Source of the DNA: Ignavibacteria bacterium
GTDB lineage: Bacteria; Bacteroidota; Ignavibacteria; UBA10030
Assembly (NCBI GenBank): GCA_016873805.1
Contig: VGVZ01000013.1
Coordinates: 1 to 64,000, forward strand
Direction: 5' to 3'
Length of the DNA stretch: 64,000 nucleotides
Part shown: one piece after another, positions 1-64,000 of the stretch
Position numbering within the stretch: the stretch's first letter is position 1
Layout: each line of letters opens with the position of its first letter
Notes under the pieces: generated by a model
Seen by the model: the letters and a program-made list of their open reading frames with translations, nothing else
Told to the model about the DNA's origin: nothing
Database searches by the model: none
Program-made: the position numbers and the translations under genes

Positions 1-104
1 GGGGGTTTAGTCCCGATACGACACACCCACCAACAAGACGAAGTCCCACCATGCTGAGTCCCGACTTCTGTCGAGATCGAAGCATGTCACGGGACGTAGT
101 CTTG

Positions 105-193
105 CGGAGAGGGGGGGATTCGAACCCCCGATAGAGTGTTACCCCTATAACGGTTTAGCAAACCGCCGCCTTCAGCCACTCGGCCACCTCTCC
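105..193 (-). tRNA. tRNA-Ser (anticodon GCT)
   Basis: The reverse strand folds as a class II tRNA. It has a 7-bp acceptor stem (GGAGAGG pairing with CCTCTCC), a D-arm, an anticodon loop reading TTTGCTAAA with anticodon GCT, a long variable arm of the serine type, and a T-arm containing GGTTCGAATCC. The discriminator is G, and CCA is not encoded. The anticodon reads AGC/AGU serine codons. Confidence 0.95.
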
Positions 194-317
194 AAGTCGC
201 AACCGGGAAGTCTACGGACAGATCGTTGCTTTCAGTCTGCAACGGTCGGGACATTTCAGATTTTCAGACTGAAATCGCAACAAAGATATTGAAAAGGCCC
301 CCCAGAAGCAAATAGAA

Positions 318-349
318 ATCCCGCTTACCGTCGGTCCGGCAAGCGGGAT
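318..349 (-). terminator. Rho-independent-like terminator of the FadL-family gene
   Basis: A 9-10 bp stem (ATCCCGCTT with AAGCGGGAT) with a short loop lies just downstream of the stop codon of the minus-strand outer-membrane protein gene. It is followed on the transcribed strand by TTTCTATTTG, which is only moderately T-rich. Its position between that gene and the tRNA suits a transcription terminator. Confidence 0.7.
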
Positions 350-373
350 CTGATTCACAGCCTGATACAAGAA

Positions 374-1621
374 CTAGAAACCGAAGCCGAAGTTGAACCC
401 GAACAGATTCGTCGAGTTTTCGTACTTCCCATTGAATCCGAAGCCGGAATCATTGACTTCCTGATTGAACGAGATGTACTGATACGCGGCGTCAACACGG
501 ATGTTCTTCGTCAACTGGTAGCCGAGACCGACGGTGAACTCATGCCGGTCTGCGCCCGGGAGGGACGGATCCATCGTCTTGGTCGGAATTGGGGTGGCAT
601 CGAAGACATAGCCCGCGCGCAGAGCCAGCGCATCCATTCGGTACTCACCGCCGACCTTGAACGAGTACGCATTCTCCCAATTCTTCGCGATTTTCACGTT
701 GTACAGAGGATTCGCAAACGTGGCGGCCAACTCGCTGTAGCTCTCCCACCCAACGTACTGAAAATCAGCGTTCAGGGTCAGCTCTGACATGACATCGTAC
801 GATATGCCGGCCCGGAAATCGTACGGCATTGTGAGCTTTGCAGCACCCTTCGAAGTCTTAAAGGTAGCTGCAAGAATCGGGTCGATAGTCGGGATTCCCA
901 CTGTGAGATTGCTGAACTTGATGTCACCTTCGAATTCAATCTCAGCAGAGTGACGATATGATGCTCCAATTGACAGGCCTTCAGTTGCCTTGTAGAGAAG
1001 TCCGAAGTTGAACGTATACGCGGCCTTTCCATCTCCCTCAAGATCGGTTTTGATATTCGTCGCTACTGGCAGCCCAGGAACGGAAGTAGTCACGCGATTC
1101 ATGATGATGCTGGAAACGATATAGTTGAATCCCGCACCAACAGCGATGTTATCTGTCAACTGGTATGCTACCGTCGGGTTGATATAGAAGGTCCTCAATT
1201 CCGTCTTGACAGCTGCAGATCTCCCAACCCAATTGCCCGGCCACTCGGATCCCAGACCGTAGGGATTGAATACACCAATGCCAAAGGACAACTTGTTGTC
1301 CATCGCATAGGCACCGTAGACGTTTATTGGCGTGAACGTCTTCTCCACGGCATCAGTCGCTGTGGTCAGCGGCTTTGGACCGGTGAACTTCAATGTCGGC
1401 ATGATCAACGTGGTTCCGGCCATCACATGCATTCCCTTCAGGTTTGCGAGTCCCGCAGGGTTGAAGTAGATCGCCGATGCATCAGAGGCCACGCCTACAA
1501 ACGCGTGTCCCATACCCATCGCCCTGGCATTCTGGGTTCCGGTTTGGAAACCGCCTGCGAATGCCGTGACGGCAAATGCACCGCACAGTACGGCAACCAC
1601 AATTATTGCACGTAAACGCAT
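374..1621 (-). CDS. FadL/OmpP1-family outer-membrane transport protein
   Basis: This is a 415-residue outer-membrane beta-barrel of the OmpP1/FadL/TodX family, which carries long-chain fatty acids or other hydrophobic compounds across the outer membrane. The chosen ATG is preceded by GGAGGTAAGT and opens a signal peptide (MRLRAIIVVAVLCGAFAVTA, cleaved near AFAGG). A longer frame starting 126 bases upstream lacks this ribosome site. Straight after the signal come the family hallmarks: NARAMGMGHAFVGVASDAS and YFNPAGLA. The rest alternates short beta strands and ends in a phenylalanine-terminated strand (FGFGF), as needed for BamA recognition. It is a single-gene unit with its own promoter and terminator. 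The substrate cannot be read from sequence; the neighbouring genes give no fatty-acid context. Confidence 0.88.
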   Translation of the reverse strand: MRLRAIIVVAVLCGAFAVTAFAGGFQTGTQNARAMGMGHAFVGVASDASAIYFNPAGLANLKGMHVMAGTTLIMPTLKFTGPKPLTTATDAVEKTFTPINVYGAYAMDNKLSFGIGVFNPYGLGSEWPGNWVGRSAAVKTELRTFYINPTVAYQLTDNIAVGAGFNYIVSSIIMNRVTTSVPGLPVATNIKTDLEGDGKAAYTFNFGLLYKATEGLSIGASYRHSAEIEFEGDIKFSNLTVGIPTIDPILAATFKTSKGAAKLTMPYDFRAGISYDVMSELTLNADFQYVGWESYSELAATFANPLYNVKIAKNWENAYSFKVGGEYRMDALALRAGYVFDATPIPTKTMDPSLPGADRHEFTVGLGYQLTKNIRVDAAYQYISFNQEVNDSGFGFNGKYENSTNLFGFNFGFGF

Positions 1622-1780
1622 ACTTACCTCCATTGGAGTGTGTGAAGATGGGTGAGTTGAGAAGCAGGAATTGTGAGTCTGAATTTCTTGGGGCGAGGGC
1701 GTGAGCATTCCGCGGATATCTCTCCATCCACGGGAGATCGAACTCAAATTCTGAAGATGTTTTCATATTCGGGTCGCACA

Positions 1781-1809
1781 AGTATACCAAACCGATGGTC
1801 TTTTGTCAA
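1781..1809 (-). promoter_or_regulatory. Promoter of the FadL-family gene
   Basis: The minus strand reads TTGACA, 17 bases, TATACT, a near-consensus housekeeping promoter. The -10 also reads TATACTTG, close to the TAnnTTTG box of Bacteroidota. The predicted transcript start lies about 150 bases upstream of the ATG at 1621, leaving a long untranslated leader in which I recognise no riboswitch. Confidence 0.7.
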
Positions 1810-1923
1810 TAGTGCAAAGAGCGGAGGGGAGATTTTCTTCACTGGACCGATTTGAGCGCCTACTTTGTCAAATCGTGGAATTTTGCAGAGAATCGGTACT
1901 CTCCGCGGGAACCTGTGCGGGTG

Positions 1924-1967
1924 GAAAAAAGAATGCCCCGACTCCTCCTCTGAGGGATCCAGGGCAT
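1924..1967 (-). terminator. Rho-independent terminator
   Basis: On the minus strand GATGCCC pairs with GGGGCATT around an internal partly paired segment and is followed by TTCTTTTTTCC. It lies 24-67 bases after the stop codon of the unknown gene at 1991-2782. Confidence 0.75.
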
Positions 1968-1990
1968 CTCCACAGCCAATGAAATCCTTG

Positions 1991-2782
1991 CTACTGGGTA
2001 TATTTCCACCAGGGGTAGTGATCCCGTTCCAAGACTTCCGCACTCGGCATCGGATAGAAGAGAAGCTCTTCCCCCGCCGCGAACCAGAATCCGTGACGGA
2101 TCAGGCGATAGGAGGCCTCAAAGAACGCGGAATTGAGACCGACCGTCTTCGTTCGCTTGTCGGGATTCTTCTTCAGTTCGATCAGGCAGTTGTAGAGGCG
2201 TGCCGGATGAACATCAGGGATGGGCGACTGCACCATGTCCAGACTCTGATGTTGTGCGAGGTACTCCTCCACGTTCAATTCAAATTGTGTGAAGATGATC
2301 TTGGGCGCCCCTTTGGACTTCGTCTGGCTCGTGATGAACTTTCCAAATGAGCGTTGATCAAGCGTGGAGGCGACGAGATTCCCGAGCGGGGTAATTTCCT
2401 GGTAGATCCGGATGAACCCCGGTTCATTCACCGCAGTGTACGGTGCCGAGGAGATCTTCAGCGACTTTCCATTGACGGTCACGAGGAACAAATCCCGCAG
2501 TGCCGTGAGGTCGACATGTTCGAGCACGGCATAGGAACTGATGAACTTCGTTTTCTTCGGCGTCCCGTCGGCGTGTGCAACCGTGAGCTCCAGGTACTTG
2601 TCGATCTCGAAATACGGATTGCGAAAGTTGATGTCAAGCTCAACGAATATCACCTTGCCGCTGAAATGTTTTGCACTTCCAATCGTATAATGCTCGGCGA
2701 ATTTCTCGGGGGGAATTTGCGATGCAACAAGGGCATTGATCGGGTAGACGATCATGTAGAGATGTTTTTGATACTCAGGCAT
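1991..2782 (-). CDS. Unknown protein, 263 aa
   Basis: I do not recognise this protein. It is 263 residues long, has no signal peptide, no membrane segment and no obvious catalytic motif, and looks like a soluble cytoplasmic protein of mixed alpha/beta composition. Notable stretches are HYTIGSAKHFSGKVIFVELD near residue 31, a basic KSKGAPKIIFTQFELNVEE near 155, and an aromatic C-terminus (HYPWWKYTQ). The open frame ends at a good terminator, and codon use is like that of its neighbours, so it is probably a real gene. No convincing ribosome site precedes the ATG. It stands alone between the FadL-family gene and an acetyltransferase, and that context does not suggest a role. Confidence 0.65.
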   Translation of the reverse strand: MPEYQKHLYMIVYPINALVASQIPPEKFAEHYTIGSAKHFSGKVIFVELDINFRNPYFEIDKYLELTVAHADGTPKKTKFISSYAVLEHVDLTALRDLFLVTVNGKSLKISSAPYTAVNEPGFIRIYQEITPLGNLVASTLDQRSFGKFITSQTKSKGAPKIIFTQFELNVEEYLAQHQSLDMVQSPIPDVHPARLYNCLIELKKNPDKRTKTVGLNSAFFEASYRLIRHGFWFAAGEELLFYPMPSAEVLERDHYPWWKYTQ

Positions 2783-3080
2783 GGTCAGATGGAATTGTTT
2801 GACAAAATCTCATCCGCAACATACGCGGGTCATCCGTCAGCCGTTTTCGGGCTCACGAATGACTCAAGATATCGAAAACTCGATTCTGAAGCAAACGCCA
2901 AATAACTTGACCTGGGCGGAGTCAGGCGCGTACACTGTACCTCCATTCTTGCCCTCTTGCAGCAACATGACGAAAGTGTGCTGTAGGAATTCAAGGTCGA
3001 AGAGAGCGAGCGCGTCGGAGATGGTTCCGGCGCACTCTCAGATCTTGGGAAAGAGCTCATCGTGAAGCAGGGGACCTTCG
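2783..3080. other. Intergenic stretch without a supported gene
   Basis: About 300 bases separate the unknown gene from the acetyltransferase gene. Short open frames exist on both strands, but none has a start, ribosome site and recognisable product together. One minus-strand frame in the middle (containing ALFDLEFLQHTFVMLLQEGK) reads like real protein but is closed by a stop codon at both ends. It may be a decayed C-terminal remnant. Confidence 0.4.
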
Positions 3081-3653
3081 CTACCAATCCTGACCCTGCA
3101 GATCAAATGCGCCGGAGTCTCCTACTAGCCGATTAAAGAGGCTCTTGGAGCACACGGGTGCAATCATTCCCCCGTCGCTGTAGTAAGCTCTTCCTGATAA
3201 GCCCGTTGCTTTGTATGTTCTATTCAAAGGAACAAATCCTACCTGAGCGTAAAGCGAACGCAATTTCGTCAAGTCTGTACACAGAAACGCAACATCGCAA
3301 GCATTCTTCCTCAAAACCTTCATACTCTCAATCAATAGTCGAACGGCAATTCCTTTTCGTCGGTGTTTTCGGTGAGTACAAACACCGCCCAGGCCACCCA
3401 GCATGAGATTCCTCTTCCCGTATCGTATTCTTCTTTTGTGCAGATTGACGACACCAACGATTTCGTCCTCCAGATAGCCGGCAACGTATCCAAAGGGAAT
3501 TGTACCATACCGGTCATCCTGGTGTTCGAGTGCTTCCGGAGTCCACTCCATGAACCGGAACTGAAAATACAACATGCTTTGTGTTGTCTTTCTGTCCGGC
3601 TGTTCAATAACTCGAATATCGATTTGAACCCGGGTGTCGGGATGGATGATCAT
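3081..3653 (-). CDS. GNAT-family N-acetyltransferase
   Basis: This 190-residue cytoplasmic protein belongs to the GNAT superfamily, which moves an acetyl group from acetyl-CoA to an amine. The acetyl-CoA pyrophosphate loop (motif A) is visible near residues 88-105 as GVCTHRKHRRKGIAVRLL, matching the R-x-x-G-x-G/A pattern. It is preceded by the typical strand that samples substrate (EIVGVVNLHKRRI, near residue 64) and followed by a C-terminal LYAQVGFVP motif near 138. Nothing indicates the acceptor, and aminoglycoside resistance cannot be claimed. The gene stands alone, 142 bases downstream of the phosphoesterase gene, and could be the last gene of that run. Confidence 0.8.
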   Translation of the reverse strand: MIIHPDTRVQIDIRVIEQPDRKTTQSMLYFQFRFMEWTPEALEHQDDRYGTIPFGYVAGYLEDEIVGVVNLHKRRIRYGKRNLMLGGLGGVCTHRKHRRKGIAVRLLIESMKVLRKNACDVAFLCTDLTKLRSLYAQVGFVPLNRTYKATGLSGRAYYSDGGMIAPVCSKSLFNRLVGDSGAFDLQGQDW

Positions 3654-3795
3654 AATGAATCCCCGATTGTCCGTCTCTTGGAACTTCTCGCAGCCTGTTG
3701 AAATATCATGGGAGATATTTCTCGATGCGCGTCAAGAGTGTACCCTGTTTCACGATGCGTGCAGTCCTCGTGACCTGCACATCATTCGCCCGATC

Positions 3796-4986
3796 TCATT
3801 TGAGCAGTTGAGTATGCCTCAGTTCGTAGTTTCCTTCAAAGTCCTTGTCCCGATAGATCTCGACTTTGACTGACGCCTTGTTCACAGTGATCTTGAGAAA
3901 CGAACTTCTTCTCCACTCCGTATGTTCCCAGAATCGTGTCGAATATTTCTCGACCTGAGAAGTACCCTTTTGACAGTTTTGATAAAATTCGTTCAGTCTG
4001 AAAATCGTCTGACTGTCAGTCAGATCTTTGTATGACTTCACAGGATCGAGTCCAAGATTGAAAATGAATTTCTTCAGCTCCTTGTCTTCTGATCTATACA
4101 ACTTCCCTATTGCAGTTTTCCAATCGACTCCCAAACGCTTTCCGTGCTCGACCTCTTTTAGTATTCGGGAATAGAGTTTTTCAGGCGTATAATCGCCTTC
4201 GTGACCGTAAATATGTCCGGAGCTCAGCAGCCATAGCCCGTTGATATTTGCATACGAGATACAATGAGTATGTCCGCTGATATATGCCGTAACTCCATAC
4301 TTTAGAAGAAGTTTTTGGAACTCCAGACTGTTGTCGGCGTATTGGTCCAGGGAATTTCCCAAATGACGTTGCGTTCCGTTATCCAGATCAAGGACGGGAA
4401 TGATCGGTTCGTGGCCAAAAACAAAGATGGACTTCTTCTTGTTTTGCTGGAGGTCACGTTCCAGCCATTCAAGTAGTTCGGGAACGATGTTTCCATCTGC
4501 CCCGGTATCTGTTTTTCCGTCAAAGTACACATTCAAAACAACAAGATGCACATCATTCCAATCAAAGGAATAGGTTGTTTCTTCGCTACCCGGCGGACCT
4601 TTTCTCACGAGTCGCGGAAGTGATCTATCCCCCTTGTTCAGATTTCTGAAGAACTGAATATTCGAATCGACTTCAATATCATGGTTTCCCACGACAAAGT
4701 ACCACGGATAGTCTTCACCAAACACTTTCTTCACCAGATTATCTGTGGCTTGCGACGGATCAAGATCTCCAACAAGAACCATGAAGGAACCTTGACCAAC
4801 GTTCTTCATCGCATCAAAACCACCCAGCGTGAATTCTTTTGAATGGTACTGTTCCGTTGCGTGTGATCGGTGATCACTTGCGACGATAAATGTGAGCCCG
4901 TCATCAGCCTGATGAGGTGAACACGATAGGGAAACAAAAATGATCGCAATCCAGATAACCATCAACGCACGGGCGTTCTTCTTCAC
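3796..4986 (-). CDS. Calcineurin-like metallophosphoesterase lipoprotein
   Basis: This 396-residue exported phosphoesterase probably acts in the periplasm as a lipid-anchored enzyme. The N-terminal signal ends in a lipobox (FVSLSCS, Cys22). The binuclear metal site of calcineurin-type phosphoesterases is complete: IVASDHRSH near residue 34, GDLD near 73, GNHDIE near 101, a later FGHEP near 190, and GHTH near 238. Translation appears to start at GTG preceded by GGAAACT. It is the last clear member of the run TonB receptor, phytase, organophosphate transporter, PfkB kinase, phosphoesterase, with 40 bases to the kinase gene. A role in removing phosphate from partly dephosphorylated inositol phosphates or other phosphate esters is an inference from that position; the family alone does not define a substrate. 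Confidence 0.82.
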   Translation of the reverse strand: MKKNARALMVIWIAIIFVSLSCSPHQADDGLTFIVASDHRSHATEQYHSKEFTLGGFDAMKNVGQGSFMVLVGDLDPSQATDNLVKKVFGEDYPWYFVVGNHDIEVDSNIQFFRNLNKGDRSLPRLVRKGPPGSEETTYSFDWNDVHLVVLNVYFDGKTDTGADGNIVPELLEWLERDLQQNKKKSIFVFGHEPIIPVLDLDNGTQRHLGNSLDQYADNSLEFQKLLLKYGVTAYISGHTHCISYANINGLWLLSSGHIYGHEGDYTPEKLYSRILKEVEHGKRLGVDWKTAIGKLYRSEDKELKKFIFNLGLDPVKSYKDLTDSQTIFRLNEFYQNCQKGTSQVEKYSTRFWEHTEWRRSSFLKITVNKASVKVEIYRDKDFEGNYELRHTQLLK

Positions 4987-5026
4987 TGGAGTTTCCTTTC
5001 ATATTGAAGAAAACATTTGCAGGTTC

Positions 5027-5917
5027 CTATGTGTATTTGGCTTCAATGAGAGCCACGACCTCATGTTCAGGCTGCAGAAATGGTCCTTCCCGTTCCATCT
5101 TCAGGCTTGTGACAGCAGCGGACCACACAATTGCACGTTCCGGCGACTCAGTCAGTCTTTTTGCCATGTAAGAGGCGATACAGGTATCGCCCCTGCCGCT
5201 CCGTCCGACCAGACTCTTCGCGTGGAAGTCGGCTTCATGGAAGACTCCATCGGCCAGAACGAGAATTCCTTTTTGGTGCGTAATGACAACTTCCCGAGGT
5301 CCCCATGATGCGATGATCGAGGCCGCTTTTCTCTTGTCCGCCTCCCCTGTCAACGCTTCGGCCTCGACAACATCTGCTTTCAGAACATCGATCAACGCGA
5401 GATACTCCTTCTTCTCCGGCCAGACAGCATTGACAAGCGTACAATCAGGCGCAATAGTCCGGATAAATCCCTGAATATCGGCAACAAGAATAGCCTTCTT
5501 CATTCTAAGGCTCTGTACCACGCCAAAAGGAATTTCGCCGCGGATCGAGCCGTTGATCAGAAACGCCTTTGCTTCGAGAGTATTGAATTGATCGGGAGTG
5601 AATGATCCAGCGGTCGCTGTACACTTCAGAATCCGTTTGTCGGGATCCGAGGTTGGATAGATGAGTTGCATGTGTGTTGAGGAAGGAGAAAAGGAGGGAT
5701 ACACATCAATTCCCACGCTGACAAGTCTTTCCAAAACATGTTTGTCTTCTCTGGCCAGGCGCGTCACAGCCGCAACGCGGAGTCCCAGCATGCGAGCTGC
5801 GTGCGCTCCATAGTTGAACCCTCCGCCGTCAAGCATTCGTGTATCAGAGGGCGTGATGATCGTATCTTTCGTGTAGTTCCCAAATATAACAATGTCGTAC
5901 TCTTTCACCGATTGCAC
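5027..5917 (-). CDS. iolK: PfkB-family inositol-cluster kinase, IolK (TM0415)-like
   Basis: This 296-residue cytoplasmic kinase of the ribokinase/PfkB family transfers phosphate from ATP to a sugar-like hydroxyl. The C-terminal PfkB signature GRSGRGDTCIASYMAKR carries the anion hole and the catalytic aspartate (near residue 247). From memory of the Thermotoga maritima TM0415 protein in the inositol cluster, shared blocks include ADIQGFIR, VEAEALTG, GRSGRGDTC and AAVTSLKM, so I place it in that subgroup rather than with fructokinases. Related archaeal and bacterial members phosphorylate myo-inositol. The GTG start is preceded by AGGAGA. It follows the organophosphate transporter gene by 21 bases, in a transcription run with phytase. 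It is detached from the iolM-G operon, unlike in Thermotoga. The exact substrate (myo-inositol or a keto acid downstream) is uncertain. Confidence 0.78.
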   Translation of the reverse strand: MQSVKEYDIVIFGNYTKDTIITPSDTRMLDGGGFNYGAHAARMLGLRVAAVTRLAREDKHVLERLVSVGIDVYPSFSPSSTHMQLIYPTSDPDKRILKCTATAGSFTPDQFNTLEAKAFLINGSIRGEIPFGVVQSLRMKKAILVADIQGFIRTIAPDCTLVNAVWPEKKEYLALIDVLKADVVEAEALTGEADKRKAASIIASWGPREVVITHQKGILVLADGVFHEADFHAKSLVGRSGRGDTCIASYMAKRLTESPERAIVWSAAVTSLKMEREGPFLQPEHEVVALIEAKYT

Positions 5918-5938
5918 GGCACAATCTCCTATCGTGAG

Positions 5939-7288
5939 CTATTCGCGGACTCTGGCCTTCCAGAGCGATGTTGCGAGGATGAATGAAACGACCGATGCCC
6001 CCACCCAGAAGAGGACGGCCGCGCTGAAGTCATACTGCCGCACACCATCCACCATGGTCATTCCTTTTTCAATCAGATAACCACTTATCCGTTCCTGCGT
6101 GGCGGCCCCGATGTAGCTGAAGACACCGATGAATCCCATCGCAGCGCCTGCCGCCTTCTTCGGTGCAATATCGGTAGCAAACAGACCACCAAGCGTGGTC
6201 ACGAGGCCGTTGAGCGAGAATCCGTACAGGAGGAATGCAAAGGTCAGCAAAACCGGTTGATGCGGTGGAGAGAAAAAGATGAGGAACAATGAAATGACTT
6301 CCAGGACTCCGAAAATCATTGTGACGGGGGGACGTCTCGCGTGAAAGAGCTTATCAGACGCGTAGCCGTATGCGACGCATCCGATAATCCCTGCCACAGT
6401 ATTCAATCCCAGCATCCCTCCCGCTTCAATGAGCGAGTATCCTTTTTCCTCTTGGAGATACAGGATCCCCCAGCTGTTGATAGCGTATCTGGTCACGTAC
6501 ATCGTCGCCGATGAAAGCGCCAGAATCCATATCGATCGGATTTTCAGGATGGATTTCTGCAAAGCCCAAATGCTTGGTTCCTGGTCCTGCACCGCCACCG
6601 GCACCCCGTGGTCATTTCTCCAATCAGCCACCGAGGGCAAGCCGAGCGTTTGCGGCCGGTCCTGCATATAGATATACACGAGAAACGAGACGATAATGCA
6701 GATGACAGCGGGTCCGATAAAACCCGCTTGCCAGCCAAAGTAGCTGACCAGTCCTGCAATACCGACAAAGGTCAATCCCTCACCGAGCGAATGCGCTGTG
6801 CTCCACACCCCATATCGGCGCCCCCGTTCATTGTTGCTGAACCATTGAGCCATCGCGACCATCCCCGACGGCGCACCGAATCCCTGAAACCAACCGTTCA
6901 ATCCCCACAGGACAACCCACGTCACCAAGCCGGTGGTAAATCCCATTGTCATGTTGATGAGGGCCGAGACCAAGACACCAAACGCAAAGAACTTCTTCAT
7001 GTTGGCATGGTCGGCCAGGAATCCGTTCGTGAGCTTGCCGAAGGCATACGTGTAAAAGATGGCCGAGCCGATGATGCCGAGTTCTTCGGCATTGAATATT
7101 CCGGCGTCGATCACAGGTTTTTTGACGACGGAGAGTGCGAGACGACACGTGTACACGAAGCCGTACCCGATTGTAATCGCCATCATAATCTGAAAGCGAT
7201 ACCGGCGGTATAAGGAGCTAACTCTCTCCGGATCCGCGATCAGGGCGATGTCTTGTCCGGTGGAAAAATAGCGGAGGGGATTCGTCAT
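5939..7288 (-). CDS. Organophosphate:phosphate antiporter family MFS transporter (GlpT/UhpT-like)
   Basis: This 449-residue inner-membrane protein has about 12 transmembrane helices and the features of the organophosphate:Pi antiporter family of MFS (GlpT, UhpT, UhpC). An N-terminal RYRFQIMMAITIGYGFVYTCR segment opens helix 1, and the family signature around GVWSTAHSLGEGLTF lies near residue 160, followed by GWQAGFIGP. Members exchange phosphate esters such as glycerol 3-phosphate or hexose 6-phosphate for inorganic phosphate. The gene sits between the phytase (42 bases upstream) and the inositol-type kinase (21 bases downstream), with AAAGGA before its ATG. Import of inositol monophosphate, or of another phosphate ester released by the phytase or phosphoesterase, is a reasonable inference, but the substrate is not readable from sequence. 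Confidence 0.82.
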   Translation of the reverse strand: MTNPLRYFSTGQDIALIADPERVSSLYRRYRFQIMMAITIGYGFVYTCRLALSVVKKPVIDAGIFNAEELGIIGSAIFYTYAFGKLTNGFLADHANMKKFFAFGVLVSALINMTMGFTTGLVTWVVLWGLNGWFQGFGAPSGMVAMAQWFSNNERGRRYGVWSTAHSLGEGLTFVGIAGLVSYFGWQAGFIGPAVICIIVSFLVYIYMQDRPQTLGLPSVADWRNDHGVPVAVQDQEPSIWALQKSILKIRSIWILALSSATMYVTRYAINSWGILYLQEEKGYSLIEAGGMLGLNTVAGIIGCVAYGYASDKLFHARRPPVTMIFGVLEVISLFLIFFSPPHQPVLLTFAFLLYGFSLNGLVTTLGGLFATDIAPKKAAGAAMGFIGVFSYIGAATQERISGYLIEKGMTMVDGVRQYDFSAAVLFWVGASVVSFILATSLWKARVRE

Positions 7289-7330
7289 TCAGGTTCCTTT
7301 GCGGTTGGATGGTCAGTCTGCCTGCTATTT

Positions 7331-8437
7331 CTACCGGACGCCGTTGGGAGCCCGCACGAGATCCTTCCCCGCAATGTCATCCCACGAATAGTAGTGGTAC
7401 GTTCGATCCGTCGACATCACAACAAACAAACCTGATGGGAATCGACTGTCGATCACCGCGCTGGTGATTTCCGAGCCATCGCTATCAACCGCAGAAACCG
7501 TTACGATCTTCACCAGCTTGTGGCTGTGCGGATTGCCTTGTTCCCCTTCTCTTGTGAAGATCTGAAATTTATTGGCTTGCTGATCGGAGACAAGGATGTA
7601 TCCCGTTCCATCATTGATCGTGTAGATGGATATGCCTTCATGGTCCCCCGCGAACCCCGTTGTTGCGAAGCGTGCAAGCTCAAGATTCCCTTCCGGACGA
7701 TCAGGATCAGCGTAGTATTTGCGCACTCCGAATTGCTCGTCGGAATAGTACACATATCCGAGTTCATCATCGACAGCGATCGCTTCAATTTCTTTTTTGC
7801 CGCTCCAGAGTCCGAATTCCCTCACCTTGATACCCCGCACGTTGCCTTTTCCGTCATCCTCGAGGCGGTACTGCCATAAATATCCCCCGCTGGTTGGACC
7901 CTCTTTTCGGCTTACCACTGCGTACACGACCCCATCTTTTGGCCGCTTATAGAGGGAGATTCCCATTGGGTCCCGTTGAGCCTGGCCCTCAAAGACTTCG
8001 ATTCCACCATTGTCGATGGGCTTCATATCCGGGAGCCTGTAGACTCGCAGCTTGTTCGTCAGACGTTCTGTCGTTACGGCGATGTCGACGAGCCCTCCGG
8101 CGAGAGAAAGACCGTACTCCACATCGACGTTGTTCGGACGTTTCAAACCCGAAACTGTCTTCTCGTGTAAGATCTTTCCGTTCACGTCGAAAACAAAAAT
8201 CGCGCCGTCCTCATCTTTGTCTGTGCCTAGAATCAGACTCTTTGATCGATCGGTCGGATGAAGCCAGAGCGCAGGATCGTCGGAGTCGTATCTGACCGGT
8301 TCGGTCACTACGATTGCCTTTAACACTGCTTCGTCTGCGCTTCGCTGATTTGTCGTGCAACCAGAGACCGCAGCGAGCAGCATCAAGGGGAATAGATACG
8401 CAAGTTGTATCCACGTCTTTTTTCGCGTTTTGTTCAT
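7331..8437 (-). CDS. Beta-propeller phytase lipoprotein (3-phytase)
   Basis: The predicted product (368 residues) is a calcium-dependent beta-propeller phytase that removes phosphates from myo-inositol hexakisphosphate. It starts at an ATG preceded by AGGAGC, and a signal peptide ends in a lipobox (LLAAVSGC), so it is likely lipid-anchored in the periplasm or at the surface. Family landmarks appear in order: DSDDPALWLHPTDRSKSLIL near residue 52, GTDKDEDGAIFVFD, RPNNVDVEYG near 100, EIEAIAVDDELGYVYYSDE near 215 and GDHEGISIY near 265. These acidic stretches form the Ca2+ and phosphate sites. The length is normal for the family. It lies 174 bases downstream of a TonB receptor and upstream of the organophosphate transporter and inositol kinase, which supports a phytate-scavenging role. 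Phosphate rather than carbon supply remains an alternative purpose. Confidence 0.93.
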   Translation of the reverse strand: MNKTRKKTWIQLAYLFPLMLLAAVSGCTTNQRSADEAVLKAIVVTEPVRYDSDDPALWLHPTDRSKSLILGTDKDEDGAIFVFDVNGKILHEKTVSGLKRPNNVDVEYGLSLAGGLVDIAVTTERLTNKLRVYRLPDMKPIDNGGIEVFEGQAQRDPMGISLYKRPKDGVVYAVVSRKEGPTSGGYLWQYRLEDDGKGNVRGIKVREFGLWSGKKEIEAIAVDDELGYVYYSDEQFGVRKYYADPDRPEGNLELARFATTGFAGDHEGISIYTINDGTGYILVSDQQANKFQIFTREGEQGNPHSHKLVKIVTVSAVDSDGSEITSAVIDSRFPSGLFVVMSTDRTYHYYSWDDIAGKDLVRAPNGVR

Positions 8438-8611
8438 ATCAAAGCTCCTTTCATGGATTGCGTGGACCCTCTCAAGTGTAGGTAAAAGAACGCGGTAGCT
8501 CGTAGCCAAACGGAGCAATCCGTCAACACGTTCGCTGCGATGCTACCGCTATTTCCGAGACCTATGGTTCATCGAACCGTCGATATTCACGGTTGCAGAA
8601 GTCAGCAATCC

Positions 8612-11356
8612 TCATATTTTGAGCCGCAGGCCGACGCGACCCCATGTCTCATAGAACTCACGACCGTAAGGCCGGGATCGATCTGCCTGAAATGTCCTAA
8701 ATGGCTCGTTGGTGATGTTGACGACCTCGGCAAAGAGGATCAACTGTTGCATGAGCTGAGCGCTCACAGAGGCGTCAAACTGGAGATGGCTGTCTTGATA
8801 CACATCTTCATCGCGCCTTGTGCCATAGGAATCGACGAAATCACCGTTATAGTTCGCACTGAGCTGACCCGAGAATCCCCATTTTTCAAAACTGACAGCG
8901 GCATTGAAAACATGATCTGCCTGGCCCGCGAGGCGCGTCCTCTCCCCGTGTGGAAGAGAGGCTTTCGATGTCGTGTACGTGTAGTTCGCATAGACACCGA
9001 AGCCATCGAACGGAGCGGGAAGAAACTTGAGCTGTCGTTGTATTGCCAGCTCAACGCCGTAGATGGTTCCGCTCGTTGTGTTGCGTGACTGTGTTGTCAC
9101 GCCGCGCTGTGCGTTGGGCTCGCCAAAGGGGAAGATTGGGTCGGACAGGTTCTTATAGAACAGTCCTGCGGACATCACCCCAATATATTCATCAAAGTGC
9201 TCGAGTAAGAGGTCAGCGTTCAACGCGCGTGTCGGTCTGAGATCCGGATTTCCGATAGAGATGTTCGTTCCGTCGTCGTTCCTGTACGGAACGAGATCCA
9301 TGTAGTCCGGTCGAGCGAGGGCTGTGGTGACGGCTGCACGAAGATTCGTCCATGCGCTGAGCCGGTAGCGACCGTGGATCATCGGAAAGAGATACCCGTA
9401 TGAATTTTCCTTGTTCGATGGACTCAATGTCGCCGTGGGCGCATGCCAGGTGAAACCATCCGCAGTCGTCCACGTCTGCTCGAAGCGAACTCCAGGGAGA
9501 ATCATGAAATCCGGTGAGATGTCAATCTCAGCCATTGCAAATGCCGCGCCAACTGATTCCTTGATTTTGGAATCGTTCACATCGAGCGCTCGTTCGTATT
9601 CCGAGCGAACCCCTGCATATGTGAAATTCCCTCGAAGCGAGGCCCTGTAGTTCTTCAGGAAGTTGAGCACGTCTCCTTCAGCTGTAACCTTCGAGGGGAA
9701 AGGATAAACCCCCGGGTTGAATCCTTCGTTGCTGAAGGGAACGCCAAGATGGGTCCCAAGAACGATATTCGGCACGCCCGTGTTCAGAATCCACACATCC
9801 CGTTTGTCATCGCGATTCTTCTGTCTCGATCGGTATTTCCCGCCGAACTTCAGTGCTCCCGTCATCTCCGCACCAAGGCGAAACGGTATCGCGACATTGA
9901 AGTTCGCGACGACATCCTTCCCTTCTGCGAAACTCGACGCAGGCTGGAACTGCCGGAAGTTGTATGTTCCGTCGACGCCCCCAGTGGGATTGGCCTGAAT
10001 GTTGTTGGGGTCGCTTATGTTAGGAGTGAAGGACACGGAGCTTCTCCTGAAGAAAAGCTCAATAGGCGCTCTCTTCTCGCGTGATTCAGCATACACAACG
10101 CGATAGTCGAGTTTTGTTCCGCTCGAGAGTTCATGATCCCCACCTGCCGAGAGATTGTACACGCGGTCCTCTTCGCGTCGGGCCCGGTGTTGATAATCCA
10201 TTCGACCGCTCGCAACGGCATGACGGATTCTCAACCGATTCTCCTTGTCGAGAGATTCCGCATACGTCCCTGCGATATAGAGCGTTGAGTTTTCCGACAG
10301 ACGGTAATCGATCATACCGGTACCCCCCTGGCGAATGCGGTAAAGCGAATAGGAACGAACGTCAAGCTCACTCAGCCGATCGTCTGCCAAGCCCGGAGCA
10401 TTGAGAGTCCAGCGCGGCTCAAGACCGTCTGAGCCAAAGTCTCTTCGACTCCACGATCCTGATACGACGACCCCCAGTGCACCGTCAATGAATCGAGATC
10501 CCGCACTGATGCTTCCGCTTCCTCCGTACTTGTTGCGGATCGTCGCATAATTGCTGGATCCCTCAACGTTGATTTCCAGTCCAGGCGGAGCCTTTCGTGT
10601 AACAAGATTGACGGCACCACCGATCGCATCGGCATCCATATCCGGTGTCAGAGCTTTTGAGACTTCGATCGACTCGAGAATCCCAACGGGAACCATATCG
10701 AGCTCTTGCTGTCGCGTTTCCCGTTCTGTTTGTGGAATCTGATCCCCATTGAAGCTGACGCTGGTCATCTTGGACGATCCCCCACGAATCTGGATATATC
10801 GTCCCTCCCCCTGATCGCGTGAGATGGAAACACCCGGAATTCTCTGGACCGCTTCCGGCGCACTTGCATCGGGGAATCGCCCCATCTGGTCTGAGGCAAC
10901 GATGCTCTTGATGTTGCTGGCACTCATCTGCTGATTGAGCGCGCGCGCTTGGCCCTTCGCTAACATTCCCCACACTACCACTTCATCTGCCTGCACCGTC
11001 ACTGGACTCAGCTTGATGCTCAGAGTCGTGGACCTTCCCGCCTCCACCGTCACATCGCGCACTTCCATCTTCTGATATCCGATGTAGCTTACCTCGATGA
11101 CATATGTACCCCGCGGAACCGCCGGAATGACGAATTGGCCTTTCGCATCTGTCGCTGCTCCGTACGTCCTCCCGCGGATCACCACATTTGCACCAGGTAG
11201 CGCAATGCCGGTCACCTCCTCGACAACTGTACCGACGATTCGTCCCGTCTGAGCCGATGCGTCGGATGAGGCAACAGCCAAGGACAGTGCAATCCCAGCA
11301 AAGGCGATTACTGGAATGCTGTGCATCCGCCTCTTTAGAGCGAGTACTTTGTTCAT
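8612..11356 (-). CDS. TonB-dependent receptor of the phytase run
   Basis: This 914-residue outer-membrane receptor imports a ligand using energy from TonB/ExbBD. A signal peptide (ending ASAQ) is followed by a carboxypeptidase-regulatory-like beta-sandwich (GRIVGTVVEEVTGIALPGAN, residues about 37-120), then the plug (about 140-250, with VQRIPGVSISRDQGEGRYIQ) and a long 22-strand barrel ending in the aromatic-rich closing strand YETWGRVGLRLKI. GAGGTACTT precedes the ATG. It lacks a SusD-like partner. The phytase gene begins 174 bases after its stop codon and the inositol operon ends 225 bases upstream, so phytate, a phytate-metal complex or inositol phosphates are plausible ligands. The plug and barrel also resemble receptors annotated for siderophores, so a metal-chelate ligand remains possible. 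Confidence 0.88.
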   Translation of the reverse strand: MNKVLALKRRMHSIPVIAFAGIALSLAVASSDASAQTGRIVGTVVEEVTGIALPGANVVIRGRTYGAATDAKGQFVIPAVPRGTYVIEVSYIGYQKMEVRDVTVEAGRSTTLSIKLSPVTVQADEVVVWGMLAKGQARALNQQMSASNIKSIVASDQMGRFPDASAPEAVQRIPGVSISRDQGEGRYIQIRGGSSKMTSVSFNGDQIPQTERETRQQELDMVPVGILESIEVSKALTPDMDADAIGGAVNLVTRKAPPGLEINVEGSSNYATIRNKYGGSGSISAGSRFIDGALGVVVSGSWSRRDFGSDGLEPRWTLNAPGLADDRLSELDVRSYSLYRIRQGGTGMIDYRLSENSTLYIAGTYAESLDKENRLRIRHAVASGRMDYQHRARREEDRVYNLSAGGDHELSSGTKLDYRVVYAESREKRAPIELFFRRSSVSFTPNISDPNNIQANPTGGVDGTYNFRQFQPASSFAEGKDVVANFNVAIPFRLGAEMTGALKFGGKYRSRQKNRDDKRDVWILNTGVPNIVLGTHLGVPFSNEGFNPGVYPFPSKVTAEGDVLNFLKNYRASLRGNFTYAGVRSEYERALDVNDSKIKESVGAAFAMAEIDISPDFMILPGVRFEQTWTTADGFTWHAPTATLSPSNKENSYGYLFPMIHGRYRLSAWTNLRAAVTTALARPDYMDLVPYRNDDGTNISIGNPDLRPTRALNADLLLEHFDEYIGVMSAGLFYKNLSDPIFPFGEPNAQRGVTTQSRNTTSGTIYGVELAIQRQLKFLPAPFDGFGVYANYTYTTSKASLPHGERTRLAGQADHVFNAAVSFEKWGFSGQLSANYNGDFVDSYGTRRDEDVYQDSHLQFDASVSAQLMQQLILFAEVVNITNEPFRTFQADRSRPYGREFYETWGRVGLRLKI

Positions 11357-11581
11357 AAGTACCTCCGTGTGACTAGGTGAATAGATGTGATGATTTGTGG
11401 AAGCATAGGAACCACAAATTGGGAAAGAACAACCTCGTTAATTCCAGAACACGTCAAAACGAAACAATGGGTTTTTCCGTTGGAGCGGTGTTCAAATGAT
11501 CATCGGAGCCTGTGATCCTTCCCTTCCCTTGAGCCAATCTCAAGGCCATCCTCGAAAAGCCCCTTTCGGAGATTGTTGAAT
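11357..11581. other. Gap between the LacI-type regulator and the TonB receptor
   Basis: This gap must hold the 3' end of the inositol operon transcript and probably the promoter of the receptor-phytase run. A weak hairpin (CCGAAAGGGGCTTTTCGAGG on the minus strand) lies shortly after the regulator's stop codon. I find no copy of the TGTAATCGATTACA operator here and no convincing promoter. Confidence 0.4.
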
Positions 11582-12580
11582 CTACCCGCTCGACCTTCGC
11601 ACAACCAACACAGGATCAAGGCTGATTCTACTCGGCTTGCGATCAGGATTAGCGAACCGTTCAAACAGGACCTCTGCGGCCTTTCGACCGACTTCATATG
11701 CCGGCTGGCGAATCACCGTGAGAGGCGGATTGATTGATTCTGCCCACGGGAGGTCGTCAAATCCTACCAGGGAGATATCATCCGGTACTCGCAGTCCCCG
11801 ATTGTGAATCGCGGCAAGGGCCCCGAGCGCCATCAGGTTGTTGGCCACAAACAGAGCCGTAGGACGCTCCGAAAGATCAAGGATCTGTTCCGTCAGCAAC
11901 CGCCCACTCTCCTGCTTGTAGTCGCCGATCCGAACGAGTTCCGGATCAGCCGGAATATCATGTGCCTTGAGCGTATCCACATATCCCCTCAGACGATCAC
12001 GGCTCGTTGAGATGTCAGGTCTGCCGGAGACAAATCCGATTCGCCGATGACCCTTGGCAATCAGGAATTCTATCGCCAGTTGTGCACCGCGATAGTTGTT
12101 CACTTCAACCGTATCGACAGGTATTGTCAAGACGCTTCGGTCCACACACACGACGGGGATCCCCTCCCGAACAAGGGTGGTCACTTCCTGATCTGTTTCA
12201 TTCAAGGGGGGAATGATAATCCCATCAACGTATTCCGATCGCATCACATCGAGGTAGAATTTTTCCTTTTGGGGGCTCTCATCCGAATTACAAAGAAGCA
12301 CCGCATAGTTGTTCGCGTACCCAACATCCTCAACGCCCCGAGCGAGCTCGGCAAAAAAGGGATTCTGAATGTCAGGAATGATCAGACCGAGCATGTTGGT
12401 CTTTCCGCGCGTGACCCGAAGCCGGCGGGCCACCCGGCTCGGATTGTACCCCAGTCGTTTGAGCGCCTTTTTGACTCTCGTCCGCGTTTCGGGATCGACG
12501 TTATTTGATTTATTGACAACACGGGAGACTGTTGCCGTTGATACTCCGGCCAGACGAGCCACATCTTTCAGTGTTCCCAT
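11582..12580 (-). CDS. LacI-family regulator of the inositol operon
   Basis: This 332-residue DNA-binding repressor begins with a LacI helix-turn-helix (TLKDVARLAGVSTATVSRVV, residues 3-22) and a hinge helix (NPSRVARRLR). A periplasmic-binding-protein-like effector domain follows (LGLIIPDIQNPFFAELARGV; VVCVDRS; GRPDISTSRDRLRGY; VGFDDLPWAESINPPLTV). I chose the ATG at 12580, which has GGAAGGAAT upstream; a TTG further upstream would overlap the inositol dehydrogenase gene. It is the last gene of the iol operon, 49 bases after iolG. The tandem operators at 20506-20540 have the CG-centred palindromic form expected for this family, so autoregulation of the operon with inositol or an inositol derivative as inducer is likely. 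It is the positional counterpart of the Thermotoga iol regulator but belongs to the LacI family. Confidence 0.9.
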   Translation of the reverse strand: MGTLKDVARLAGVSTATVSRVVNKSNNVDPETRTRVKKALKRLGYNPSRVARRLRVTRGKTNMLGLIIPDIQNPFFAELARGVEDVGYANNYAVLLCNSDESPQKEKFYLDVMRSEYVDGIIIPPLNETDQEVTTLVREGIPVVCVDRSVLTIPVDTVEVNNYRGAQLAIEFLIAKGHRRIGFVSGRPDISTSRDRLRGYVDTLKAHDIPADPELVRIGDYKQESGRLLTEQILDLSERPTALFVANNLMALGALAAIHNRGLRVPDDISLVGFDDLPWAESINPPLTVIRQPAYEVGRKAAEVLFERFANPDRKPSRISLDPVLVVRRSSG

Positions 12581-12629
12581 GGGATCATTCCTTCCGAGGG
12601 TGTCGGAGCAGATCGCTTCGTATGGCGCC

Positions 12630-13634
12630 TTACAGGTCCACGGGCCGGCGTTCGTTGAACGACTGTGTCGCAGCAAGACTGACCTTCAACGCGGCCACAC
12701 CATCCGCACAGGTGATCGATGGTGCTTTCCCGTCCAAATACGTTCGCACAAACGCCTTCAACTGCGCGACATAAGCTTTTTCAAACCGTTCAAAGAAATA
12801 TGGGACGGTATCATGCATAATTCCTTCCTTCTTCATCACCAGTATCGGTGTCTCCCGGAGGTACCCGATCTGTAACGTTCCGTTTGTGCCCAGAATCTCC
12901 GTACGGATATCATACCCGTAAACGCCATTTCGGCTGAGATCCACAACACCCAATGCACCATCGGCAAAATACATGTTCACAACCGCGTTATCGATATCAC
13001 CGATCTGCTTCATCTCCGGGTAGGCGAGCGTTCCACCGACGGTGTACACCGATTTGACCTCTCCCATAAACCACCGGACGAGGTCAAAGTCATGAATGCC
13101 CATGTCTATGAGGAGGCCGCCGCTGTTGACAGGATTGGCGTACTCAAGACTTGGGCGATACGGATCACGGGACGAGCACTTGATCACCACAGGAGTACCA
13201 ATTTCCCCTGCATCAATTCTCGCCTTTGCTGCCGCATATCCCGGATCATACCGGCGCATGAATCCCATGTGGAAAAATACTTTTGTTTTGTCGATCACCT
13301 GCATTATTTCGATCGACTCACTGAGGGAAATTGAGAGAGGTTTTTCAGAAAAAATCACTTTCCCCGCTTCAGCCGCAGCAACAATGACGTCGCGGTGCAG
13401 CTTGGTCGGTGTTAGGACCGCGATCGCCTCCACCTCACGAAGTTTGATCAAGTCATGATAATCAGTGAATGCCTTTTCAATACCGAGTTCCTGCGCGACA
13501 GCATTGAGGGTCGATGCATCTGCGTCCGCGACTGCCACGAGACGGGCTTCAGGGATGTGATAGGCAAAATATTGTGCGTACGCTCTTCCAAGACGTCCAA
13601 GTCCGACGACACCTACTTTGAGTTTCTTACCCAT
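12630..13634 (-). CDS. iolG: Gfo/Idh/MocA-family inositol 2-dehydrogenase, IolG
   Basis: This 334-residue cytoplasmic NAD-dependent dehydrogenase most likely oxidises myo-inositol to scyllo-inosose (2-keto-myo-inositol), the first catabolic step. An N-terminal Rossmann fold (VGVVGLGRLGRAYAQYF, residues 7-23) is followed by the family's conserved EKP motif with the catalytic lysine (FSEKPLS, near residue 98). Next comes the GGLLIDMGIHDFDLVRW motif (near 172-188), which supplies the catalytic Asp/His pair of inositol dehydrogenases. It sits between the sugar-binding protein gene (30 bases) and the LacI regulator gene (49 bases) of the same operon, beside iolO, iolN and iolM, which makes inositol the best substrate. 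Other Gfo/Idh/MocA sugar dehydrogenases share the fold, so the stereoisomer used remains open. Confidence 0.87.
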   Translation of the reverse strand: MGKKLKVGVVGLGRLGRAYAQYFAYHIPEARLVAVADADASTLNAVAQELGIEKAFTDYHDLIKLREVEAIAVLTPTKLHRDVIVAAAEAGKVIFSEKPLSISLSESIEIMQVIDKTKVFFHMGFMRRYDPGYAAAKARIDAGEIGTPVVIKCSSRDPYRPSLEYANPVNSGGLLIDMGIHDFDLVRWFMGEVKSVYTVGGTLAYPEMKQIGDIDNAVVNMYFADGALGVVDLSRNGVYGYDIRTEILGTNGTLQIGYLRETPILVMKKEGIMHDTVPYFFERFEKAYVAQLKAFVRTYLDGKAPSITCADGVAALKVSLAATQSFNERRPVDL

Positions 13635-13664
13635 GGATAGATTCTTCCTTCCGCGTAGTGGTGT

Positions 13665-14618
13665 TCATTTCTTTTGTGATTCTTCGACCAGGAGTGATTC
13701 CTTCGTAACCAGACCGATCTTGACCGGTATGAAGGCCGGAATCGATTCTCCGTGCAGCAGTGTGACCGCGTGTTCCACGGCAAGACGGCCCATTTCTGAC
13801 GGATACTGAATGACTGACGCCGCCATTTGATTGTTCTTGATTGCAACTTTCGCGTCGGCTAACGCGTCGAATCCTACGACGATAATGTTGCCGGTCTTTC
13901 GGGCCGCCGCGATGGCTTCGACCGCCCCTAACGCCATCAGATCATTGCATGCAAAGAGAGCCTGCACACGCGGATGCGACTGCAGCATGTTTTGAAAGAC
14001 GTTGTATCCCTGGTCGCGCTCCCAGTTCGCAGTCTGTGAACCGACGATCGTTATCGCGTTGAACCGCTCGATGACTGAGCGAAATCCTTTTAATCGGGAA
14101 TCGCTTGTTTCATGACCCGGAATGCCTTCCAGAATCGCAACATACCCTCGTCCCTGAAGTCTGTCGGCGATGTACTGGCCGGCCAGCTTCCCCCCCTCAA
14201 GATTATCCGATCCGATAAAGGTTGCCACAGATCCGCCGGCGCTGTGGAGCGTCTGCTGATCGACCTGCGTATCAACGATAATAACCGGTATGCCGGCCTT
14301 GTTCGCCTTTAGGATCGCCGGCACAATCTCCTTCGAGCCGCTGGGGGTTACACACAAGGCATTGACCTTTGTTTCGATGAGGTTCTCGATGATCTGCATC
14401 TGTTTCTCCACATCAAGCTCCCTCTCAGCTCCCTGAACAACGAGCCGGACGCCGGCCGCTTCCGCAGCCTTCCGCGCCCCCTGCTCCATGTCGATAAAGA
14501 ACGGATGATTGAGCGTCTTAACGACCAGAGCGATGACCGGGCTTCCCTCCTGTTGAGTATCCCGATGACATGAGGCAATCAGGAGAACCGCGGTCAGCAG
14601 CGAGATCACGTATTTCAT
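13665..14618 (-). CDS. Sugar/inositol ABC importer, substrate-binding lipoprotein (RbsB family)
   Basis: This 317-residue type I periplasmic-binding protein of the RbsB family has a lipoprotein signal (LLTAVLLIASC, Cys17), so it is membrane-anchored rather than soluble. The ligand-binding core shows the usual blocks: ALVVKTLNHPFFIDMEQGA near residue 30, ALCVTPSGSKEIVPAILKAN near 87, IPVIIVDTQVD near 109, FIGSDNLEGG near 132 and FACNDLMALGAVEAI near 220. It heads toward the permease and ATPase of the same operon (22 bases to the permease gene). The surrounding iol genes make inositol the likely ligand; the Thermotoga iol cluster likewise carries its own ABC importer. Ribose or another cyclic polyol cannot be excluded by sequence alone. 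Confidence 0.87.
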   Translation of the reverse strand: MKYVISLLTAVLLIASCHRDTQQEGSPVIALVVKTLNHPFFIDMEQGARKAAEAAGVRLVVQGAERELDVEKQMQIIENLIETKVNALCVTPSGSKEIVPAILKANKAGIPVIIVDTQVDQQTLHSAGGSVATFIGSDNLEGGKLAGQYIADRLQGRGYVAILEGIPGHETSDSRLKGFRSVIERFNAITIVGSQTANWERDQGYNVFQNMLQSHPRVQALFACNDLMALGAVEAIAAARKTGNIIVVGFDALADAKVAIKNNQMAASVIQYPSEMGRLAVEHAVTLLHGESIPAFIPVKIGLVTKESLLVEESQKK

Positions 14619-14640
14619 ATTCAGGTATTCCCTCTGCGGG

Positions 14641-15582
14641 TTATCGAGATCGTTTTTTCAGCATCATGTCGACAAACACTGCAATGATGATGACGGAGCC
14701 GATCGCAATCTGTTGAATGAAGGAGGAGACACCGAGCAGATTGAGACCATTTCGTAAGACCCCAATGAGGAGCGCGCCGACCAGCGTGCCGAAGATTGTC
14801 CCTTCGCCCCCCATCAGACTTGTTCCGCCGATCACCGTGGCAGCAATGGCGTCGAGTTCATACATGATTCCTGCAGTCGGTTGCGCGGAATTCAATCTCG
14901 CCGTCAATAGAATTGCCGCGACTCCGCACAGCATCCCGCACAGACCGTATACTGCGGTCTTGTAGAGCCGGACGTTGACACCGGAGAGCACAACAGCTTC
15001 TTCATTTCCCCCGATTGCGTAGGTGTATCTGCCGAGTTTCGTTCGCTTGAGCACAAAATGGGCGGTGACATAGACAATGCCCATGAGAATCACTGGGAAG
15101 GGTACCGTGAGCACCTCTCCCGTGGAAACCAGGCGAAATGTGTCGGAGAATCCGGAGATCGGTCGGCCGTCCGTGTACATCAGAGCAAGTCCCCGGGCGA
15201 GACTCATCATGCCCAGCGTCGCAATAAACGCGGGAAGACGTCCGTATGAGATCAAGAGTCCATTGGCCAGACCGCAGAGGAATCCTGTCGCCAGTGCAAT
15301 TGCGCCGGCAATGAGCGGAGGCACTCCTGTGGCCAGCACACTCCCAAGAACCACGCCGGAGAGTGCGATCACCGATCCCACAGAAAGATCGATGCCGGCC
15401 GTGATGATGACGAATGTCATCCCGACCGCGACGATCGCGATGATCGACGTTTGTTGAAGAACATTGATGAGATTGGAGACCGTCAGGAAATGCGGTGTGA
15501 GTGTCCACAACAACAGACAGAGGAGCGCCAATCCAAGGAGCGTACCGAACGAACGACCATATGCGGCAATTGAGTTCATCAT
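14641..15582 (-). CDS. Sugar/inositol ABC importer, permease (RbsC family)
   Basis: This 313-residue inner-membrane permease of the RbsC/AraH family has eight to ten hydrophobic segments. Family hallmarks include VGMTFVIITAGIDLSVGSVIALSGV (residues about 53-77), RLPAFIATLGMMSLARGLALM (near 113) and GRYTYAIGGNEEAVVLSGVN near 190, the EAA-like cytoplasmic loop that contacts the ATPase. The C-terminal GEGTIFGTLVGALLIGVLRNGLNLLG is also typical. There is only one permease gene, so it presumably forms a homodimer. Spacing of 5 bases to the ATPase gene and 22 bases to the binding-protein gene shows one transcription unit. The substrate is inferred as inositol from the adjacent iol genes. Confidence 0.9.
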   Translation of the reverse strand: MMNSIAAYGRSFGTLLGLALLCLLLWTLTPHFLTVSNLINVLQQTSIIAIVAVGMTFVIITAGIDLSVGSVIALSGVVLGSVLATGVPPLIAGAIALATGFLCGLANGLLISYGRLPAFIATLGMMSLARGLALMYTDGRPISGFSDTFRLVSTGEVLTVPFPVILMGIVYVTAHFVLKRTKLGRYTYAIGGNEEAVVLSGVNVRLYKTAVYGLCGMLCGVAAILLTARLNSAQPTAGIMYELDAIAATVIGGTSLMGGEGTIFGTLVGALLIGVLRNGLNLLGVSSFIQQIAIGSVIIIAVFVDMMLKKRSR

Positions 15583-15588
15583 GGGACT

Positions 15589-17130
15589 TCAGTTATGAAT
15601 CCCCAATGCACATTGCAGGATCTTTTCTTGCGTCGCGTCCGTCGCGGAGAATTCTCCCGTGATTCGTCCTTCATGCATCACCAGTATCCTGTCGCTCATG
15701 CCGAGAATCTCCGGCAATTCGGAGGAGATCAGAAGAATCGCCGCGCCATCCGCCGTTAATCTGTTCATCAGCTGGTAGATCTCTACTTTTGCCCCGACGT
15801 CGATGCCTCTTGTCGGCTCATCGAAAATCAACACTCGTGCCTCCGTACAGAGCCATTTGCTCACAATCACCTTTTGCTGATTTCCACCGCTGAGGTAGAG
15901 AACCTTTTGATCCGCTGAAGGCGTTTTTATCTTAAGGTCCTCGATGAACTCACCCGCAACCCGCCTCTCTTTCTCCCGATTGATGATGCCGGCGCGGCAA
16001 ACCTTCTCCATACTCGGGAGGACGATGTTCTCCTTCACCGACAACTTCAAGACGAGACCTTGCGTCTTTCTGTCTTCCGTGAGGAAGCCCATACCGCAGG
16101 CGATGGCCTTTTGCGGGGAATCGATATTCGTCAACCTACCCTCGACGGTGACCGAGCCGGAGTCGATTGGATCCAGCCCGAATAGAGCGCGTGCGAGATC
16201 CGTTCTTCCCGATCCAAGGAGTCCGGCTATCCCCAGCACTTCCCCGCGACGGAGGGAAAAACTGATGTCCTTCAGAACGCCTCCGCGTGAGAGATGATCA
16301 ACACGAAGGGCCTCTTCGCCGATCGTGGCCGTCTTTTTTGGAAACTGTTCTTTCAGTTCCCGATTGACCATGAGGCGGACTAGTTCGCCTTTCGCGACAG
16401 CCTTCATCGATCGCGTGCCTACGTTCTTTCCGTCAAGGAGTACTGTCACTCTGTCACCGATTTGAAAGATCTCATCAAGCCGGTGAGAAATGAAGACGAT
16501 AGAGACGCCATCCTCTTTGAGTCGCTGCATAATGCGAAAGAGCTCGCCAATTTCCCGTTCGGTGATCGCGGACGTCGGCTCATCCATGATCAGAATCTTC
16601 GACTGAACCGAGAGTGCCTTCGCCACTTCGACCATCTGTTGCTGGGCCACTGTCAGCGTCCGCACGACGGCACGGGCATCCAACGCGACGCCGAGAAGAT
16701 CGAGCTGGCTCTGCGCCAAACTGAAGAGCTTTTTCTGATCGATGATACCCGGTGCAAGTTTGGGCTCTCGGCCGAGGACGATGTTTTCAGCGACGGTCAG
16801 ATGCGGAACAAGATTCAGTTCCTGGTAGATGATGGAGATGCCGAGCCGTTGCGCATCTCCCGGACTCTTGATATCGACTTCACGTCCCCACAACCAAACA
16901 GCGCCGGAGTCCTTCCGATACGCACCGCTCAGAATCTTCATCAGCGTCGATTTACCCGCACCATTTTCACCCAGGAGAACGTGGACCTCGCCTCTCCGAA
17001 GCTCGAAGGAGACGTCCTGCAAGGCAACGACTCCAGGGAACGATTTCCAAATTCCCTGCATACTCAGGACCGGCTCTGGCGACAAGAGATCCGACACTCT
17101 TCCGACAGGATGTTCCGATGGCATCGGCAT
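15589..17130 (-). CDS. Sugar/inositol ABC importer, double ATP-binding protein (RbsA family)
   Basis: This protein of about 513 residues carries two fused nucleotide-binding domains and powers the adjacent importer from the cytoplasmic face. The first domain has Walker A GENGAGKST (near residue 53), a signature variant LTVAQQQMVEVAKAL and Walker B ILIMDEPTSA. The second has LSGGNQQKVIVSKWL and VLIFDEPTRGIDVG but a degenerate Walker A (GLLGSGRTDLARALFG), as is normal for RbsA/MglA proteins. The ATG at 17130 was chosen because a more distal TTG lies almost against the stop codon of the epimerase gene. It is tightly packed between iolO and the permease gene. Confidence 0.92.
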   Translation of the reverse strand: MPMPSEHPVGRVSDLLSPEPVLSMQGIWKSFPGVVALQDVSFELRRGEVHVLLGENGAGKSTLMKILSGAYRKDSGAVWLWGREVDIKSPGDAQRLGISIIYQELNLVPHLTVAENIVLGREPKLAPGIIDQKKLFSLAQSQLDLLGVALDARAVVRTLTVAQQQMVEVAKALSVQSKILIMDEPTSAITEREIGELFRIMQRLKEDGVSIVFISHRLDEIFQIGDRVTVLLDGKNVGTRSMKAVAKGELVRLMVNRELKEQFPKKTATIGEEALRVDHLSRGGVLKDISFSLRRGEVLGIAGLLGSGRTDLARALFGLDPIDSGSVTVEGRLTNIDSPQKAIACGMGFLTEDRKTQGLVLKLSVKENIVLPSMEKVCRAGIINREKERRVAGEFIEDLKIKTPSADQKVLYLSGGNQQKVIVSKWLCTEARVLIFDEPTRGIDVGAKVEIYQLMNRLTADGAAILLISSELPEILGMSDRILVMHEGRITGEFSATDATQEKILQCALGIHN

Positions 17131-17145
17131 GGATGAGCTCAATAG

Positions 17146-17967
17146 TCAACAGATGTTCTTTGACAGCATTGCCCTCAAGTGCGCGATAGCCCGTTCAGCC
17201 GAAAGATCAGCGCTCGGCAACGGCATGAACTCCCCCGACACAAAACCATCATACCCAATCTTCTCAAGCACACCCATAATCGACCGGAAATCCAGATGTC
17301 CCGCGCCGGGGTACCATCGATTCGAATCTGCGACGTGAAAATGGAAAAGGCGATCGCCACATTGACGGATCGCCTTTTCGATATTCGGCTCCTCGATGTT
17401 CATGTGAAATGTATCAAGGAGGAGCCCAAGGTTATCGGCCCCGACTTTCTCAATAAGATCCAATCCTTCTCCGACCGTATGGATGAGATCTGTTTCGTAC
17501 CGGTTAATCGGCTCCAGCGCAAATCGCACTCCACGGGCAGAAGCAGCCGATGTACACTCGCGAAGCGCCTCAATGAGATATGTCATCGACTGCTCCTGCA
17601 TCTGTCCTTCTGAAGTCTTTCCCCGGATCAAACCCAGGATAATCATAGAGCCCAGATGTGCTGCAAGGTCGATATGGTTCCTGATCCGTTCCACCGCATC
17701 CCGACGAACGGATGGAATGTTGCTCGTGAATGAGAGTTTATCTTCTCCCCAGGCCTGACCGGTGCCGATGGCTGGGACCGACAGGGCGTATGACGATACT
17801 GTCCGCGCTAATGCCTTCGCATCAATCTGAAGGGGATCGCGAATGGCAAGTTCGACACCGTCATACCCCCAGCCTGAGATCTTTGCGATGTTTTCTTCAA
17901 AGCTGCCTTTCAGAGCGACAGCCTGGAATTGAGCAGCGTGTGTGGATAGAACGATGCTGAATTTCAT
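17146..17967 (-). CDS. iolO: 5-keto-L-gluconate epimerase, IolO-like
   Basis: This 273-residue TIM-barrel protein belongs to the sugar phosphate isomerase/epimerase superfamily. From memory it matches Thermotoga maritima TM0416 (IolO) in several blocks: AIGTGQAW, GLIRGKTSEG, EPINRYETDLIHT, LLLDTFHMNIEEPNIEKAI and FHFHVADSNRWYPGAGHLDF. These carry the metal-binding glutamate, aspartate and histidines (Glu near residue 152, Asp and His near 186-189, His near 212, and a C-terminal glutamate in SGEFMPLP). TM0416 interconverts 5-keto-L-gluconate and D-tagaturonate, the step that delivers inositol carbon to the uronate pathway. The gene lies 13 bases after iolN and 15 bases before the ATPase gene start. 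Tagatose 3-epimerase-like activity on free sugars is the main alternative, but the cluster argues against it. Confidence 0.87.
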   Translation of the reverse strand: MKFSIVLSTHAAQFQAVALKGSFEENIAKISGWGYDGVELAIRDPLQIDAKALARTVSSYALSVPAIGTGQAWGEDKLSFTSNIPSVRRDAVERIRNHIDLAAHLGSMIILGLIRGKTSEGQMQEQSMTYLIEALRECTSAASARGVRFALEPINRYETDLIHTVGEGLDLIEKVGADNLGLLLDTFHMNIEEPNIEKAIRQCGDRLFHFHVADSNRWYPGAGHLDFRSIMGVLEKIGYDGFVSGEFMPLPSADLSAERAIAHLRAMLSKNIC

Positions 17968-17980
17968 CGCCGCTCAATCA

Positions 17981-19099
17981 CTAAAGGTTGCTCTGACCGA
18001 TTTGTGGCAATGCGTACACTGTTTTCCATCCCGGACTCAACGGTTCACGCAGGTAGGGTTCCAGGTCCTTGGCTGTCCGCAGTGTCACTTCTTCAACAGG
18101 CGGCACTTTCCCTGCGGGGAATGCCTCGAGAATGTGATCGTGCAAAAGCGTGAGGTACCGGAGGATGGCTGCAATCGGCCGCTTCGCCTTGTCAGCCGAC
18201 CCATGGGTTGCCTTTCCCACGACCCCCTCGGGCGTCGCTGCGATTTCAATCGCAAAGTGCCCCTCGCCTTCTGACCATCGACTCGGTCTGCCGAACGGAT
18301 CAACTGATTTGTCGAAATGCCCTTCCGGCAAATAATTCTTTCCCTCGGTATCCACTGCACGAGACATGTCAACCATTTCCGGATGGAGCAGCAGACCGAT
18401 CGAAGTCTCCGATTCGTCTGCGTGAACAAAGTTCGTATCCCACTTCCCGCCCCGTTCTTTGGTTCGGAAGAATTCCCGGACCGCGCGGTGCCAGTCGATT
18501 ACGCGGAATATACCCGGAAGATGGTAGCGCTTCTGGAATTCCTGAATCGCCGACTCCAGCACCCAGAGATGTCCATGGTTGTTGATGATAATCTGCTTCC
18601 GGAACCCGTCATTCCAGAGTCCGAGCATGACATCGATCATCAATTCCCGCACGACGGTCTCTCTCACGATCACCGTTCCGGGCATGCCGAGATGGTGATA
18701 CGGGTGAGCCCCATAGTTCAGCGGCGGCAGTGCCAGATTTGTCGGTGCCCCCCGTTTTGCCGTAAATCGTCTCACCCCTTCGACGATTTGACTGACATAG
18801 AGCGTATCCGACGCACTCGGCAGATGAGCGCCGTGGAGTTCGCTGCACCCGACCGGGATGAACACGACGTCATTCTTGCGACGGTTTGCCTCGACCTCAT
18901 GCCTGATCGTTGTCTGGATGTAGGAGCCCGGCTTCCCCCATTCAACGGGCGACGGGATTCCGTATTCCGCAAGTATTGCATCTATCTCTTTGTCCGACGC
19001 CTCCCACACTTCCTTTTTCAGGCGGCCGACAGTATTGTCCTCAAAGAACAGATCGGGTTGACTTGTCGGGAGCAGGCCATCGGGAATCTTCGTTGTCAT
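17981..19099 (-). CDS. iolN: Creatininase-family 3-dehydro-scyllo-inosose hydrolase, IolN-like
   Basis: This 372-residue cytoplasmic metal hydrolase belongs to the creatininase superfamily. Its metal site is recognisable in PVGCSELHGAHLPSASDTLY (near residues 79-98, the E-x-H-G-x-H-L-P-x-x-x-D motif). NNHGHLW near 160 and the downstream HADESETSIGLLLHPEMV near 208 supply further ligands. Creatininases are usually about 250 residues, so this one is long, with N- and C-terminal extensions. Its position between iolM and iolO is as in Thermotoga, where IolN opens the diketo-inositol ring to give 5-keto-L-gluconate. I assign it on the combination of family and neighbours; family alone would allow only an amidohydrolase-type call. 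The ATG is preceded by AGGTCC. Confidence 0.82.
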   Translation of the reverse strand: MTTKIPDGLLPTSQPDLFFEDNTVGRLKKEVWEASDKEIDAILAEYGIPSPVEWGKPGSYIQTTIRHEVEANRRKNDVVFIPVGCSELHGAHLPSASDTLYVSQIVEGVRRFTAKRGAPTNLALPPLNYGAHPYHHLGMPGTVIVRETVVRELMIDVMLGLWNDGFRKQIIINNHGHLWVLESAIQEFQKRYHLPGIFRVIDWHRAVREFFRTKERGGKWDTNFVHADESETSIGLLLHPEMVDMSRAVDTEGKNYLPEGHFDKSVDPFGRPSRWSEGEGHFAIEIAATPEGVVGKATHGSADKAKRPIAAILRYLTLLHDHILEAFPAGKVPPVEEVTLRTAKDLEPYLREPLSPGWKTVYALPQIGQSNL

Positions 19100-19225
19100 A
19101 TCTGGACCTTTCGCTTTCCAGTGAATTGTTGGGCTGCAGTCAGTTCACACCGCCAATGTGAGCGTCCTTGAATTTGTCGACGGACATCTCTTCCCGACGA
19201 CACATCCGTATGCACGCTGATGATG

Positions 19226-20383
19226 CTAGTTCGGTTTGACGATGATCTTGCCGTCTGCACGTTTCGTGGACTTGGCAATCGCGTCTACCGCATCGTCCAG
19301 TTTGTATCGGGCTGTGATGATCGGACTGAGATCAAGACGACCTGATGCGACGAGCCGAATGACATTTGGAAAATTCTCGTCTCCGGAATGGCCCTGCGCG
19401 CCGAAGAATTGCGATCGCCGAACCTGAAATGTTTCGAGATACATCGGTACTCGCTGTGCCGCACGTCCAATTTGAACGATCTTGGCATTGACCGCGAGTG
19501 CCTTTTCCATTTCGGGAACCGCGATATGCGGAACGCCACCTGCCTCGAAATGAAAATCGAATCCCTCGCCTTTGCTGAGCTCCATCATAACTTCATGGGG
19601 CTTCACGTCGCGCGGATCAAACACGTGGTCTGCGCCGATTTTCTTTGCCAGTTCTCTTCGCTCCGGCGAAATTTCGAATGCAACGATCATTCCTGCTCCG
19701 GCGGCTTTCGCCAAACCGATTGCCGCGAGACCGATCGGACCAGCACCGAAAATATCTACATAGTGGCCGGGAAGGAATCCACCCGCTCTCGAGATCATCG
19801 CGTTATACGAGACGCACGTCGGCTCGGTCATTGCGCCCACCTCGTACGCCTTCTCCTCACTGCCGAAACGTTCGGCAATTGCATCAATCTTCCAGCAATA
19901 CTTTTCGTCAACCGCGATGTACTTGGCGAAACCGCCGGGGACCGTGAACCCGAGTTCTTCCAGGTTCGTGCAGTGGTTTGGGTAACCATTGCGGCACGGT
20001 GTGCACCTTCCGCACCAGATCATCTCCTCCACTGTCACCATGTCTCCAACGTTCAACATGGTCGCGTCTTTGCCGAGCTCGACAACTTTGCCGGAAAACT
20101 CATGTCCGAGGATTGTCGGAAACCTCGTCAACCCGGGATAGAGAATATATCCATCCTTGTCTGTCTCGTAGAAGTGCATGTCCGATCCGCACACGCCGCA
20201 GGCACGCACCTCGATGAGAACCTGATGTAGTCCAGGTTTCGGATCGGGCCATTCGCGCACCTTCAGATCCGGATGCTGCCAGATGCTGCTCCCGGTGATT
20301 GCTTTTTTCGTTTCTTGTTCCCAGGGAGAGACTTTGTAGTCCGACCGCGGGTTCCACTTCGCATCTAGTACTAGGCCTTTCAT
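19226..20383 (-). CDS. iolM: Zinc-dependent scyllo-inosose 3-dehydrogenase, IolM-like
   Basis: This 385-residue medium-chain zinc dehydrogenase most likely oxidises scyllo-inosose to its 3-keto derivative using NAD. It opens with LDAKWNPRSDYKVSPWE, resembling the start of Thermotoga TM0412 (IolM). The catalytic zinc site follows (ACGVCGSDMHFYETD, near residue 58), then the shared stretch GYILYPGLTRFPTILGHEFS. Structural-zinc cysteines lie in WCGRCTPCRNGYPNHC (near 116-131) and the Rossmann motif is GAGPIGLAAIGLAKAAGAG (near 212). The ATG at 20383 has GAAGGAGAT upstream; a longer frame would run into the promoter-operator region. It is the first gene of the inositol operon. A gap of 126 bases separates it from iolN, longer than other gaps in the operon. 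Confidence 0.88.
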   Translation of the reverse strand: MKGLVLDAKWNPRSDYKVSPWEQETKKAITGSSIWQHPDLKVREWPDPKPGLHQVLIEVRACGVCGSDMHFYETDKDGYILYPGLTRFPTILGHEFSGKVVELGKDATMLNVGDMVTVEEMIWCGRCTPCRNGYPNHCTNLEELGFTVPGGFAKYIAVDEKYCWKIDAIAERFGSEEKAYEVGAMTEPTCVSYNAMISRAGGFLPGHYVDIFGAGPIGLAAIGLAKAAGAGMIVAFEISPERRELAKKIGADHVFDPRDVKPHEVMMELSKGEGFDFHFEAGGVPHIAVPEMEKALAVNAKIVQIGRAAQRVPMYLETFQVRRSQFFGAQGHSGDENFPNVIRLVASGRLDLSPIITARYKLDDAVDAIAKSTKRADGKIIVKPN

Positions 20384-20505
20384 TGCTGACGATCTCCTTC
20401 GGATTGTTTCGCGCGTGAGTTGTTCACGACACGGTGGAATGAAAAAGATGTTTCGGAAATTGTTGAGGACAAATTCTTGCAAGAGTTCTCGAATGCGATC
20501 AATCG

Positions 20506-20519
20506 TGCAATCGATTACA
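20506..20519. promoter_or_regulatory. LacI-type operator, promoter-distal copy
   Basis: The 14-mer TGCAATCGATTACA differs by one base from the perfect palindrome TGTAATCGATTACA found 21 bases away. It has the central CG typical of LacI-family operators and lies between the predicted transcript start and iolM. The 21-base centre-to-centre spacing puts both copies on the same face of the helix. Confidence 0.75.
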
Positions 20520-20522
20520 TGC

Positions 20523-20553
20523 CAAATGTAATCGATTACATTAGTAATGTCAA
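20523..20553 (-). promoter_or_regulatory. Promoter of the inositol (iolM-first) operon with embedded operator
   Basis: On the minus strand TTGACA (20548-20553) is followed after 17 bases by TACATT (20525-20530). The same -10 reads TACATTTG, an exact fit to the Bacteroidota TAnnTTTG box. The perfect palindrome TGTAATCGATTACA (20527-20540) covers the -10 and spacer, so repressor binding would block RNA polymerase. The iolM ATG is about 140 bases downstream. Confidence 0.78.
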
Positions 20554-20790
20554 GCTTATTCGGAATCAGGAGGACTCTTTAATCTGGATCCTGAATCAGC
20601 GTCTCGGGATCCTAGCAATGCCGCCGCCGGACGGCCAGAACAGAAGAGATTCGACCAGAAACGGTTGACCAAACGTTATTCGCAGATTACCGCAGGATGG
20701 GTTATATCCACGGTCGGTGGGTTTCGCGGATGAGCGAGACCCAACTCTCCTGGACCAATGGACAAGGCGTGATAAGCAGCAAAGGAAGGA
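20542..20790. other. Intergenic region between inositol operon promoter and the first PL6 gene end
   Basis: This is the boundary between the inositol locus and the polyuronate locus. I see no gene in it and no strong terminator after the PL6 stop codon at 20791, so read-through from the polyuronate run toward iolM cannot be excluded. Confidence 0.4.
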
Positions 20791-22581
20791 TCACCGCGTG
20801 AGAATCATTGTCCGCTGTCGCGTGGATGTCGTCACACTCGAAGTTGCAGAGCTCACTGTCAGCTTATAGAAATACACGCTGGAAGAAACTTCAGTTGACC
20901 AGGTGACACTGTGTATTCCTGCTCCCCTATCGCCATCGACCAGCACAGCGATTCTTTGCCCGAGAATACCGAAGATCTCAAGACGCACGTAACTTTGCTC
21001 TCTGAGTGCAAAGCGAATGACGGTAGATGCATTGAAGGGATTAGGGTAGTTTTGTTCCAGAACGATCCGGTCCGGCATATGAACTGCCGGCTCGGCAACT
21101 GAGGTCGTCGTTCTCATCCAGAGAGGTCCGACATCGTTGCGAGTGAGGGGACGGCGCACAATCGGCGAAGAGGAAACCTGATCCGCCCCGATATCCTTCG
21201 GATCGGTTCTCGGTTGACCGTCCATATCCTCAATCACCGTGGGATAGTTCCCCTGGGCACCTCCGCGGACCGGACTTGTAGCGGCCGGCCTCCAGAGGCC
21301 ATCCGTACTCAGGACGAGTTCCGGGTTGAGGTTCGTCGTGATGCCGGGCGGCTGGGTGATCCCCAATGATGTGCCGAAGAAGATATTTCCTTCGTACTTC
21401 ATGTTGATGGGAGCCGTCGTGTACTTAAGGAGCGGCGAGGTGTAGCCGCGCACAAGATTGTTTGCAATTGCGCAATCGAGAGGCGGAAGCGTGGCCCCGG
21501 ACGCAGTCGTTCCGATATCGAAATTGCTCCGGTTATCGACCAGAGTATTGAACGCAACCAGCGCGTTCTTGACTTGGAAGTACTGATTCGGTAATGAGTT
21601 GGGGACGCCGTTTACCATTGAGATCGCCGATCGAAAGCCCGTGCCTCGTGTACGCGAAAGATAGTTGTTTACCACAACGTGGTCTTCACCGATGATTCTG
21701 ATTCCACCTGTGTTCGAAACCTCTTCACCGAGGAAAAAATTTCCTTCAACGAGACAACGATTTCCATGCCGGAGGGTAAGGGTACCCTGCGTTTTGAAAA
21801 AGGTGTTGAAACGATAGACATTTTCGCATGACTTATTCGAAATTGCCTCCGTCTCGCCATTACATTCTTCAAAATAATTGAGTTCAACGATGGTCGATGA
21901 GTTGCTGAAGGATGTGTTACTATCCCCTACGCGGATGGTCTCCGCTCCGTTTATAGGATACACTGGTCGAAACCCAAAATAGTTGCGATCGATTCGATGG
22001 TAATTGGGAACGTTGAAATTCGGATTCGTTGAATCTGGAAGCCAAACGACGAGTGTCGTACCCAGATGCCTCTTCCCCTTGAAGTAGCAATTGTCCACTC
22101 TATTTCGAAAGCCGTAGATAGAGACCCATTTATAGTCGGTAGAATCGCTCGCCGGATTGTAATCGATGATCGCGGTATTCGTCAATCGGCAATCACTCGC
22201 CAGAGTTGTGCTTCGCCGGAACTCTATTACCCCGCCCGATGGACTGTAGCCGTTCCGGAATACGAGTCCATCTACTACTACCCATCGTCCCGCGATGCGC
22301 AGGGTAGACGTCCCCTCCAAAAAAACCTGGCCCGGCGTGTCAGCCCGCAGAATGATCGGTTGAGACTCGGTGCCGGTCGCCTCGAACACAACGGTCGCGT
22401 TTGTCCAGACTTTGTTCTCCATAATCACGACATCGCCGGGCTGGAGCGTCGAAATGAGGGAATTGATTTGCTGGACGGTTGAGACGCGGTATTCCGCTGC
22501 ATGCACGATGTGCACCAAACAGAAAGGGACAACAAGCAAAAGAAATACTCGGAAGAACTTCATCTGCGATTCCACACCCAT
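20791..22581 (-). CDS. PL6-family polysaccharide lyase (alginate/chondroitinase-B type) with T9SS C-terminus
   Basis: This is a secreted right-handed beta-helix lyase of family PL6, cutting alginate (or, less likely here, dermatan sulfate) by beta-elimination and leaving 4,5-unsaturated uronates. The signal peptide is MKFFRVFLLLVVPFCLVHIVHA; the start is either the ATG at 22581, next to the stop of the upstream gene, or the in-frame ATG at 22563. The catalytic region reads ECNGETEAISNKSCENVYR (Lys base, near residue 245) and then LTLRHGNRCLVEGNFFLGEE (Arg acid, near 267). After the lyase domain, a C-terminal T9SS sorting domain starts at about residue 510 (LEQNYPNPFNASTVIRFAL) and ends in a basic RQRTMILTR. 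The protein is therefore predicted to be exported across the outer membrane and surface-attached or released. It is the last gene of the polyuronate run. Confidence 0.9.
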   Translation of the reverse strand: MGVESQMKFFRVFLLLVVPFCLVHIVHAAEYRVSTVQQINSLISTLQPGDVVIMENKVWTNATVVFEATGTESQPIILRADTPGQVFLEGTSTLRIAGRWVVVDGLVFRNGYSPSGGVIEFRRSTTLASDCRLTNTAIIDYNPASDSTDYKWVSIYGFRNRVDNCYFKGKRHLGTTLVVWLPDSTNPNFNVPNYHRIDRNYFGFRPVYPINGAETIRVGDSNTSFSNSSTIVELNYFEECNGETEAISNKSCENVYRFNTFFKTQGTLTLRHGNRCLVEGNFFLGEEVSNTGGIRIIGEDHVVVNNYLSRTRGTGFRSAISMVNGVPNSLPNQYFQVKNALVAFNTLVDNRSNFDIGTTASGATLPPLDCAIANNLVRGYTSPLLKYTTAPINMKYEGNIFFGTSLGITQPPGITTNLNPELVLSTDGLWRPAATSPVRGGAQGNYPTVIEDMDGQPRTDPKDIGADQVSSSPIVRRPLTRNDVGPLWMRTTTSVAEPAVHMPDRIVLEQNYPNPFNASTVIRFALREQSYVRLEIFGILGQRIAVLVDGDRGAGIHSVTWSTEVSSSVYFYKLTVSSATSSVTTSTRQRTMILTR

Positions 22582-22584
22582 TTA

Positions 22585-24111
22585 CTATTTCGAATCGGGA
22601 CCGACATCGCTGGCCGTAAGGGGGCGGTTCCGGACCGGCGCGGTCGATTGTTCATCGGCCCCTACATCCTTCTTCGCCACCCTCGGCTGTCCCTCGATAT
22701 CTGCCACAATCGTGCGATACTCGCCCTCCGCACCGTCGACTGGGACGCTTCCTGCGGCCGGGCGCCAGAAACCATCACGCTTCTCGAGAGCCACATATTT
22801 CATCGCTACGCCGGTTCGTACCGGTCGGCTCATCCCTATGGCATCATCTGTCGCATGGAGAATATTTCCCTCCCACTTCGCGTTGATCGGCTCGGTGTAG
22901 AGGTTGATCAGCGTGTCGGTCGATCCGACGATGAGATTGTTTGCGATGGTAATGTCGCTCGGCGGAAGATGCCACCAGTTTCCCTGGAATCCCTCTCCAT
23001 CGTACCCGATTTCGAGGTGACTTGCGTTGTTGATCAGCGTATTGAACGCAACGAGCGTCCATCGGGAACGGTAATGTTTTGTGAGAGGGAGCCCCTGACC
23101 GTATTCGGCGTTGCCGCTTGTCATCGCGATCGTCCCATCCCATTTCCTCCCCGTCAATCCCTCAAAGTAGTTGTTCACGATCGTCATGCTATCACCGTAG
23201 AACCGAACGCCGCCGGTGCCGAGTTGCCAGGTCCGGCCGGTGCTGTCGAGAAACGTCCCTGTTCGTCCGTTCCCGAGAAAGAAGTTGCCGTCGATGGTAT
23301 TGCGATTTCCGTGGCGAAGTGAGAGAACGCCGAAGCACTCGAAGAAGGTATTGTGCCGGATCACATTGTCGCACGATTTGACGGAGACGACCTCCGGATC
23401 GCCGTCGCACCGCTCGAAGAGATTTTGTTCGATGATCGTATGGCTTCGTGCAAACGTAAATTCGCTCGAGCCGATCCGGATGGCTTCGAGAACGTTCTCG
23501 ACGCGGGGACCGATATCCCGGAAGTGATTCCGCGCAATCGTGTCGTACTGGGAGATCAGGAGTTCAGGCTTTTTGCTCCCCTCGAGCGTGATGTAGTTTC
23601 CGAGCTGACTTTTCTTCTCGAAGAGATTTCGTTCGATCACATTGTGGTGGCTGCGGCGGAGCGGTTCCTTCGGATTGCCGGTGATATGAAGCCATTGCGA
23701 TTGCTTCGTCTCCTTGAGACGAAAGATGTTTCGACTCACCCGGATGTTGTTCGATCCTTCCAGGAGTACCGCGGGCCCGTTGGTCATCGTGAAGAGGAAT
23801 CCCTCGATCACCACATAGGAAGCCGATTTCACGGTGATATGAGAACTGCCGGTGAGCTCGGCTTTTCCTCTGTTCTTCGCGCGGATCGTGATCGGCAATC
23901 CTTCCTTTCCGCTTCGCGTGATGATCAGAGTTTCGCCCAGGTCGTAGACGCCGTCATTGACGACAATCTCGTCCCCCGGCTGTGCGGATAAAACCGCCAT
24001 CCGAATCTCCTGCGAAGTCGCCACGCTTCTGATCTGCTGCGCAGTAAGCGCACTGAAGCCGAGAGTGATGAGAAGGAGAACCGCCGCTACTGCTCGATCA
24101 AATCGTACCAT
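22585..24111 (-). CDS. PL6-family polysaccharide lyase without T9SS domain
   Basis: This 508-residue second PL6 lyase has an ordinary signal peptide (VLLLITLGFSALTAQQ). The catalytic signatures are CDGDPEVVSVKSCDNVIRHN (near residue 240) and LSLRHGNRNTIDGNFFLG (near 267), with the calcium- and substrate-binding segments expected for PL6. It ends right after the beta-helix (LTASDVGPDSK) and lacks the T9SS tail of its downstream neighbour. It is therefore expected to stay in the periplasm and act on imported oligosaccharides. The two lyase genes are almost contiguous (3 bases), which points to translational coupling and a duplication followed by division of labour. Alginate is the likely substrate given PL17 and KdgF in the same run. 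Confidence 0.9.
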   Translation of the reverse strand: MVRFDRAVAAVLLLITLGFSALTAQQIRSVATSQEIRMAVLSAQPGDEIVVNDGVYDLGETLIITRSGKEGLPITIRAKNRGKAELTGSSHITVKSASYVVIEGFLFTMTNGPAVLLEGSNNIRVSRNIFRLKETKQSQWLHITGNPKEPLRRSHHNVIERNLFEKKSQLGNYITLEGSKKPELLISQYDTIARNHFRDIGPRVENVLEAIRIGSSEFTFARSHTIIEQNLFERCDGDPEVVSVKSCDNVIRHNTFFECFGVLSLRHGNRNTIDGNFFLGNGRTGTFLDSTGRTWQLGTGGVRFYGDSMTIVNNYFEGLTGRKWDGTIAMTSGNAEYGQGLPLTKHYRSRWTLVAFNTLINNASHLEIGYDGEGFQGNWWHLPPSDITIANNLIVGSTDTLINLYTEPINAKWEGNILHATDDAIGMSRPVRTGVAMKYVALEKRDGFWRPAAGSVPVDGAEGEYRTIVADIEGQPRVAKKDVGADEQSTAPVRNRPLTASDVGPDSK

Positions 24112-24153
24112 AGGAATCCCTGGAGCCCGAACACGCGCGGGCTGTGGTGAACG

Positions 24154-25431
24154 TCATTTGTTGAGCTCGACGCGTTTGATCTCCCCGCCGAAGACAAAGA
24201 CCGCGAGGATGCCGAGCGGAACGAGAATCGCTCCCATGAGGAAGAAGGGAACGTAGCTCACCTTCGTAATCACCGGAACGAGCCAGATCATGATCAACAC
24301 TCCGGCAACGGCACTCGTCCCTCCCATCCCGGCCAGCGAACCGACCGATTTGCCGGAGAAGAAATCGCTCGGCAGCGTTTGGATGTTCTGGATGGAGAAC
24401 TGGAAGCCGAAGAGCACCACGGCAATCGCAAGAACAGCGAGCAACGGGGTCGAGGCGTACGCGCTGAAGATGAGAGCGGGAAATGCAATCACGCCCCCGA
24501 GCGTAATCGACAGCTTGCGGGCGACGTTCGTGCTCTTTCCTCTGCCGATCAGATAGCCGGAGAACCAACCGCCAATCAGACTTCCGATCGCAGCTCCGAC
24601 GTACGGCACCCATGCAAAGAGGCCGATTTGTTTGATGTCGAATCCAAACACTTCAAAAAGATAGATCGGGAGCCACGTGATGAACATCCACCAGATCGGA
24701 TCGAAGAAAAACCGAGAGACGATAACGGACCAACTCTGTCTGTATGTGAGCAATTCGCCCCACGTCGGCACGCGCTCTTCGGTCTCCGGCATCGGTTTCG
24801 CCTCAACACGCTGTCCGGAAAGGATGTATTCCCGCTCTTCATCGCTCAGCCACGGATGGTCTTTCGGCAGTGCCTTGTTGACATAGAGCCATGGGATCAC
24901 CCAGATGATGCCGAGAGCGCCGACGATGATGAATGTCGCTTTCCAGCCAACCAGCAGATAGAGAAAGGCGATCAGGGGAGCAGAAACCACCGCGCCCATC
25001 GATGCACCGGCGTTGAAGATCCCCTGCGCGAGTGCCCGCTCTTTGATGGGGAACCACTCGGCATTCGATTTCGTCGCGCCCGGCCAGTTCCCTGCTTCGC
25101 TGACACCGAGCAGCGCCCGGAAAAGCCCAAAGCTCGCCAATCCGCGCGCGGCGGCGTGGAGCATGCAGGAAATCGACCAGACGATGATCGTGAGCGTGAA
25201 GCCCATCCGCGTGCCGATCGCGTCGATCACTTTTCCGGAAAGACTCTGGCCGATGGCGTACGCCACCATAAAGAAGGAGACGATGGTTGCGTATTGTTCT
25301 TTCGAGAGCTCGAGATCGGCCGCGATGTTCGGCCACATAATCGCGAGAGCATTCCGGTCGATGTAGTTGATAATCGTGGCAATGGCGATCAGGACAATGA
25401 TATACCAACGCAATCCGCGTACTTTTTTCAT
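24154..25431 (-). CDS. MFS hexuronate transporter (ExuT/anion:cation symporter family)
   Basis: This inner-membrane protein of about 425 residues has 12 predicted transmembrane helices and belongs to the anion:cation symporter branch of MFS that includes E. coli ExuT. Family features are NYIDRNALAIMWPNIAADLELSKEQYA near residue 22, the loop GTRMGFTLTIIVWSISCMLHA, and GVSEAGNWPGATKSNAEWFP near 110, the most diagnostic block. It probably carries monomeric uronates or unsaturated uronates (for example DEH or DKI) with protons. It lies between the KdgF gene and the periplasmic PL6 gene. I chose the MKKVRGLRW start; another ATG lies 21 bases upstream. The ligand is inferred from neighbours. Confidence 0.88.
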   Translation of the reverse strand: MKKVRGLRWYIIVLIAIATIINYIDRNALAIMWPNIAADLELSKEQYATIVSFFMVAYAIGQSLSGKVIDAIGTRMGFTLTIIVWSISCMLHAAARGLASFGLFRALLGVSEAGNWPGATKSNAEWFPIKERALAQGIFNAGASMGAVVSAPLIAFLYLLVGWKATFIIVGALGIIWVIPWLYVNKALPKDHPWLSDEEREYILSGQRVEAKPMPETEERVPTWGELLTYRQSWSVIVSRFFFDPIWWMFITWLPIYLFEVFGFDIKQIGLFAWVPYVGAAIGSLIGGWFSGYLIGRGKSTNVARKLSITLGGVIAFPALIFSAYASTPLLAVLAIAVVLFGFQFSIQNIQTLPSDFFSGKSVGSLAGMGGTSAVAGVLIMIWLVPVITKVSYVPFFLMGAILVPLGILAVFVFGGEIKRVELNK

Positions 25432-25488
25432 GATGATTCCCGTTGTGGCCAACGATGGTTGAACAAATCGGTGCGAAATTCCATACGC

Positions 25489-25842
25489 CTACTTTTTCGG
25501 CGCAAAGAAATCCTCGCGGGCGGGTGTGAAGACGTCGATCAAGCTTCCGTCGTCCAGTGCCACAACGCCATGCATGACGTGCGGAGGCACAAAGAACGAA
25601 TCGCCCTGCTTGATTTTCCTTTTCTCATCTCCCATTGTGAGCTCGAACGCGCCCGACTCGACGTACGTCACCTGGCGGTGAGGGTGATTGTGAATTGCGG
25701 CCACTGTTCCCTTGACGAATGTGACTCTCAGGAGCATGAGCTGATCGTCGTAGGCGAGCATCTGGCGCTTCATGCCGTTGCCGAGATCGACGATGGCAGC
25801 GTATGCCCCCTCGGCGATCGACTTCGTCTGGATATCAGTCAT
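25489..25842 (-). CDS. kdgF: KdgF-like cupin, unsaturated uronate ring-opening enzyme
   Basis: This 117-residue single-domain cupin matches the KdgF family, which converts 4,5-unsaturated galacturonate or mannuronate/guluronate monomers to the linear keto forms in the cytoplasm. The metal site is HNHPHRQVTYVESGAFELTMG (near residues 51-71, three His and Glu/Gln ligands) with a later histidine in VPPHVMHGVVA. The C-terminal DVFTPAREDF contains the conserved Asp/Arg region of the family. It sits between the ExuT-like transporter gene and gnd, in front of kduI, kduD and the lyases, which fits processing of monomers released by PL17, PL6 and GH88. Length is normal (KdgF proteins are about 110 residues). 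Confidence 0.88.
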   Translation of the reverse strand: MTDIQTKSIAEGAYAAIVDLGNGMKRQMLAYDDQLMLLRVTFVKGTVAAIHNHPHRQVTYVESGAFELTMGDEKRKIKQGDSFFVPPHVMHGVVALDDGSLIDVFTPAREDFFAPKK

Positions 25843-25888
25843 TCTCTCAATCCTTGTTCCGTTGTGGTGGATGAATCGTTTCCCGGGT

Positions 25889-25910
25889 GAGCGTCGGCCC
25901 TCCGACGCTC
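25889..25910. repeat. Perfect intercistronic hairpin between gnd and kdgF
   Basis: GAGCGTCGG and CCGACGCTC form a perfect 9-bp stem around a 4-base loop, flanked by an outer CCCGGG pair (25882-25887 and 25917-25922). No T-run follows on the minus strand, so it is more likely an mRNA processing or stabilising hairpin, or a short REP-like element, than a terminator. Confidence 0.55.
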
Positions 25911-25938
25911 GAGTATCCCGGGGGTACGAAAGCTTCCT

Positions 25939-27387
25939 CTAGACGACGTATGCCGTCGAGACCGTATCGCCGCCTCGTCCGGTCCAATTCGTATGGAAGA
26001 ATTGGCCTCGCGGCATATCGATACGCTCGTACAGATGGGCGCCGAAGTAGTCGCGCTGTGCCTGGAGGAGGTTGGCGGGGAGACGAGCCGTCCGATAGCC
26101 GTCGAAGTAGTTGAGGGCGGTCGCGAATGCCGGGACCCAGATTCCATTTTCGATTGCAGTCGCAAGGACTCTCCTCCATGCCCGCTGAGAGGATTCAATC
26201 TTCTCCTTGAAAAACGGATCGAGGAGAAGATTGGCGAGATCGGGATTCCTGTCGAACGCTTCCTTGATCTTCCCGAGGAAGACCGAGCGGATGATACAGC
26301 CGCCGCGCCACATCAGCGCGATCGATCCGTAATTGAGATTCCATTTGAACTCTTCCGCCGCATACTTCATGAGAACGAATCCCTGGGCGTACGAAACGAT
26401 CTTCGACGCATAGAGCGCCTTCTGGAGATCGGCAAGAAACGTCTTTCGCTCGCCTTCGAACGATGGCTTCGGGCCGTTGAGAACCTTCGACGCGGCCACC
26501 CGTTCCTCTTTCATCGCGGAGAGACAGCGCGCGAACACGGCTTCGCTGATCAGGGTCAGCGGCACACCGACGTCCAGCGAAGTCACGCTCGTCCATTTGC
26601 CGGTCCCTTTCTGTCCCGCGGTATCGAGGATGTTTTCCACGAGAGGCGAACCGTCTTTGTCCTTGTATCCGAGAATATCGCGAGTGATTTCGATCAGATA
26701 GCTGTCGAGTTCCCCCGTGTTCCATTCTTTGAAGACCTCGTGCATTTCGTCGGCAGTCATGCCGAGGAGATCCCGCATCATCTGATACGATTCGCAAATG
26801 AGCTGCATATCGCCGTATTCGATCCCGTTATGCACCATCTTCACAAAATGTCCGGCGCCGTCGCTCCCGACCCAATCGCAACACGGCACGTTGCCTTCGA
26901 CCTTCGCAGCGATCGATTGGAAGATCGGTTTGACGTGAGGCCACGCGTCGGCTGAGCCGCCGGGCATGATCGAAGGGCCGCGCAACGCTCCCTCCTCCCC
27001 CCCGGAAACTCCGGTTCCGATATAGCGCAGTCCCATCGCTTCCAGCTTCTTCGTGCGGCGGATCGTGTCGACGAAATAGGAATTGCCTCCGTCGATCACG
27101 ATGTCTCCTTTCTCCAGATGCGGAGCGATGAGATCGATAAACTCATCGACGGGCTTTCCCGCCTTCACCATCAACATCACGTTGCGCGGAGTGTTCAACG
27201 ATTTCACAAACTCCTCGACGGAACGGGTGCCAACGATGGTCTTTCCCTTCGCACGTCCCTCGACAAACTTGTCCACCTTCTCGACACTCCGATTAAACAC
27301 AGATACCGTGAACCCCTTGCTCTCCATGTTGAGAACAAGATTTTCACCCATCACCGCCAATCCAACGATTCCAATATCAGCCTTCAT
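25939..27387 (-). CDS. gnd: 6-phosphogluconate dehydrogenase, decarboxylating
   Basis: This 482-residue cytoplasmic enzyme of the oxidative pentose phosphate pathway converts 6-phosphogluconate to ribulose 5-phosphate and CO2 with NADP reduction. All family elements are present: GLAVMGENLVLNMESKGFTV (dinucleotide site, residues 9-28), VSGGEEGALRGPSIMPGG (near 128), and the catalytic KMVHNGIEYGDMQLI (near 183, Lys and Asn). The 6PGDH all-helical C-terminal domain ends in DTVSTAYVV. Length is typical of the homodimeric long form. Its place between kdgF and uxaC inside a uronate locus is unusual. A supply of NADPH for the SDR reductases of this locus, or handling of gluconate-type products, are possible reasons, both inferred. 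Confidence 0.95.
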   Translation of the reverse strand: MKADIGIVGLAVMGENLVLNMESKGFTVSVFNRSVEKVDKFVEGRAKGKTIVGTRSVEEFVKSLNTPRNVMLMVKAGKPVDEFIDLIAPHLEKGDIVIDGGNSYFVDTIRRTKKLEAMGLRYIGTGVSGGEEGALRGPSIMPGGSADAWPHVKPIFQSIAAKVEGNVPCCDWVGSDGAGHFVKMVHNGIEYGDMQLICESYQMMRDLLGMTADEMHEVFKEWNTGELDSYLIEITRDILGYKDKDGSPLVENILDTAGQKGTGKWTSVTSLDVGVPLTLISEAVFARCLSAMKEERVAASKVLNGPKPSFEGERKTFLADLQKALYASKIVSYAQGFVLMKYAAEEFKWNLNYGSIALMWRGGCIIRSVFLGKIKEAFDRNPDLANLLLDPFFKEKIESSQRAWRRVLATAIENGIWVPAFATALNYFDGYRTARLPANLLQAQRDYFGAHLYERIDMPRGQFFHTNWTGRGGDTVSTAYVV

Positions 27388-27407
27388 TGTGCGTCTTCTT
27401 CCTTACG

Positions 27408-28823
27408 TTATTGTTGTCCGTAGTCAAAATAGTTGCGAGCGTTCCGGTAGCAGATATCCTCGACCATCGCACCGACGAGCGGGATGTCATGGGGAATGAG
27501 TCCCTTTTTGATTTCATCACCGAGCAAATTGCAGAGGATACGGCGGAAGTACTCGTGACGGGGGTATGAGAGGATGCTTCGCGAGTCGGTCAGCATTCCC
27601 ACGAATCTGCTCAGCAGTCCCATGTTCGAGAGCGAGTTCATCTGCGCCTCCATTCCCTGCTTCTGATCGAGGAACCACCATGCGCTCCCGAACTGGATCT
27701 TTCCGGGAACCGATCCATCCTGGTATGTACCGATGACCGCCGCGAGCACATCGTTGTCTGCCGGGTTGAGATTGTAGAGAATAGTCTTTGCGAGCTTGTG
27801 CTCGGAATCCAGCCGACCGAGGAGCTGGGCAAGCGCTTTTGCGATCGGATAGTCACCTATGATGTCATATCCCGTATTGGGACCGAGCGATTCGAACATA
27901 CGGCCGTTCACGTCGCGCAAGGCGCCGACATGAAACTGCTGTACCCATCCTCGCGCGTGGTTCATCACGCTCAATTCGTAGAACATCACCGATCGGAATT
28001 TGTTCAGCTCCGGCGGCGTCAATTTCTTGCCGGATCGTGCCTTGGCAAAGATCTTCTTGATTTCGCCCAATGTATACTTCTCTGCATAGAACGTCTCGCC
28101 GCTGAGATCGGAAATCCGGCAGCCGTGACGATGAAAGAAATCGTGGCACTTCTTCAACGCCTGGAGATAGTCATCGAACGTCTTCACCGACACGCCGGAG
28201 GTCGATTCCAGCTTCTTGAGCCACTCCCCAAACGTGACGATGTCGTCGAGATGAACAGCCTTATCGGGCCTGAAGGTCGGAACCACTGTGGTCTTCAACG
28301 CACTGTTGGTCCGGATCCGGGCGTGATATTCCAGTGTGTCGACCGGATCATCGGTGGTCGCGATCATTTCGACATTCATCTGCCTGATGATCCCCTGGGC
28401 AGAGAATTCCGGTGTCGCAAGTTTCGCATTGCACTCATCCCACACGCGCTTCGCCGTGTTCTCGTTCAGGAGCAGATTGCCGATTCCAAATTGTATCTTG
28501 AGTTCCATGTGGGTCCAATGATACAACGGATTCCGAAGCGTTGCCGGCACGGTCTTGGCCCAGGCGAGAAACTTTTCCCAGTCGGAAGCAGCTCCTGTGC
28601 AGTACTTCTCGGCAACTCCGTTCGTCCGCATCGCTCGCCACTTGTAGTGATCTCCCTCGAGCCAGATACGCGTCATGTTTTCGTATGACCGGTTTTCAGC
28701 AATCTCCCGCGGGATGAGATGGCAATGGTAGTCGATGATCGGCCATTGCTTGGCGAATGTGTGATACAACTCCTCTGCAAAGCGATTGTGAAGCAGAAAA
28801 TGTTCATGAATGAATTCCGGCAT
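27408..28823 (-). CDS. uxaC: Uronate isomerase UxaC
   Basis: This enzyme of about 471 residues (E. coli UxaC: 470) belongs to the amidohydrolase superfamily and interconverts D-glucuronate/D-fructuronate and D-galacturonate/D-tagaturonate in the cytoplasm. The N-terminal metal motif IIDYHCHLIPREIAENRSYE (near residue 28) and GDHYKWRAMRTNGVAEKYCTG (near 57) are almost identical to the E. coli enzyme. A catalytic aspartate/arginine region lies near the C-terminus (LTDSRSILSYPRHEYFRRIL). The ATG at 28823 was chosen because AAGGAT lies 8 bases upstream; another ATG lies 9 bases further upstream. It links two pathways of this window: tagaturonate is the predicted product of IolO, and glucuronate can be released from glucuronic-acid polymers. 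Confidence 0.96.
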   Translation of the reverse strand: MPEFIHEHFLLHNRFAEELYHTFAKQWPIIDYHCHLIPREIAENRSYENMTRIWLEGDHYKWRAMRTNGVAEKYCTGAASDWEKFLAWAKTVPATLRNPLYHWTHMELKIQFGIGNLLLNENTAKRVWDECNAKLATPEFSAQGIIRQMNVEMIATTDDPVDTLEYHARIRTNSALKTTVVPTFRPDKAVHLDDIVTFGEWLKKLESTSGVSVKTFDDYLQALKKCHDFFHRHGCRISDLSGETFYAEKYTLGEIKKIFAKARSGKKLTPPELNKFRSVMFYELSVMNHARGWVQQFHVGALRDVNGRMFESLGPNTGYDIIGDYPIAKALAQLLGRLDSEHKLAKTILYNLNPADNDVLAAVIGTYQDGSVPGKIQFGSAWWFLDQKQGMEAQMNSLSNMGLLSRFVGMLTDSRSILSYPRHEYFRRILCNLLGDEIKKGLIPHDIPLVGAMVEDICYRNARNYFDYGQQ

Positions 28824-28843
28824 GAGAATCATCCTTCGTCCGA

Positions 28844-29677
28844 TTAGGTGAGTTCACGCATGGGCACCTTGTCCATGTCGTCGAAGTCCTGGTTCTCTCC
28901 CCCCATTGCCCAGATGAAACTGTAGTTCTTCGACCCTGCGCCGGAATGAATCGACCAGCTCGGAGAGATCACCACCTGGCGGTTTCGCATAATCAGGTTT
29001 CGTGTTGCTGTCGGCTTGCCCATCAGGTGGACAACAAATGAATCGGGGTCGAGGTTGAAATACATGTAGACTTCGGAACGACGAATATGGGTGTGCGACG
29101 GCATCGTGTTCCACACGCTTCCCTCCGCCAACTCGGTCAATCCCATCACGAGTTGACAGCTGTTGATCCCTTGCGTGAAAATGTACTTGTGTAGCGACCG
29201 CTTGTTCGCGTCTTTGTCGGAGCCCAACTGAACGACCGTCGATTTTGCAAACGCCATGTGGGTAGTGGGATACTCCTTGTGCGCCGGATAGCTGACAAAA
29301 TAGAACACGGCCGGTTTTATTGGATCATCGCTCGCGAACACGATCTCCCTCGATCCCCTTCCGATGTACAGCGCGTCCTTATACTGCATCGGATACTGTG
29401 TGCCGTCGACGCGGATGCTCCCCGGCTCTCCGATGTTGAACACACCGATCTCACGTCGTTCGGCAAAGTACTCGGCGGCCATTTCCTTCTTCGAGCTTTC
29501 AAGTTTCAGCGAATCTTGCGTGGGAACTGCCGAACCGATGATGGCACGGTCGGTGTCCGAATAGATCATGGCGACCGCGCCCGGCGGGAACAGATCGTCA
29601 ACCATGAAGGTCTTACGCAGCTGGGAGGTATCCAGTGTCTGATAGTGCCGATCGTCCGGGAAATATCGTACTTCCAT
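28844..29677 (-). CDS. kduI: 5-keto-4-deoxyuronate isomerase KduI
   Basis: This 277-residue cytoplasmic double-cupin isomerase converts 5-keto-4-deoxyuronate (DKI) to 2,5-diketo-3-deoxygluconate (DKII). Visible family features include the opening EVRYFPDDRHYQTLDTSQLR, GSAVPTQDSLKLE, and the zinc site PSHTHIRRSEVYMYFNL (near residues 196-212: two His, one Glu), with the final histidine in SWSIHSGAG (near 245). The length equals E. coli KduI (278). It is packed between the GH2 gene (14 bases) and uxaC. Its product would be reduced to KDG by the KduD encoded about 10 kb upstream in the same run. Confidence 0.96.
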   Translation of the reverse strand: MEVRYFPDDRHYQTLDTSQLRKTFMVDDLFPPGAVAMIYSDTDRAIIGSAVPTQDSLKLESSKKEMAAEYFAERREIGVFNIGEPGSIRVDGTQYPMQYKDALYIGRGSREIVFASDDPIKPAVFYFVSYPAHKEYPTTHMAFAKSTVVQLGSDKDANKRSLHKYIFTQGINSCQLVMGLTELAEGSVWNTMPSHTHIRRSEVYMYFNLDPDSFVVHLMGKPTATRNLIMRNRQVVISPSWSIHSGAGSKNYSFIWAMGGENQDFDDMDKVPMRELT

Positions 29678-29691
29678 CGCGACTCCTTATT

Positions 29692-32169
29692 CTAGCGTGT
29701 ACTGATCCGGGATCCGAGGAACACAAGATAGGATCCCTTGAAATCCTGATTGCGTGCTTCGATGATCGTCTTTCCCGAGGCGGGCGGGATGAATTCGATC
29801 ATTGCCTTGCCCGATGCCATTTCGATCACCGAGCTTCCTCGCGGAGTTCCCATCTTCTCCACCAAACGCCCCGCCCCTTCGGCCGTGAAGTAGATGCGCT
29901 TGTTGTAGTCGAGCGCACGCCGCCCATCTTTATCCCGTGCGACTGCGGTGATCAGAATATTGCCGCTCGGAAGATACTCGTAAGTCAGATCAATATCATC
30001 GGCTTTTTGATTTCGCTTGAACGAATACGTGACGGTGAGAGAGTCGACGGTCACTCTCTTTTTTCCGGAGATCCCGACGGCAGCGATCCGGTTTTCTCCT
30101 TCACGGAATCTGACCTGCCAATGGAGCCCTGCCGAGGGGTACGTGCCGATGTCACGCGTGTTCACTCCCTGGCTTTCCCCGTTGAGGAAGAGTTCCACCT
30201 CTTCACAATTACTGAAAACATTCACCGGTCGTTTGTGATTCTTCGGTCCGCTCCGCTCGGTCCATGTGGGGGATTCGATGTAGCAGAATTTCGGCGATGT
30301 CGTCCAATAGCTCTTGAAGACATAGTACGCATCCTTCGGATTGCCGGCCCGGTCCACAAGCCCTTTCTGGTTCACGTAGGGGATAGGGTTTTCGGGTCTC
30401 AGAGGCGTCGGGAAGTCTTTGAATGCCCACTGCGCATTTCCGGTCAGCCATTCGGACCGCTCTGAAATGTGGAGGTACCAATCGGAGAGATCGACGATAT
30501 AGTTCTCCCCCCAGTCGCTGGATTCCGAGACGTTGCGGAGTTTGACCGGCTGGAGGTCTTTGTCCCACGCGTCGGGTACGAGCATCCCGTCCCCCGTGAC
30601 GGGGTTTTCGGTATGGCGTCCCACATGACTATCGCCGCCGTATTCAGGATGGAAAAACCGGGGAAATTTTTCCTGGTTGGCTTTCGTCGTCTTCTCAAAG
30701 TCATGATAGACGCCGCTGTACCAGCCGGGCCACATCGACGGCGAAAAAATGTCGACGAGGTCCGATCCGACGTCGTATTTGCGCGTCGTCGTCAGCCGGT
30801 ACGGATCCAGTTCGCGGGCAATGTCATTGAGCCGTTTGAGCATCATCCGGAGCGAATCGGTATGGTCTCCCCCCGGAAAGTCGGGGAGCCAGAAGATCTC
30901 GTTTCCGAGGGATCGGATAATAACTGAGGGATGATTGTAGATGCGGTCGATTTGTTCGCGGAAGAGGCGTTCCGTGTTCTGTTTCCATTCTTCCCCGCCC
31001 ATCCCGCCGCGGCACCACGGAAGTTCATCCCAGACGAGCAATCCCAATTCATCGCACGCCCGGTAGATCTCCGGGTCTTGCGGATAATGGGCCAGTCGCA
31101 CAAAATTGGCCCCCATTTCTTTGATCATCACCATGTCGTTGCGGTGAAGAGAATCGGGCATCGCGTTTCCGACTCCGGCATGGTCTTCGTGACGGTGTGT
31201 GCCTCTGAGAAGAAGACGTTCACCGTTTAGGAAGAACGGACCGCGCGGCTCGAACTCAAACCAGCGGAATCCAACGCGCTCGGCGATTTCATCGATCGCT
31301 CCTCCCCGCTCTTTCACGGCAACATGCATTGTGTAAAGATACGGATTCGACGGCGACCACAAGTTCGGGTTCTTCACCTCCGGAAGACGCAGTTCCACGA
31401 CGGTGCGTCCGGGTTTCAGCTGAACACGCTCGGCCTTGCTCTCGACCTTCTTCCCCGTTCGATCGTTCAGTGTCGCAACGACCTCGACTTGTTGGAGTTC
31501 TGATCGATGATTTTGCAGCCGCACCTCAATGCGCGTCGAGGCCGATCGCTTCGTCACGATCGGCGTCGAGATTTTCGCCAGCTCAATATGACGGGATGGA
31601 ACGACAACGAGCCACACATCCCGTGTGATGCCACCATAGATGTGAAAATCCGATTTGTGTGAAGGAATGACGTTTCGGTCGACGCTATTATCCGCGCGAA
31701 TACTGAGGATGTTCTTCACCCCTTTCCGCACCAATTCCGTGATATCCACATCAAAACCGATGTATCCGCCGACGTGTCCGCCCGCGCGCGAACCATTGAC
31801 ATACACCTCGCAGGTGATATTCACCCCCTCGAACGAGAGGATGTAGCGGAGATCTTTCTGGGAAGGCGCAATGAAGAGCTCACGCCGGTACCAGCTCCCC
31901 GCTCGTCGGTATCCAGGTATCTGATCGACGACGTCGAACGCATTCCATGTGTGCGGCAGGGTAACCGGCTTCCACGTTCGGTTCGGTTCCATGAGCATCT
32001 GCACATCCGGAAGATCCTCTTCAAGGTATTCCCATCCATCATTCAATAGAAATTGCTGCCTCGATTCTCGGTCGTTGATGGACTGCGCCGATACGGAGGT
32101 CCAGGCAAGCAGAAGGAAAAGAACCATCGATGTATGAAGCGATGGGAAATGTCGCGCGTTCATTGTCAT
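29692..32169 (-). CDS. Glycoside hydrolase family 2 enzyme (beta-galactosidase/beta-glucuronidase type)
   Basis: This secreted glycosidase of about 825 residues has the GH2 architecture: signal peptide (VLFLLLAWTSVSAQ), N-terminal sugar-binding jelly roll (GSWYRRELFIAPSQKDLRY), immunoglobulin-like domain, and a TIM barrel. The barrel has the acid/base glutamate in RSLGNEIFW (near residue 410) and the nucleophile glutamate in FFHPEYGGDSHVGRH (near 505). C-terminal immunoglobulin-like domains follow (SFKRNQKADDIDL to the end), as in GH2 enzymes with DUF4982-type tails. The ATG overlaps the TGA of the upstream DUF4861 gene (ATGA), showing translational coupling. Its neighbours suggest an exo-enzyme that removes a neutral or glucuronic-acid side residue from an acidic polysaccharide; sequence does not settle the sugar. 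Confidence 0.88.
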   Translation of the reverse strand: MTMNARHFPSLHTSMVLFLLLAWTSVSAQSINDRESRQQFLLNDGWEYLEEDLPDVQMLMEPNRTWKPVTLPHTWNAFDVVDQIPGYRRAGSWYRRELFIAPSQKDLRYILSFEGVNITCEVYVNGSRAGGHVGGYIGFDVDITELVRKGVKNILSIRADNSVDRNVIPSHKSDFHIYGGITRDVWLVVVPSRHIELAKISTPIVTKRSASTRIEVRLQNHRSELQQVEVVATLNDRTGKKVESKAERVQLKPGRTVVELRLPEVKNPNLWSPSNPYLYTMHVAVKERGGAIDEIAERVGFRWFEFEPRGPFFLNGERLLLRGTHRHEDHAGVGNAMPDSLHRNDMVMIKEMGANFVRLAHYPQDPEIYRACDELGLLVWDELPWCRGGMGGEEWKQNTERLFREQIDRIYNHPSVIIRSLGNEIFWLPDFPGGDHTDSLRMMLKRLNDIARELDPYRLTTTRKYDVGSDLVDIFSPSMWPGWYSGVYHDFEKTTKANQEKFPRFFHPEYGGDSHVGRHTENPVTGDGMLVPDAWDKDLQPVKLRNVSESSDWGENYIVDLSDWYLHISERSEWLTGNAQWAFKDFPTPLRPENPIPYVNQKGLVDRAGNPKDAYYVFKSYWTTSPKFCYIESPTWTERSGPKNHKRPVNVFSNCEEVELFLNGESQGVNTRDIGTYPSAGLHWQVRFREGENRIAAVGISGKKRVTVDSLTVTYSFKRNQKADDIDLTYEYLPSGNILITAVARDKDGRRALDYNKRIYFTAEGAGRLVEKMGTPRGSSVIEMASGKAMIEFIPPASGKTIIEARNQDFKGSYLVFLGSRISTR

Positions 32170-33335
32170 TTCGATTTCTTCACCTCGACGGTGACCGGAC
32201 TCTTCACGCGGTCGACGAAGGTCGAGAGATACCGATTCCACTCCCCCGCGTCCGCGAAATCGCCGCTGCGAGTCCACCCTGCACCGGAATAGTATGTGAA
32301 CCAGGTTCCCGTCTTCGCCTGACCAACGATCAGGAGATGCGTCTTGTCCTCTTTCACTGCAAAGAGGATCTTCGAAGGGACGATCAGACCGAGGCCGAGA
32401 AACTCATCCACTTCTTTGTCGGTCGTCATCCCCCACAGACTGATCCATCCCGACTTCGAATCGACGAAGCTTTCCGTCCCCTTTCGTTTGACCAGACCGG
32501 CGCCGAAGGCCACGGTTGTTCCCTTTCTGGATCCGGAATAAAGAACCTCGAACTTGTTCAGATTCGATCCGGCGTCGATCGAGATCCTCTTGACCTCCGA
32601 GATCGACACGCCTTCATAGGAGACGCTGTTGTATGATAGTTCAAAGATCGCGCGAAGGGGACCCGTCGAGATGATCTTGTGAGAAGCAAAGACGCCGGGC
32701 TGATAGAGCGAATCGCTCTTCCACAACGCCGAGGATCCGGCACCGAGCGTACGGCCGACGCTGAAGAAATCCGCCCCCTCGCCATGATCTTTATGGTACG
32801 AATCGCGCCCGGGGGCACTCCCCTCGCTCGCCTTGTACCACTTCGCCACGATCAGATGCCGGACCCGCTTGGTCCAGACATCGATCCCGTTGTTGACATC
32901 CTTGGCAAGAACCGGACCGTACATCCGGAAAGCGATCCGATCGTTCTCCCAGGCAAGATCTTCTCTCGGAAGGACAAATCGGGCATCTGTATGTGATTGT
33001 GCAGCCATGGGTTCCCCGGACATGATCACAAACGACCGGGTCTCTCGTGCCGAGAGGTCCGTCTGGAAGATCACCTCCTCGGGCGTTCCGTCCTGATTGA
33101 GGTCAATCACCTGATGCATGATCGGATCTGTCGAATGTTGATTCTCGATCCGGATCCGTTCCGCGGAGAGGTTCGGCAGGATTTTTCGGATCGATCTCCA
33201 GTTCACGGAGACCATTTCATTCGGCCGATCGATGCGAAGAGGATTCTTCACCATGATCGTCGCAGACTGCTCCTGCGAATTGAGAAACACGCACGGGAGC
33301 ACATGCAGGAGACTCCACACAAGAATGTTCTTCAT
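32166..33335 (-). CDS. DUF4861-family secreted protein
   Basis: This 389-residue exported protein (signal peptide MKNILVWSLLHVLPCVFLNS) resembles the DUF4861 family, which is recurrent in Bacteroidota polysaccharide loci beside GH88/GH105 and uronate lyases but whose activity I do not know to be established. Recognisable blocks are QVIDLNQDGTPEEVIFQTDL near residue 76, a conserved acidic HKDHGEGADFFSVGRTLGAGS near 181 and FELSYNSVSYEGVSISEVKR near 231. The fold is probably a galactose-mutarotase-like beta-sandwich with a carbohydrate-binding cleft. It is translationally coupled to the GH2 gene by a 4-base overlap and lies 59 bases downstream of the GH88 gene. It could be an uncharacterised glycosidase, lyase or oligosaccharide-binding protein. 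Confidence 0.75.
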   Translation of the reverse strand: MKNILVWSLLHVLPCVFLNSQEQSATIMVKNPLRIDRPNEMVSVNWRSIRKILPNLSAERIRIENQHSTDPIMHQVIDLNQDGTPEEVIFQTDLSARETRSFVIMSGEPMAAQSHTDARFVLPREDLAWENDRIAFRMYGPVLAKDVNNGIDVWTKRVRHLIVAKWYKASEGSAPGRDSYHKDHGEGADFFSVGRTLGAGSSALWKSDSLYQPGVFASHKIISTGPLRAIFELSYNSVSYEGVSISEVKRISIDAGSNLNKFEVLYSGSRKGTTVAFGAGLVKRKGTESFVDSKSGWISLWGMTTDKEVDEFLGLGLIVPSKILFAVKEDKTHLLIVGQAKTGTWFTYYSGAGWTRSGDFADAGEWNRYLSTFVDRVKSPVTVEVKKSK

Positions 33336-33394
33336 CGTTCTACCACAGTATGTGATTATCCATGTCGTTGATGCGGATGGACCGCATCTGAATG

Positions 33395-34573
33395 CTATTT
33401 CAAATTCTGATATCGCAGGAGTGCTTCTACGAAGTAGTAATCTCCGTAGATCAGTGACACATCGATTTCCGTTCCTCCGGGCCTGTTCCCCGTCGCGTGG
33501 TTCAATATTCCACTCGAGAGTGTGCCTGTAGAGATGTACGGTTTTTCGCTGAGCGCTGTCAGGATGTTCTTCGCCGCGTTGAGATACCCCTCTCGGTCCT
33601 TCTTCTGGACATATCCCGAGAGTTCGAACAGGGCCGACGCGACGATTGCGGAAGCCGATGCATCTCTCGGCTCGACAGGAATGCCGGGCGCCTGGAAATC
33701 CCAGTACGGCACATGATCACACGGCAGATGCTTCAAAAAGTAGTCGGCCGCTTTTCGCGCCGCATCAAGATATCGCTTTTCCTTCGTGAACCGGTACGTC
33801 ATCGTATAGCCGTAGATCGCCCACGCCTGTCCACGCGCCCATGTGGTGTGATCGGCGAAGCCCTGATGGGTGTTCTTTACACGCACGTCACCATTTGTCG
33901 TATCATAGCTCACAACGTGAAACGTTCCCCCATCATCACGGAAGTGATTCTGGATTGTTTTGTCGGCATGTGAGATTGCGAGATCGTAGTACTCCTTCGG
34001 TCCGCCGTTCTTCGCAACCCAGAGGAGGAGTTCGAGATTCATCATGTTGTCCACGATGACGGGATATTCCCATTTCGGATTATCCCACGACTTGATACAG
34101 CCGACAGTCGGGTTGAATCGTGATGTCAGCGTCTTCGCGGTCTGAAGAATCACGTTCTTGTACTTCTCATTCGGATGGAGCCGATATCCCTGCCCGTAAC
34201 TATTGAACACCATGAACCCGAGATCGTGCGTCCGCGGAAAGTGCTGGAGCCGTTCGAGCCCCTCCGTAAACCGTTCTGCCGCATTCCGAAACTGAACATC
34301 TCTTGTGTATTCGTACATATACCAAAGAAGTCCGGGGAAGAATCCGCTCGTCCAATCTTCCGGAGCCACCTTTCTCCACGATCCATTCGGATTCGTACTC
34401 CTCGGATACATGACGCTGTCGCCGATCTGCTCGACAGATCTCAACAATTGAACACGCGCATGATCCAGCGCCTGCTGAACGAGGAGATCCAGTTTCTTGT
34501 CTTTGTCTCCAGCGCGAATTGCACCGAACGAGGTGATCATCGCAGAGAGAATTACCAATGTAACGGCCTTCAT
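33395..34573 (-). CDS. GH88-family unsaturated glucuronyl hydrolase
   Basis: This 392-residue (alpha/alpha)6-barrel enzyme with a signal peptide removes the 4,5-unsaturated uronate from the non-reducing end of oligosaccharides made by lyases. It does so by hydrating the vinyl-ether bond. The two catalytic aspartates are apparent in RTHDLGFMVFNSYG (near residue 118) and VIVDNMMNLELLLW (near 173). Substrate-binding WARGQAWAIYGYTMTYRF lies near 251 and EPRDASASAIVASALFELS near 300. GGAGA precedes the ATG. It follows the esterase remnant and precedes the DUF4861 gene. Together with KdgF and KduI it accounts for conversion of unsaturated glucuronosyl ends to DKI. GH105 is the nearest alternative family. 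Confidence 0.9.
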   Translation of the reverse strand: MKAVTLVILSAMITSFGAIRAGDKDKKLDLLVQQALDHARVQLLRSVEQIGDSVMYPRSTNPNGSWRKVAPEDWTSGFFPGLLWYMYEYTRDVQFRNAAERFTEGLERLQHFPRTHDLGFMVFNSYGQGYRLHPNEKYKNVILQTAKTLTSRFNPTVGCIKSWDNPKWEYPVIVDNMMNLELLLWVAKNGGPKEYYDLAISHADKTIQNHFRDDGGTFHVVSYDTTNGDVRVKNTHQGFADHTTWARGQAWAIYGYTMTYRFTKEKRYLDAARKAADYFLKHLPCDHVPYWDFQAPGIPVEPRDASASAIVASALFELSGYVQKKDREGYLNAAKNILTALSEKPYISTGTLSSGILNHATGNRPGGTEIDVSLIYGDYYFVEALLRYQNLK

Positions 34574-34609
34574 CGAATAGTTTCTCCGGGAGTATGGAGA
34601 ATGAATGAA

Positions 34610-34870
34610 TCAGCGGATGATATGTTGAACCCTGAGAAATTCATGGATCTTCGCGAGAATTGCCTCGTTCTGCTCCCGACGGAATCGTCCGTGTTGTCCG
34701 CCGGGGATCGTCATCAGCTCGTTTGGCACGCCGGCCTCATCAAGCCGCTGGTGAAGAAGAACGGCATGGTTGTACGGAACCGTCGGATCGGCATCACCGT
34801 GGATCGTATGAACTCCGTAGCTCCGCAATCCGTGTTCATCCGTGCGTTTCGGCGGGAATCCGCGGTGAAT
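34610..34870 (-). pseudogene. C-terminal remnant of an alpha/beta-hydrolase esterase
   Basis: The minus-strand frame encodes only the C-terminal third of a carbohydrate-esterase-like alpha/beta hydrolase. It has the catalytic-aspartate region HTIHGDADPTVPYNHAVLL, followed by LDEAGVPNELMTIPGGQHG with the catalytic histidine. The nucleophile elbow and the whole N-terminal half are missing, because the neighbouring lyase gene ends at 34875. I read it as a gene cut by deletion or recombination; the intact enzyme would have deacylated polysaccharide or oligosaccharide. No start codon or ribosome site of its own supports an independent small protein. Confidence 0.65.
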
Positions 34871-34874
34871 GCTT

Positions 34875-36095
34875 TCATGGCTCTGCATGAAGCAGCTTTG
34901 AAACAAGCACATACGAATTCTTTGAATCGAGCTTCTTACTCAACGATGCATAGCCCGGCTCGTTATATTTTTTGGCCGCGATGCAGAGGACAGGGAAGAG
35001 TCGTTCCGTTTCCATCCTCGCGATTTGCTGATGCTCCCATTTCTTCCCTTCCACTCCTGCCGGAAGAAGATACTCGAGCGCGGCCCGGATGCTTCGACCA
35101 TCTTCTGATCGCACGGACCAGAGATCAATGCCGAACCGGTCACCGATCCGCGCCATCCGCATGAGCGACTCGAGGTTCAGCATCGAATAATTCCACGATT
35201 TCGTACGCACAAGCTCGAGGGGCTGTGACCCATCCGGTTCAACCTGTGCGATGATCCGGTCTCTCGTTGACTCGACGAACTTCCGTGCGATGTCGTCTTT
35301 GCCGACAAAGAGCGCAATGCACGAGGCCTGCACGGCGTACGTCGTTCCATGATTGTTCTTCGCCGCCGCCTCCTCTTTTCCATTCTTGCTCGCCAGGAGC
35401 CAATCGAGATACTGCTCGAACCACTTGACGAGTGCTTGCTGATCAGACTTGGTCCACGATTTCGATCCTTCCAGCAACCCGACGGCATCGATGAGCTCAC
35501 GATATCCGTGTCCATCGATGACGCCGGCTCCCCGGCCGGTGTTCCTTCCGGGGACTGCCTGAGCATATTCAAGATTCGGGTTCTTCCGGGTTTCAGGATC
35601 CAGGAACCATCTTTGGAGAAAGCGAGCGGCATGCGCGGCGTAGTGTTCCTCACCTGTCACATAATACGCAAGACCGAGCGACCAGACACTCATCGCGAGC
35701 GTACCGATCCGGATTCGATCGCCGATAACGGCTCGTTCCGGATTCACTTCGCCGTCTTTTCGAATGTACGGCAAGCCGTCGGGCTTTGACGGATCGGGCC
35801 ACCAGTACGGCGCGATGCTCATGTAGTCGTGCTTGTCGCCGCTCGGAGGAACCTGTGTCTTATCCATCACGGAGACCGGTTTCTCCTTGAGTGCATTCTC
35901 AGCCTCCTTCACAGCGGCTTTGACTGCTTCGCGATACTCAGGATTGCCGGCACGATACGATTCCCGCGCTTGCGCTAATGCCTTGCCGTCGATGAGGAAG
36001 ACACGCGGCACCGTCGTTTGAGCCGACAGCGGAAGAAGTGCCCCAAGGATCACACTGAAGATGAGGAAAGACCGATTGTAGGAAAATGTTTTCAT
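34875..36095 (-). CDS. Alginate-lyase-superfamily protein (PL38/PL5-like)
   Basis: This 406-residue exported protein (signal ending LLPLSAQ) has the all-helical alginate-lyase fold of the PF05426 superfamily. The block YMSIAPYWWPDPSKPDGLPY (near residue 91) followed by RKDGEVNPE is characteristic of the PL38-type branch. Putative catalytic and substrate residues lie in AVPGRNTGRGAGVIDGHGYR (near 185) and AKNNHGTTYAVQ (near 250), where the NHG asparagine/histidine pair is typical of uronate lyases. PL38 members are reported as glucuronan-type lyases; alginate is the other likely substrate. It lies 31 bases after the beta-helix protein gene and immediately before the truncated esterase. Confidence 0.82.
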   Translation of the reverse strand: MKTFSYNRSFLIFSVILGALLPLSAQTTVPRVFLIDGKALAQARESYRAGNPEYREAVKAAVKEAENALKEKPVSVMDKTQVPPSGDKHDYMSIAPYWWPDPSKPDGLPYIRKDGEVNPERAVIGDRIRIGTLAMSVWSLGLAYYVTGEEHYAAHAARFLQRWFLDPETRKNPNLEYAQAVPGRNTGRGAGVIDGHGYRELIDAVGLLEGSKSWTKSDQQALVKWFEQYLDWLLASKNGKEEAAAKNNHGTTYAVQASCIALFVGKDDIARKFVESTRDRIIAQVEPDGSQPLELVRTKSWNYSMLNLESLMRMARIGDRFGIDLWSVRSEDGRSIRAALEYLLPAGVEGKKWEHQQIARMETERLFPVLCIAAKKYNEPGYASLSKKLDSKNSYVLVSKLLHAEP

Positions 36096-36126
36096 ATGAG
36101 TTCTGAGAATTGTGAAAGCATGCTTA

Positions 36127-38028
36127 TTATCGACTGAGTACGACCTTCTGCACGTCCCTCGACGATCCTGCCTCTACGCGAACGAAGTAGATACCGCTGG
36201 GATGCTTTCTTGCGTTCCATCGGACAGTGTGATAACCCGCGTCCAGTGTCTCTTCGACAAACACTTCTACTTTTCGGCCGATCAGATCGTAGACAGTTAT
36301 GACCGTATGACCGCGGACGGGAAGATCAAACGCGATGGTGGTTGATGGATTGAAAGGATTTGGAAAACTCGGGTAGACTTTGAGCGCGGAAGGAACCATC
36401 GACTTCTTGTCACGATCCGTGACGCTTGTAGGAGGATTGAGACGCTCCTGCAATTGCGCGAGATAGAGAGATTGCGGCCAGAGTCCAGGCCGGCCTGTTC
36501 CCTCGATAAATCCTTCCGGCTGGTTGAATGGCGCAGGCGGAAAAGTGCCGGTCACCGTGCCAACACAGCCGATGGCATAATTCTGAGCCGTCGGCGGTTT
36601 CTGGATGATAATTCTCCTCGTGCCGGCGTTCACATTCCATGCGACAGAGTGCACGGCGGCCCAACCGTGGCCCGTCCCATAATCGCCCCGATTGTACAGT
36701 CCCAGCACCATGCCTGTTGTTGTCGGATTCCGGATGATCAGGTTGTCATAGAGAAGTCCCTGACTCCACCACCGATGCCCCTCGCTGGGATTGTACGTAG
36801 AATCACTCACGCAGTTGTAAAAAACGATTCCCGATACCAGACTTGTGCCGTTGGAGACATAGTCGTGACGGCCGTATGACGCATAGCAGTCTTTGAAGAG
36901 AATCAGATTTGAAGCGGTGTAGGTATTGAAATTGTACCGGCGCTCTCCGTCGATGATGCTGATCGGACGTATCGCGGAACACGAATCAATCGTGATCCTT
37001 GATGCTGTGGCAGTTTTGAACCCTGACTGCCCAAAATGCAGAGTCGTCACCTTCCTGGCCCACGCATCTTCCACCAGCCGGAAGAGCACAGCATCCCACG
37101 CATGGTTCTCATCACCGTTCGCATCGGTCGTGGTACCCGGTGCCTCGATGACAATGCGCAGCCGTTCAATCCCGATGTTCGTTCTCAGATTTGTGCGAGC
37201 ATACCGATAGACGTACGATTGTGAAAGACTGCGAACAAGCGTGGCGAAGAGCGGCGCGTCTATGGTTATCGTGTTTCCGTCTTTTGCCACGACATATCGA
37301 TTATAGACAATGGGAACTGCAGTACTTGTTGTCCACGGGGGATCAGACGCCGTTCCACCGCCGCCAATGGCGTTCAACCATGCTTGAGTGACGGGGTGAT
37401 AGATGATGACGTTGTTGCCGATATTGAGATTCGTCGCATCCGCGACCTTGAATGTACGCGCACCAACGTAAACAGTATCAGAAACGATATCCGTTGGCTG
37501 TGTGCCCGCAAGGACGTGGGACCACTTCGTTTCGGAAGGCCCGCCTGCGATGAGAACCGTTCGCTGGTGCGGGGTATTTCCCGTCGCAACGATGATCGTG
37601 TTCTTTGTGGAATCCTCCCCATCACCCACGCCGCGAAGGACAACGCCGTTCACATTCAGATTGATGGTGCCGGATACACGATACACGCCCGCGGTCAAGA
37701 GAAGCGCTCCCCTGGTTCCCTGAGGATTCAGGGGATACAGATTGTTGTCCGAAAGCAGGATAATCGCGTTGTTGATACGGTTTGTGTTATCTCCAGTGTC
37801 CGGGCTTATCGTCATGATTACCGGCACATCGGGTATGGGCACGTTTCCGTTCTTGTATCCCGCATAGCTGAAGTCGGGAATGCGGTTCCCTTCGGCGTCC
37901 GGAACATACACAAGTTTCCCGTCCGTGCCGTAGTATACACGACTCGAGGACCAGCTTGGGACCTGTGCACACAGGCCGCGAGCGAGTGCGATCATCACCA
38001 CGATTATACCGAAACGCCACAAATGCAT
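36127..38028 (-). CDS. Secreted beta-helix protein with T9SS C-terminus, probable polysaccharide-active enzyme
   Basis: This protein of about 633 residues starts at an ATG preceded by GGAGA and carries a signal peptide ending ARGLCAQ. A single-stranded parallel beta-helix follows: the pectate-lyase-3-like opening DTGDNTNRINNAIILLSDNN lies near residue 80 and LLLTAGVYRVSGTINLNVNG near 115. It then has many turn asparagines and a run IERLRIVIEAP. A T9SS sorting domain starts near residue 550 (YPSFPNPFNPSTTIAFDLP) and ends VQKVVLSR. This fold is shared by pectate and alginate lyases, GH28 and GH55, but I cannot point to catalytic residues, so the activity is unknown. Surface export plus location between lyase genes supports action on the polymer before uptake. 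Confidence 0.72.
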   Translation of the reverse strand: MHLWRFGIIVVMIALARGLCAQVPSWSSSRVYYGTDGKLVYVPDAEGNRIPDFSYAGYKNGNVPIPDVPVIMTISPDTGDNTNRINNAIILLSDNNLYPLNPQGTRGALLLTAGVYRVSGTINLNVNGVVLRGVGDGEDSTKNTIIVATGNTPHQRTVLIAGGPSETKWSHVLAGTQPTDIVSDTVYVGARTFKVADATNLNIGNNVIIYHPVTQAWLNAIGGGGTASDPPWTTSTAVPIVYNRYVVAKDGNTITIDAPLFATLVRSLSQSYVYRYARTNLRTNIGIERLRIVIEAPGTTTDANGDENHAWDAVLFRLVEDAWARKVTTLHFGQSGFKTATASRITIDSCSAIRPISIIDGERRYNFNTYTASNLILFKDCYASYGRHDYVSNGTSLVSGIVFYNCVSDSTYNPSEGHRWWSQGLLYDNLIIRNPTTTGMVLGLYNRGDYGTGHGWAAVHSVAWNVNAGTRRIIIQKPPTAQNYAIGCVGTVTGTFPPAPFNQPEGFIEGTGRPGLWPQSLYLAQLQERLNPPTSVTDRDKKSMVPSALKVYPSFPNPFNPSTTIAFDLPVRGHTVITVYDLIGRKVEVFVEETLDAGYHTVRWNARKHPSGIYFVRVEAGSSRDVQKVVLSR

Positions 38029-38158
38029 TCGAGATCTTGTCTCCAGAAATTTCACGCGTGCAGAGCAAGTGAACAACAGCCCTTCCCCAATTCCAGATGT
38101 GACTGAGGAGTGAGAATCAGGAAGGCGATTCACTGCCGGAATTCACTATTCAAGACAA

Positions 38159-38193
38159 TCCCGGGACCTTCCAAACTGCAGAAGATCCCGGGA
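38159..38193 (-). terminator. Intercistronic hairpin after the G8-like gene
   Basis: Two copies of the self-complementary TCCCGGGA (38159-38166 and 38186-38193) can pair across a 19-base loop. The hairpin lies 13 bases after the stop codon of the G8-like gene. No T-run follows, so partial termination or processing is more likely than full termination. Confidence 0.45.
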
Positions 38194-38205
38194 GGTGAGA
38201 CAAGT

Positions 38206-39759
38206 CTATTTCATCAGCACCATCTTGCGCGTTTGCACCAAACGCTCGGTCGTCAACCGATAGAGGTATATCCCGCTGGGATACCCTGCCGCACTCCACG
38301 AGACCGAATAACTGCCCGATTCAAGCTGACGGTCCACCAGCGTCGCAATCTCCTTTCCAAGGAGGTCGAAGATCTTCAGCGTGACCTTCTCTGATCCGGG
38401 AAGACTGAATGCGATGTTCGTGGTCGGGTTGAACGGGTTCGGATAGTTTTGCTCGAGGGCAAACGTCGCCGGAACGTTCGACAGCTGCTCGACCGTCGTT
38501 GCCGGTTTTCGCAGCGTGTTGTCGGTCGTTCCTCTGACTCGTGCCAGCGCGAAGACAAAATACTGATTGGTATTCAGCGTTCGCGTGAAACTGACATCGG
38601 ACTGGATCAGCCTGGGAATCGAATCTTTTTCCAGCCTCGTCGTATGGAGAGCCGTATCGGGGCCGACGCCGATCCATGCGATGCGCGTGCTGTCGCTCAG
38701 ACCGACACGGAGATTCTGGTTGTTTGCCCCGACTCCGTCATCGAGGCCGTACGACGCCGTGACCCGGTCAAACGTCATCGACGTTGTCGAGGTTGTGCCC
38801 TGGTGATAACTCACGCGGTAGTACCGGACTTCGGAAACCTTATCAATCTTCGTGTCATAGGTGCTTGTTGCCGTTGCCGCATTTCCGGAGACAACTGCCA
38901 CGCGTACGTAATGACCGGTCGCGCCTCCCGGCGTCGTGCTGCGGACGTTCACGGGGCGGTAACCGAACGCGTCGCCGATATGGAAGGTGCGTGACGTGCC
39001 ACCGCCGTTGCTCATGCCGTGCCCCATTGCACCCAGCACATAGCTTGAATCGGACCATGCAGAGATTGCTGCGGCGTTCCCCCAGTTGTGCACCATCGCA
39101 AAGGAACCGGTTTCAACGACGCCGCGCGTAAAATACCAGTGCGGATTGCCGGGATTTCCCGTGGAACCGCCGGCACTGAAGATATCGCTTGCGAGAATGA
39201 CTTTGCCCGTCCCCGATTTGTTGATCGTGATCGCGTTGAACTCGTTATTTGTGGTGCTATACGTTCCCATTGTTACCGTACTGTTGGTTGACCCGAAAAA
39301 CTCAACATCACAGACGGCAAGAGTCGATCCGGATGAGCCCGCGCGCATGTCGAAGTTCACCCCTTCGTTCTTCAGATTGCCGGAGATCCGCATTTTGGTG
39401 AATGTCTCGCGTCGCGCAGCGTGAGTCAGCACTCTAAACGCCGCTCCGCTTCTCACCCACACGTCTCCGTTGACGGTGACCGTCACGGCCGTATCGCGTG
39501 CGAAACTCAGCACGCCGGAGGTTCCTTCGCCGACGGTGAGACTCTTGATCGTCACATCCCTATTCAGTGTTACGGTGTCGCCGTTTGCAATAACCACGTC
39601 GTTGTTCGCGCCGGGCACGACCCCGCCGAGCCAGGTGGCCGGATCGCTCCAGAGGCCGATCACGCCAGCCGACTTGATCGTCTGTGCCGACACGACGGTC
39701 GACATGAGGATCAGCGCGCCGACGAGTGTTGCCGGAAAGCTGTATGTCGATCGCTTCAT
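38206..39759 (-). CDS. Secreted G8-like protein with T9SS C-terminus
   Basis: This 517-residue exported protein has a signal peptide (ILMSTVVSAQ) and an N-terminal G8-like beta segment (GLWSDPATWLGGVVPGANND, residues about 36-55), then VVIANGDTVTLNRDV with successive beta strands. A long beta-rich middle follows, and a T9SS sorting domain from about residue 435 (LEQNYPNPFNPTTNIAFSL) ends in TRKMVLMK. G8-type regions occur in extracellular glycan-related proteins, but no catalytic motif is visible, so it may be a surface binding or scaffold protein. GGAG precedes the ATG. It sits between kduD and the beta-helix gene. The function is unknown. Confidence 0.72.
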   Translation of the reverse strand: MKRSTYSFPATLVGALILMSTVVSAQTIKSAGVIGLWSDPATWLGGVVPGANNDVVIANGDTVTLNRDVTIKSLTVGEGTSGVLSFARDTAVTVTVNGDVWVRSGAAFRVLTHAARRETFTKMRISGNLKNEGVNFDMRAGSSGSTLAVCDVEFFGSTNSTVTMGTYSTTNNEFNAITINKSGTGKVILASDIFSAGGSTGNPGNPHWYFTRGVVETGSFAMVHNWGNAAAISAWSDSSYVLGAMGHGMSNGGGTSRTFHIGDAFGYRPVNVRSTTPGGATGHYVRVAVVSGNAATATSTYDTKIDKVSEVRYYRVSYHQGTTSTTSMTFDRVTASYGLDDGVGANNQNLRVGLSDSTRIAWIGVGPDTALHTTRLEKDSIPRLIQSDVSFTRTLNTNQYFVFALARVRGTTDNTLRKPATTVEQLSNVPATFALEQNYPNPFNPTTNIAFSLPGSEKVTLKIFDLLGKEIATLVDRQLESGSYSVSWSAAGYPSGIYLYRLTTERLVQTRKMVLMK

Positions 39760-39837
39760 GGAATTACTCCTTCTGTTGGTGTGAGTGGTATTGTTTGACT
39801 GATGATCCCGTGCTCTATGATTGTTTGTTCAACTCAT

Positions 39838-40590
39838 TTACCGCGCCATCCATCCCCCATCCACGACAAGAACGTGGCCGTTGACGTAGTCGGAAGCGGG
39901 AGAGGCGAGGAACACAGCCGCACCGGCGAGATCTTCAGGGAGTCCCCATCGCTGGGCCGGAATGCGTTCGAGAATCGATATTGATCTCACGGGATCCTCC
40001 CGAAGCGCTTTCGTATTATTTGTTGCCATGTAGCCGGGGGCAATGGCATTGATATTGATCCCGTGCTGGGCCCACTCATTGGCGAGCGCCTTCGTGATCT
40101 GCGCGACCGCACCCTTGCTTGCGCTGTACGAAGGAACCAGAATTCCCCCCTGGAAGCTCAAGAGCGAGGCGATGTTGATAATCTTTCCTTTCTTCTGCTT
40201 CATCATCTCACGCGCAACGGCCTGACTGAAAAAGAAGACGGTCTTCGAATTGATCGCCATTACTTCGTCCCAGTCTTTCTCCGAAAAATCGATTGCTGGA
40301 GTCCGGCGAATGATCCCGGCATTGTTCACGAGAATGTCCACCCGACCGAACGTGTCAATTGTCTTTTTGACGATCCCCGCGATCGGCTCGACCGTCATCA
40401 GGTTCGCTTCGATCACAAGCGACTTCCTCCCCAACGCCTTCAGCTCCTTCGCCGTTTCGCCGGAGTCCACATAGTCGACGAGAACGACGTCACATCCTGC
40501 CTTCGCGAGTCCGATGGACATTCCTTGTCCGAGTCCCGTACTGGACCCCGTGACGATGGCGACTTTGCCGGTGAGATCAAATGGATTCAT
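39838..40590 (-). CDS. kduD: 2-dehydro-3-deoxy-D-gluconate 5-dehydrogenase KduD
   Basis: This 250-residue SDR enzyme reduces 2,5-diketo-3-deoxygluconate (DKII) to 2-keto-3-deoxygluconate with NADH. The glycine-rich site is VTGSSTGLGQGMSIGL (residues 14-29), followed by NNAGI (near 90), the serine of NIASLLSFQGG and the YSASK catalytic pair (near 155). The stretch IIRRTPAIDFSEKDWDEVMA and the SLLSFQGGILVPSY block are diagnostic for KduD within the SDR family. It lies between the PL17 gene and the G8-like gene in the polyuronate run. Together with KdgF and KduI it completes the route from unsaturated uronate to KDG. Confidence 0.93.
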   Translation of the reverse strand: MNPFDLTGKVAIVTGSSTGLGQGMSIGLAKAGCDVVLVDYVDSGETAKELKALGRKSLVIEANLMTVEPIAGIVKKTIDTFGRVDILVNNAGIIRRTPAIDFSEKDWDEVMAINSKTVFFFSQAVAREMMKQKKGKIINIASLLSFQGGILVPSYSASKGAVAQITKALANEWAQHGININAIAPGYMATNNTKALREDPVRSISILERIPAQRWGLPEDLAGAAVFLASPASDYVNGHVLVVDGGWMAR

Positions 40591-40648
40591 GCGCCCTCAT
40601 TCCTTGTATTCGTTTTGCTCGATGCGGTGACAATCGTTGATACAAAAT

Positions 40649-42841
40649 CTACTCTCTCCAGAGTTTGAAATTCCCGACCCATGCGTAGGTCTTCCCTCCC
40701 GCTGTGACGGAATGCTTCGCGGTTTCTGAGGCGGGCTGGTGCGTTACGGCGAAGACAAGACGAAATCTGTTCGGGCCTGTGTACTCCACAACGGAGAAAT
40801 CGCGGGTCGAGACAAGCACACGTACTTCCTGAATCGATCCGCGCGTGCCGTAGGAAACCTCGGTCACCCCCTCGAAATATCCGTGTTCCTCAATTGCCGA
40901 GGCGAAGAGTGTGGACGCGGCGTTCCGCCTCAGGATAAGCGCAGGTTCGTTTCGAAGATTGAATTGGGGATCGCCAGCGCCGATCCGCGCAAACAGCGCC
41001 GTCGTCGGTTCATCGGCTGCGCTCACGACGGAATAGTATCGGTGATCGTTGAGCCACGTCAGGATGAAGCTCCCTGCGACTGTTCCTTCAGCCTCCTTCC
41101 AGAGATGCTGAAAGCCGTGCGACGCTCCGAGACGAGTTCTCACGGTATCGAATGCCTGGACCGTCGCATTCGTGTGCATGACGTGCCCGAGATAATAGAA
41201 GGGCAAATCGTATTGATGCGGTTTGCCTGACTCGATCCGAAACAAATCGAGGACAACCGGATGAGCCAGCCGCGGATCGTTGACGAGTGCCATGGTTCGC
41301 TGCATCGAGACACCGTCGTACAGGCCCTCCGCTTTTGCGCTCATCACCTGAACATTCGGATCGTTCGTCGAGAAGAAATGTCTCTCCGCGTGCTTCTTCG
41401 AGGCAACCTCAAACACGCCTCCATAGTGTGACCTTCCGTCCACCACGACCGTATTGTGTGCGATCGTCTGCTTTGCCCATGTATCGGTTTCGGGCAGATA
41501 CCGTCCTCCGAACTTCGGCTCGACATTGACGAATCTCGCCGCACCATAATCCTGTATGATCTCGCGCTCCTGATTACTCAGTAGGAACGAGAGACGGTCG
41601 TAGTGGCCGTGTCCATCTCCCTGAGCCGTGTATTTCATGGCGAGCATCGTGTGACCCTGTGTGCCGATCGACCTCAGGACTCCCACACCCCCTTCGGTGC
41701 CGTCTGGCCCGTCGCGCAACTCCATGCTGCGATAGCCGTTCGAAATTTCCTTCGGTGCGTCGGCGAGAATCCTCGCGGCGATCAGTCCCGCACCATCGAA
41801 TGTTACGCGGTTCTGCCGCCGGGCAAACCAGAGAAGCCCATGGTCGGAAGGATATCGCGCAACACAGACGTCAACGGCGAGAATCATCTCACGTGCGTGG
41901 AGGCTCATCTCTTTCATCGCATCATTGATCGGTAGAAATGTCCCGTTCGGATTGGTCAGTTGCACGGTCGCCCAGACTGCTTTCCTCAGAATTTGCTTTC
42001 GGTACTCGAAGATCTTCAACTCGGGCTGATTGTACTCGATCGCCTGAGCGAAGAAGATGAACGGCATGATGGCATAGCGGGCATAGTACGGGCCCTCCGC
42101 ATAATAGCCGTCAGGAGAAAAGAGCTCATTGAGCTGTCTCAGAAATCCGCCCGTGCCGTCTCTCTTCGTCCCGTACAGAGCGATGTCACTGAGCACCCGA
42201 TCGTTCACCGCATACCCCATCATGCCGAGCGCGGCCGACATCCACGTTCCGTGATTATGCATGCGGTCGACAGTGGACCGCTGTTCGTTGAGAAAGAACC
42301 GGACCATCGGGCGCAGAACTCCCTCTTCGATCGCCTTCCGATCCGACGGTTGCAACCAGTCATAGACACAGTCGTACGCCTGCGCCGCGTGCACCATCCA
42401 CACCGTTTCGTTCAACGGCTGCCAGAAAAGTCGGCCCCCTTTTGCATTGAGGGCCTTGGGATGAAGTTTGAGCGACGGATACAACCCGGCATATTGGAGA
42501 AACATCTCGCGCACGAACCGCGCATAGCGTTCATCCCCCGTCACCTGAAAGAGGAGTCCCGCCGCCTGCAATTCCCGATAGTTCTGTTTGTGACGCTCGT
42601 GCGTGTATCCGCCGGCATCGACAGGTCGCGGGACTTCTATCGGCGTGGAGACCGCCGCTTCAGCAACACGCTTCGCTTCCTCAAGCGCCTCGCGGAATAG
42701 CGGAGTCGAGCTTCCGTGGGCCCTGATCTCCGCGAGCTCCGGGGCCGAGACGAGGATCCGCGGGCGCGGAGGAGATTGCGCAATCGCGAAGTGGGAAACA
42801 AGAACAAGAGCGGCGATCGTGATGCTGAGCGTTCGGGTCAT
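40649..42841 (-). CDS. PL17-type oligoalginate lyase (heparinase II/III-like)
   Basis: This 730-residue exported exo-lyase has a signal peptide (ALVLVSHFAIAQS), an N-terminal (alpha/alpha)6 toroid and a C-terminal heparinase II/III-like beta-sheet domain, the arrangement of PL17 oligoalginate lyases. The catalytic region contains RMHNHGTWMSAALGMMGYAV (Asn/His pair, near residue 195) and a tyrosine-rich stretch FSPDGYYAEGPYYARYAIMPF (near 243) with the likely catalytic base. A zinc-type site in the C-terminal domain is suggested by AQGDGHGHYDRLSFLL (near 412). It would release unsaturated monomers (DEH precursors) from alginate oligomers. No T9SS tail is present, so it acts in the periplasm. 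PL15-like exolyases share parts of this fold. Confidence 0.9.
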   Translation of the reverse strand: MTRTLSITIAALVLVSHFAIAQSPPRPRILVSAPELAEIRAHGSSTPLFREALEEAKRVAEAAVSTPIEVPRPVDAGGYTHERHKQNYRELQAAGLLFQVTGDERYARFVREMFLQYAGLYPSLKLHPKALNAKGGRLFWQPLNETVWMVHAAQAYDCVYDWLQPSDRKAIEEGVLRPMVRFFLNEQRSTVDRMHNHGTWMSAALGMMGYAVNDRVLSDIALYGTKRDGTGGFLRQLNELFSPDGYYAEGPYYARYAIMPFIFFAQAIEYNQPELKIFEYRKQILRKAVWATVQLTNPNGTFLPINDAMKEMSLHAREMILAVDVCVARYPSDHGLLWFARRQNRVTFDGAGLIAARILADAPKEISNGYRSMELRDGPDGTEGGVGVLRSIGTQGHTMLAMKYTAQGDGHGHYDRLSFLLSNQEREIIQDYGAARFVNVEPKFGGRYLPETDTWAKQTIAHNTVVVDGRSHYGGVFEVASKKHAERHFFSTNDPNVQVMSAKAEGLYDGVSMQRTMALVNDPRLAHPVVLDLFRIESGKPHQYDLPFYYLGHVMHTNATVQAFDTVRTRLGASHGFQHLWKEAEGTVAGSFILTWLNDHRYYSVVSAADEPTTALFARIGAGDPQFNLRNEPALILRRNAASTLFASAIEEHGYFEGVTEVSYGTRGSIQEVRVLVSTRDFSVVEYTGPNRFRLVFAVTHQPASETAKHSVTAGGKTYAWVGNFKLWRE

Positions 42842-42889
42842 TCGGGGGTGCCAGTTCCGCCTCTGAGATGATTTGTTTGTTTTCTGCGC

Positions 42890-43648
42890 CTACACGAAAT
42901 AGGTGCCGCCATTGATTTCCACCGACTCCCCATTGATGAAGGAAGAGCGGGAAGAAACGAGAAAATGAACGAGGTCAGCGACCTCCTGGGCGTCACCTTC
43001 GCGGCCGAGGGGGGTCATGGCGGCAACCCGCTGGCGCACTTCCGGTTTTGTAAAAGTGTTGTGGAAGGTCGTGTTGATCATCCCCGGCGAAACGCAGTTC
43101 ACCCGAATCTTGCGCGGACCAAGCTCTTTCGCCAGTCCCCGGGTCATGGTCAAGACTCCTCCTTTTGCGGATGAGTAGGCAATCGCACCCATCCCGCCGC
43201 CGTCCCGGGCCGCCTGGGATGCAAAATTGACGATCGCACCGCCATCGGCAAAGTGCGGGAGCGCCGCTTTCGTCACGAGAAAGACAGATTTCATGTTGAG
43301 CGCGATGACGAAATCCCAAAAGCCTTCGTCCATCTCCGGCATCGTCTTCCGTCCAACGAGACCGCCTGCGACATTCACCAGGATGTGAATGGTGTCGCCA
43401 AACACCTTCCTTGCTTCGGAGACGAAACGTTCCACATCTTCGGTCTTGGTCATATCACCCTGCACGGCGATCGCTTTTCCGGCGGCTTCGGTGATCATCC
43501 TCACCGTCTCTTGCGCATCATTCGGGTTGTCGAAGTAGTTGAGCGCCACTGCTGCGCCGTCTTGCGCGAGCTTCATGCTCACGGCCCTGCCGATATCACG
43601 CGCGCCCCCCGTCACGAGGGCCACTTTGTTCTTCAATTCGTTCATCAT
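42890..43648 (-). CDS. SDR oxidoreductase, probable DEH (unsaturated uronate) reductase
   Basis: This short-chain dehydrogenase of about 252 residues has the glycine-rich motif LVTGGARDIGRAVSMKL (near residue 10), a cofactor loop YFDNPNDAQ, NVAGG near 90, and the catalytic YSSAK with an upstream serine in VNFASQAARDGGG (near 145-165). The ATG at 43648 has GGAACT upstream; earlier codons of the open frame overlap the preceding gene. It is FabG-like, but it lies directly upstream of the oligoalginate lyase gene, the usual place of reductases that convert DEH to KDG in alginate degraders. Cofactor preference (NADH or NADPH) is not certain, and general FabG-like ketoreductase activity is the alternative. 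Confidence 0.8.
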   Translation of the reverse strand: MMNELKNKVALVTGGARDIGRAVSMKLAQDGAAVALNYFDNPNDAQETVRMITEAAGKAIAVQGDMTKTEDVERFVSEARKVFGDTIHILVNVAGGLVGRKTMPEMDEGFWDFVIALNMKSVFLVTKAALPHFADGGAIVNFASQAARDGGGMGAIAYSSAKGGVLTMTRGLAKELGPRKIRVNCVSPGMINTTFHNTFTKPEVRQRVAAMTPLGREGDAQEVADLVHFLVSSRSSFINGESVEINGGTYFV

Positions 43649-43683
43649 AGAGTTCCAGACAATAGTGGTGTGTAAATGCGACC

Positions 43684-45219
43684 TCAGAATCGGTATGTTG
43701 CTTCCACTCCGATGGAGTGAGCATAACGAGTGGTAAAATTCGTGTTGGAAAGCCATGTGTCGAAGAACTTCAGGTGTGAAAGCTCATACGAGAGGTCGAC
43801 ACTCACGATTCCGAGCGAAATCCCGAAACCGCCAGTATAGACCCGCGCACGTTCCACAACGGTCGGTTGCGCGGCGCCTTCGCCTGCAAAGACCTGCGGA
43901 TCCTCACGATAGCCGCCGCGAAGTGCGACTCCCTCGCTCACCAGATACTCGAACCCCATCCGATATCGCTTCGATGCGAACCACGGTTTCGACTCCGCCC
44001 CAGTCGGCTGAGCATAGGTCACATCGCCCAGTCCTCTGTCGTCATAGTCGACAGCGATCGTCACATTGTTATTCGGGTAGAGCACGAGACCAAAACCAAA
44101 TGCGACAGGATACCTGATGTCATCCTTCCCCGATGTCGGGATCGATTCTCGTACAATCGCTTTCTGCGCGTTGCGCTGCTCCACTGACGTGGTCATCGAC
44201 CACTCCCGTGTGATCGTATATGCCGGTGTCATCACGACACCAAGCGAGAAGAACTTCTTCTGATACGTCAATCCGATTTTCAGCATCGTTCCGTCGAACT
44301 CGGACGAACCGGTGCTCACGCCGTGGTAGAGAACCGAATCAACCTGCGGCATCGGATTGATCGCAACCGAAGTGGTGAGAGTTCTCAGGACAATCTCCGC
44401 CCGATCGTGCCGTTCGACGCGATCGTCGGATGAGCCGGTGAACAACGTCACCGACAGCCCTGCCGTCAATCCCTCGAGCAGTTCAATGGCGAAGCCGGGG
44501 GTAATTCCGTACACCGACCCTTTCCGCTCCGTCACATATTGGTAGAGACGGACGGCCATTGTATCGCCCACCTTTTTGAAGACCGGAACCGGCGCCGGAC
44601 GAAAACTCCCGATGTTGGGGGCAAGGACCGTATTGTTCTGGAAGTAATGGTCAAGGTTTATCATCTCGGCATACCCCAGCCCTGCAGCGAAGCGAAACGA
44701 GCCGAGTTGAAACGGGACGGCGGCCGCAGCCAACGACGGCCCGACGCGGCTCAGCGTCTTGCTCCAGTCCGTCCCCATGTTGTCCAACGGTTTCACGTTG
44801 AATAGTCGGCCATACCGATAGGATTGAGCCGGATCATTCCGGAACTTGTCGTTGATGGAATCGAAGATCGGCCCGTACTCCGGCTTGTTCTCAACGATCA
44901 TCGAGAACATGTCGACGTGATCATTCACATACCACCGTTGCTCCATGCTGTTGTCACGAATGCCAAGCGTCGCACCCAACCGGACTTCCATCGCCGGGAT
45001 ACCCACGAGGCCGGAGGGATTGCCGAAGAGATCCTGTGAGCTCCGCGTCGTGCCGAAGAGCGTTCCTCCCATGGCGCGCGCACGTGCACTCTGCGTCGAC
45101 ACGACATCCAATCCCTGCAAATTCAGAGGCGGCGCGACACCTTGGGCAAGCGCGACGACGGAGACGGAAGCCAGCAGGAACAGACAGACCGAAAAACATC
45201 CCAATGAGCGTATGTTCAT
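43684..45219 (-). CDS. OmpP1/PorV-like outer-membrane protein of the TonB-receptor set
   Basis: This beta-barrel-type outer-membrane protein of about 511 residues has a signal peptide (FSVCLFLLASVSVVALAQ) followed by VVSTQSARARAMGGTLFGTT and LFGNPSGLVGIPAMEVRLG. That is the alanine/glycine-rich opening shared by OmpP1/FadL and PorV-type proteins. The middle has an alternating strand pattern and the chain ends SIGVEATYRF. Its ATG overlaps the stop codon of the upstream PorV/PorQ-like gene (ATGA), so the pair is translationally coupled and probably functions together. It is the fourth gene of a set (TonB receptor, T9SS-sorted protein, PorV-like, this one). The ligand or partner is unknown. Confidence 0.75.
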   Translation of the reverse strand: MNIRSLGCFSVCLFLLASVSVVALAQGVAPPLNLQGLDVVSTQSARARAMGGTLFGTTRSSQDLFGNPSGLVGIPAMEVRLGATLGIRDNSMEQRWYVNDHVDMFSMIVENKPEYGPIFDSINDKFRNDPAQSYRYGRLFNVKPLDNMGTDWSKTLSRVGPSLAAAAVPFQLGSFRFAAGLGYAEMINLDHYFQNNTVLAPNIGSFRPAPVPVFKKVGDTMAVRLYQYVTERKGSVYGITPGFAIELLEGLTAGLSVTLFTGSSDDRVERHDRAEIVLRTLTTSVAINPMPQVDSVLYHGVSTGSSEFDGTMLKIGLTYQKKFFSLGVVMTPAYTITREWSMTTSVEQRNAQKAIVRESIPTSGKDDIRYPVAFGFGLVLYPNNNVTIAVDYDDRGLGDVTYAQPTGAESKPWFASKRYRMGFEYLVSEGVALRGGYREDPQVFAGEGAAQPTVVERARVYTGGFGISLGIVSVDLSYELSHLKFFDTWLSNTNFTTRYAHSIGVEATYRF

Positions 45220-46259
45220 TTGAATTTCACTCCCATAGAAATGCGGTGGACCTGTCCGAGGTATTCTCCCATCGCACCGTAGCTGTAGTCCAATCCCACA
45301 TTGAAACCGGACAATGTTGTTCGGAGGCCTCCGCCAAATGTGAGGCCGTCGGCGTCGTAGTTCCATTTGTACCCTCCCCGCAGAAAGACGCTCTCGGACA
45401 AGCTGTATTCGGCACCAAAGTGCATCTGTTGCGCGTAGTCGTTCGGTTGAACCATGTCGTAGGCAACAGTGAATCTGTTGTGGTCATTCAAAATGAACAA
45501 CGCGTTTTCTCCTATGAGATTCAGAGAGGTGCCGAGCCGGAACGTCAGCGGAGCCGGATAGGCATCCACGCCGTACTTCACGCTCGGACCGAGATTCTGG
45601 ACAGCCACGCCCACCTGAATGGACCGGAATCCCGTGTTGTACCGCAGACCATAGTCGAAGAGAAACACTCGGGCGTACGTTCGATATTCGACTTTCTCCC
45701 CTTCCGGAGTGACCACCGTGATCGTCCGATTTCCGTACAGCGATTCGTTCACGAACTTCACCGTCAGACCTGTCGAGAATCGATCGGTCAGCGAGCGTGC
45801 ATAGGTGATGCCTGCGACATATGCCGACGGTCTGAATGTTCGTCCGGTGATCCCGGGATTGTATCGTCGATCAGCGCCGCTGCCGATGAATCTCAATTCC
45901 TCGACGGTCGTCTCGACCATGTCACCGAAATCGACGTACTGCAGTTGAAATCCGAGCGAGCCCCAATCGCCGAGCGGTAACGCGTACGCGAGCGCCCCCT
46001 GCTTGGTGTCGAACAGCCAGAGGGTAAGTGTGGAGGTAATCTCGTGCTGTTCCGTGAGGGCCACGCCCGCCGGATTCCAGAAGACGGCATCCGCGCCGAT
46101 CGCTTGAGTGCTGTACGCTTCACCCATCGCCGTCGCTCGGGACGTTGGCATCACTTTCAGAAACTGGAACGAGCTCGTTGCCACCTTCTGAGCCAGCAAC
46201 AGATTGATTCCGCCCTGCATGAGGGATGCGGCGAGCAGAAATACGATTGTGCGTTTCAT
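45216..46259 (-). CDS. PorV/PorQ-like outer-membrane protein
   Basis: This 347-residue outer-membrane beta-barrel of the PorV/PorQ kind has a signal peptide (LLAASLMQGGINLLLAQ), then FLKVMPTSRATAMGEAYSTQ and AVFWNPAGVALTEQHEI, the typical start of this group. Regular strands follow to the terminal VHRISMGVKFK. PorV recognises the C-terminal signals of T9SS substrates, whereas PorQ-like proteins also occur in uptake or attachment contexts. The gene lies 20 bases after a T9SS-sorted protein gene and overlaps the next barrel gene. A dedicated role in presenting that T9SS protein beside the TonB receptor is my inference. It need not be the housekeeping PorV. Confidence 0.8.
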   Translation of the reverse strand: MKRTIVFLLAASLMQGGINLLLAQKVATSSFQFLKVMPTSRATAMGEAYSTQAIGADAVFWNPAGVALTEQHEITSTLTLWLFDTKQGALAYALPLGDWGSLGFQLQYVDFGDMVETTVEELRFIGSGADRRYNPGITGRTFRPSAYVAGITYARSLTDRFSTGLTVKFVNESLYGNRTITVVTPEGEKVEYRTYARVFLFDYGLRYNTGFRSIQVGVAVQNLGPSVKYGVDAYPAPLTFRLGTSLNLIGENALFILNDHNRFTVAYDMVQPNDYAQQMHFGAEYSLSESVFLRGGYKWNYDADGLTFGGGLRTTLSGFNVGLDYSYGAMGEYLGQVHRISMGVKFK

Positions 46260-46279
46260 TGTCCGTGTTCCACGTACTG

Positions 46280-48487
46280 TTAGTGAATGATCACAAACTT
46301 ACCGTTCGTCTTCTTTCCTTCAGGAGTCTCGACCACGAAGAAGTAGACTCCGGAAGCAATCATCTGATTGTTGCGGGTTACCTGAAGATATTCGACCGAG
46401 TATGCTTCGCTCTGATGCTCGATCGTCTGAACGAGCTGGCCCGAATACGAATAGATTCGGATGGTACAGATTTTCGGGAGATTGTAGAATCCGATCTTGA
46501 GTCGCGCTTCGCCAACACCTCCGGCCGTTGTTCCCGAAAAACCGGATTGACCGATGAAGGGATTTGGTACGACGTACACTTTTTCCAGTTCATCCGTTCC
46601 GCCGATCTGCGTCTCGAAAAACCTCATATTCGTCTTGCCGCTCTTGTTCCCCTTGTTGTCGACCGAGACAACCGCGTAGTAGAAGACCTGCCCCACCGCG
46701 GTGCTCGCGTCCTTTACTTCATACATTCCTTCTTCCATATACCTCGAATCGCCGCGCGGCACGGTCGCGATGACGGTCCACGGTCCCAACGGATGATTTG
46801 CCTTGAGGACCTCGTAGTGGCTGAAGCTGCCCGACAGACGCGGATGATTGAATGCCTCGACTTGCGTCCCCCAGCTGAGCACGTTTTCTGCCAACGGTGT
46901 GTTCGAAAACTTGACGACCGGCGAAGGGTACGTCGCGCCGAAGGAGTACACACCCCTCGAAGGGGCGCCTTCAGGTTTGTACTGCGTCGTGTCGTAGTCC
47001 ATATGACTGTATCCGGAGTAGGCCTGGATTGCCCGATCGGTAACGTCGCGGACCGTGACAACCTTCGAATTCACGTAGTCCGGAATGGGATTCGTACTGA
47101 GATACTTGCTCCCTACCGTGTGCGATCCGTTCCCGACAAACGTCGTGTCGATGTACCAGTTCGGGGGGGCTTGATACCGGTCGATGTACAGATCGTGATC
47201 GCGAACGCCCCCTCTCGTTTCCTCGAGCGTCGCCGCGCCATATCCGGCTACCTCCGCAAGAGCGATGCGAACTTTCTGACCTTTGGGCATGTGATAGGGT
47301 CCAAGAAAGAGAACTCGTCCGACTCCAGCCGTTCGCCGATATCCCCTTGCGCGCCCGGTCCAATACTCTCCCCCGTCGTATTTGTTCAGATTGGCTGCGT
47401 CGTAGATACCTGTCGCGGTCGTGACGCGCCGATCGATATCGAGGTACGGCTGAACTTTCGAGGAACGGGTGTTCGAGGTCTCGGTCCAGACTGCCCATGG
47501 CTGCCGGAGCTTGCCGGTGGTCGCATCCCACGCGATCGGAATCTGAGCAGACGGGATCACGACGTTACTGGCATCCCGGTGGGTGAGCGAAGTCGTGTCG
47601 TAGTACAACAGTGAAAACCCGACTGCCTGCGGTGAGAGGAGTCCGCCGCCGTATCGTTTCGACGAGCTCCACTGAGTGAAATAGCTCCCGTTCGGTTCAG
47701 GCATCCCGTTGGCGCTTGTGCTGTACAACAGCCACCGCCGTTGATCAAAACGAGCCCGCGTGTTTGCTTCCATGTCGAGATAGTACCACCGATTGAAGTT
47801 CCGGAAGTAGCCAAACATTGAGGGGGGCAGTCCGTAGACAAATCCGAAGAGGACATCGCGCAGTGTGGCATTCGATTCGATCGTCGATGGCTTGCCGTCA
47901 CGATCCCCTGTGTTTTCGAATTCGTACTCATAGATGATGAAATCATCGTAGTCCGGATGACTCCATGACCGGCTGGTGCGCGTCACCGTGATACCCACAT
48001 TGGTTCCCCACTTCGCCACAATGACCTCTTCAGCTTCATTTGGATTGTAGGCGGGATTCAGATCGCCGTTGGGAAGGAGTGGGAAGTTTTCTGTCCGCGT
48101 GATACTCAGAGGGAATGTATAGATGCTCGTCGTGATTTCGGCCGTACTGGCCCCGACGCCGCCGCAAAGGGAGTACAGGCGGGCGCTCGTGTCGGTCGGA
48201 CTCACGCCGATCCAGACACCACCGCCGAGCGTGTTGTGCTGACCGTCGTATTCTTTCTGATCGATGATCGCCCTTGAGTATGCCGGCCATTCGAAGAGCG
48301 GAACCGAGGTGGAATTTCCCGCATTCCCCTGCGTGTAACTTCGGGCGATCTCGCCGGTGTTGAACACCGTCTGATGGAGCGTTCCCCGACTGTGAACCTC
48401 GTATGTTCGCTCCTGCGCCTTCATCAGTGATGCGGCACACACCATCATTATCACAACTCTCGTGCTGAATTTCATAGCGCTATCCAT
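46280..48487 (-). CDS. Large T9SS-sorted surface protein of the TonB-receptor set
   Basis: I do not recognise a catalytic family in this protein of about 735 residues. A signal peptide (VVIMMVCAASLMKA) is followed by a long beta-rich ectodomain (ESNATLRDVLFGFVYGLPPS near residue 200, several repeated W/Y-rich strands), a fibronectin-like segment near 575 (HYEVLKANHPLGPWTVIATV), and a C-terminal T9SS domain (VYVVPNPFIGQSGFSGTT, ending GKFVIIH). The start is the ATG at 48487 or the in-frame ATG 12 bases on. It lies 5 bases after the TonB receptor gene and 20 bases before the PorV-like gene. By position it could play the part that SusD-like lipoproteins play for SusC: surface glycan capture. That is inference. 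Confidence 0.72.
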   Translation of the reverse strand: MDSAMKFSTRVVIMMVCAASLMKAQERTYEVHSRGTLHQTVFNTGEIARSYTQGNAGNSTSVPLFEWPAYSRAIIDQKEYDGQHNTLGGGVWIGVSPTDTSARLYSLCGGVGASTAEITTSIYTFPLSITRTENFPLLPNGDLNPAYNPNEAEEVIVAKWGTNVGITVTRTSRSWSHPDYDDFIIYEYEFENTGDRDGKPSTIESNATLRDVLFGFVYGLPPSMFGYFRNFNRWYYLDMEANTRARFDQRRWLLYSTSANGMPEPNGSYFTQWSSSKRYGGGLLSPQAVGFSLLYYDTTSLTHRDASNVVIPSAQIPIAWDATTGKLRQPWAVWTETSNTRSSKVQPYLDIDRRVTTATGIYDAANLNKYDGGEYWTGRARGYRRTAGVGRVLFLGPYHMPKGQKVRIALAEVAGYGAATLEETRGGVRDHDLYIDRYQAPPNWYIDTTFVGNGSHTVGSKYLSTNPIPDYVNSKVVTVRDVTDRAIQAYSGYSHMDYDTTQYKPEGAPSRGVYSFGATYPSPVVKFSNTPLAENVLSWGTQVEAFNHPRLSGSFSHYEVLKANHPLGPWTVIATVPRGDSRYMEEGMYEVKDASTAVGQVFYYAVVSVDNKGNKSGKTNMRFFETQIGGTDELEKVYVVPNPFIGQSGFSGTTAGGVGEARLKIGFYNLPKICTIRIYSYSGQLVQTIEHQSEAYSVEYLQVTRNNQMIASGVYFFVVETPEGKKTNGKFVIIH

Positions 48488-48492
48488 GACAG

Positions 48493-51270
48493 TTAGAAGT
48501 TGACGACAAATCCCACCGTAATCGAACGCGGAGAGCTATCATAAATGAGATACGAAATATCCCACATCAGAAGCCCTGAGAGATCTTCCGCATCCTTCCA
48601 TATCGGCAGCTGACTTTTGTCTGTTTCAAACTTATTGCGGTTGACCGGATTGCGGAATACCGGCGTGTACGCGTATCGCTTGTCGTTGAAGACGTTGAGG
48701 ATTTCCACGTAGAACGATGCTGATCGTCCGAAGAGATTGGGCACCGTTTTCGTAATCTTCAGGTCCGTGTTGCTTTCCATCGGCGTGCGTCTCTTGAACC
48801 GCTCCCCGAGATCAAGATCCGATGTATATGGCCGACCGCTTCGAAGGAATGATTTCATGCCGACCGACACGCGTTCGAAGGGATACATCCCGAAGGCCTG
48901 GATTCCGTACTGAGGAGGCGTTTCGACGCCGATCGTCGCGACGAGATTGTGTGTCCGGTCGAAATCGAGCAAGATATCCTCGGCACTGGGAGTGTCTTCG
49001 GCACGCGCGGCAGCAGGATTTTCTCTGATGATCGGCGAGGCATCGAATGGTGTGCTGCTCTTGCCGGTGGCGACTTGATAGTTGTAGTTCAACGAGCCTG
49101 TGAGAATACCGCGTCGCTTATTGAACGAGAAACGGAAGCCGCGAATATCGGCGTAGTCGCGGTTGATGTATGTCTCATAGAACTCGATTGAGCCTTTGGC
49201 CGGAAAATAAAATGCACGCTCGATGAGGTTGCTCACGTCCTTGTAGTAGCCGCTGAGATCGACGGTGAATCCTTCGCCCAGGCCCTGCGTGACACCAACA
49301 TCGTAGCTCTTCGTGTCTTGAGGTTTCAGCAACGGATTGCCGACCAGAATCGGCGCACGCGTGATGAGACTAACCTCCTTCCCGGTAATGTACTGGAACG
49401 GCGGACGCTGCAGGAATGATCCATAGTTCATGTGAAAAACGGTCGAGACGGAGACGGGAAATGAAATGCCGATGCGAGGTTGAACCCTTGTCACGAGGGG
49501 CGTCTTCGCCTTCTCGGATCCCTCGATCGGTTGAAACACGTTGGTAAAGTACTCGACATTCGGATTGTACACGTCGTACCGGATACCGACGTTGGCGATC
49601 ATTCCCTCGAATTCCATTTTATCCTGCAGATAGAGGGCCCACTCGGTCGGCTTCGCCTGGTAGTACTGATCGCGGGTCTGTCCGGGAGCCGACCGGGAAA
49701 GACTATTCTTGAGCTGCAGGTCATACGCGATCAGCTGGAATCCGCCGAGGAGCATGTGTGTGTTGGTCACCTGGCTGGTGAACGAACCATCGACCGAGAC
49801 AGTGGAGGTATATTCGTCCCGGAAGGCGGTATCCATGTATCCCGTGCGGTAGTTGTCACCCCCCGTCTGCACTCTCCACATGTTGTTGCCCAGCACGTCG
49901 TCGGTCCTCCACCGGTCCGGCGCCAGAGCCGGGCTTCCTTCGTCGGTCTTCGTGATCAGGCGGGCGAGTTTCAGTTCGAGGAAGGTGCGCTCACTCGGCA
50001 CATATGTGAACCTGAGGCCGAGCGAGCCGTTGCTCTGAGTTACTTTGTTCAATCCCATGACCCGATCCCAGATCCAGTACCGGTAATCGGTGCTTGTCGG
50101 TGAGTTCAGCGCCCGGTAGTCATGAAGGTTGTTGAAGGACATCGCGCCGCTCAACCGCAGCCACATGCTGGAGCTGAGCATCCAAGCGAGGTTGGCGGTC
50201 GCCTGTTGGGTGATATCCGGGTTTGGAGCCGGCAACTCCTGCCAGGTGCTTGTATATCGGGATGCGACAAAGAGGGTTAGTTCCGGAGAGAGAGGTCCCC
50301 CCGCATTGAATTCAGCCGAGTAATCCCACAGGTTGTTGTACGACTTCCCATAGTCTCGACGGAGCTGCATGTACATCGCATGCGCAATCCGTCCGGCCAG
50401 TACGGTGTCCTGCAGGTATGTCGATGTTGACACGAAACTCTGGAGCCAGAGGCGCACGCTGTCTTCACGCATCGTCATCTTTTCGGCGGAGTCGAACACG
50501 CGGAGATACTGGTTGGTGTTCGGATCCCAGACGCTGGGCCCGAAGTGTTTGTATCCGGGCAATCGGGTGCGCAACTCGGCACGACCGGTCCACCGGCTTC
50601 GGTTTCCTTCTTTCAACGAGATGTTGACAACGCCCGATTGCGCATTGCCGTACTTCGCGCTGAAGCCGCTCATGATGATTTCGATTTCCTCCACTGCGCT
50701 GAGGATCGGTGCAACCGCCAGCGCGTTGTCCAGAGGATTGGTCACCCCCATGCCGGACATCGTGTAAAGCTCCTCCCCCGAGCGCCCGCCGCGAAAATGC
50801 CCATCGACAACATCCGGTGAGAGCGCCATAACGGCTTCGAGATCACGTGTTCCCGGGATCGCCAGCGCCTGATCTCCTCGAATCACATCGCTCGTTGAGG
50901 TCTTATCGCGCGACACGTCGGGTCGCTCCGCTACGATAACGATCTCGTCCTTGATCTCCAGGACCGTTTCTGTCAGCTGGAAATCCAACGTGGTCGTTCG
51001 ATCGATACTCACCCGGACGTCTTCCATGGTCACGGTTTTGTAGCCGATCATGGAGGCCGAGACGGTGTAGATCCCGGGCGGCACTCGCAGAATGAAGTAC
51101 TGACCCTGAAGATCGGACGCCGCGCCGAGTCCGGCATCACGGATCATCACATTGACGCCGGTCAGCAGTTCGCCCGTTTGGATATCGCGGATGGTTCCGG
51201 CGATTTTGCCGGTGTTCTGCGCATACAGGGATGCGCTCAATAGAAGAGAGAGAAGAATTGCCCTCATCAT
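48493..51270 (-). CDS. SusC-like TonB-dependent receptor of the polyuronate locus
   Basis: This TonB-dependent outer-membrane receptor of about 925 residues has a signal peptide (ILLSLLLSASLYAQ), a carboxypeptidase-regulatory-like domain (GKIAGTIRDIQTGELLTGVN, residues about 21-105) and a plug with TSDVIRGDQALAIPGTRDLE and VNISLKEGNRSRWTGRAELR. A barrel with many aromatic strands follows, ending SPRSITVGFVVNF. The ATG at 51270 has AAGGA upstream. It is the first gene of the polyuronate run. No SusD gene accompanies it; instead a T9SS-sorted protein and two PorV/OmpP1-type barrels follow. Import of uronic-acid oligosaccharides is inferred from the lyases downstream. Confidence 0.88.
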   Translation of the reverse strand: MMRAILLSLLLSASLYAQNTGKIAGTIRDIQTGELLTGVNVMIRDAGLGAASDLQGQYFILRVPPGIYTVSASMIGYKTVTMEDVRVSIDRTTTLDFQLTETVLEIKDEIVIVAERPDVSRDKTSTSDVIRGDQALAIPGTRDLEAVMALSPDVVDGHFRGGRSGEELYTMSGMGVTNPLDNALAVAPILSAVEEIEIIMSGFSAKYGNAQSGVVNISLKEGNRSRWTGRAELRTRLPGYKHFGPSVWDPNTNQYLRVFDSAEKMTMREDSVRLWLQSFVSTSTYLQDTVLAGRIAHAMYMQLRRDYGKSYNNLWDYSAEFNAGGPLSPELTLFVASRYTSTWQELPAPNPDITQQATANLAWMLSSSMWLRLSGAMSFNNLHDYRALNSPTSTDYRYWIWDRVMGLNKVTQSNGSLGLRFTYVPSERTFLELKLARLITKTDEGSPALAPDRWRTDDVLGNNMWRVQTGGDNYRTGYMDTAFRDEYTSTVSVDGSFTSQVTNTHMLLGGFQLIAYDLQLKNSLSRSAPGQTRDQYYQAKPTEWALYLQDKMEFEGMIANVGIRYDVYNPNVEYFTNVFQPIEGSEKAKTPLVTRVQPRIGISFPVSVSTVFHMNYGSFLQRPPFQYITGKEVSLITRAPILVGNPLLKPQDTKSYDVGVTQGLGEGFTVDLSGYYKDVSNLIERAFYFPAKGSIEFYETYINRDYADIRGFRFSFNKRRGILTGSLNYNYQVATGKSSTPFDASPIIRENPAAARAEDTPSAEDILLDFDRTHNLVATIGVETPPQYGIQAFGMYPFERVSVGMKSFLRSGRPYTSDLDLGERFKRRTPMESNTDLKITKTVPNLFGRSASFYVEILNVFNDKRYAYTPVFRNPVNRNKFETDKSQLPIWKDAEDLSGLLMWDISYLIYDSSPRSITVGFVVNF

Positions 51271-51331
51271 TGTACGTTCCTTCTGACGGATATCGACACT
51301 GAGATGATGCATCACGAGTACTGGAATCTGT

Positions 51332-51354
51332 TCTGATCACAGATCATGATCAGA
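51332..51354. promoter_or_regulatory. Inverted repeat between the GntR regulator and the SusC-like receptor
   Basis: TCTGATCA and TGATCAGA form perfect 8-bp arms separated by 7 bases, 62-84 bases upstream of the receptor ATG. It could be a regulator-binding site for the polyuronate run or a hairpin ending the regulator transcript; there is no T-run on the minus strand, so I favour the former. Confidence 0.45.
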
Positions 51355-51427
51355 GGAGTGAGTAGACAAGGCAACAACAGCTTGGCCGAACGCTCCATCG
51401 GTGGCCTACCGTCGATTCGCATGACAA

Positions 51428-52171
51428 TCATTGTCCCGCTGAATCGGTTTGCCGCTGCGACTGCAACATGATATTGACGTGCTCTTCTGCGATTCGGAGG
51501 TGCTCGCGCATGGCATTCTGTGCCCCCTCCGCATCGCGGGCAAGAATGCGTTCGAGGATTTTCCCGTGCCATTCCACAGCGGATTCCTGAGCATTCTTCA
51601 CCGATGCATAGACCGAAGATTTGATCTGCGGCATCAGGCGATGGATCGGTTCCAGCAGAAGAGGGACGATCACGTTCTCGGACGCCCTGGCGATGTTCAG
51701 GTGAAATCTCATGTCGAGGCGCGAAAGGTCTTCGTAGTTTCCGCTGCATTGCTTCAGTTCATCGAAATCCTGAACCAACATGCGCGCATCTTCGTCAGTG
51801 TGATTCACTGCCGCGGATGCGGCAATCGGCGGCTCAATGATCTGTCGGGCATGTACGATGTCCAATGCGTAGTCCTCCTCGCACTGGAGTTTCAAATAGA
51901 GGTGAAGCGGATCAGTCACGGTTTCCGCGGAGAAATTCTGCACGAACATCCCCCGCCCCTTCTCGATGGAAATCAGACCCCGAGCATTAAGCATCCGGAG
52001 TGCCTCCCGGATCGCCGTGCGGCTGACCCCAAATTGCTCACAAAGCTCGTTCTCAGATGGAAGTCTCGAACCGGGACGGAGAATCTTGGAACGAATGGCC
52101 TCCTCAATCTGATTCTCGACAACCTTGCTCAGGAGTTTGCGATGACCAACCTGATTGAAGACATGCGACAT
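51428..52171 (-). CDS. GntR-family (FadR subfamily) transcriptional regulator
   Basis: This 247-residue regulator has an N-terminal winged helix (SKVVENQIEEAIRSKILRPG and LCEQFGVSRTAIREALRMLN, residues about 15-70) and an FCD-type all-helical effector domain. The FCD metal-binding histidines appear in RLDMRFHLNIARAS (near residue 144) and MREHLRIAEEHVNI (near 225). FadR-subfamily regulators such as UxuR, ExuR and KdgR-like proteins sense uronate intermediates. It lies directly upstream of the polyuronate run and just downstream, in transcription order, of the glycerate kinase remnant. A perfect ATGTC-n-GACAT palindrome covers its own promoter, indicating autoregulation. An effector such as KDG, KDPG or a uronate is inferred. 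Confidence 0.9.
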   Translation of the reverse strand: MSHVFNQVGHRKLLSKVVENQIEEAIRSKILRPGSRLPSENELCEQFGVSRTAIREALRMLNARGLISIEKGRGMFVQNFSAETVTDPLHLYLKLQCEEDYALDIVHARQIIEPPIAASAAVNHTDEDARMLVQDFDELKQCSGNYEDLSRLDMRFHLNIARASENVIVPLLLEPIHRLMPQIKSSVYASVKNAQESAVEWHGKILERILARDAEGAQNAMREHLRIAEEHVNIMLQSQRQTDSAGQ

Positions 52172-52199
52172 AGAATCGTCCTGCCCATTTGTTTATAAG

Positions 52200-52238
52200 A
52201 TGTCGGACATAATATATGTGATTTATTTTGCCTGTCAA
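52200..52238 (-). promoter_or_regulatory. Promoter and FadR-type operator of the GntR regulator gene
   Basis: The minus strand has TTGACA (52233-52238) and TATTAT (52209-52214), 18 bases apart; TATATT at 16 bases is an alternative. The palindrome ATGTCGGACAT (52200-52210) abuts and slightly overlaps the -10. The TGTCnGACA core is a common form of FadR-subfamily operator, so binding here would repress the gene. Confidence 0.72.
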
Positions 52239-52323
52239 GCAAAATCGGGGCAACATCGTCGATTCTCAATGTTGACAATGTTACTTCGGGACGTCTTTGT
52301 GGGGGGATGAAATTCGAGGGTGG

Positions 52324-52590
52324 TCAAGCGATTAGAACGATCTGAACATCCATAACATTCGGACCGGTCTTCACAAGGGACCCGGTCTTTTCGAGGATGG
52401 GAAAAGAATCATTTCGCTGGAGGTAATCGACGGGATCCATTCCGAGCACACGGGCCATGCAAGCCCTTGCCCCGTCAACCAACCCCCGAGCCGCGTCGGT
52501 TGGACCGTCAGTACCGTCGGTCCCGACACTCAGCAGGGCAATCCGGTTAATCCCGTCCAGCTCGATTGCCGGCCGATTCCTGTCACAGCT
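52324..52590 (-). pseudogene. C-terminal remnant of glycerate 2-kinase (MOFRL domain)
   Basis: The minus-strand frame encodes about 89 residues that end at a TGA at 52324 and match the C-terminus of the GckA/TtuD glycerate kinase family: LLSVGTDGTDGPTDAARGLV, then NDSFPILEKTGSLVKTGPNV. The invariant TDGTDGPTDAA catalytic-region motif is preserved. An in-frame stop at 52591-52593 and unrelated accessory DNA upstream show that roughly four fifths of the gene (usual length about 430-450 residues) is missing. The gene would have phosphorylated glycerate from sugar-acid breakdown. It probably once followed eda in the same operon and was cut by insertion of the accessory island. Confidence 0.8.
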
Positions 52591-52593
52591 TCA

Positions 52594-52702
52594 TTGCGCT
52601 TGACTGATCTAGCCCTGATGTATTTCACAGCAGTCTTCGCGTGCGTGACCCGCTTGCGGCAACGCTTTTGGGCGGAGAGCGACGTTGTTCGCGCTGTTAT
52701 GC
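52594..52702. repeat. attC-like element 1 (left island edge)
   Basis: This stretch ends in GTTATGC (52696-52702), preceded by GGCGGAGAGCGACGTTGTTCGCGCT. Elements 3 and 4 share the GGC(G/C)GAGAGCGTCG-TTGTTA end, so it belongs to the same family. Its left border is unclear because it abuts the glycerate kinase remnant. Confidence 0.45.
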
Positions 52703-52826
52703 ACAGTGGCGGACTTTTGGAACAAGCCCTTTCTGGCTCGCAAGATCACTTACCTCGCTAGCTGTTACGGCTCAGTATCCTCAGTACTTTACGCAGAATG
52801 CGGAATGGAACAGCGTAGGATTGATG

Positions 52827-53195
52827 CTATTCGTGGACTTGACATGCCTCCAGTACGTTGTTATCTGGATCATAGAAGAGAAAATACTTCACTGCGTTAT
52901 CCTCAATCAATTCGCTGACGCGCACTGCTTTTTCGAGTAGTTCTTGTCGTGCAGAATGAACATCAAAAGTCTTGAATATTGGATAGGAAACCGTGTCCTT
53001 GTTGTTTTCAATCTTCCCGTCAGTTTGCCAAAGTGTCAAACTGGTGGGGCCACCTGTGTCTAGAACGGCGAGCTTGATATCGGAGTCGTCCCACACGGAA
53101 GTAAGTCCTAACTTCTCTTGATACCATTGTCTTGATTGTTTGATGTCAGAAACACGGACAATTACCGTGTCAATTCCGTGTAGGATTCTTTTCAT
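52827..53195 (-). CDS. VOC (glyoxalase/bleomycin-resistance-like) protein
   Basis: This 122-residue single-domain protein belongs to the vicinal-oxygen-chelate superfamily. The opening ILHGIDTVIVRVSDIKQSRQ carries the first metal histidine, and the second half has a typical beta-alpha-beta-beta-beta arrangement with SELIEDNAVKYFLFYDPDNN and a terminal glutamate (VLEACQ), the usual last metal ligand. Substrates in this superfamily range from methylglyoxal-glutathione to antibiotics, so none is assigned. GGAG precedes the ATG. It is the only gene between two attC-like elements, as expected for a cassette gene, but is encoded opposite to the apparent direction of those elements. Confidence 0.8.
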   Translation of the reverse strand: MKRILHGIDTVIVRVSDIKQSRQWYQEKLGLTSVWDDSDIKLAVLDTGGPTSLTLWQTDGKIENNKDTVSYPIFKTFDVHSARQELLEKAVRVSELIEDNAVKYFLFYDPDNNVLEACQVHE

Positions 53196-53244
53196 TTTGA
53201 ACTCCTTCTAAGGTTAAGAATTGAATCCAAAGGGAAAGACGCCT

Positions 53245-53277
53245 GTTAGCCCATGCGGCGGCAATATTGTCTTGCGC
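53245..53277. repeat. attC-like core 2 between VOC gene and secreted protein gene
   Basis: A short gap of about 80 bases holds GCCTGTTAGCCC followed by CATGCGGCGGCAATATTG. Only one GTTAGCC core is visible (53245-53251), so this is a weak or partial member of the family. Confidence 0.3.
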
Positions 53278-54057
53278 TCACTTCGTCAACTCGATTGAAA
53301 ATGCAGCTTCCTTCTTCGTTCCATCTTTGAAGTTGGCTTCAACCTTGATTGAGCTAGGCATCCCCTCCATTTGTCCGGGCTTGACGAGATCAATCTTTGC
53401 TGTATGGCAACCAATGGGTGTAATGTTTATTTCTGTACCCATCGGCGGTCTCGGAACTGCTTTCCAGTCAATGTTGACATCCAATGGAAGCGTGAATAGC
53501 TCGCCTATTGTTGCCATATCGATACTCATGCCACGTAGAAAAACGGTGATGGATTCCCCAACCTTCATTTTCTCGATATCGATCGTTTTGTCCTTTGCTG
53601 GGTCTCGAAGGAAGACAAGGGAGAATTTCTTCGGTACCTCCTTGACCTTCTGCGCAATTTGCACCGAGCTTTCAAAAGACTTACCATCGTACGAGAGATG
53701 ATTCGATAACTTTGCTACTGCCGCCTTGAGTGGTTTGACGAGTTTGACCGTTGCTGAATGGTCGCCAGTTGATTTGACCTCAAGAGCATCACTTCCGCTC
53801 CAGTGAACAATTGAGTCTTTTGAGATTGCAAAAGATTTGCCCTTTTCATCCAATCCGACTGCATAGACGGTGACGGTTTCATCCGGAAGCAACTGGAGAC
53901 AGCCTACCGGACTCATACCTTTGGCATCGGTGGTCATGATGAGGCTGGTAAGCTTGGGTGTTGCCGTTTCCTTGGTTTGTGCATTCAGTTCGATGCTGAA
54001 CAGCACGACGACCGATAGCAGAGGAGTTGCTATCAGCCTTGCGATTGTTCGATTCAT
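53278..54057 (-). CDS. Secreted protein of unknown function, 259 aa
   Basis: I do not recognise a family. The protein has a signal peptide (LLSVVVLFSIELNAQ) and no lipobox. The rest looks like two or three immunoglobulin-like beta-sandwich units: VTVYAVGLDEKGKSFAISKD with VHWSGSDALEVKSTGDHSAT (residues about 62-105) resembles a bacterial Ig-like (BIG2) domain. A second unit runs from SLVFLRDPAKDKTIDIEKM, and a last one ends VEANFKDGTKKEAAFSIELT. GGAG precedes the ATG. It is the sole gene between attC-like elements 2 and 3, so it may be a mobile-cassette gene. Its lower G+C content relative to the flanking catabolic genes fits an imported gene. Confidence 0.7.
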   Translation of the reverse strand: MNRTIARLIATPLLSVVVLFSIELNAQTKETATPKLTSLIMTTDAKGMSPVGCLQLLPDETVTVYAVGLDEKGKSFAISKDSIVHWSGSDALEVKSTGDHSATVKLVKPLKAAVAKLSNHLSYDGKSFESSVQIAQKVKEVPKKFSLVFLRDPAKDKTIDIEKMKVGESITVFLRGMSIDMATIGELFTLPLDVNIDWKAVPRPPMGTEINITPIGCHTAKIDLVKPGQMEGMPSSIKVEANFKDGTKKEAAFSIELTK

Positions 54058-54095
54058 TGTAGCACTCCTTTCTTGATTTGTTGATTGTTATTGCC

Positions 54096-54197
54096 GCCTA
54101 CCGAACGATTCCATCTGCCCGCCGCGGGCGGGTCTATTCCGGGCTGCGACAAGCTGGATTGAGCGATCCGCCTCTGGCGGAGAGCGTCGGTGTTACG
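54096..54197 (+). repeat. attC-like element 3
   Basis: A 102-base element runs from GCCTACC to GTTACGC. It contains CTGGATTGAGCGATCCGCC, a small palindrome TCCGCCTCTGGCGGA, and the end GGAGAGCGTCGGTGTTACGCC shared with element 4. Length and paired ends match the form of integron attC sites, but the ends deviate from the strict RYYYAAC/GTTRRRY consensus. Confidence 0.5.
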
Positions 54198-54230
54198 CCT
54201 CTCATGCGTTCGTTGCGCCCCCGTCGTCGA

Positions 54231-54569
54231 TCACTGCTGACTGTGTCGGTATTTGATGACTTTCATTTTCTCCAACGTCACTAAGCCTTCCTTGACCGTC
54301 TCGTCAATGAAGGGCATGAGCTTGTTGATATTCTCCTCAGTGTCGACAATTTCGATCACCATTGGAAGGTCGACAGAGAGTTCGAGTAGCTTGGCCGTGT
54401 GAATGCGGCTGTCGGCACCGAACCCCATAATGCCACGGAGAACCGTCGCCCCGGCAAGGTTAAGTTCTCGGGCCTTGATGACGATCTGCTCGTATAACGG
54501 TTTGCCTTGATACTGATCAGATTCTCCGATGAACACACGCAAGAGTAAAGCATCTTCTGGAAGTTTCAT
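54231..54569 (-). CDS. DUF190 family protein, partner of CrcB
   Basis: This 112-residue cytoplasmic protein of the DUF190 family has a compact ferredoxin-like, PII-like fold. Family blocks are LLLRVFIGESDQYQGKPLYE near residue 8, ARELNLAGATVLRGIMGFGA near 33 and DLPMVIEIVDTEENINKLMP near 67. These proteins commonly sit beside crcB, and here the gene begins 10 bases after the crcB stop codon. It is probably co-transcribed from the fluoride riboswitch. A role in regulating or assisting fluoride export is inferred from co-occurrence; the biochemical function is not known to me. GGTGA lies before the ATG. Confidence 0.88.
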   Translation of the reverse strand: MKLPEDALLLRVFIGESDQYQGKPLYEQIVIKARELNLAGATVLRGIMGFGADSRIHTAKLLELSVDLPMVIEIVDTEENINKLMPFIDETVKEGLVTLEKMKVIKYRHSQQ

Positions 54570-54579
54570 AGTCTCACCT

Positions 54580-54965
54580 TCAGGAAAACAACTTTAAGAG
54601 AAGTCTCGACGAGTAGATACCGAGCACGACGAACAGAATCCCGATCAGATTGCTGGCAACGATGTTGAAAGTCGCCAGCTTCAACTCACCACCCCGAAGG
54701 AGATTGACTGTTTCAAGGGTATAGGTGGAAAATGTTGTGTATGCTCCAAGAAAGCCAATGGTGATGAAGCTTCGCATTCGGTGGGGATGATGGCGGTATC
54801 GAAGAGCTCGATGACCACTCCGATCACAAACGACCCGCTGAGATTGACGACCAGGGTTCCCCAGGGGAAAGTCTCGCTGGTCGTATGATACACGAAAGTC
54901 GATAACCCGTACCGAGCGACGGCTCCGAGAGATCCTCCGACAGCAATAAGCAAGAATTGTTGCAT
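54580..54965 (-). pseudogene. crcB: CrcB/Fluc fluoride channel gene, single-base frameshift
   Basis: The gene would encode a Fluc-type fluoride channel of about 128 residues with four transmembrane helices that exports fluoride. The N-terminal part reads LIAVGGSLGAVARYG and GTLVVNLSGSFVIGV in one frame. The C-terminal part reads ITIGFLGAYTTFSTYTLETV, including the TTFSTY pore motif, in another. The switch occurs near 54775-54779, where one T on the plus strand appears to be missing; the span of 386 bases is one short of 129 codons. Restoring it gives IIPTEMRSF and a complete protein. Either the gene is inactive or the base is a sequencing error. A fluoride riboswitch lies directly upstream and DUF190 downstream. 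Confidence 0.85.
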
Positions 54966-54984
54966 TCAAAAAAATCCTTTCTAT

Positions 54985-55043
54985 CGGTAGGAGTCATCAG
55001 ACTCGAAATTGTTCGGGACGGTCGAAGGCGAACCCCATCGCCC
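54985..55043 (-). ncRNA. Fluoride riboswitch (crcB motif)
   Basis: The minus strand reads GGGCGATGGGGTTCGCC, then a short variable stem, then GTCTGATGACTCCTACCG, ending about 20 bases before the crcB ATG. GGCGATGG-GTTCGCC and CTGATGACTCCTAC are the conserved blocks of the fluoride riboswitch, including the pseudoknot partners. It is expected to turn on crcB and the DUF190 gene when fluoride rises. Confidence 0.92.
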
Positions 55044-55074
55044 GTTAGTTCACCTCATCAGGCGACGCAATGAC

Positions 55075-55190
55075 GCATACCGTTTGCGGTAACACGCAGT
55101 CCGCCTGAGGCGGATTGAGCGATCCGCCGAAGTGCCGCTCATGGAGTTCTCCACGCTGCGTCACGTAGGCCGAGAGCGTCGTTGTTACCG
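55075..55190 (+). repeat. attC-like element 4
   Basis: A 116-base element runs from GCATACC to GTTACCG. Its centre holds AGTCCGCCTGAGGCGGATT, an almost perfect palindrome, then GAGCGATCCGCC. The end CGAGAGCGTCGTTGTTACCGCC is shared with element 3. An additional GTTAG core lies at 55044-55048 near the riboswitch start. Confidence 0.55.
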
Positions 55191-55336
55191 CCGATACGCG
55201 TTCCTTCGTTTGTGTGAACAAAGTAATTTGGTTGAGAGTACTTCATGGAGATTCTCTCAAACGGGCGGCAGGTACGGGCCAATCCAGCCCTTAATTGTTG
55301 CTTGCACATATGCTGTTAAATTGTTATCATTCGGCC

Positions 55337-55627
55337 GTGATCCTCGACTTTGCGGACAAAACGACGGAAGATATTTACAATGGGCTTGATACCAAGGCAG
55401 CCCGTCGGATTTCGCAAAACGTGTGGTCGGTGGCAATCCGAAAACTGGATATGCTGAACGCTGCATCAGATCTGCGGGACTTGCGAGTCCCACCGGCCAA
55501 CCGATTGGAAGCATTGAGAGGGAAGTGGTTGGGTCACCACTCCATTCGTATCAATGACCAGTATCGGATAGTATTCAGATGGATTGACGGCCATGCAAAA
55601 GACGTATTGATAACAGACTATCATTGA
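55337..55627 (+). CDS. higB: HigB-type toxin (RelE superfamily)
   Basis: This RelE-like ribonuclease toxin of about 96 residues cleaves mRNA on the ribosome and is neutralised by the downstream antitoxin. Family similarity starts at ILDFADKTTEDIYNGL and continues through VWSVAIRKLDMLNAASDLRD, VPPANRLEALRGKWLGHHSI, and the C-terminal RINDQYRIVFRW with VLITDYH, where catalytic Arg, Tyr and His residues lie. I chose the GTG at 55337, because homology begins there; an in-frame ATG at 55310 would add 9 residues. It is one of only two plus-strand genes in the window and sits with higA between attC-like elements 4 and 5. Confidence 0.9.
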   Translation: MILDFADKTTEDIYNGLDTKAARRISQNVWSVAIRKLDMLNAASDLRDLRVPPANRLEALRGKWLGHHSIRINDQYRIVFRWIDGHAKDVLITDYH

Positions 55628-55640
55628 AAGGAAAAAGGTT

Positions 55641-55910
55641 ATGATTCCAAAGAACCGAAAGCCGACACATCCTGGAGAGATTCTGTTGGAAGAATTTCTG
55701 AAGCCGCGCGGGATGAGCCAGGTTGAACTTGCCAAGAAGATGGGTGTACCGGTCCAACGGGTGAACACACTTATTAATGGCAAGCGCGATATGACTGCGG
55801 AGACGGCCATATTGTTGTCTCGTGTATTGAAGACATCCTCTGAATTTTGGATGAACCTTCAGGTTGCTTACGACCTTTTTGAAGCTCGACGGGCGATGGA
55901 AGCTGCGTAA
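55641..55910 (+). CDS. higA: HigA-type antitoxin
   Basis: This 89-residue antitoxin has an XRE-type helix-turn-helix (MSQVELAKKMGVPVQRVNTL, residues 25-44) and the family N-terminal HPGEILLEEFLKPRG. It binds HigB and represses their shared promoter. It follows higB by 13 bases, with GGAAA upstream of the ATG, in the toxin-first order typical of higBA. TSSEFWMNLQVAYDL at the C-terminus is the usual HigA toxin-contact helix. Confidence 0.93.
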   Translation: MIPKNRKPTHPGEILLEEFLKPRGMSQVELAKKMGVPVQRVNTLINGKRDMTAETAILLSRVLKTSSEFWMNLQVAYDLFEARRAMEAA

Positions 55911-56002
55911 GCAACGTCGTTATCAGGACCTGCCCGCCCGTTGCCTCCTTTTCCAGTACTCCCCCTCACTGTTGATGTACACTTCTGCAGCAAACCAACG
56001 AC

Positions 56003-56137
56003 GCATAACGCCTCGCAAAACACTGCAGTCCTCCTGAGGCGGATTGAGTGACCCCGAGCGAACCCGCCGACGACTCGGTCTTCTCTCAAAGACGGCGGGT
56101 GAGTCGAGGGGGAGCGGCGTGGTTGATGCTGTTAGGC
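56003..56137 (+). repeat. attC-like element 5
   Basis: A 135-base element runs from GCATAAC to GTTAGGC, the best match in the window to attC end cores. It contains AGTCCTCCTGAGGCGGATTGAG, homologous to the centre of element 4, and an internal inverted pair (CCGCCGACGACTCG with GGCGGGTGAGTCG) able to form the long hairpin expected of a folded single-stranded attC. Confidence 0.6.
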
Positions 56138-56178
56138 GGCGTATTTTATTCCCTCTGAAAAGAGCAGTTCCTTCCCAA

Positions 56179-56868
56179 TCACAGGAGATCCATTCTCTTT
56201 GTGAAACATTGAAGGAGATTATCTTCAGCGACACGAAAAGCTGTACCTCTATTTCGAACCTGACCGTTGCTTTTCAAATGCATACGAAGATCAACAACAA
56301 CGTGACCTTGCCTGATTAGTTTAAGCAATCCTATCTTACTCGGACTCCTGAGAAGGTATGCCTCGTTGTAGTGGAATTCTTCTCTGCCTTTCTGGTCGAG
56401 TCTTGAATCTGCTATTACGAGAATGAGCGATGGAAGCTTCTGAGCAAAATACTCCATGAGAGCATCATCGTTCCAAGAAGCGATTATCTTGCCTTTTCGG
56501 TCTCGGAGTTGAAGGGCTTGCTTGGTTGTAGTGAGTCTTAGACCCTGTGGGTTTGACTTGACAGTGACAGTGCACTTAAGAGCTTTGCGTCCAGTGCTGT
56601 CTCGATAGCCATATTGCTTGATGATGGAGGATTGAGGAGATTTCCAAACGCCACGATTGAATGTGAACATCGTGACGAATGAAGAAGCGGGCCTACGTTT
56701 GGATTTGAGCTCGATTCGACCCAGATCGGGCAATCTGACATTGTTCTCTTTCAACCCGAGTATCGTTTCGAGCGTGTAGCCTACGCCCGTGTTCCCCTTT
56801 CGCTTGGAGGGCATGAATCCTTGGGCGGAAATGTTCCTGAGCTTTGACTTGAATTGTCGCAGGTTCAT
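56179..56868 (-). CDS. MvaI/BcnI-family type II restriction endonuclease
   Basis: This 229-residue endonuclease resembles the MvaI/BcnI family, monomeric enzymes that cut CCWGG or CCSGG. The catalytic region is visible as GNTGVGYTLETILGLKENNV (near residue 25) followed by RLPDLGRIELKSKRRPASSF (near 45), giving the D...E-x-K nuclease triad. VTMFTF and WKSP follow, and NRGTAFRV near the end belongs to the family's C-terminal region. The gene begins 7 bases after the methyltransferase stop codon, in one transcription run with it. A target of CCWGG/CCSGG type is inferred from the family. Confidence 0.85.
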   Translation of the reverse strand: MNLRQFKSKLRNISAQGFMPSKRKGNTGVGYTLETILGLKENNVRLPDLGRIELKSKRRPASSFVTMFTFNRGVWKSPQSSIIKQYGYRDSTGRKALKCTVTVKSNPQGLRLTTTKQALQLRDRKGKIIASWNDDALMEYFAQKLPSLILVIADSRLDQKGREEFHYNEAYLLRSPSKIGLLKLIRQGHVVVDLRMHLKSNGQVRNRGTAFRVAEDNLLQCFTKRMDLL

Positions 56869-56875
56869 TGATTGC

Positions 56876-58138
56876 TCATTTCTGCTTCCTCATTACGACG
56901 ATGTACTCATTAAGCATTGTTGTGTCCAGTTTTCCTGGCTCGTTGGTGGGACTGTTTTTGGCGGGCATTCTCTTATTTGGAATGCTGCGGAGGAAGGTAT
57001 CAACGTGGGCGAACTTGTTTCTCTCAAAGAAGGACACGATGGCTTCGTCGGTGGGCAGCGTGACACCTTTGACTCTTCGGTTACCAACGACGTAACAAAC
57101 AGAACCAGCACGCCGAATGAGTCGAGAAACATTGTGAATAGACTTTTCGAGATCAATGTAGAACGACGCAATTTCTAGAGACCGCTTATGGTCGACGTCG
57201 GAGATCTTCTTGATAGCCTTGTCGAGCGGGGGGCAATCAAACTTTGGAATATGCCCGTTGGATTGGCCACCCATTAGTTTCTTGTCAACAAGATTGGGTG
57301 TTTCAAGATCGAGCCATTGACTTGATAGACGTGAGTATTGGCCGTAAGCAACCGTAGTGCGTGAGTCACCATAGGGCGGGGAAGTGATAATCAAATCGAA
57401 ATCGGAAGAAGCCAACGTATTGGGTATCCCTTCTACAGTGTTGAAATCGTAGATAGAGACCGACGACTTTCGTGGTGACTGCTTCAAGGCAGCCAAGTAT
57501 GCGATCATCCCTTTGCGGTTGCGAGACAGTTTGTTTTCGATGATACCATAGACATCTGGATTGAACGACTCAATTTGTTTGTCAGTCATTCGGAACAGCT
57601 TGAACTCTGCGTTTCGTGTCAGGGAAGTTTCTCGGACAGTCTCGCTGTATGCAACCTTGAAGAAATCTCTGACATCTTCGTTGTCTATCTGCCAAATGTA
57701 TTGCTTAAGATATGTGAGTTTGCGGATAACGTCTGGCTGAAACCAAAAATCGATGTTTGGGAAACTTGGCAATTGCAAGACGCTAGGTTCACCTTCAAAG
57801 CGAGCCTTGAAAGCAAACTCGGAAAAGTCCTTGAGATACAGGTCAAGTATCTGCTGTCGGACGGGGGTTGTTTTTGTTTTCGCAATAAGGCGTGCGAGCG
57901 GATTAAGGTCAGTTCCCGCAGCATCGATACCTCTTAGCTGTGCTTCAACGAGCGATGTTCCTGTGCCGCAATAGGGATCAAAGAGTCTCTTGGCTGAGGA
58001 GCCGAAAAGCTCAAGCAGCTTAGAAGGTATTTGTGGAATCATTCGAGCTGGGTAATCGTGGAAACAATGGGTCATCGCCCTTGTGTTGGTACCACGAAAC
58101 TCCCAGTCGATTTGAGTGTGATGCTGAACTGCCCGCAT
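56876..58138 (-). CDS. DNA methyltransferase, probably N4-cytosine (TSPPY type)
   Basis: This 420-residue modification enzyme transfers a methyl group from S-adenosylmethionine to DNA. The catalytic motif IV reads DLIITSPPYGDSRTTVAYG (near residue 254), the SPPY form usual for N4-cytosine methyltransferases. The methionine-binding motif I is LFDPYCGTGTSLVEAQLRGI (near 53), with GTDLNPLARLIA as motif II. It lies between two restriction endonuclease genes, 4 bases from the upstream one and 7 bases from the downstream one. MvaI- and BcnI-type systems use N4-cytosine methylation, which fits the downstream nuclease. N6-adenine specificity is less likely but not excluded. Confidence 0.88.
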   Translation of the reverse strand: MRAVQHHTQIDWEFRGTNTRAMTHCFHDYPARMIPQIPSKLLELFGSSAKRLFDPYCGTGTSLVEAQLRGIDAAGTDLNPLARLIAKTKTTPVRQQILDLYLKDFSEFAFKARFEGEPSVLQLPSFPNIDFWFQPDVIRKLTYLKQYIWQIDNEDVRDFFKVAYSETVRETSLTRNAEFKLFRMTDKQIESFNPDVYGIIENKLSRNRKGMIAYLAALKQSPRKSSVSIYDFNTVEGIPNTLASSDFDLIITSPPYGDSRTTVAYGQYSRLSSQWLDLETPNLVDKKLMGGQSNGHIPKFDCPPLDKAIKKISDVDHKRSLEIASFYIDLEKSIHNVSRLIRRAGSVCYVVGNRRVKGVTLPTDEAIVSFFERNKFAHVDTFLRSIPNKRMPAKNSPTNEPGKLDTTMLNEYIVVMRKQK

Positions 58139-58142
58139 AGGT

Positions 58143-58877
58143 TCACCTGTAGATTTGGTTTAAGTCCTGAACAATCTCAGAGAAATTCCGAACCCGTTCG
58201 CCCCAGTCACCAGCCTTCGTAATATACACAAAATCAAAGAAACGCAGCATTCCTGCTTGTTGCGGGTTGGTAATCTCCTCATAGAAGTTAGTTGTGATTA
58301 GTCCAACCTTGAAGCTTACCTGCGCTTGGTAAGAGAGTTCGTACTTAGCTTTGATGGACTGACAATCGTCGGCAGTGGCGATGTCCATCAATAGCTTCCA
58401 TTTGTAAGTCTGGCCAACCCGTTCTCGAAGTGAGGTCTTCATTGAGTAGATGATCACAGGTTTTTGGAGCGTGTGTGCTTTGCTGTAAATGAGCAGGTCA
58501 ATATCAGGTTTCTGGACATCGTCGCCGACTTTGATTGTTGCATACTCGTTGATGATTCGATGTCGCTTGGGTTTAAGCGTAATCTCAATGTCCTGAGAGA
58601 GAATGCCCGCCTGTTGATGTCGTACGAGTGCGTAGGCAACCAATCCTTGAAAAGCATTGCCTGCCACTGTCTTGCTTGCCTGGTCAAAGTCGCTGATGAC
58701 TCCTTCGTCAATTCGAGCTTGGATGAGTTCACCAACTTCTGGGATGCTGCCTTGCATAATGTCCGTAAGATATGTCATTGCTTCGGTGAGTCCGACTTCT
58801 TGGGCCTTCCTTTCGAACTTCTGTTTGAGCGGATTGAAGTAATATCGTGCGTCGAGTTCTTTGACCAGACCGTTCAA
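58143..58877 (-). CDS. Putative type II restriction endonuclease, BsaWI-like
   Basis: This 244-residue protein resembles the BsaWI-type restriction endonucleases. The C-terminal half contains DVQKPDIDLLIYSKAHTLQK followed by VIIYSMKTSLRERVGQTYKW (near residues 125-160), a PD...S-x-K catalytic arrangement with the RER-Q helix common to this group. The N-terminal part is helical (QARIDEGVISDFDQASKTVA). Translation appears to start at TTG with GGAGAT upstream. It is the first gene of a three-gene run with the methyltransferase and the MvaI-like nuclease. The assignment rests on motif resemblance; BsaWI cuts WCCGGW, but specificity here is unknown. Confidence 0.7.
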   Translation of the reverse strand: MNGLVKELDARYYFNPLKQKFERKAQEVGLTEAMTYLTDIMQGSIPEVGELIQARIDEGVISDFDQASKTVAGNAFQGLVAYALVRHQQAGILSQDIEITLKPKRHRIINEYATIKVGDDVQKPDIDLLIYSKAHTLQKPVIIYSMKTSLRERVGQTYKWKLLMDIATADDCQSIKAKYELSYQAQVSFKVGLITTNFYEEITNPQQAGMLRFFDFVYITKAGDWGERVRNFSEIVQDLNQIYR

Positions 58878-58941
58878 GATAATCTCCTGTGATTGGGTGA
58901 TAGATGTCAGCTGTATGGGTCATAAGATAATGAAATATGAC

Positions 58942-58948
58942 GCCTAAC
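58942..58948. repeat. attC-like core at the right island edge
   Basis: The heptamer GCCTAAC, reverse of GTTAGGC, lies between the restriction gene start and the eda stop codon. It marks the probable right limit of the accessory island; the rest of an attC-like element is not seen here. Confidence 0.35.
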
Positions 58949-58956
58949 CGCATCCA

Positions 58957-59595
58957 TTACGCCATGCCAAGGTGTTCACACAACGTTCTGGCATTTTGCG
59001 TGAGCTGTAGATAGTCTCCCGATTCGATCGCCTTCCGATCGAGTAATGCTGTTCCGACGCCGACGGCACACGCTCCCGCCTTGATCCATTCGCCCCCGTT
59101 CGTCAGCGTCACGCCCCCCGTGGGCATCAACGGAAGATGGGGCATCGGAGCAAGAATCCCCTTGAAGAATGCCATTCCAAGCACATCGGCGGGAAAAACT
59201 TTGATGATGTCGCCTCCGTGCTCATACGCAGTCTGAATTTCGGTCGGGGTGAAACAGCCGGGCATCGCAGGGAGGTTGTTCTTGTGGGCTACCTCGATGA
59301 TACCGCGCTTGAATATCGGCCCGACAACGAATTTGGCTCCGGCATCGATCGCTTGTTGCGCCGTCTCGCCGGACAACACCGATCCGACGCCGACGAGCAC
59401 GTCAGGGGAAACACTCGATGTAACCTCGCGAATCATCGCGAGCGCATTCGGCACGGTCATCGTGATCTCGATGACGCTCACGCCCCCTTTCTGAATCGCC
59501 TCGATGACGAGCATGAGCTTCTTCGTATCGCTCATGCGAATCACCGCAACAGCTTTCCGCTTTTTGATCTCGTGGACAATCTCGTCTCGTTTCAT
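58957..59595 (-). CDS. eda: KDPG/KHG aldolase
   Basis: This class I aldolase of about 212 residues splits 2-keto-3-deoxy-6-phosphogluconate into pyruvate and glyceraldehyde 3-phosphate in the cytoplasm. Active-site residues are in place: Glu in GVSVIEITMT (near residue 43), the Schiff-base lysine in GGDIIKVFPADVLG (near 132), PGCFTPTEI near 113, and the phosphate loop MPTGGVTLTNGGEWI near 159. I chose the ATG at 59595, preceded by GAGGG, over a TTG 6 bases upstream. It is the last intact gene of the KDG run; the accessory island begins immediately after its stop codon. Confidence 0.95.
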   Translation of the reverse strand: MKRDEIVHEIKKRKAVAVIRMSDTKKLMLVIEAIQKGGVSVIEITMTVPNALAMIREVTSSVSPDVLVGVGSVLSGETAQQAIDAGAKFVVGPIFKRGIIEVAHKNNLPAMPGCFTPTEIQTAYEHGGDIIKVFPADVLGMAFFKGILAPMPHLPLMPTGGVTLTNGGEWIKAGACAVGVGTALLDRKAIESGDYLQLTQNARTLCEHLGMA

Positions 59596-59632
59596 GGCCA
59601 ACCCTCATTCAGTACGATATCCTCGTCGGGAA

Positions 59633-60718
59633 TCATCGTTTGATGCGCGCACTCCCCCCGCCCATCACATGCTTGATCTCTTCCATCGTGACCATGCTTG
59701 TGTCGCCGCGCGTCGATTGCAGCAGCGCCCCGTGCGCGGTCCCCATTTCCACACACTCCTGCGGATTCATTCCATGGAGCAAACCGTAGACAAATCCACT
59801 GCAGAAGCCGTCGCCTCCGCCAACCCGATCTTCAATTTCCAGATTGGCATACTTTCGAGACTCATAGAACGTGCCGTCATAGTACATAATTGCGGACCAG
59901 TTGTTCACGAGTCCGCTCACGACTTCGCGCAGCGTGGTTCCCACCGCGTTGATATTCGGATAGGTCGCCACCACTTTCTTCACCATCTTTTTGTATCCTT
60001 CGATCGGGAGCGATGACAACTGCTCATCGGCCCCTTCGACCTCAAAGCCGAGCACTTTCTGAAAGTCCTCTTCATTCCCGATCAAGACGTGGATGTACGG
60101 GACGAGTTTCTTGGTTACCTCAATCGCCTTGTTGCTGGACCAGAGTTTGCTTCGGAAATTTAGATCGTAGCTCACGATCGTGCCTGCCTCGTGCGCGGCT
60201 TTCATGGATTCGAGGGCAACGTCGGCACAGCTGTCACTGAGTGCCGTGAAGATGCCCCCTGTGTGAAACCACCGGATTTTTCTCCGCGAAAAAATCCGTG
60301 GCCAGTCAACCTCACCCGGTTTCATGTGGGCCACGGCCGTGTGACCACGATCGTACAGCGTCACGCTCGCCCGGACCCCCATGCCGACCTCCGTGAAATT
60401 CAGTCCGATGCGATCCGCTCTTCCCGAACCGTCATACGGCACCCAGATGACCTCACTCAGATCCATACCGCTTGCGTTGGCATGATTCCGAATGAAATGG
60501 CCAAGCGGATTATCGACCAGTCGGGAAATCCATCCGGTGCGCAGTCCGTAGCGTGCGAGTGCATAGGAGACGTTGTACTCGCCGCCGCCCGCATATGCCT
60601 CGAAGAGAGGGGTGAGCTCGATGCGCTGGTGTCCCGGGGGGCTGAGGCGTATCATGCACTCACCAAGTGTCAGAAGATCGAATTCACACTCCGTTGCCGA
60701 TTTGATGTTCAGAGCCAT
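59633..60718 (-). CDS. kdgK: 2-keto-3-deoxygluconate kinase (PfkB family)
   Basis: This 361-residue sugar kinase of the ribokinase family phosphorylates KDG to KDPG. The opening LLTLGECMIRLSPPGHQRIE and GGEYNVSYALARYGLRTGWI (near residues 44-63) are typical of KDG kinases. The ATP/catalytic motif reads EDRVGGGDGFCSGFVYGLLH (near 299), with the base aspartate in GGGD. It is slightly longer than E. coli KdgK (309) because of internal insertions, as in other Bacteroidota. It lies 37 bases before eda. It receives KDG from KduD, from the DEH reductase and from mannonate dehydration. Confidence 0.92.
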   Translation of the reverse strand: MALNIKSATECEFDLLTLGECMIRLSPPGHQRIELTPLFEAYAGGGEYNVSYALARYGLRTGWISRLVDNPLGHFIRNHANASGMDLSEVIWVPYDGSGRADRIGLNFTEVGMGVRASVTLYDRGHTAVAHMKPGEVDWPRIFSRRKIRWFHTGGIFTALSDSCADVALESMKAAHEAGTIVSYDLNFRSKLWSSNKAIEVTKKLVPYIHVLIGNEEDFQKVLGFEVEGADEQLSSLPIEGYKKMVKKVVATYPNINAVGTTLREVVSGLVNNWSAIMYYDGTFYESRKYANLEIEDRVGGGDGFCSGFVYGLLHGMNPQECVEMGTAHGALLQSTRGDTSMVTMEEIKHVMGGGSARIKR

Positions 60719-60758
60719 TCCGTCATCCCTCAGTTGTTAGTGCGAACAATCCGCGAGA

Positions 60759-62009
60759 TCATTTCAGTCGGTAGAGATCCTGGCCGGCTTTGTCGATGAC
60801 GATATGTTCTTCGTCCTGATTCGCCCGCCATTCCTCGACATCGATCGTTCGATAGTCGCGAAATTCCAGATTGATTGCCTTGCAGACGTCTTCCGGAATC
60901 GAAGTCGCAAGACTCACGCGCACGCGAGGCCGCTCGACGCCGTCCAGAAACGTACCGATGCCGCGCACGTTTGTCGAGTGGGCAAGGATCAGTTTTGATT
61001 CACTCTTGAATCGATCCCACTGGTTGACAAAATAGTCCCGCACATGGTAGCCGATCCGTTTGATCGCCTCCCCGTGGACGAATGAGACTTCTTTGATGTG
61101 CGGGGCATAGATGATCACCTCTCCCCCCTCCGCCATGACCGGCTCGGTTTTGTACATTACTTTGCCGCCGACCCACACATCGTCATAGATCTTCGGCGCG
61201 AGGCCGAGCACCTGCTTGAGCGGTTTTTGGCGGTACACGATGTGAATTCTCGCGGAACAGTCTGCAGTCTTCTCCCAGGCCTCCCACGTATCACCGACGT
61301 ACAGACAGGCGAGCCCCTGATTGCCAACGGCGAAACAGAAGCTGAAGTGCGGCACCGTGAGAAAGGCAGCTGCACGTTCGATAATGGCGCGCACCGGATT
61401 ATGCTTGACACCATTGATGTCAGGATTCGTGATGAGTGCTCCCACCCAATGGAAGAGCTGGACAAGCTCAAGTCCGGCAATCCCAGGGAAGAAGTACTTG
61501 TTCCCTCCGGAAAATCCGGCGGTCTCGTGCGGCACGATGGGACTGACGATGAAGATCTGATCGTACTCGAGGACCAGCCTGTTCATCGTGATGTTCACTT
61601 CCTCCCTCAGATGTCCGCCGGAGAGATCGTGAAACTCATCGGGGGAAATCGTTCCGATGGACGTGAGCGACGCCCGGTCCTTGTAATCGTGACTGAAGAA
61701 GCGGACCTTGCCGTATTTCTGCTGATGATCGGAAGCGGACAGTTTCAGCATCGTCAGCGTTTGATCGTACGGCATCGGTACGTGCGTCCCGCTCGCAATC
61801 AGATAGTCGAGGGCGCGGACTCTTGTCCCGATTTCATCATAGAAAATCCGGAAGAAGAGGTCAAGCGGAGCGTGGCGCGTATAGTCGGGGATCAAGACGA
61901 GGATCCGCTTGCCGTCCAGGGGAACATCCGCAAGCCCTTCAGAACAGATCGTTCGGATTTCTTCCGTTGATAACGCGCCCGTTCGCGTTTCTTTTCCCCA
62001 GACACTCAT
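60759..62009 (-). CDS. LarA-like (DUF2088) putative sugar-acid racemase/epimerase
   Basis: This protein of about 416 residues belongs to the lactate racemase (LarA) superfamily, whose characterised members use a nickel-pincer nucleotide to racemise or epimerise 2-hydroxy acids. Landmarks are ILVLIPDYTRHAPLDLFFRI near residue 38, ASGTHVPMPYDQTLTMLKLS near 72 and HETAGFSGGNKYFFPGIAGL near 170, which holds the lysine that anchors the cofactor in LarA. KHNPVRAIIERAA follows. The ATG at 62009 has AAGGAGG upstream; one at 62024 overlaps the preceding stop codon. Its place beside kdgK and a mannonate oxidoreductase suggests a sugar acid as substrate, for example a gluconate/mannonate-type 2-epimerisation. 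No cofactor synthesis genes (larBCE) are present here. Confidence 0.8.
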   Translation of the reverse strand: MSVWGKETRTGALSTEEIRTICSEGLADVPLDGKRILVLIPDYTRHAPLDLFFRIFYDEIGTRVRALDYLIASGTHVPMPYDQTLTMLKLSASDHQQKYGKVRFFSHDYKDRASLTSIGTISPDEFHDLSGGHLREEVNITMNRLVLEYDQIFIVSPIVPHETAGFSGGNKYFFPGIAGLELVQLFHWVGALITNPDINGVKHNPVRAIIERAAAFLTVPHFSFCFAVGNQGLACLYVGDTWEAWEKTADCSARIHIVYRQKPLKQVLGLAPKIYDDVWVGGKVMYKTEPVMAEGGEVIIYAPHIKEVSFVHGEAIKRIGYHVRDYFVNQWDRFKSESKLILAHSTNVRGIGTFLDGVERPRVRVSLATSIPEDVCKAINLEFRDYRTIDVEEWRANQDEEHIVIDKAGQDLYRLK

Positions 62010-62020
62010 CGCACCCTCCT

Positions 62021-63172
62021 TCATTGTTCAGCCGTCACAAATCCCAGTTTCCTCAGCGTCTCAGCAATTTCACTCGCCCCGCCGGTTGTCCTAACCGTGG
62101 TGTTCGAAAATTCACGACGGAGCGGATAGCCCGCGCGGAGGTTCGAAAAGTACGCCCCCCGCTGTGCCGAGTCCGCATCTATGATCCCGTGCAGTCGCGC
62201 ATCGTCCCGTTCGATATCGTAGCAACCGGAGACCACTCGGAGGAGATCCTGCTCCATCCCTCCGGGTGAAGCGGGGAGGTCGACGCTCGGGAGCGGTACC
62301 ATCCCAATGGTCGTCGGGACCTTCCATTTCTCCTTGCATTCGAAATGGTCGCACACGGCCGAAGCGATCATTCGCACGGCATTGACTTTCCCATCGAATG
62401 AGTACCCCGCGATATGAGGTGTTGCCAGTTCGACCAGTTTCAGCAGTTCAACATCGATGTTCGGTTCCTTTTCCCACACATCCAACACTGCTCCGGCAAT
62501 TCTCTTGCCGGCGAGGGCTTCCTTGATCGCGACGGTCTGCACGACGGCACCTCGCGAGGTGTTGATGAGGTAGGAGTCCTTGCGCATCCTCCCGATCCGC
62601 TCTTTATCGAACAGATGGTATGTCGGATCGTCGCCGCTCTTCGTGAGCGGGACATGGAGCGTGATGTAGTCGGCTTCCATGAGATCATCAAGAGCGACAT
62701 ACCGTTGCTCGCCGGTTCGTCTCTGGAGCGGCGGATCGTTCTGAAGAACTTCCATCCCAAGCGCCCCGGCCGCCTCCACCATTCGAGATCCGATATTCCC
62801 GATGCCGACAATTCCGAGTCTCTTCCCTCTCAGAGAGGAACCGTGACGCACAGCCAGTGTCAGGAGGGCCGCGACGACATATTCCTTCACGGAGTTTGCG
62901 TTACAGCCCGGAGCGCTTGCGAACCCGATTCCTCGAGAGGCGAGATAATCGAGGTCCACATGGTCCGTTCCGATTGTCGTTGTTCCCACAAACCGGACCC
63001 GACTGCCTTCGAGCAGATCCCTGGTGACTCTTGTCTCCGATCGCACAATCAGCACGTCCGCGTCTCGGACCGCCTCTTGGGTCATCTCATGCGAGCCCAG
63101 AGTTGCGACAGTGCCGAGATGAGTGAACGCTTCGGTGCCGAAAGGAGTCTTTTTGTCGATCAGAATGTTCAT
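62021..63172 (-). CDS. PdxB-like D-2-hydroxyacid dehydrogenase
   Basis: This 383-residue NAD-dependent 2-hydroxyacid dehydrogenase resembles 4-phosphoerythronate dehydrogenase PdxB of vitamin B6 synthesis. Evidence is VRFVGTTTIGTDHVDLDYLA near residue 79, FASAPGCNANSVKEYVVAAL near 98, and the Rossmann motif LGIVGIGNIGSRMVEAAGAL near 120. The catalytic Arg lies in INTSRGAVVQT, Glu in DVWEKEPNID and His in LATPHIAGYSFDGKVNAVR. There is also a C-terminal dimerisation-like extension ending near YPLRREF, which PdxB has and simple glycerate dehydrogenases lack. It overlaps the LarA-like gene region and follows the SDR gene by 23 bases. A role in uronate metabolism instead of pyridoxal synthesis is possible from context. 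Confidence 0.78.
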   Translation of the reverse strand: MNILIDKKTPFGTEAFTHLGTVATLGSHEMTQEAVRDADVLIVRSETRVTRDLLEGSRVRFVGTTTIGTDHVDLDYLASRGIGFASAPGCNANSVKEYVVAALLTLAVRHGSSLRGKRLGIVGIGNIGSRMVEAAGALGMEVLQNDPPLQRRTGEQRYVALDDLMEADYITLHVPLTKSGDDPTYHLFDKERIGRMRKDSYLINTSRGAVVQTVAIKEALAGKRIAGAVLDVWEKEPNIDVELLKLVELATPHIAGYSFDGKVNAVRMIASAVCDHFECKEKWKVPTTIGMVPLPSVDLPASPGGMEQDLLRVVSGCYDIERDDARLHGIIDADSAQRGAYFSNLRAGYPLRREFSNTTVRTTGGASEIAETLRKLGFVTAEQ

Positions 63173-63195
63173 GGATCGCGATGCTCGGGATCACC

Positions 63196-63975
63196 CTAGA
63201 TCGTCATTGCCGTGAATCCGCCGTCTACCACGACAAGCGATCCGGTGACAAACGACGATGCCTTCTCTGAAGCGAGCCAGATCACCGCACCGATCAGCTC
63301 ATTTGGTTCACCATACCGATTCATCGGCGTGTGCCGGAAGATCGATTGTTTCCGCTCCTCGGTCAAGATCTTTCGATTCTGTTCCGCGGGAAAGAAACCG
63401 GGGACGAGCGCATTGACCCGGACACGATGTGGAGCCCATTCCCGCGCGAGAAATCGCGTGAGGTTGTTCACACCCGCTTTCGATATGGAATAGGTGAACA
63501 CCTTGGAGAGCGGAATTTCGGACGACGCGGACGAAATATTGATGATACTCCCCCCCTGGTTCTGATCGACAAGAACTTTGCCGAAGACCTGACACCCGAG
63601 GAACACGCCCTTGAGATTGGTTTCGAGGATTCGGTTCCACTCCTCTTCCTGAAGCTCGAAGACGGGCGTGGGGGAGTTGATCCCCGCCGCGTTGATGACG
63701 ACGTCGATCCGGCCCAGTTCTTTCAGCACGGTGTCACGTGCACTCTCGAGATCTCCCTTTGTGGTCACATTCACCTGGACGGCGATGGCCTTCCGTCCCA
63801 GCCCTCGAACGGCTTCCGCACGCGCCCGCGCGTTCTCCAGATTGAAGTCCAGGATTGCGGCATCCGCTCCCGCGGACGCAAGCCCCATCGCGAGATCACC
63901 GGCGAGCACGCCGCCGCCGCCGATCACGACGGCGATTTTTCCTTCCAGCCCGAATAGATTCTCAACATATGACAT
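63196..63975 (-). CDS. SDR-type D-fructuronate reductase/D-mannonate oxidoreductase (YjmF-like)
   Basis: This 259-residue short-chain dehydrogenase most likely reduces D-fructuronate to D-mannonate with NADH. The glycine-rich site is VVIGGGGVLAGDLAMGLASA (near residue 17), NAAGIN follows near 94, and the catalytic serine lies in NISSASSE with Tyr/Lys in YSISKAGVN (near 160). The long block LVPGFFPAEQNRKILTEERK followed by HTPMNRYGEPNELIGAVIWL is typical of the Bacillus YjmF-type mannonate oxidoreductases. AGGAGGT precedes the ATG. It is the first gene of the KDG run seen here. Mannonate dehydratase (UxuA), the next enzyme, would be expected just beyond the window edge. Confidence 0.86.
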   Translation of the reverse strand: MSYVENLFGLEGKIAVVIGGGGVLAGDLAMGLASAGADAAILDFNLENARARAEAVRGLGRKAIAVQVNVTTKGDLESARDTVLKELGRIDVVINAAGINSPTPVFELQEEEWNRILETNLKGVFLGCQVFGKVLVDQNQGGSIINISSASSEIPLSKVFTYSISKAGVNNLTRFLAREWAPHRVRVNALVPGFFPAEQNRKILTEERKQSIFRHTPMNRYGEPNELIGAVIWLASEKASSFVTGSLVVVDGGFTAMTI

Positions 63976-64000
63976 GGTACGATACCTCCTGTTTGGAGTT

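Follow-up and report, generated by a model that had tools for sequence, protein, structure and literature searches.

PorV is reported to carry off T9SS cargo with type A sorting domains, in which a near-invariant lysine close to the end contacts PorV, and cargo with type B domains is reported to exit on alternative carriers that anchor it (PMC10994853). Type B cargo genes are described as clustering with their PorP/SprF genes, and the sorting domain of PorZ as being retained on PorQ; the same source suggests that cognate PorV-like barrels may shield sorting domains from cleavage (PMC10202324). BamG, according to PMC12611786, anchors the surface protein BamH next to BamA.

Here we analyse a gene set from an Ignavibacteria bacterium (GCA_016873805.1, contig VGVZ01000013.1, positions 1-64,000; this whole 64,000-nt stretch is referred to as the window), in which an earlier note had seen a possible alternative to SusD-based capture and uptake of polysaccharides. 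Our analysis supports that reading: the gene set is a conserved module, which recurs beside polyuronate enzymes and whose trees split by substrate.

Organization of the locus

The module comprises four genes, here called TBDT, T9P, PorVa and PorVb in the order of their transcription, and is listed here with a regulator gene upstream and further genes of the locus:

51428-52171, reverse strand: GntR/FCD regulator, upstream of the module (FCD 82.7, GntR 80.4 bits)
48493-51270, reverse strand: TBDT, TonB-dependent receptor and first module gene, 925 aa from the ATG at 51270
46280-48487, reverse strand: T9P, T9SS-sorted protein, 735 aa
45216-46259, reverse strand: PorVa, PorV/PorQ-family barrel, 347 aa
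43684-45219, reverse strand: PorVb, barrel of FadL/BamG fold, 511 aa from the coupled ATG
42890-43645, reverse strand: SDR-family dehydrogenase, just downstream (adh_short_C2 195.2 bits)
40649-42841, reverse strand: PL17-type oligoalginate lyase (Hepar_II_III_C 91.4, Alginate_lyase 46.3 bits)
39838-40590, reverse strand: KduD (TIGR01832 382 bits, cut-off 338.85)
20791-24111, reverse strand: two PL6-family (Chondroitinase B) genes (PF14592, 337.6 and 173.8 bits)

ORF coordinates bear out the compact layout noted earlier, with gaps of 5 bases between TBDT and T9P and 20 bases between T9P and PorVa, and the stop codon of PorVa overlapping the start of PorVb in an ATGA (45216-45219), an arrangement of translational coupling. 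An alternative start for TBDT, a GTG at 51315, appears in the ORF calls. By sequence reading, all four proteins possess a signal-peptide-like N-terminus running to A-Q, and a lipobox is visible in none of them. Scans for promoters and terminators returned no excess over shuffled sequences (7 vs. 6.5 and 12 vs. 10.7, respectively).

With uptake genes standing beside enzymes for one glycan, the region is a polysaccharide utilisation locus and, judged by its gene content, serves alginate or a similar polyuronate, because it encodes a PL17-type oligoalginate lyase (694.8 bits to NF042990, under the cut-off of 1400), KduD, two PL6 proteins and a GntR regulator. Three further observations concern the surroundings. 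Within the same polyuronate region, the module-receptor profile picked up a second TonB-receptor-like gene (8612-11356, 914 aa), which has neither a T9P nor a PorV partner. At 36127-39759 lie two more T9SS-sorted proteins, of which one contains a G8 domain and the other shows weak similarity to a hyaluronan lyase family, and at 374-1747 a further PorVb/PorV-like barrel of 457 aa (75.4 bits to PorV_fam, under cut-off).

The window lacks SusD, as had been stated, and the only PF07980 and PF14322 matches of this genome fall on another contig (C1; the window is C13). There, the sole SusD gene of the genome (L096) follows a SusC-sized receptor gene and precedes a small gene and one for a T9SS-sorted protein; both solutions therefore coexist in one genome. 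Among 61 related genomes, PF07980 was matched in 18 and PF14322 in 10 (7 over cut-off), with no match to either model on a T9P-bearing contig. For Melioribacter roseus, SusCDE genes are on record (PMC3534657). The T9SS itself is encoded in the genome of the window, as seen from SprA (1162 bits) and PorU (995 bits), the latter beside a core PorV that is separate from PorVa.

Properties of the four proteins

TBDT combines the barrel and plug of a TonB-dependent receptor. Its CarboxypepD_reg (58.3 bits) and OMP_b-brl_3 (39.5 bits, cut-off 27) matches both exceed the Pfam cut-offs, TonB-receptor models match in part, and the plug segment is conserved among 54 relatives, with Plug itself absent from the Pfam matches of the protein. 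The earlier label 'SusC-like' proved too specific: TIGR04056 scored 38.7 against a cut-off of 368.25 bits, and only over the N-terminal CarboxypepD part, so that a SusC/RagA identity was dropped. A search for solved structures close in sequence to TBDT, T9P or PorVa yielded none, the one row returned being at chance level (E 0.9).

T9P consists of a signal peptide followed by three parts:

46940-48415, reverse strand: N part (~residues 25-516), GH116/GH94-type beta-sandwich in the structure model
46607-46939, reverse strand: FnIII domain (~residues 517-627; VIA-align Z about 10, rmsd 2.2-2.9)
46283-46597, reverse strand: C-terminal sorting domain (~residues 631-735), with a nearly invariant K730

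That this protein is T9SS-sorted, as proposed earlier, finds support in TIGR04183, whose cut-off of 23 is exceeded by 1.7 bits (24.7), but not in the Pfam sorting-domain model PF18962, which stays under its cut-off (17.3 vs. 27). A Pfam scan of T9P gave neither an enzyme domain nor a match to a SusD model. Its structure was modelled with intermediate confidence (pLDDT 63.1, pTM 0.66; 259 of 735 residues under 50). In comparisons with VIA-align, the N part resembled the N-terminal part of TxGH116 (Z 17.6, rmsd 3.6 A, 283 aligned residues, 7% identity), GH94-type phosphorylases (Z about 13-15) and a polysaccharide lyase (Z 11.0), a match that comes from VIA-align only and is absent from the best 50 of Foldseek, where FnIII and Bap chains rank. 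The model thus offers moderate evidence for a sugar-enzyme-type beta-sandwich; in GH116, the beta-sandwich is a non-catalytic domain. For the sorting domain, the closest solved counterpart of the model in VIA-align was that of PorZ (5m11; Z 12.4, 2.6 A, 88 aligned residues, 26% identity), ahead of that of PorU (Z 9.4). K730, kept in 57 of 59 T9P relatives, is in our own reading of the sequences the probable equivalent of the type A lysine that contacts PorV.

Of the two barrels, which had together been described as PorV/OmpP1-like, PorVa belongs to the PorV/PorQ family (NF033709 198.5 vs. cut-off 90; Pfam PorV PF19572 35.6 vs. 27), while PorVb reached no family cut-off in profile scans and was placed by its model (pLDDT 68.3, pTM 0.68), which has the FadL/BamG fold (FadL Z 32.8, BamG Z 30.7, PorV Z 24.2). 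Two identities were rejected, namely that of PorVa with the core PorV of the T9SS (NF033710 78.5 vs. 250; a different gene adjoins porU) and that of PorVb with BamG (NF053685 46.1 vs. 250), despite the same fold.

Recurrence of the module in related genomes

The search for T9P relatives covered 61 related genomes, GTDB contigs (19 loci) and 148 genomes from across the phylum, and 133 loci were kept once duplicates had been removed. At E<1e-50, T9P was present in 27 of the 61 related genomes (49 places typed, fragments merged). Among 61 T9P-family ORFs, a TBDT gene lay upstream in 56 of 59 testable cases, 57 of 60 were followed by a PorV-family gene, and both partners were found in 53 of the 58 cases in which both sides could be tested. 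The order of the genes, whose search in relatives had been suggested as a check, recurs in nearly every relative examined, next to polyuronate enzymes. Ordinary T9SS sorting-domain proteins (n = 79), taken from the same stretches rather than as a random genome sample, had a TBDT gene upstream in 0 of 68 and a PorV gene in 1 of 69 cases, the single instance being the core porU-porV pair; with such proteins in the same loci lacking these partners, a chance arrangement was dismissed.

Inspection of the T9P exceptions revealed one locus with PorVa present after all (L169; 51.9% identity, ORF called too long), a tandem T9P pair with one TBDT and one PorVa in common (L066), a T9P split over two ORFs (L088), three loci that end at contig ends (L081, L046, L032), and a broken copy with an internal stop and neither a TBDT nor a PorV neighbour (L091).

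PorVb is confined to T9P modules: it comes after PorVa at 51 of the 61 T9P places and at none of the 57 places with other cargo (see below). The PorVa and PorVb genes overlap by 4 bases in 30 of 51 pairs as called; the pair of the window, called from an upstream start, is the 31st. Directly after PorVb, alginate-type loci carry two conserved small genes to which no family was assigned:

L041:10555-11361: small gene after PorVb, about 268 aa, 10 loci
L037:13762-14442: small gene after PorVb, about 226 aa, 9 loci; weak outer-membrane-barrel match

The same triple with other cargo

The T9P sorting domain retrieved 57 further cargo genes, mostly of about 590-1330 aa, so that these loci were picked by sorting-domain similarity and are not a random genome sample. 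Cassette and ordinary sorting domains were parted at a 42-bit line, set after inspecting the scores, with no such protein scoring at 38-47 bits. A TBDT gene preceded the cargo in 49 of 54 testable cases, a PorV-family gene followed in 53 of 56, and both were present in 47 of 53. The exceptions comprise second cargo genes within one set (L187 and L165, the latter with tandem cargo genes that have one TBDT and one PorV-family gene in common), a locus in which no TBDT was found (L188), two with neither partner (L100, L150) and four at contig ends (L168, L147, L035, L167).

Across the 47 complete triples, sorting-domain, PorV and TBDT distances correlated with r of 0.81-0.92, a level reached in 0 of 999 permutations, in line with joint inheritance as a unit. 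Many cargo proteins of 590-870 aa matched the T9P N profile, and longer ones did so weakly or not at all; when 10 other cargo proteins were scanned with Pfam, their N parts received no family, and two weak C-terminal matches stayed under cut-off. The genome of the window alone encodes four more TBDT-cargo-PorV triples on other contigs (L097, L098 and, twice, L099), with cargo of about 790-1180 aa, and holds 10 PorV-family genes over cut-off. Since the triple recurs with other cargo (47 of 53), the receptor-cargo-PorV architecture looks general.

Alginate and pectin branches

Genes flanking T9P modules in 51 loci encode GH28 (16 genes in 15 loci), GH88 (9 loci), CE8 (8 genes in 7 loci), GDSL esterases (6 loci), PL10 (4 loci) and PL17 (4 loci), the families having been typed by one scanned representative per group, for the PL17 group the window's own protein; PL6 and PL9 occur among further flanking-gene representatives. 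T9P-bearing genomes contain 66 GH28 and 39 PL6 genes, of which at least 20 and at least 12, respectively, are no more than 20 kb away from a T9P gene, both being lower bounds given short contigs; random placement would give at most 1.5 and 1.2. Left out of this count were weak or fragment PL6 rows (G001, G020, G036), GH28 fragments of counted ORFs and two merged pairs; a GH28 row of G020 under the cut-off was retained. Strong PL6 matches occur in 13 genomes, every one of which has T9P; one more genome scored over the PL6 cut-off (G020; 27.4 bits in fragments, dropped) and lacks T9P. GH28 is present in 12 T9P-free genomes as well.

When 59 T9P loci were labelled by their own enzymes, 19 were assigned to alginate, 19 to pectin, none to both, and 21 stayed unlabelled. 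In a quick tree of T9P, one fully supported branch parts the 19 alginate from the 19 pectin loci, so that a single change of label suffices, and FastTree trees likewise needed one change each for TBDT (54 rows, 35 labelled), PorVa (54 and 34) and PorVb (48 and 33). Since members of both halves coexist in 8 of 34 genomes, with both labelled by their own neighbours in three (G027, G056, G088), the module trees split by sugar rather than by organism. Such a split would be expected of genes for substrate-specific capture and uptake; still, enzymes and T9P could share it through inheritance of whole loci, and it marks linkage, not proof of function.

Proposed mechanism and alternatives

We think it rather likely that the module mediates TonB-dependent uptake of uronic-acid oligosaccharides, with T9P held by PorVa and feeding TBDT. 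From the gene set, its order and coupling, family membership, the substrate-tracking trees and the T9SS in the same genome, we infer surface retention, complex formation, glycan binding, import and a role for PorVb along the following lines. T9P would exit via Sec and the T9SS translocon, whereupon PorVa, encoded by the next gene, would take up its sorting domain and retain T9P as a non-covalent membrane anchor. Retention of this kind has been proposed for PorZ on PorQ and for type B cargo on PorP/SprF, and PorVa looks like a private carrier and anchor of T9P, not a second channel. Most simply, T9P would act for the receptor whose gene precedes its own; it would be positioned over or beside TBDT and hand oligosaccharides to it, as SusD does for SusC. 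TonB energy would then drive the oligosaccharides inward, and lyases, KduD and the 2-keto-3-deoxygluconate pathway would complete their breakdown. PorVb is probably a scaffold that lies against the receptor or T9P, a role for which BamG-BamH may serve as a model.

PorU could, however, cleave the sorting domain of T9P, which would then be released or LPS-fixed as a free glycan-binding protein, secreted or on the surface, leaving PorVa a mere shuttle and the receptor without a stable assembly. A PorU sortase is encoded in the genome, and cargo sorting domains are described as usually PorU-cleaved (PMC10202324, PMC11285876). Yet if the core PorV were enough, there would be little reason for a single cargo to have a PorV paralogue of its own. 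Moreover, among solved sorting domains the closest is that of PorZ, which is reported as retained, and receptor, cargo and PorV stand together in 53 of 58 T9P and 47 of 53 other-cargo places testable on both sides; we consider release or LPS fixation unlikely.

T9P might be the surface enzyme of the locus, a lyase or hydrolase, with a receptor independent of it, given that its sandwich is similar to domains found in GH116, in GH94-type phosphorylases and in a polysaccharide lyase. This is improbable in light of the missing Pfam enzyme domain, a model without an alpha/alpha barrel after the sandwich, the PL6, PL17, GH28, PL9 or PL10 genes already in T9P loci, and the linkage of T9P to TBDT and PorV rather than to one enzyme family. 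A role of the set in export or outer-membrane assembly of the secreted lyases, instead of uptake, is suggested by the BamG/FadL fold of PorVb and the many neighbours that bear T9SS sorting domains, but we give this very little credence: ordinary sorting-domain proteins come without the set (TBDT 0 of 68, PorV 1 of 69), the gene that always comes first encodes a TonB-dependent receptor, all four trees follow the sugar, and PorVb scores far under the BamG model cut-off (46.1 vs. 250).

Relation to known systems

Returning to uptake with T9P held by PorVa, a wider proposal is that TBDT, a T9SS cargo and a cognate PorV-family barrel form a general class of outer-membrane uptake systems, of an origin independent of SusCD and with cargo diversified for many substrates, across Ignavibacteria, KSB1 and other related SusD-scarce lineages, and that the polyuronate branch gained the fourth barrel. 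We regard the chances of this as evenly balanced. If true, the SusCD idea would have evolved a second time from unrelated parts, linking the T9SS to nutrient import; many genes annotated merely as 'T9SS sorting domain protein' or 'PorV/PorQ family protein' would receive a function, and the many PorV copies in such genomes would in part be accounted for. The clade of a module, alginate or pectin, would moreover reveal which sugar an uncultured bacterium imports.

In the open-licence literature, covered mostly as titles and beginnings of abstracts and with subscription papers outside its scope, we recognised no published description of the gene set. Like SusC-SusD (RagA-RagB), the module joins a TonB-dependent barrel to a surface partner encoded by the next gene, sits in a polysaccharide locus and occurs in paralogous sets for different sugars. 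It differs in a receptor that is not SusC/RagA by the curated model, in a partner that is not SusD and, without a visible lipobox, is a beta-rich T9SS cargo, and in having a PorV-family barrel as a further member, joined here by a fourth barrel. With PorZ-PorQ and PorU-PorV it has in common a T9SS cargo whose sorting domain stays on a PorV-family barrel, as is proposed for T9P, whereas the cargo of those pairs belongs to the secretion machine and T9P accompanies a nutrient receptor within sugar loci. Type B cargo resembles T9P in that its gene adjoins that of its own PorV-like carrier and anchor, PorP/SprF, a role proposed here for PorVa; by contrast, the T9P domain is type A-like (TIGR04183), its partner is of the PorV/PorQ family, and a TBDT gene lies in front. 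BamG-BamH, finally, offers a precedent for a FadL-fold barrel beside another barrel, with BamG holding the surface protein BamH; PorVb has the fold, but scores well short of the BamG cut-off and is associated with a TonB receptor instead of BamA.

Follow-up and report, generated by a model that had tools for sequence, protein, structure and literature searches.

Two unrelated nucleases that probably share one target and one methyltransferase in a recurrent restriction-modification cluster

INTRODUCTION

A restriction-modification (R-M) cluster that carries two nuclease genes and a single methyltransferase (MTase) gene raises the question of how one methyl mark could guard the host against both enzymes. 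Such a cluster is present in the 64,000-nucleotide stretch of an Ignavibacteria bacterium genome (contig VGVZ01000013.1) analysed here, hereafter called the window. A preliminary description named the two nucleases BsaWI-like and MvaI/BcnI-like, held that these families normally differ in target, and offered that one MTase protects against both or that one nuclease has changed its target or is inactive. Here, we describe the three proteins, their partners in other genomes and the recurrence of the two-nuclease set.

RESULTS

Organization of the cluster

The tight run of two nuclease genes flanking one SPPY-type MTase gene, as initially described for positions 56179–58877, is borne out by the open reading frames. 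All three are open and lie in one direction in the order nuclease 1–MTase–nuclease 2, with spacers of 4 and 7 bp (Table 1). Catalytic residues are present in the sequences of all three gene products. The GC content of the cluster is 47% compared to 54–57% in the flanks, which suggests that these three genes are acquired DNA. Promoter-like and terminator-like sites at the cluster were not more frequent than in shuffled sequence.

Table 1. Genes of the cluster in the window
Feature	Position	Strand	Remarks
Nuclease 1, PfoI-type CCGG-family endonuclease (Pfam RE_BsaWI), 244 aa	58143..58877	-	TTG start, AGGAGA ahead
SPPY-type MTase, 420 aa	56876..58138	-	PF01555; DPYCGTG at 54, SPPY at 253
Nuclease 2, MvaI/BcnI family endonuclease, 229 aa	56179..56868	-	PF15515

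Nuclease 1 is nearest to PfoI

Nuclease 1 matched the Pfam family RE_BsaWI (PF18643; E 2e-13, 50.6 bits against a cut-off of 26.2) over profile positions 8–67, which are only 60 of 105. The name 'BsaWI-like' is therefore justified as a Pfam label above cut-off, but it is misleading with respect to the fold. The predicted structure, for which an alignment of 56 relatives was the input, has a mean pLDDT of 94, and its nearest solved fold is that of PfoI (Foldseek 4e-10; Z 22.9 over 232 residues, 2.8 A). The other Z scores were 14.1 for AgeI, 13.8 for PspGI, 12.3 for EcoRII-C, 11.8 for Ecl18kI and 10.8 for BsaWI, SgrAI being placed after Ecl18kI and beside BsaWI. When the 56-sequence profile was compared with the PDB, PfoI (E 0.002) was the sole plausible match, although the two proteins are only 20–21% identical. 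The preliminary description had named the lack of a nuclease fold in the first protein as a ground for rejecting its account; a CCGG-family fold is what the model predicts.

We observed that D125, D127, K147, R151, E152 and Q66 of nuclease 1 are unchanged in 56/56 aligned relatives. In the profile alignment, D125-x-D127...K147 falls on E167-x-D169...K187 of PfoI, which is a permuted active site, and Q66 falls on PfoI Q105, which contacts both guanines (PMC6344858). R151-E152-R153 corresponds to the R-(D/E)R recognition motif of the CCGG family in its canonical RER form. With the predicted fold, this motif and the minor-groove N/Q residue all found, nuclease 1 is, by its model and its aligned residues, a CCGG-family enzyme of the PfoI type.

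At two positions an acid is missing. The position of PfoI E113 is N74 in nuclease 1; PfoI E113A retained 2% activity (PMC6344858). BsaWI has an acid at K+10, D175, in its catalytic set (PMC4652773), and in nuclease 1 the position K147+10 is T157, unchanged in 56/56 relatives but located inside the GQTYKWK pattern used to search for them. We note the absence of PfoI E113 and of the second acid of BsaWI as contrary observations. The identification of nuclease 1 as a plain BsaWI enzyme cutting WCCGGW was considered and rejected, as the PfoI fold is far nearer, the K+10 acid is absent and the partner MTases (see below) point to CC-N-GG.

PfoI, PspGI, EcoRII and Ecl18kI cleave DNA at CCNGG or CCWGG cores with flipping of the central base (PMC6344858). 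By analogy, from its likeness to PfoI and the Dcm-like partners of its relatives, nuclease 1 is predicted to flip the base at CCNGG/CCWGG.

Nuclease 2 and the methyltransferase

The assignment of the second nuclease to the MvaI/BcnI type was confirmed by PF15515 (MvaI_BcnI; E 6e-39, 134.8 bits, cut-off 25, residues 8–219) and by PDB matches to R.MvaI (2oa9; E 4e-21) and R.BcnI (2odh; E 5e-12). Its D48, E53 and K55 occupy the active-site positions of R.MvaI (D...E-x-K), whose residues we take to be catalytic. Known MvaI/BcnI enzymes cut, as monomers, after the CC in CCWGG or CCSGG. This split of the nucleases into CCWGG and CCSGG cutters is a contrary observation, as members of the MTase family may likewise be divided between W and S.

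The MTase matched PF01555 (N6_N4_Mtase) with 33.9 bits against a cut-off of 26.7. Its motif I stands ahead of a long insert that is followed by motif IV, SPPY, which is the alpha order; in the alpha-class scheme the recognition domain is placed in the stretch that separates these two motifs, here residues 90–245. The product is probably an N4-cytosine mark. Elsewhere, M.TpsD3VI has been reported as an alpha-type m4C MTase of CCWGG (PMC5578853). Scans of viral contigs with each of the three cluster proteins gave zero relatives.

Both nuclease families pair with the same methyltransferase family

Relatives of nuclease 1 were collected in one GTDB genome scan with nuclease 1 and one relative, using the patterns GQTYKWK and YLT[DE][IV]MQ[GN], which gave 70 loci; the use of two short patterns biases the apparent conservation of GQTYKWK and may have left some relatives out. 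The neighbour belongs to the window MTase family at 55/70 loci (some cut by contig ends) and is an m5C MTase at 12/70. Three loci had no assignable partner, namely L038, where the MTase is gone and nuclease 1 is truncated, and L064 and L106, which lie at contig ends. No relative of nuclease 1 was found in plasmid or phage records or in PADLOC.

MvaI/BcnI nucleases were located beside the window MTase family in eight of nine plasmid records inspected out of 53 matches, in four of five phylum genomes inspected out of 24 with a match, and in three order-level relatives (L030–L032). Nuclease 1 was absent from all these plasmid, phylum and order-level loci. As the same families adjoin in many other genomes, their co-occurrence is far above chance. 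Since either nuclease family is found elsewhere alone with the window MTase family, each is apparently protected by it.

On a tree of the MTases (68 rows), we counted 14 changes of partner label compared to a mean of 20.5 for shuffled labels, and the two kinds of partners were interleaved. The tree excludes MTases of less than 300 aa, MTases whose E exceeded 1e-50 and L040 (the L026 genome); L041 was labelled as having both partners though it carries two systems, and the long branches of L017, L018 and L019 make parts of the tree unsure. As reconstructed, the partner labels are clustered, yet they have switched repeatedly. Two MTases with an MvaI-type partner (L137 and L138) are nested in a clade with nuclease-1-type partners, and the L137 MTase is 80% identical to the L078 MTase, which has a nuclease-1 partner (75% over aa 90–245). 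That MTases so alike stand beside different nuclease families is the most telling indication of a common target; it is drawn from other family members, the window MTase being at most 55–57% identical to any relative found.

Dcm-like partners point to CCWGG or CCNGG

The m5C MTases beside a sister branch of nuclease 1 provided a second clue. They were 43–50% identical to Escherichia coli Dcm in 10/10 compared (10 of the 12; of the other two, one was a contig-end fragment and one had slipped through the filter unnoticed). For L051, which is among these MTases, the recognition-region segment searched by itself matched two Dcm-like chains in the PDB (E 3e-14), the remaining matches being chance-level; neither M.HhaI nor M.HaeIII was matched by this segment, though the whole L051 protein matches both. 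A Vsr gene is present at the same locus (PF03852, E 2e-27). Dcm methylates CCWGG (PMC10609329), and, because CCNGG MTases may share similar recognition regions, CCWGG and CCNGG are not separable from the likeness to Dcm.

The swapping of nucleases on one MTase family, together with the Dcm-like partners, makes a CCWGG/CCNGG-type site the probable target of both nucleases, so that one MTase is able to protect from both. The earlier notion that the two families necessarily differ in target is not supported, as the CCGG family includes base-flipping CCWGG/CCNGG cutters and the two nuclease families have MTase partners in common. Among the options offered at the outset, one MTase protecting against both nucleases became the best supported, both families being paired with its family.

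We therefore consider it likely that the cluster is a Type II R-M system in which two nucleases of different ancestry act on the same CC...GG site and one MTase protects from both. Nuclease 1, in the manner of PfoI, PspGI and EcoRII, would flip out the base in the centre of a CCWGG- or CCNGG-type site and cleave ahead of its first C; nuclease 2 would cut the same CC...GG site at a different position, in the MvaI/BcnI manner. The two would thus be neoschizomers like EcoRII and MvaI, and a single, probably N4-cytosine, methyl mark would guard the host against both. EcoRII and MvaI are called neoschizomers and 'different enzymes altogether' in a review (PMC4081073). We infer the exact target, the m4C chemistry, the activity of both nucleases and any benefit of having two. 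The two separate systems found in Raineya orbicola and at L041 count against a common target, as a single specificity throughout would make such a duplication superfluous.

The two-nuclease set recurs in one clade of nuclease 1

Beyond the window, the double set with one MTase was observed in three further lineages with different gene orders (Table 2). L064 resembles a double set, its contig stopping short of the MTase, and at L041 two complete systems with different MTases lie side by side.

Table 2. Double sets with one MTase
Locus	Gene order
Window	nuclease 1-MTase-nuclease 2
L044, Thermoproteota MAG (archaeal)	nuclease 1-nuclease 2, MTase convergent
L054, Caloranaerobacter azorensis	HTH-nuclease 1-nuclease 2, MTase convergent
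L057 and L058, near-identical Clostridia MAGs	nuclease 2-nuclease 1, MTase convergent; HTH ahead of nuclease 2 in L058

All double sets, with L041 and L064, fall in one 12-row clade of the nuclease-1 tree (64 rows; support 100/100), from which seven short rows, L027–L029 and L040 had been left out. An MvaI-type neighbour is present in 7/12 rows of this clade versus 0/52 elsewhere (Fisher p 1e-6), or in 4/9 when L041 is removed and near-copies are collapsed (p about 2e-4); as the rows share kinship, these p values are a guide only.

A possible, though on balance unlikely, explanation of the double set is that a replacement is under way, in which the MTase passes from one nuclease to another that shares its target, the double set being a transient stage before one nuclease is lost. 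The repeated switches of partner on the MTase tree fit such a process. So do the loci inside the double-set clade where nuclease 1 stands alone beside the MTase (L026/L040, L039, L042 and L049). No PF15515 match was found in the whole genomes of L026/L040 (G435), L042 and L049, and in Raineya orbicola (L039) an MvaI-type nuclease is located elsewhere with its own MTase of the window family (L147), which makes two complete systems. Degraded genes are also consistent with replacement, as the MvaI-type gene is broken at L018 and nuclease 1 is truncated at L038. However, both nucleases of the window are whole with conserved catalytic residues, and the double set occurs in several distant lineages while being concentrated in a single nuclease clade, in the proportions given above.

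Another proposition, that a base-flipping |CCWGG enzyme and an MvaI-type CC|WGG enzyme are neoschizomers with unrelated recognition mechanisms kept together because this is advantageous, is one that we regard as doubtful. Sites methylated by Dcm are refractory to EcoRII and PspGI but can still be cut by MvaI. If the proposition were true, the self-mark would stop both nucleases and a foreign Dcm-type C-5 mark only one, so that phages or plasmids with the wrong methylation could not escape; two staggered cuts per site would, moreover, leave ends that are not simply re-sealed.

Other methyltransferases of the genome and the state of the nucleases

That the nucleases have different targets, with the window MTase covering the sites of one and another genomic MTase those of the other, appears quite unlikely to us. 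In its favour are the Pfam label of nuclease 1, BsaWI being a WCCGGW cutter, and the nine PF01555 matches in the genome, seven of them above cut-off, in the cluster or elsewhere; as a contrary observation to a single protecting enzyme, other N6/N4 MTases might protect. The search for a second MTase that had been proposed at the outset thus did reveal other PF01555 members, but the window MTase as a query at E 1e-20 gave a single copy of its family in the genome, and m5C MTases in the genome were zero. Further evidence against different targets comes from the occurrence of either nuclease family alone with the window MTase family in other genomes, and from PfoI, not BsaWI, being nearest to nuclease 1.

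Word avoidance was calculated from 463,436 bases, i.e. the window and 399,436 bases of the genome. The values were 0.87 for CCWGG, 0.87 for CCSGG and 0.98 for WCCGGW, with 0.86 for GGWCC and 0.81 for GCWGC; the avoidance of CCNGG is slight (0.87) and not stronger than that of control words.

We also consider it improbable that one nuclease is dead or repurposed, for instance the MvaI-type protein for nicking at mismatched or hemimethylated sites. The MvaI/BcnI family is related to MutH, and nuclease 1 is without the E113 of PfoI, both of which would fit such a role. On the other hand, D48, E53 and K55 of nuclease 2 and D125, D127 and K147 of nuclease 1 are retained in all double sets examined, and PfoI E113A is still 2% active. 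The earlier suggestion of an inactive nuclease is thus not indicated, the expected catalytic residues being found in both sequences.

A heteromeric enzyme, with both nuclease proteins in one complex in the BslI/BbvCI fashion and one MTase, is highly improbable, because each family is found with the MTase but without the other nuclease in many genomes, the gene order is variable and both proteins have complete active sites, even though the genes are adjacent, the recurrent double sets all involve a single clade of nuclease 1 and two-subunit nucleases are known (PMC4081073).

DISCUSSION

The observation that two unrelated nuclease lineages trade places on one methylase family indicates a common target. 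If a target can be inferred from swapping, the specificity of an uncharacterised nuclease family becomes predictable from its partners. The shared-target system proposed here would also be a recurrent natural case of two probable neoschizomers under one mark, and may help to show by what route an R-M system can exchange its nuclease or gain another while the host survives. In the literature searched, where subscription journals were thinly covered, we found no system with two nucleases or neoschizomers per MTase, or with PfoI plus MvaI.

Nuclease 1 resembles PfoI (T|CCNGGA) in predicted fold and in the alignment of the active site and Q66/Q105, and differs from it by the low identity and by N74 in place of E113, the canonical RER being kept in nuclease 1. 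With BsaWI (W|CCGGW) it shares PF18643, the CCGG fold and the R-(D/E)R motif; however, the fold score of BsaWI is below those of PfoI, AgeI, PspGI, EcoRII-C and Ecl18kI, the D175 acid of BsaWI has no counterpart in nuclease 1, and the partner MTases of nuclease 1 indicate CC-N-GG rather than WCCGGW. PspGI and EcoRII (|CCWGG) and Ecl18kI (|CCNGG) are likewise of the CCGG family, and relatives of nuclease 1 stand beside Dcm-like MTases. These three enzymes, on the other hand, have no sequence-level match to nuclease 1, which in the window is accompanied by another nuclease and by an amino-MTase of the alpha type.

By sequence, nuclease 2 belongs to the family of MvaI (CC|WGG) and BcnI (CC|SGG), and such nucleases pair with the window MTase family on plasmids and in genomes. 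To our knowledge, the MvaI and BcnI systems have one nuclease each, whereas the window has two. BslI and BbvCI also have two nuclease genes per R-M cluster, but in those systems a working enzyme requires the two subunits together, whereas each nuclease family of the window is also found alone with the MTase elsewhere. Compared to all these systems, the parts of the cluster are of known families, and what is new is the combination of two nucleases with one MTase and its recurrence.

Surroundings of the cluster and word usage of the genome

The restriction-modification cluster lies tail-to-tail with a gene pair coding for a HigB-like toxin and a HigA antitoxin, and low GC content is common to the pair and the cluster. 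When words were counted over the window together with the further stretches of its genome (L158-L177), CTAG was the most depleted of the words counted, at 0.40 of expectation (119 observed vs 300).

Related loci in other genomes

Coordinates of the features are listed in the table.

Coordinates of the toxin-antitoxin pair and of related loci
Feature	Location	Strand	Remarks
HigB-like toxin and HigA antitoxin	window 55295-55910	+	PF05015, E 7e-21; TIGR02607, E 2e-29
Nuclease 1 relative, altered end	L038 5001-5912		Ignavibacteria MAG; 88% identical
M-R-M loci, distant nuclease 1 relative	L027 3230-5925; L029 1963-4632		
Split MvaI-type nuclease	L018 5199-5889		Azobacteroides
Methyltransferases of about 729 aa	L057 5680-7869; L058 4302-6491; L015 3179-5365		
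Nuclease 1 system	L039 4971-6958		Raineya orbicola
Separate MvaI-type system	L147 208-2108		Raineya orbicola

In the nuclease 1 relative of L038 the final 13 residues are replaced, and the methyltransferase and MvaI genes are absent beside it. The genome concerned (G055, the same as G440) belongs to the taxonomic order of the window's genome and carries, at another place, an MvaI-type gene with a different methyltransferase. In Azobacteroides the methyltransferase is whole and the MvaI-type nuclease is broken across two frames; perhaps this nuclease is decaying while the mark is retained.

The long methyltransferases, two of them from the Clostridia MAGs that have both nucleases (L057 and L058), possess an additional N-terminal part of some 250 residues. 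Judged by eye, its start resembles a DNA-binding segment; a Pfam search of this part in L057 gave no match.

In other genomes of the window's phylum, two different methyltransferases flank a distant nuclease 1 relative (M-R-M). The nuclease 1 and MvaI-type systems of Raineya orbicola have one methyltransferase apiece, both of the same family.
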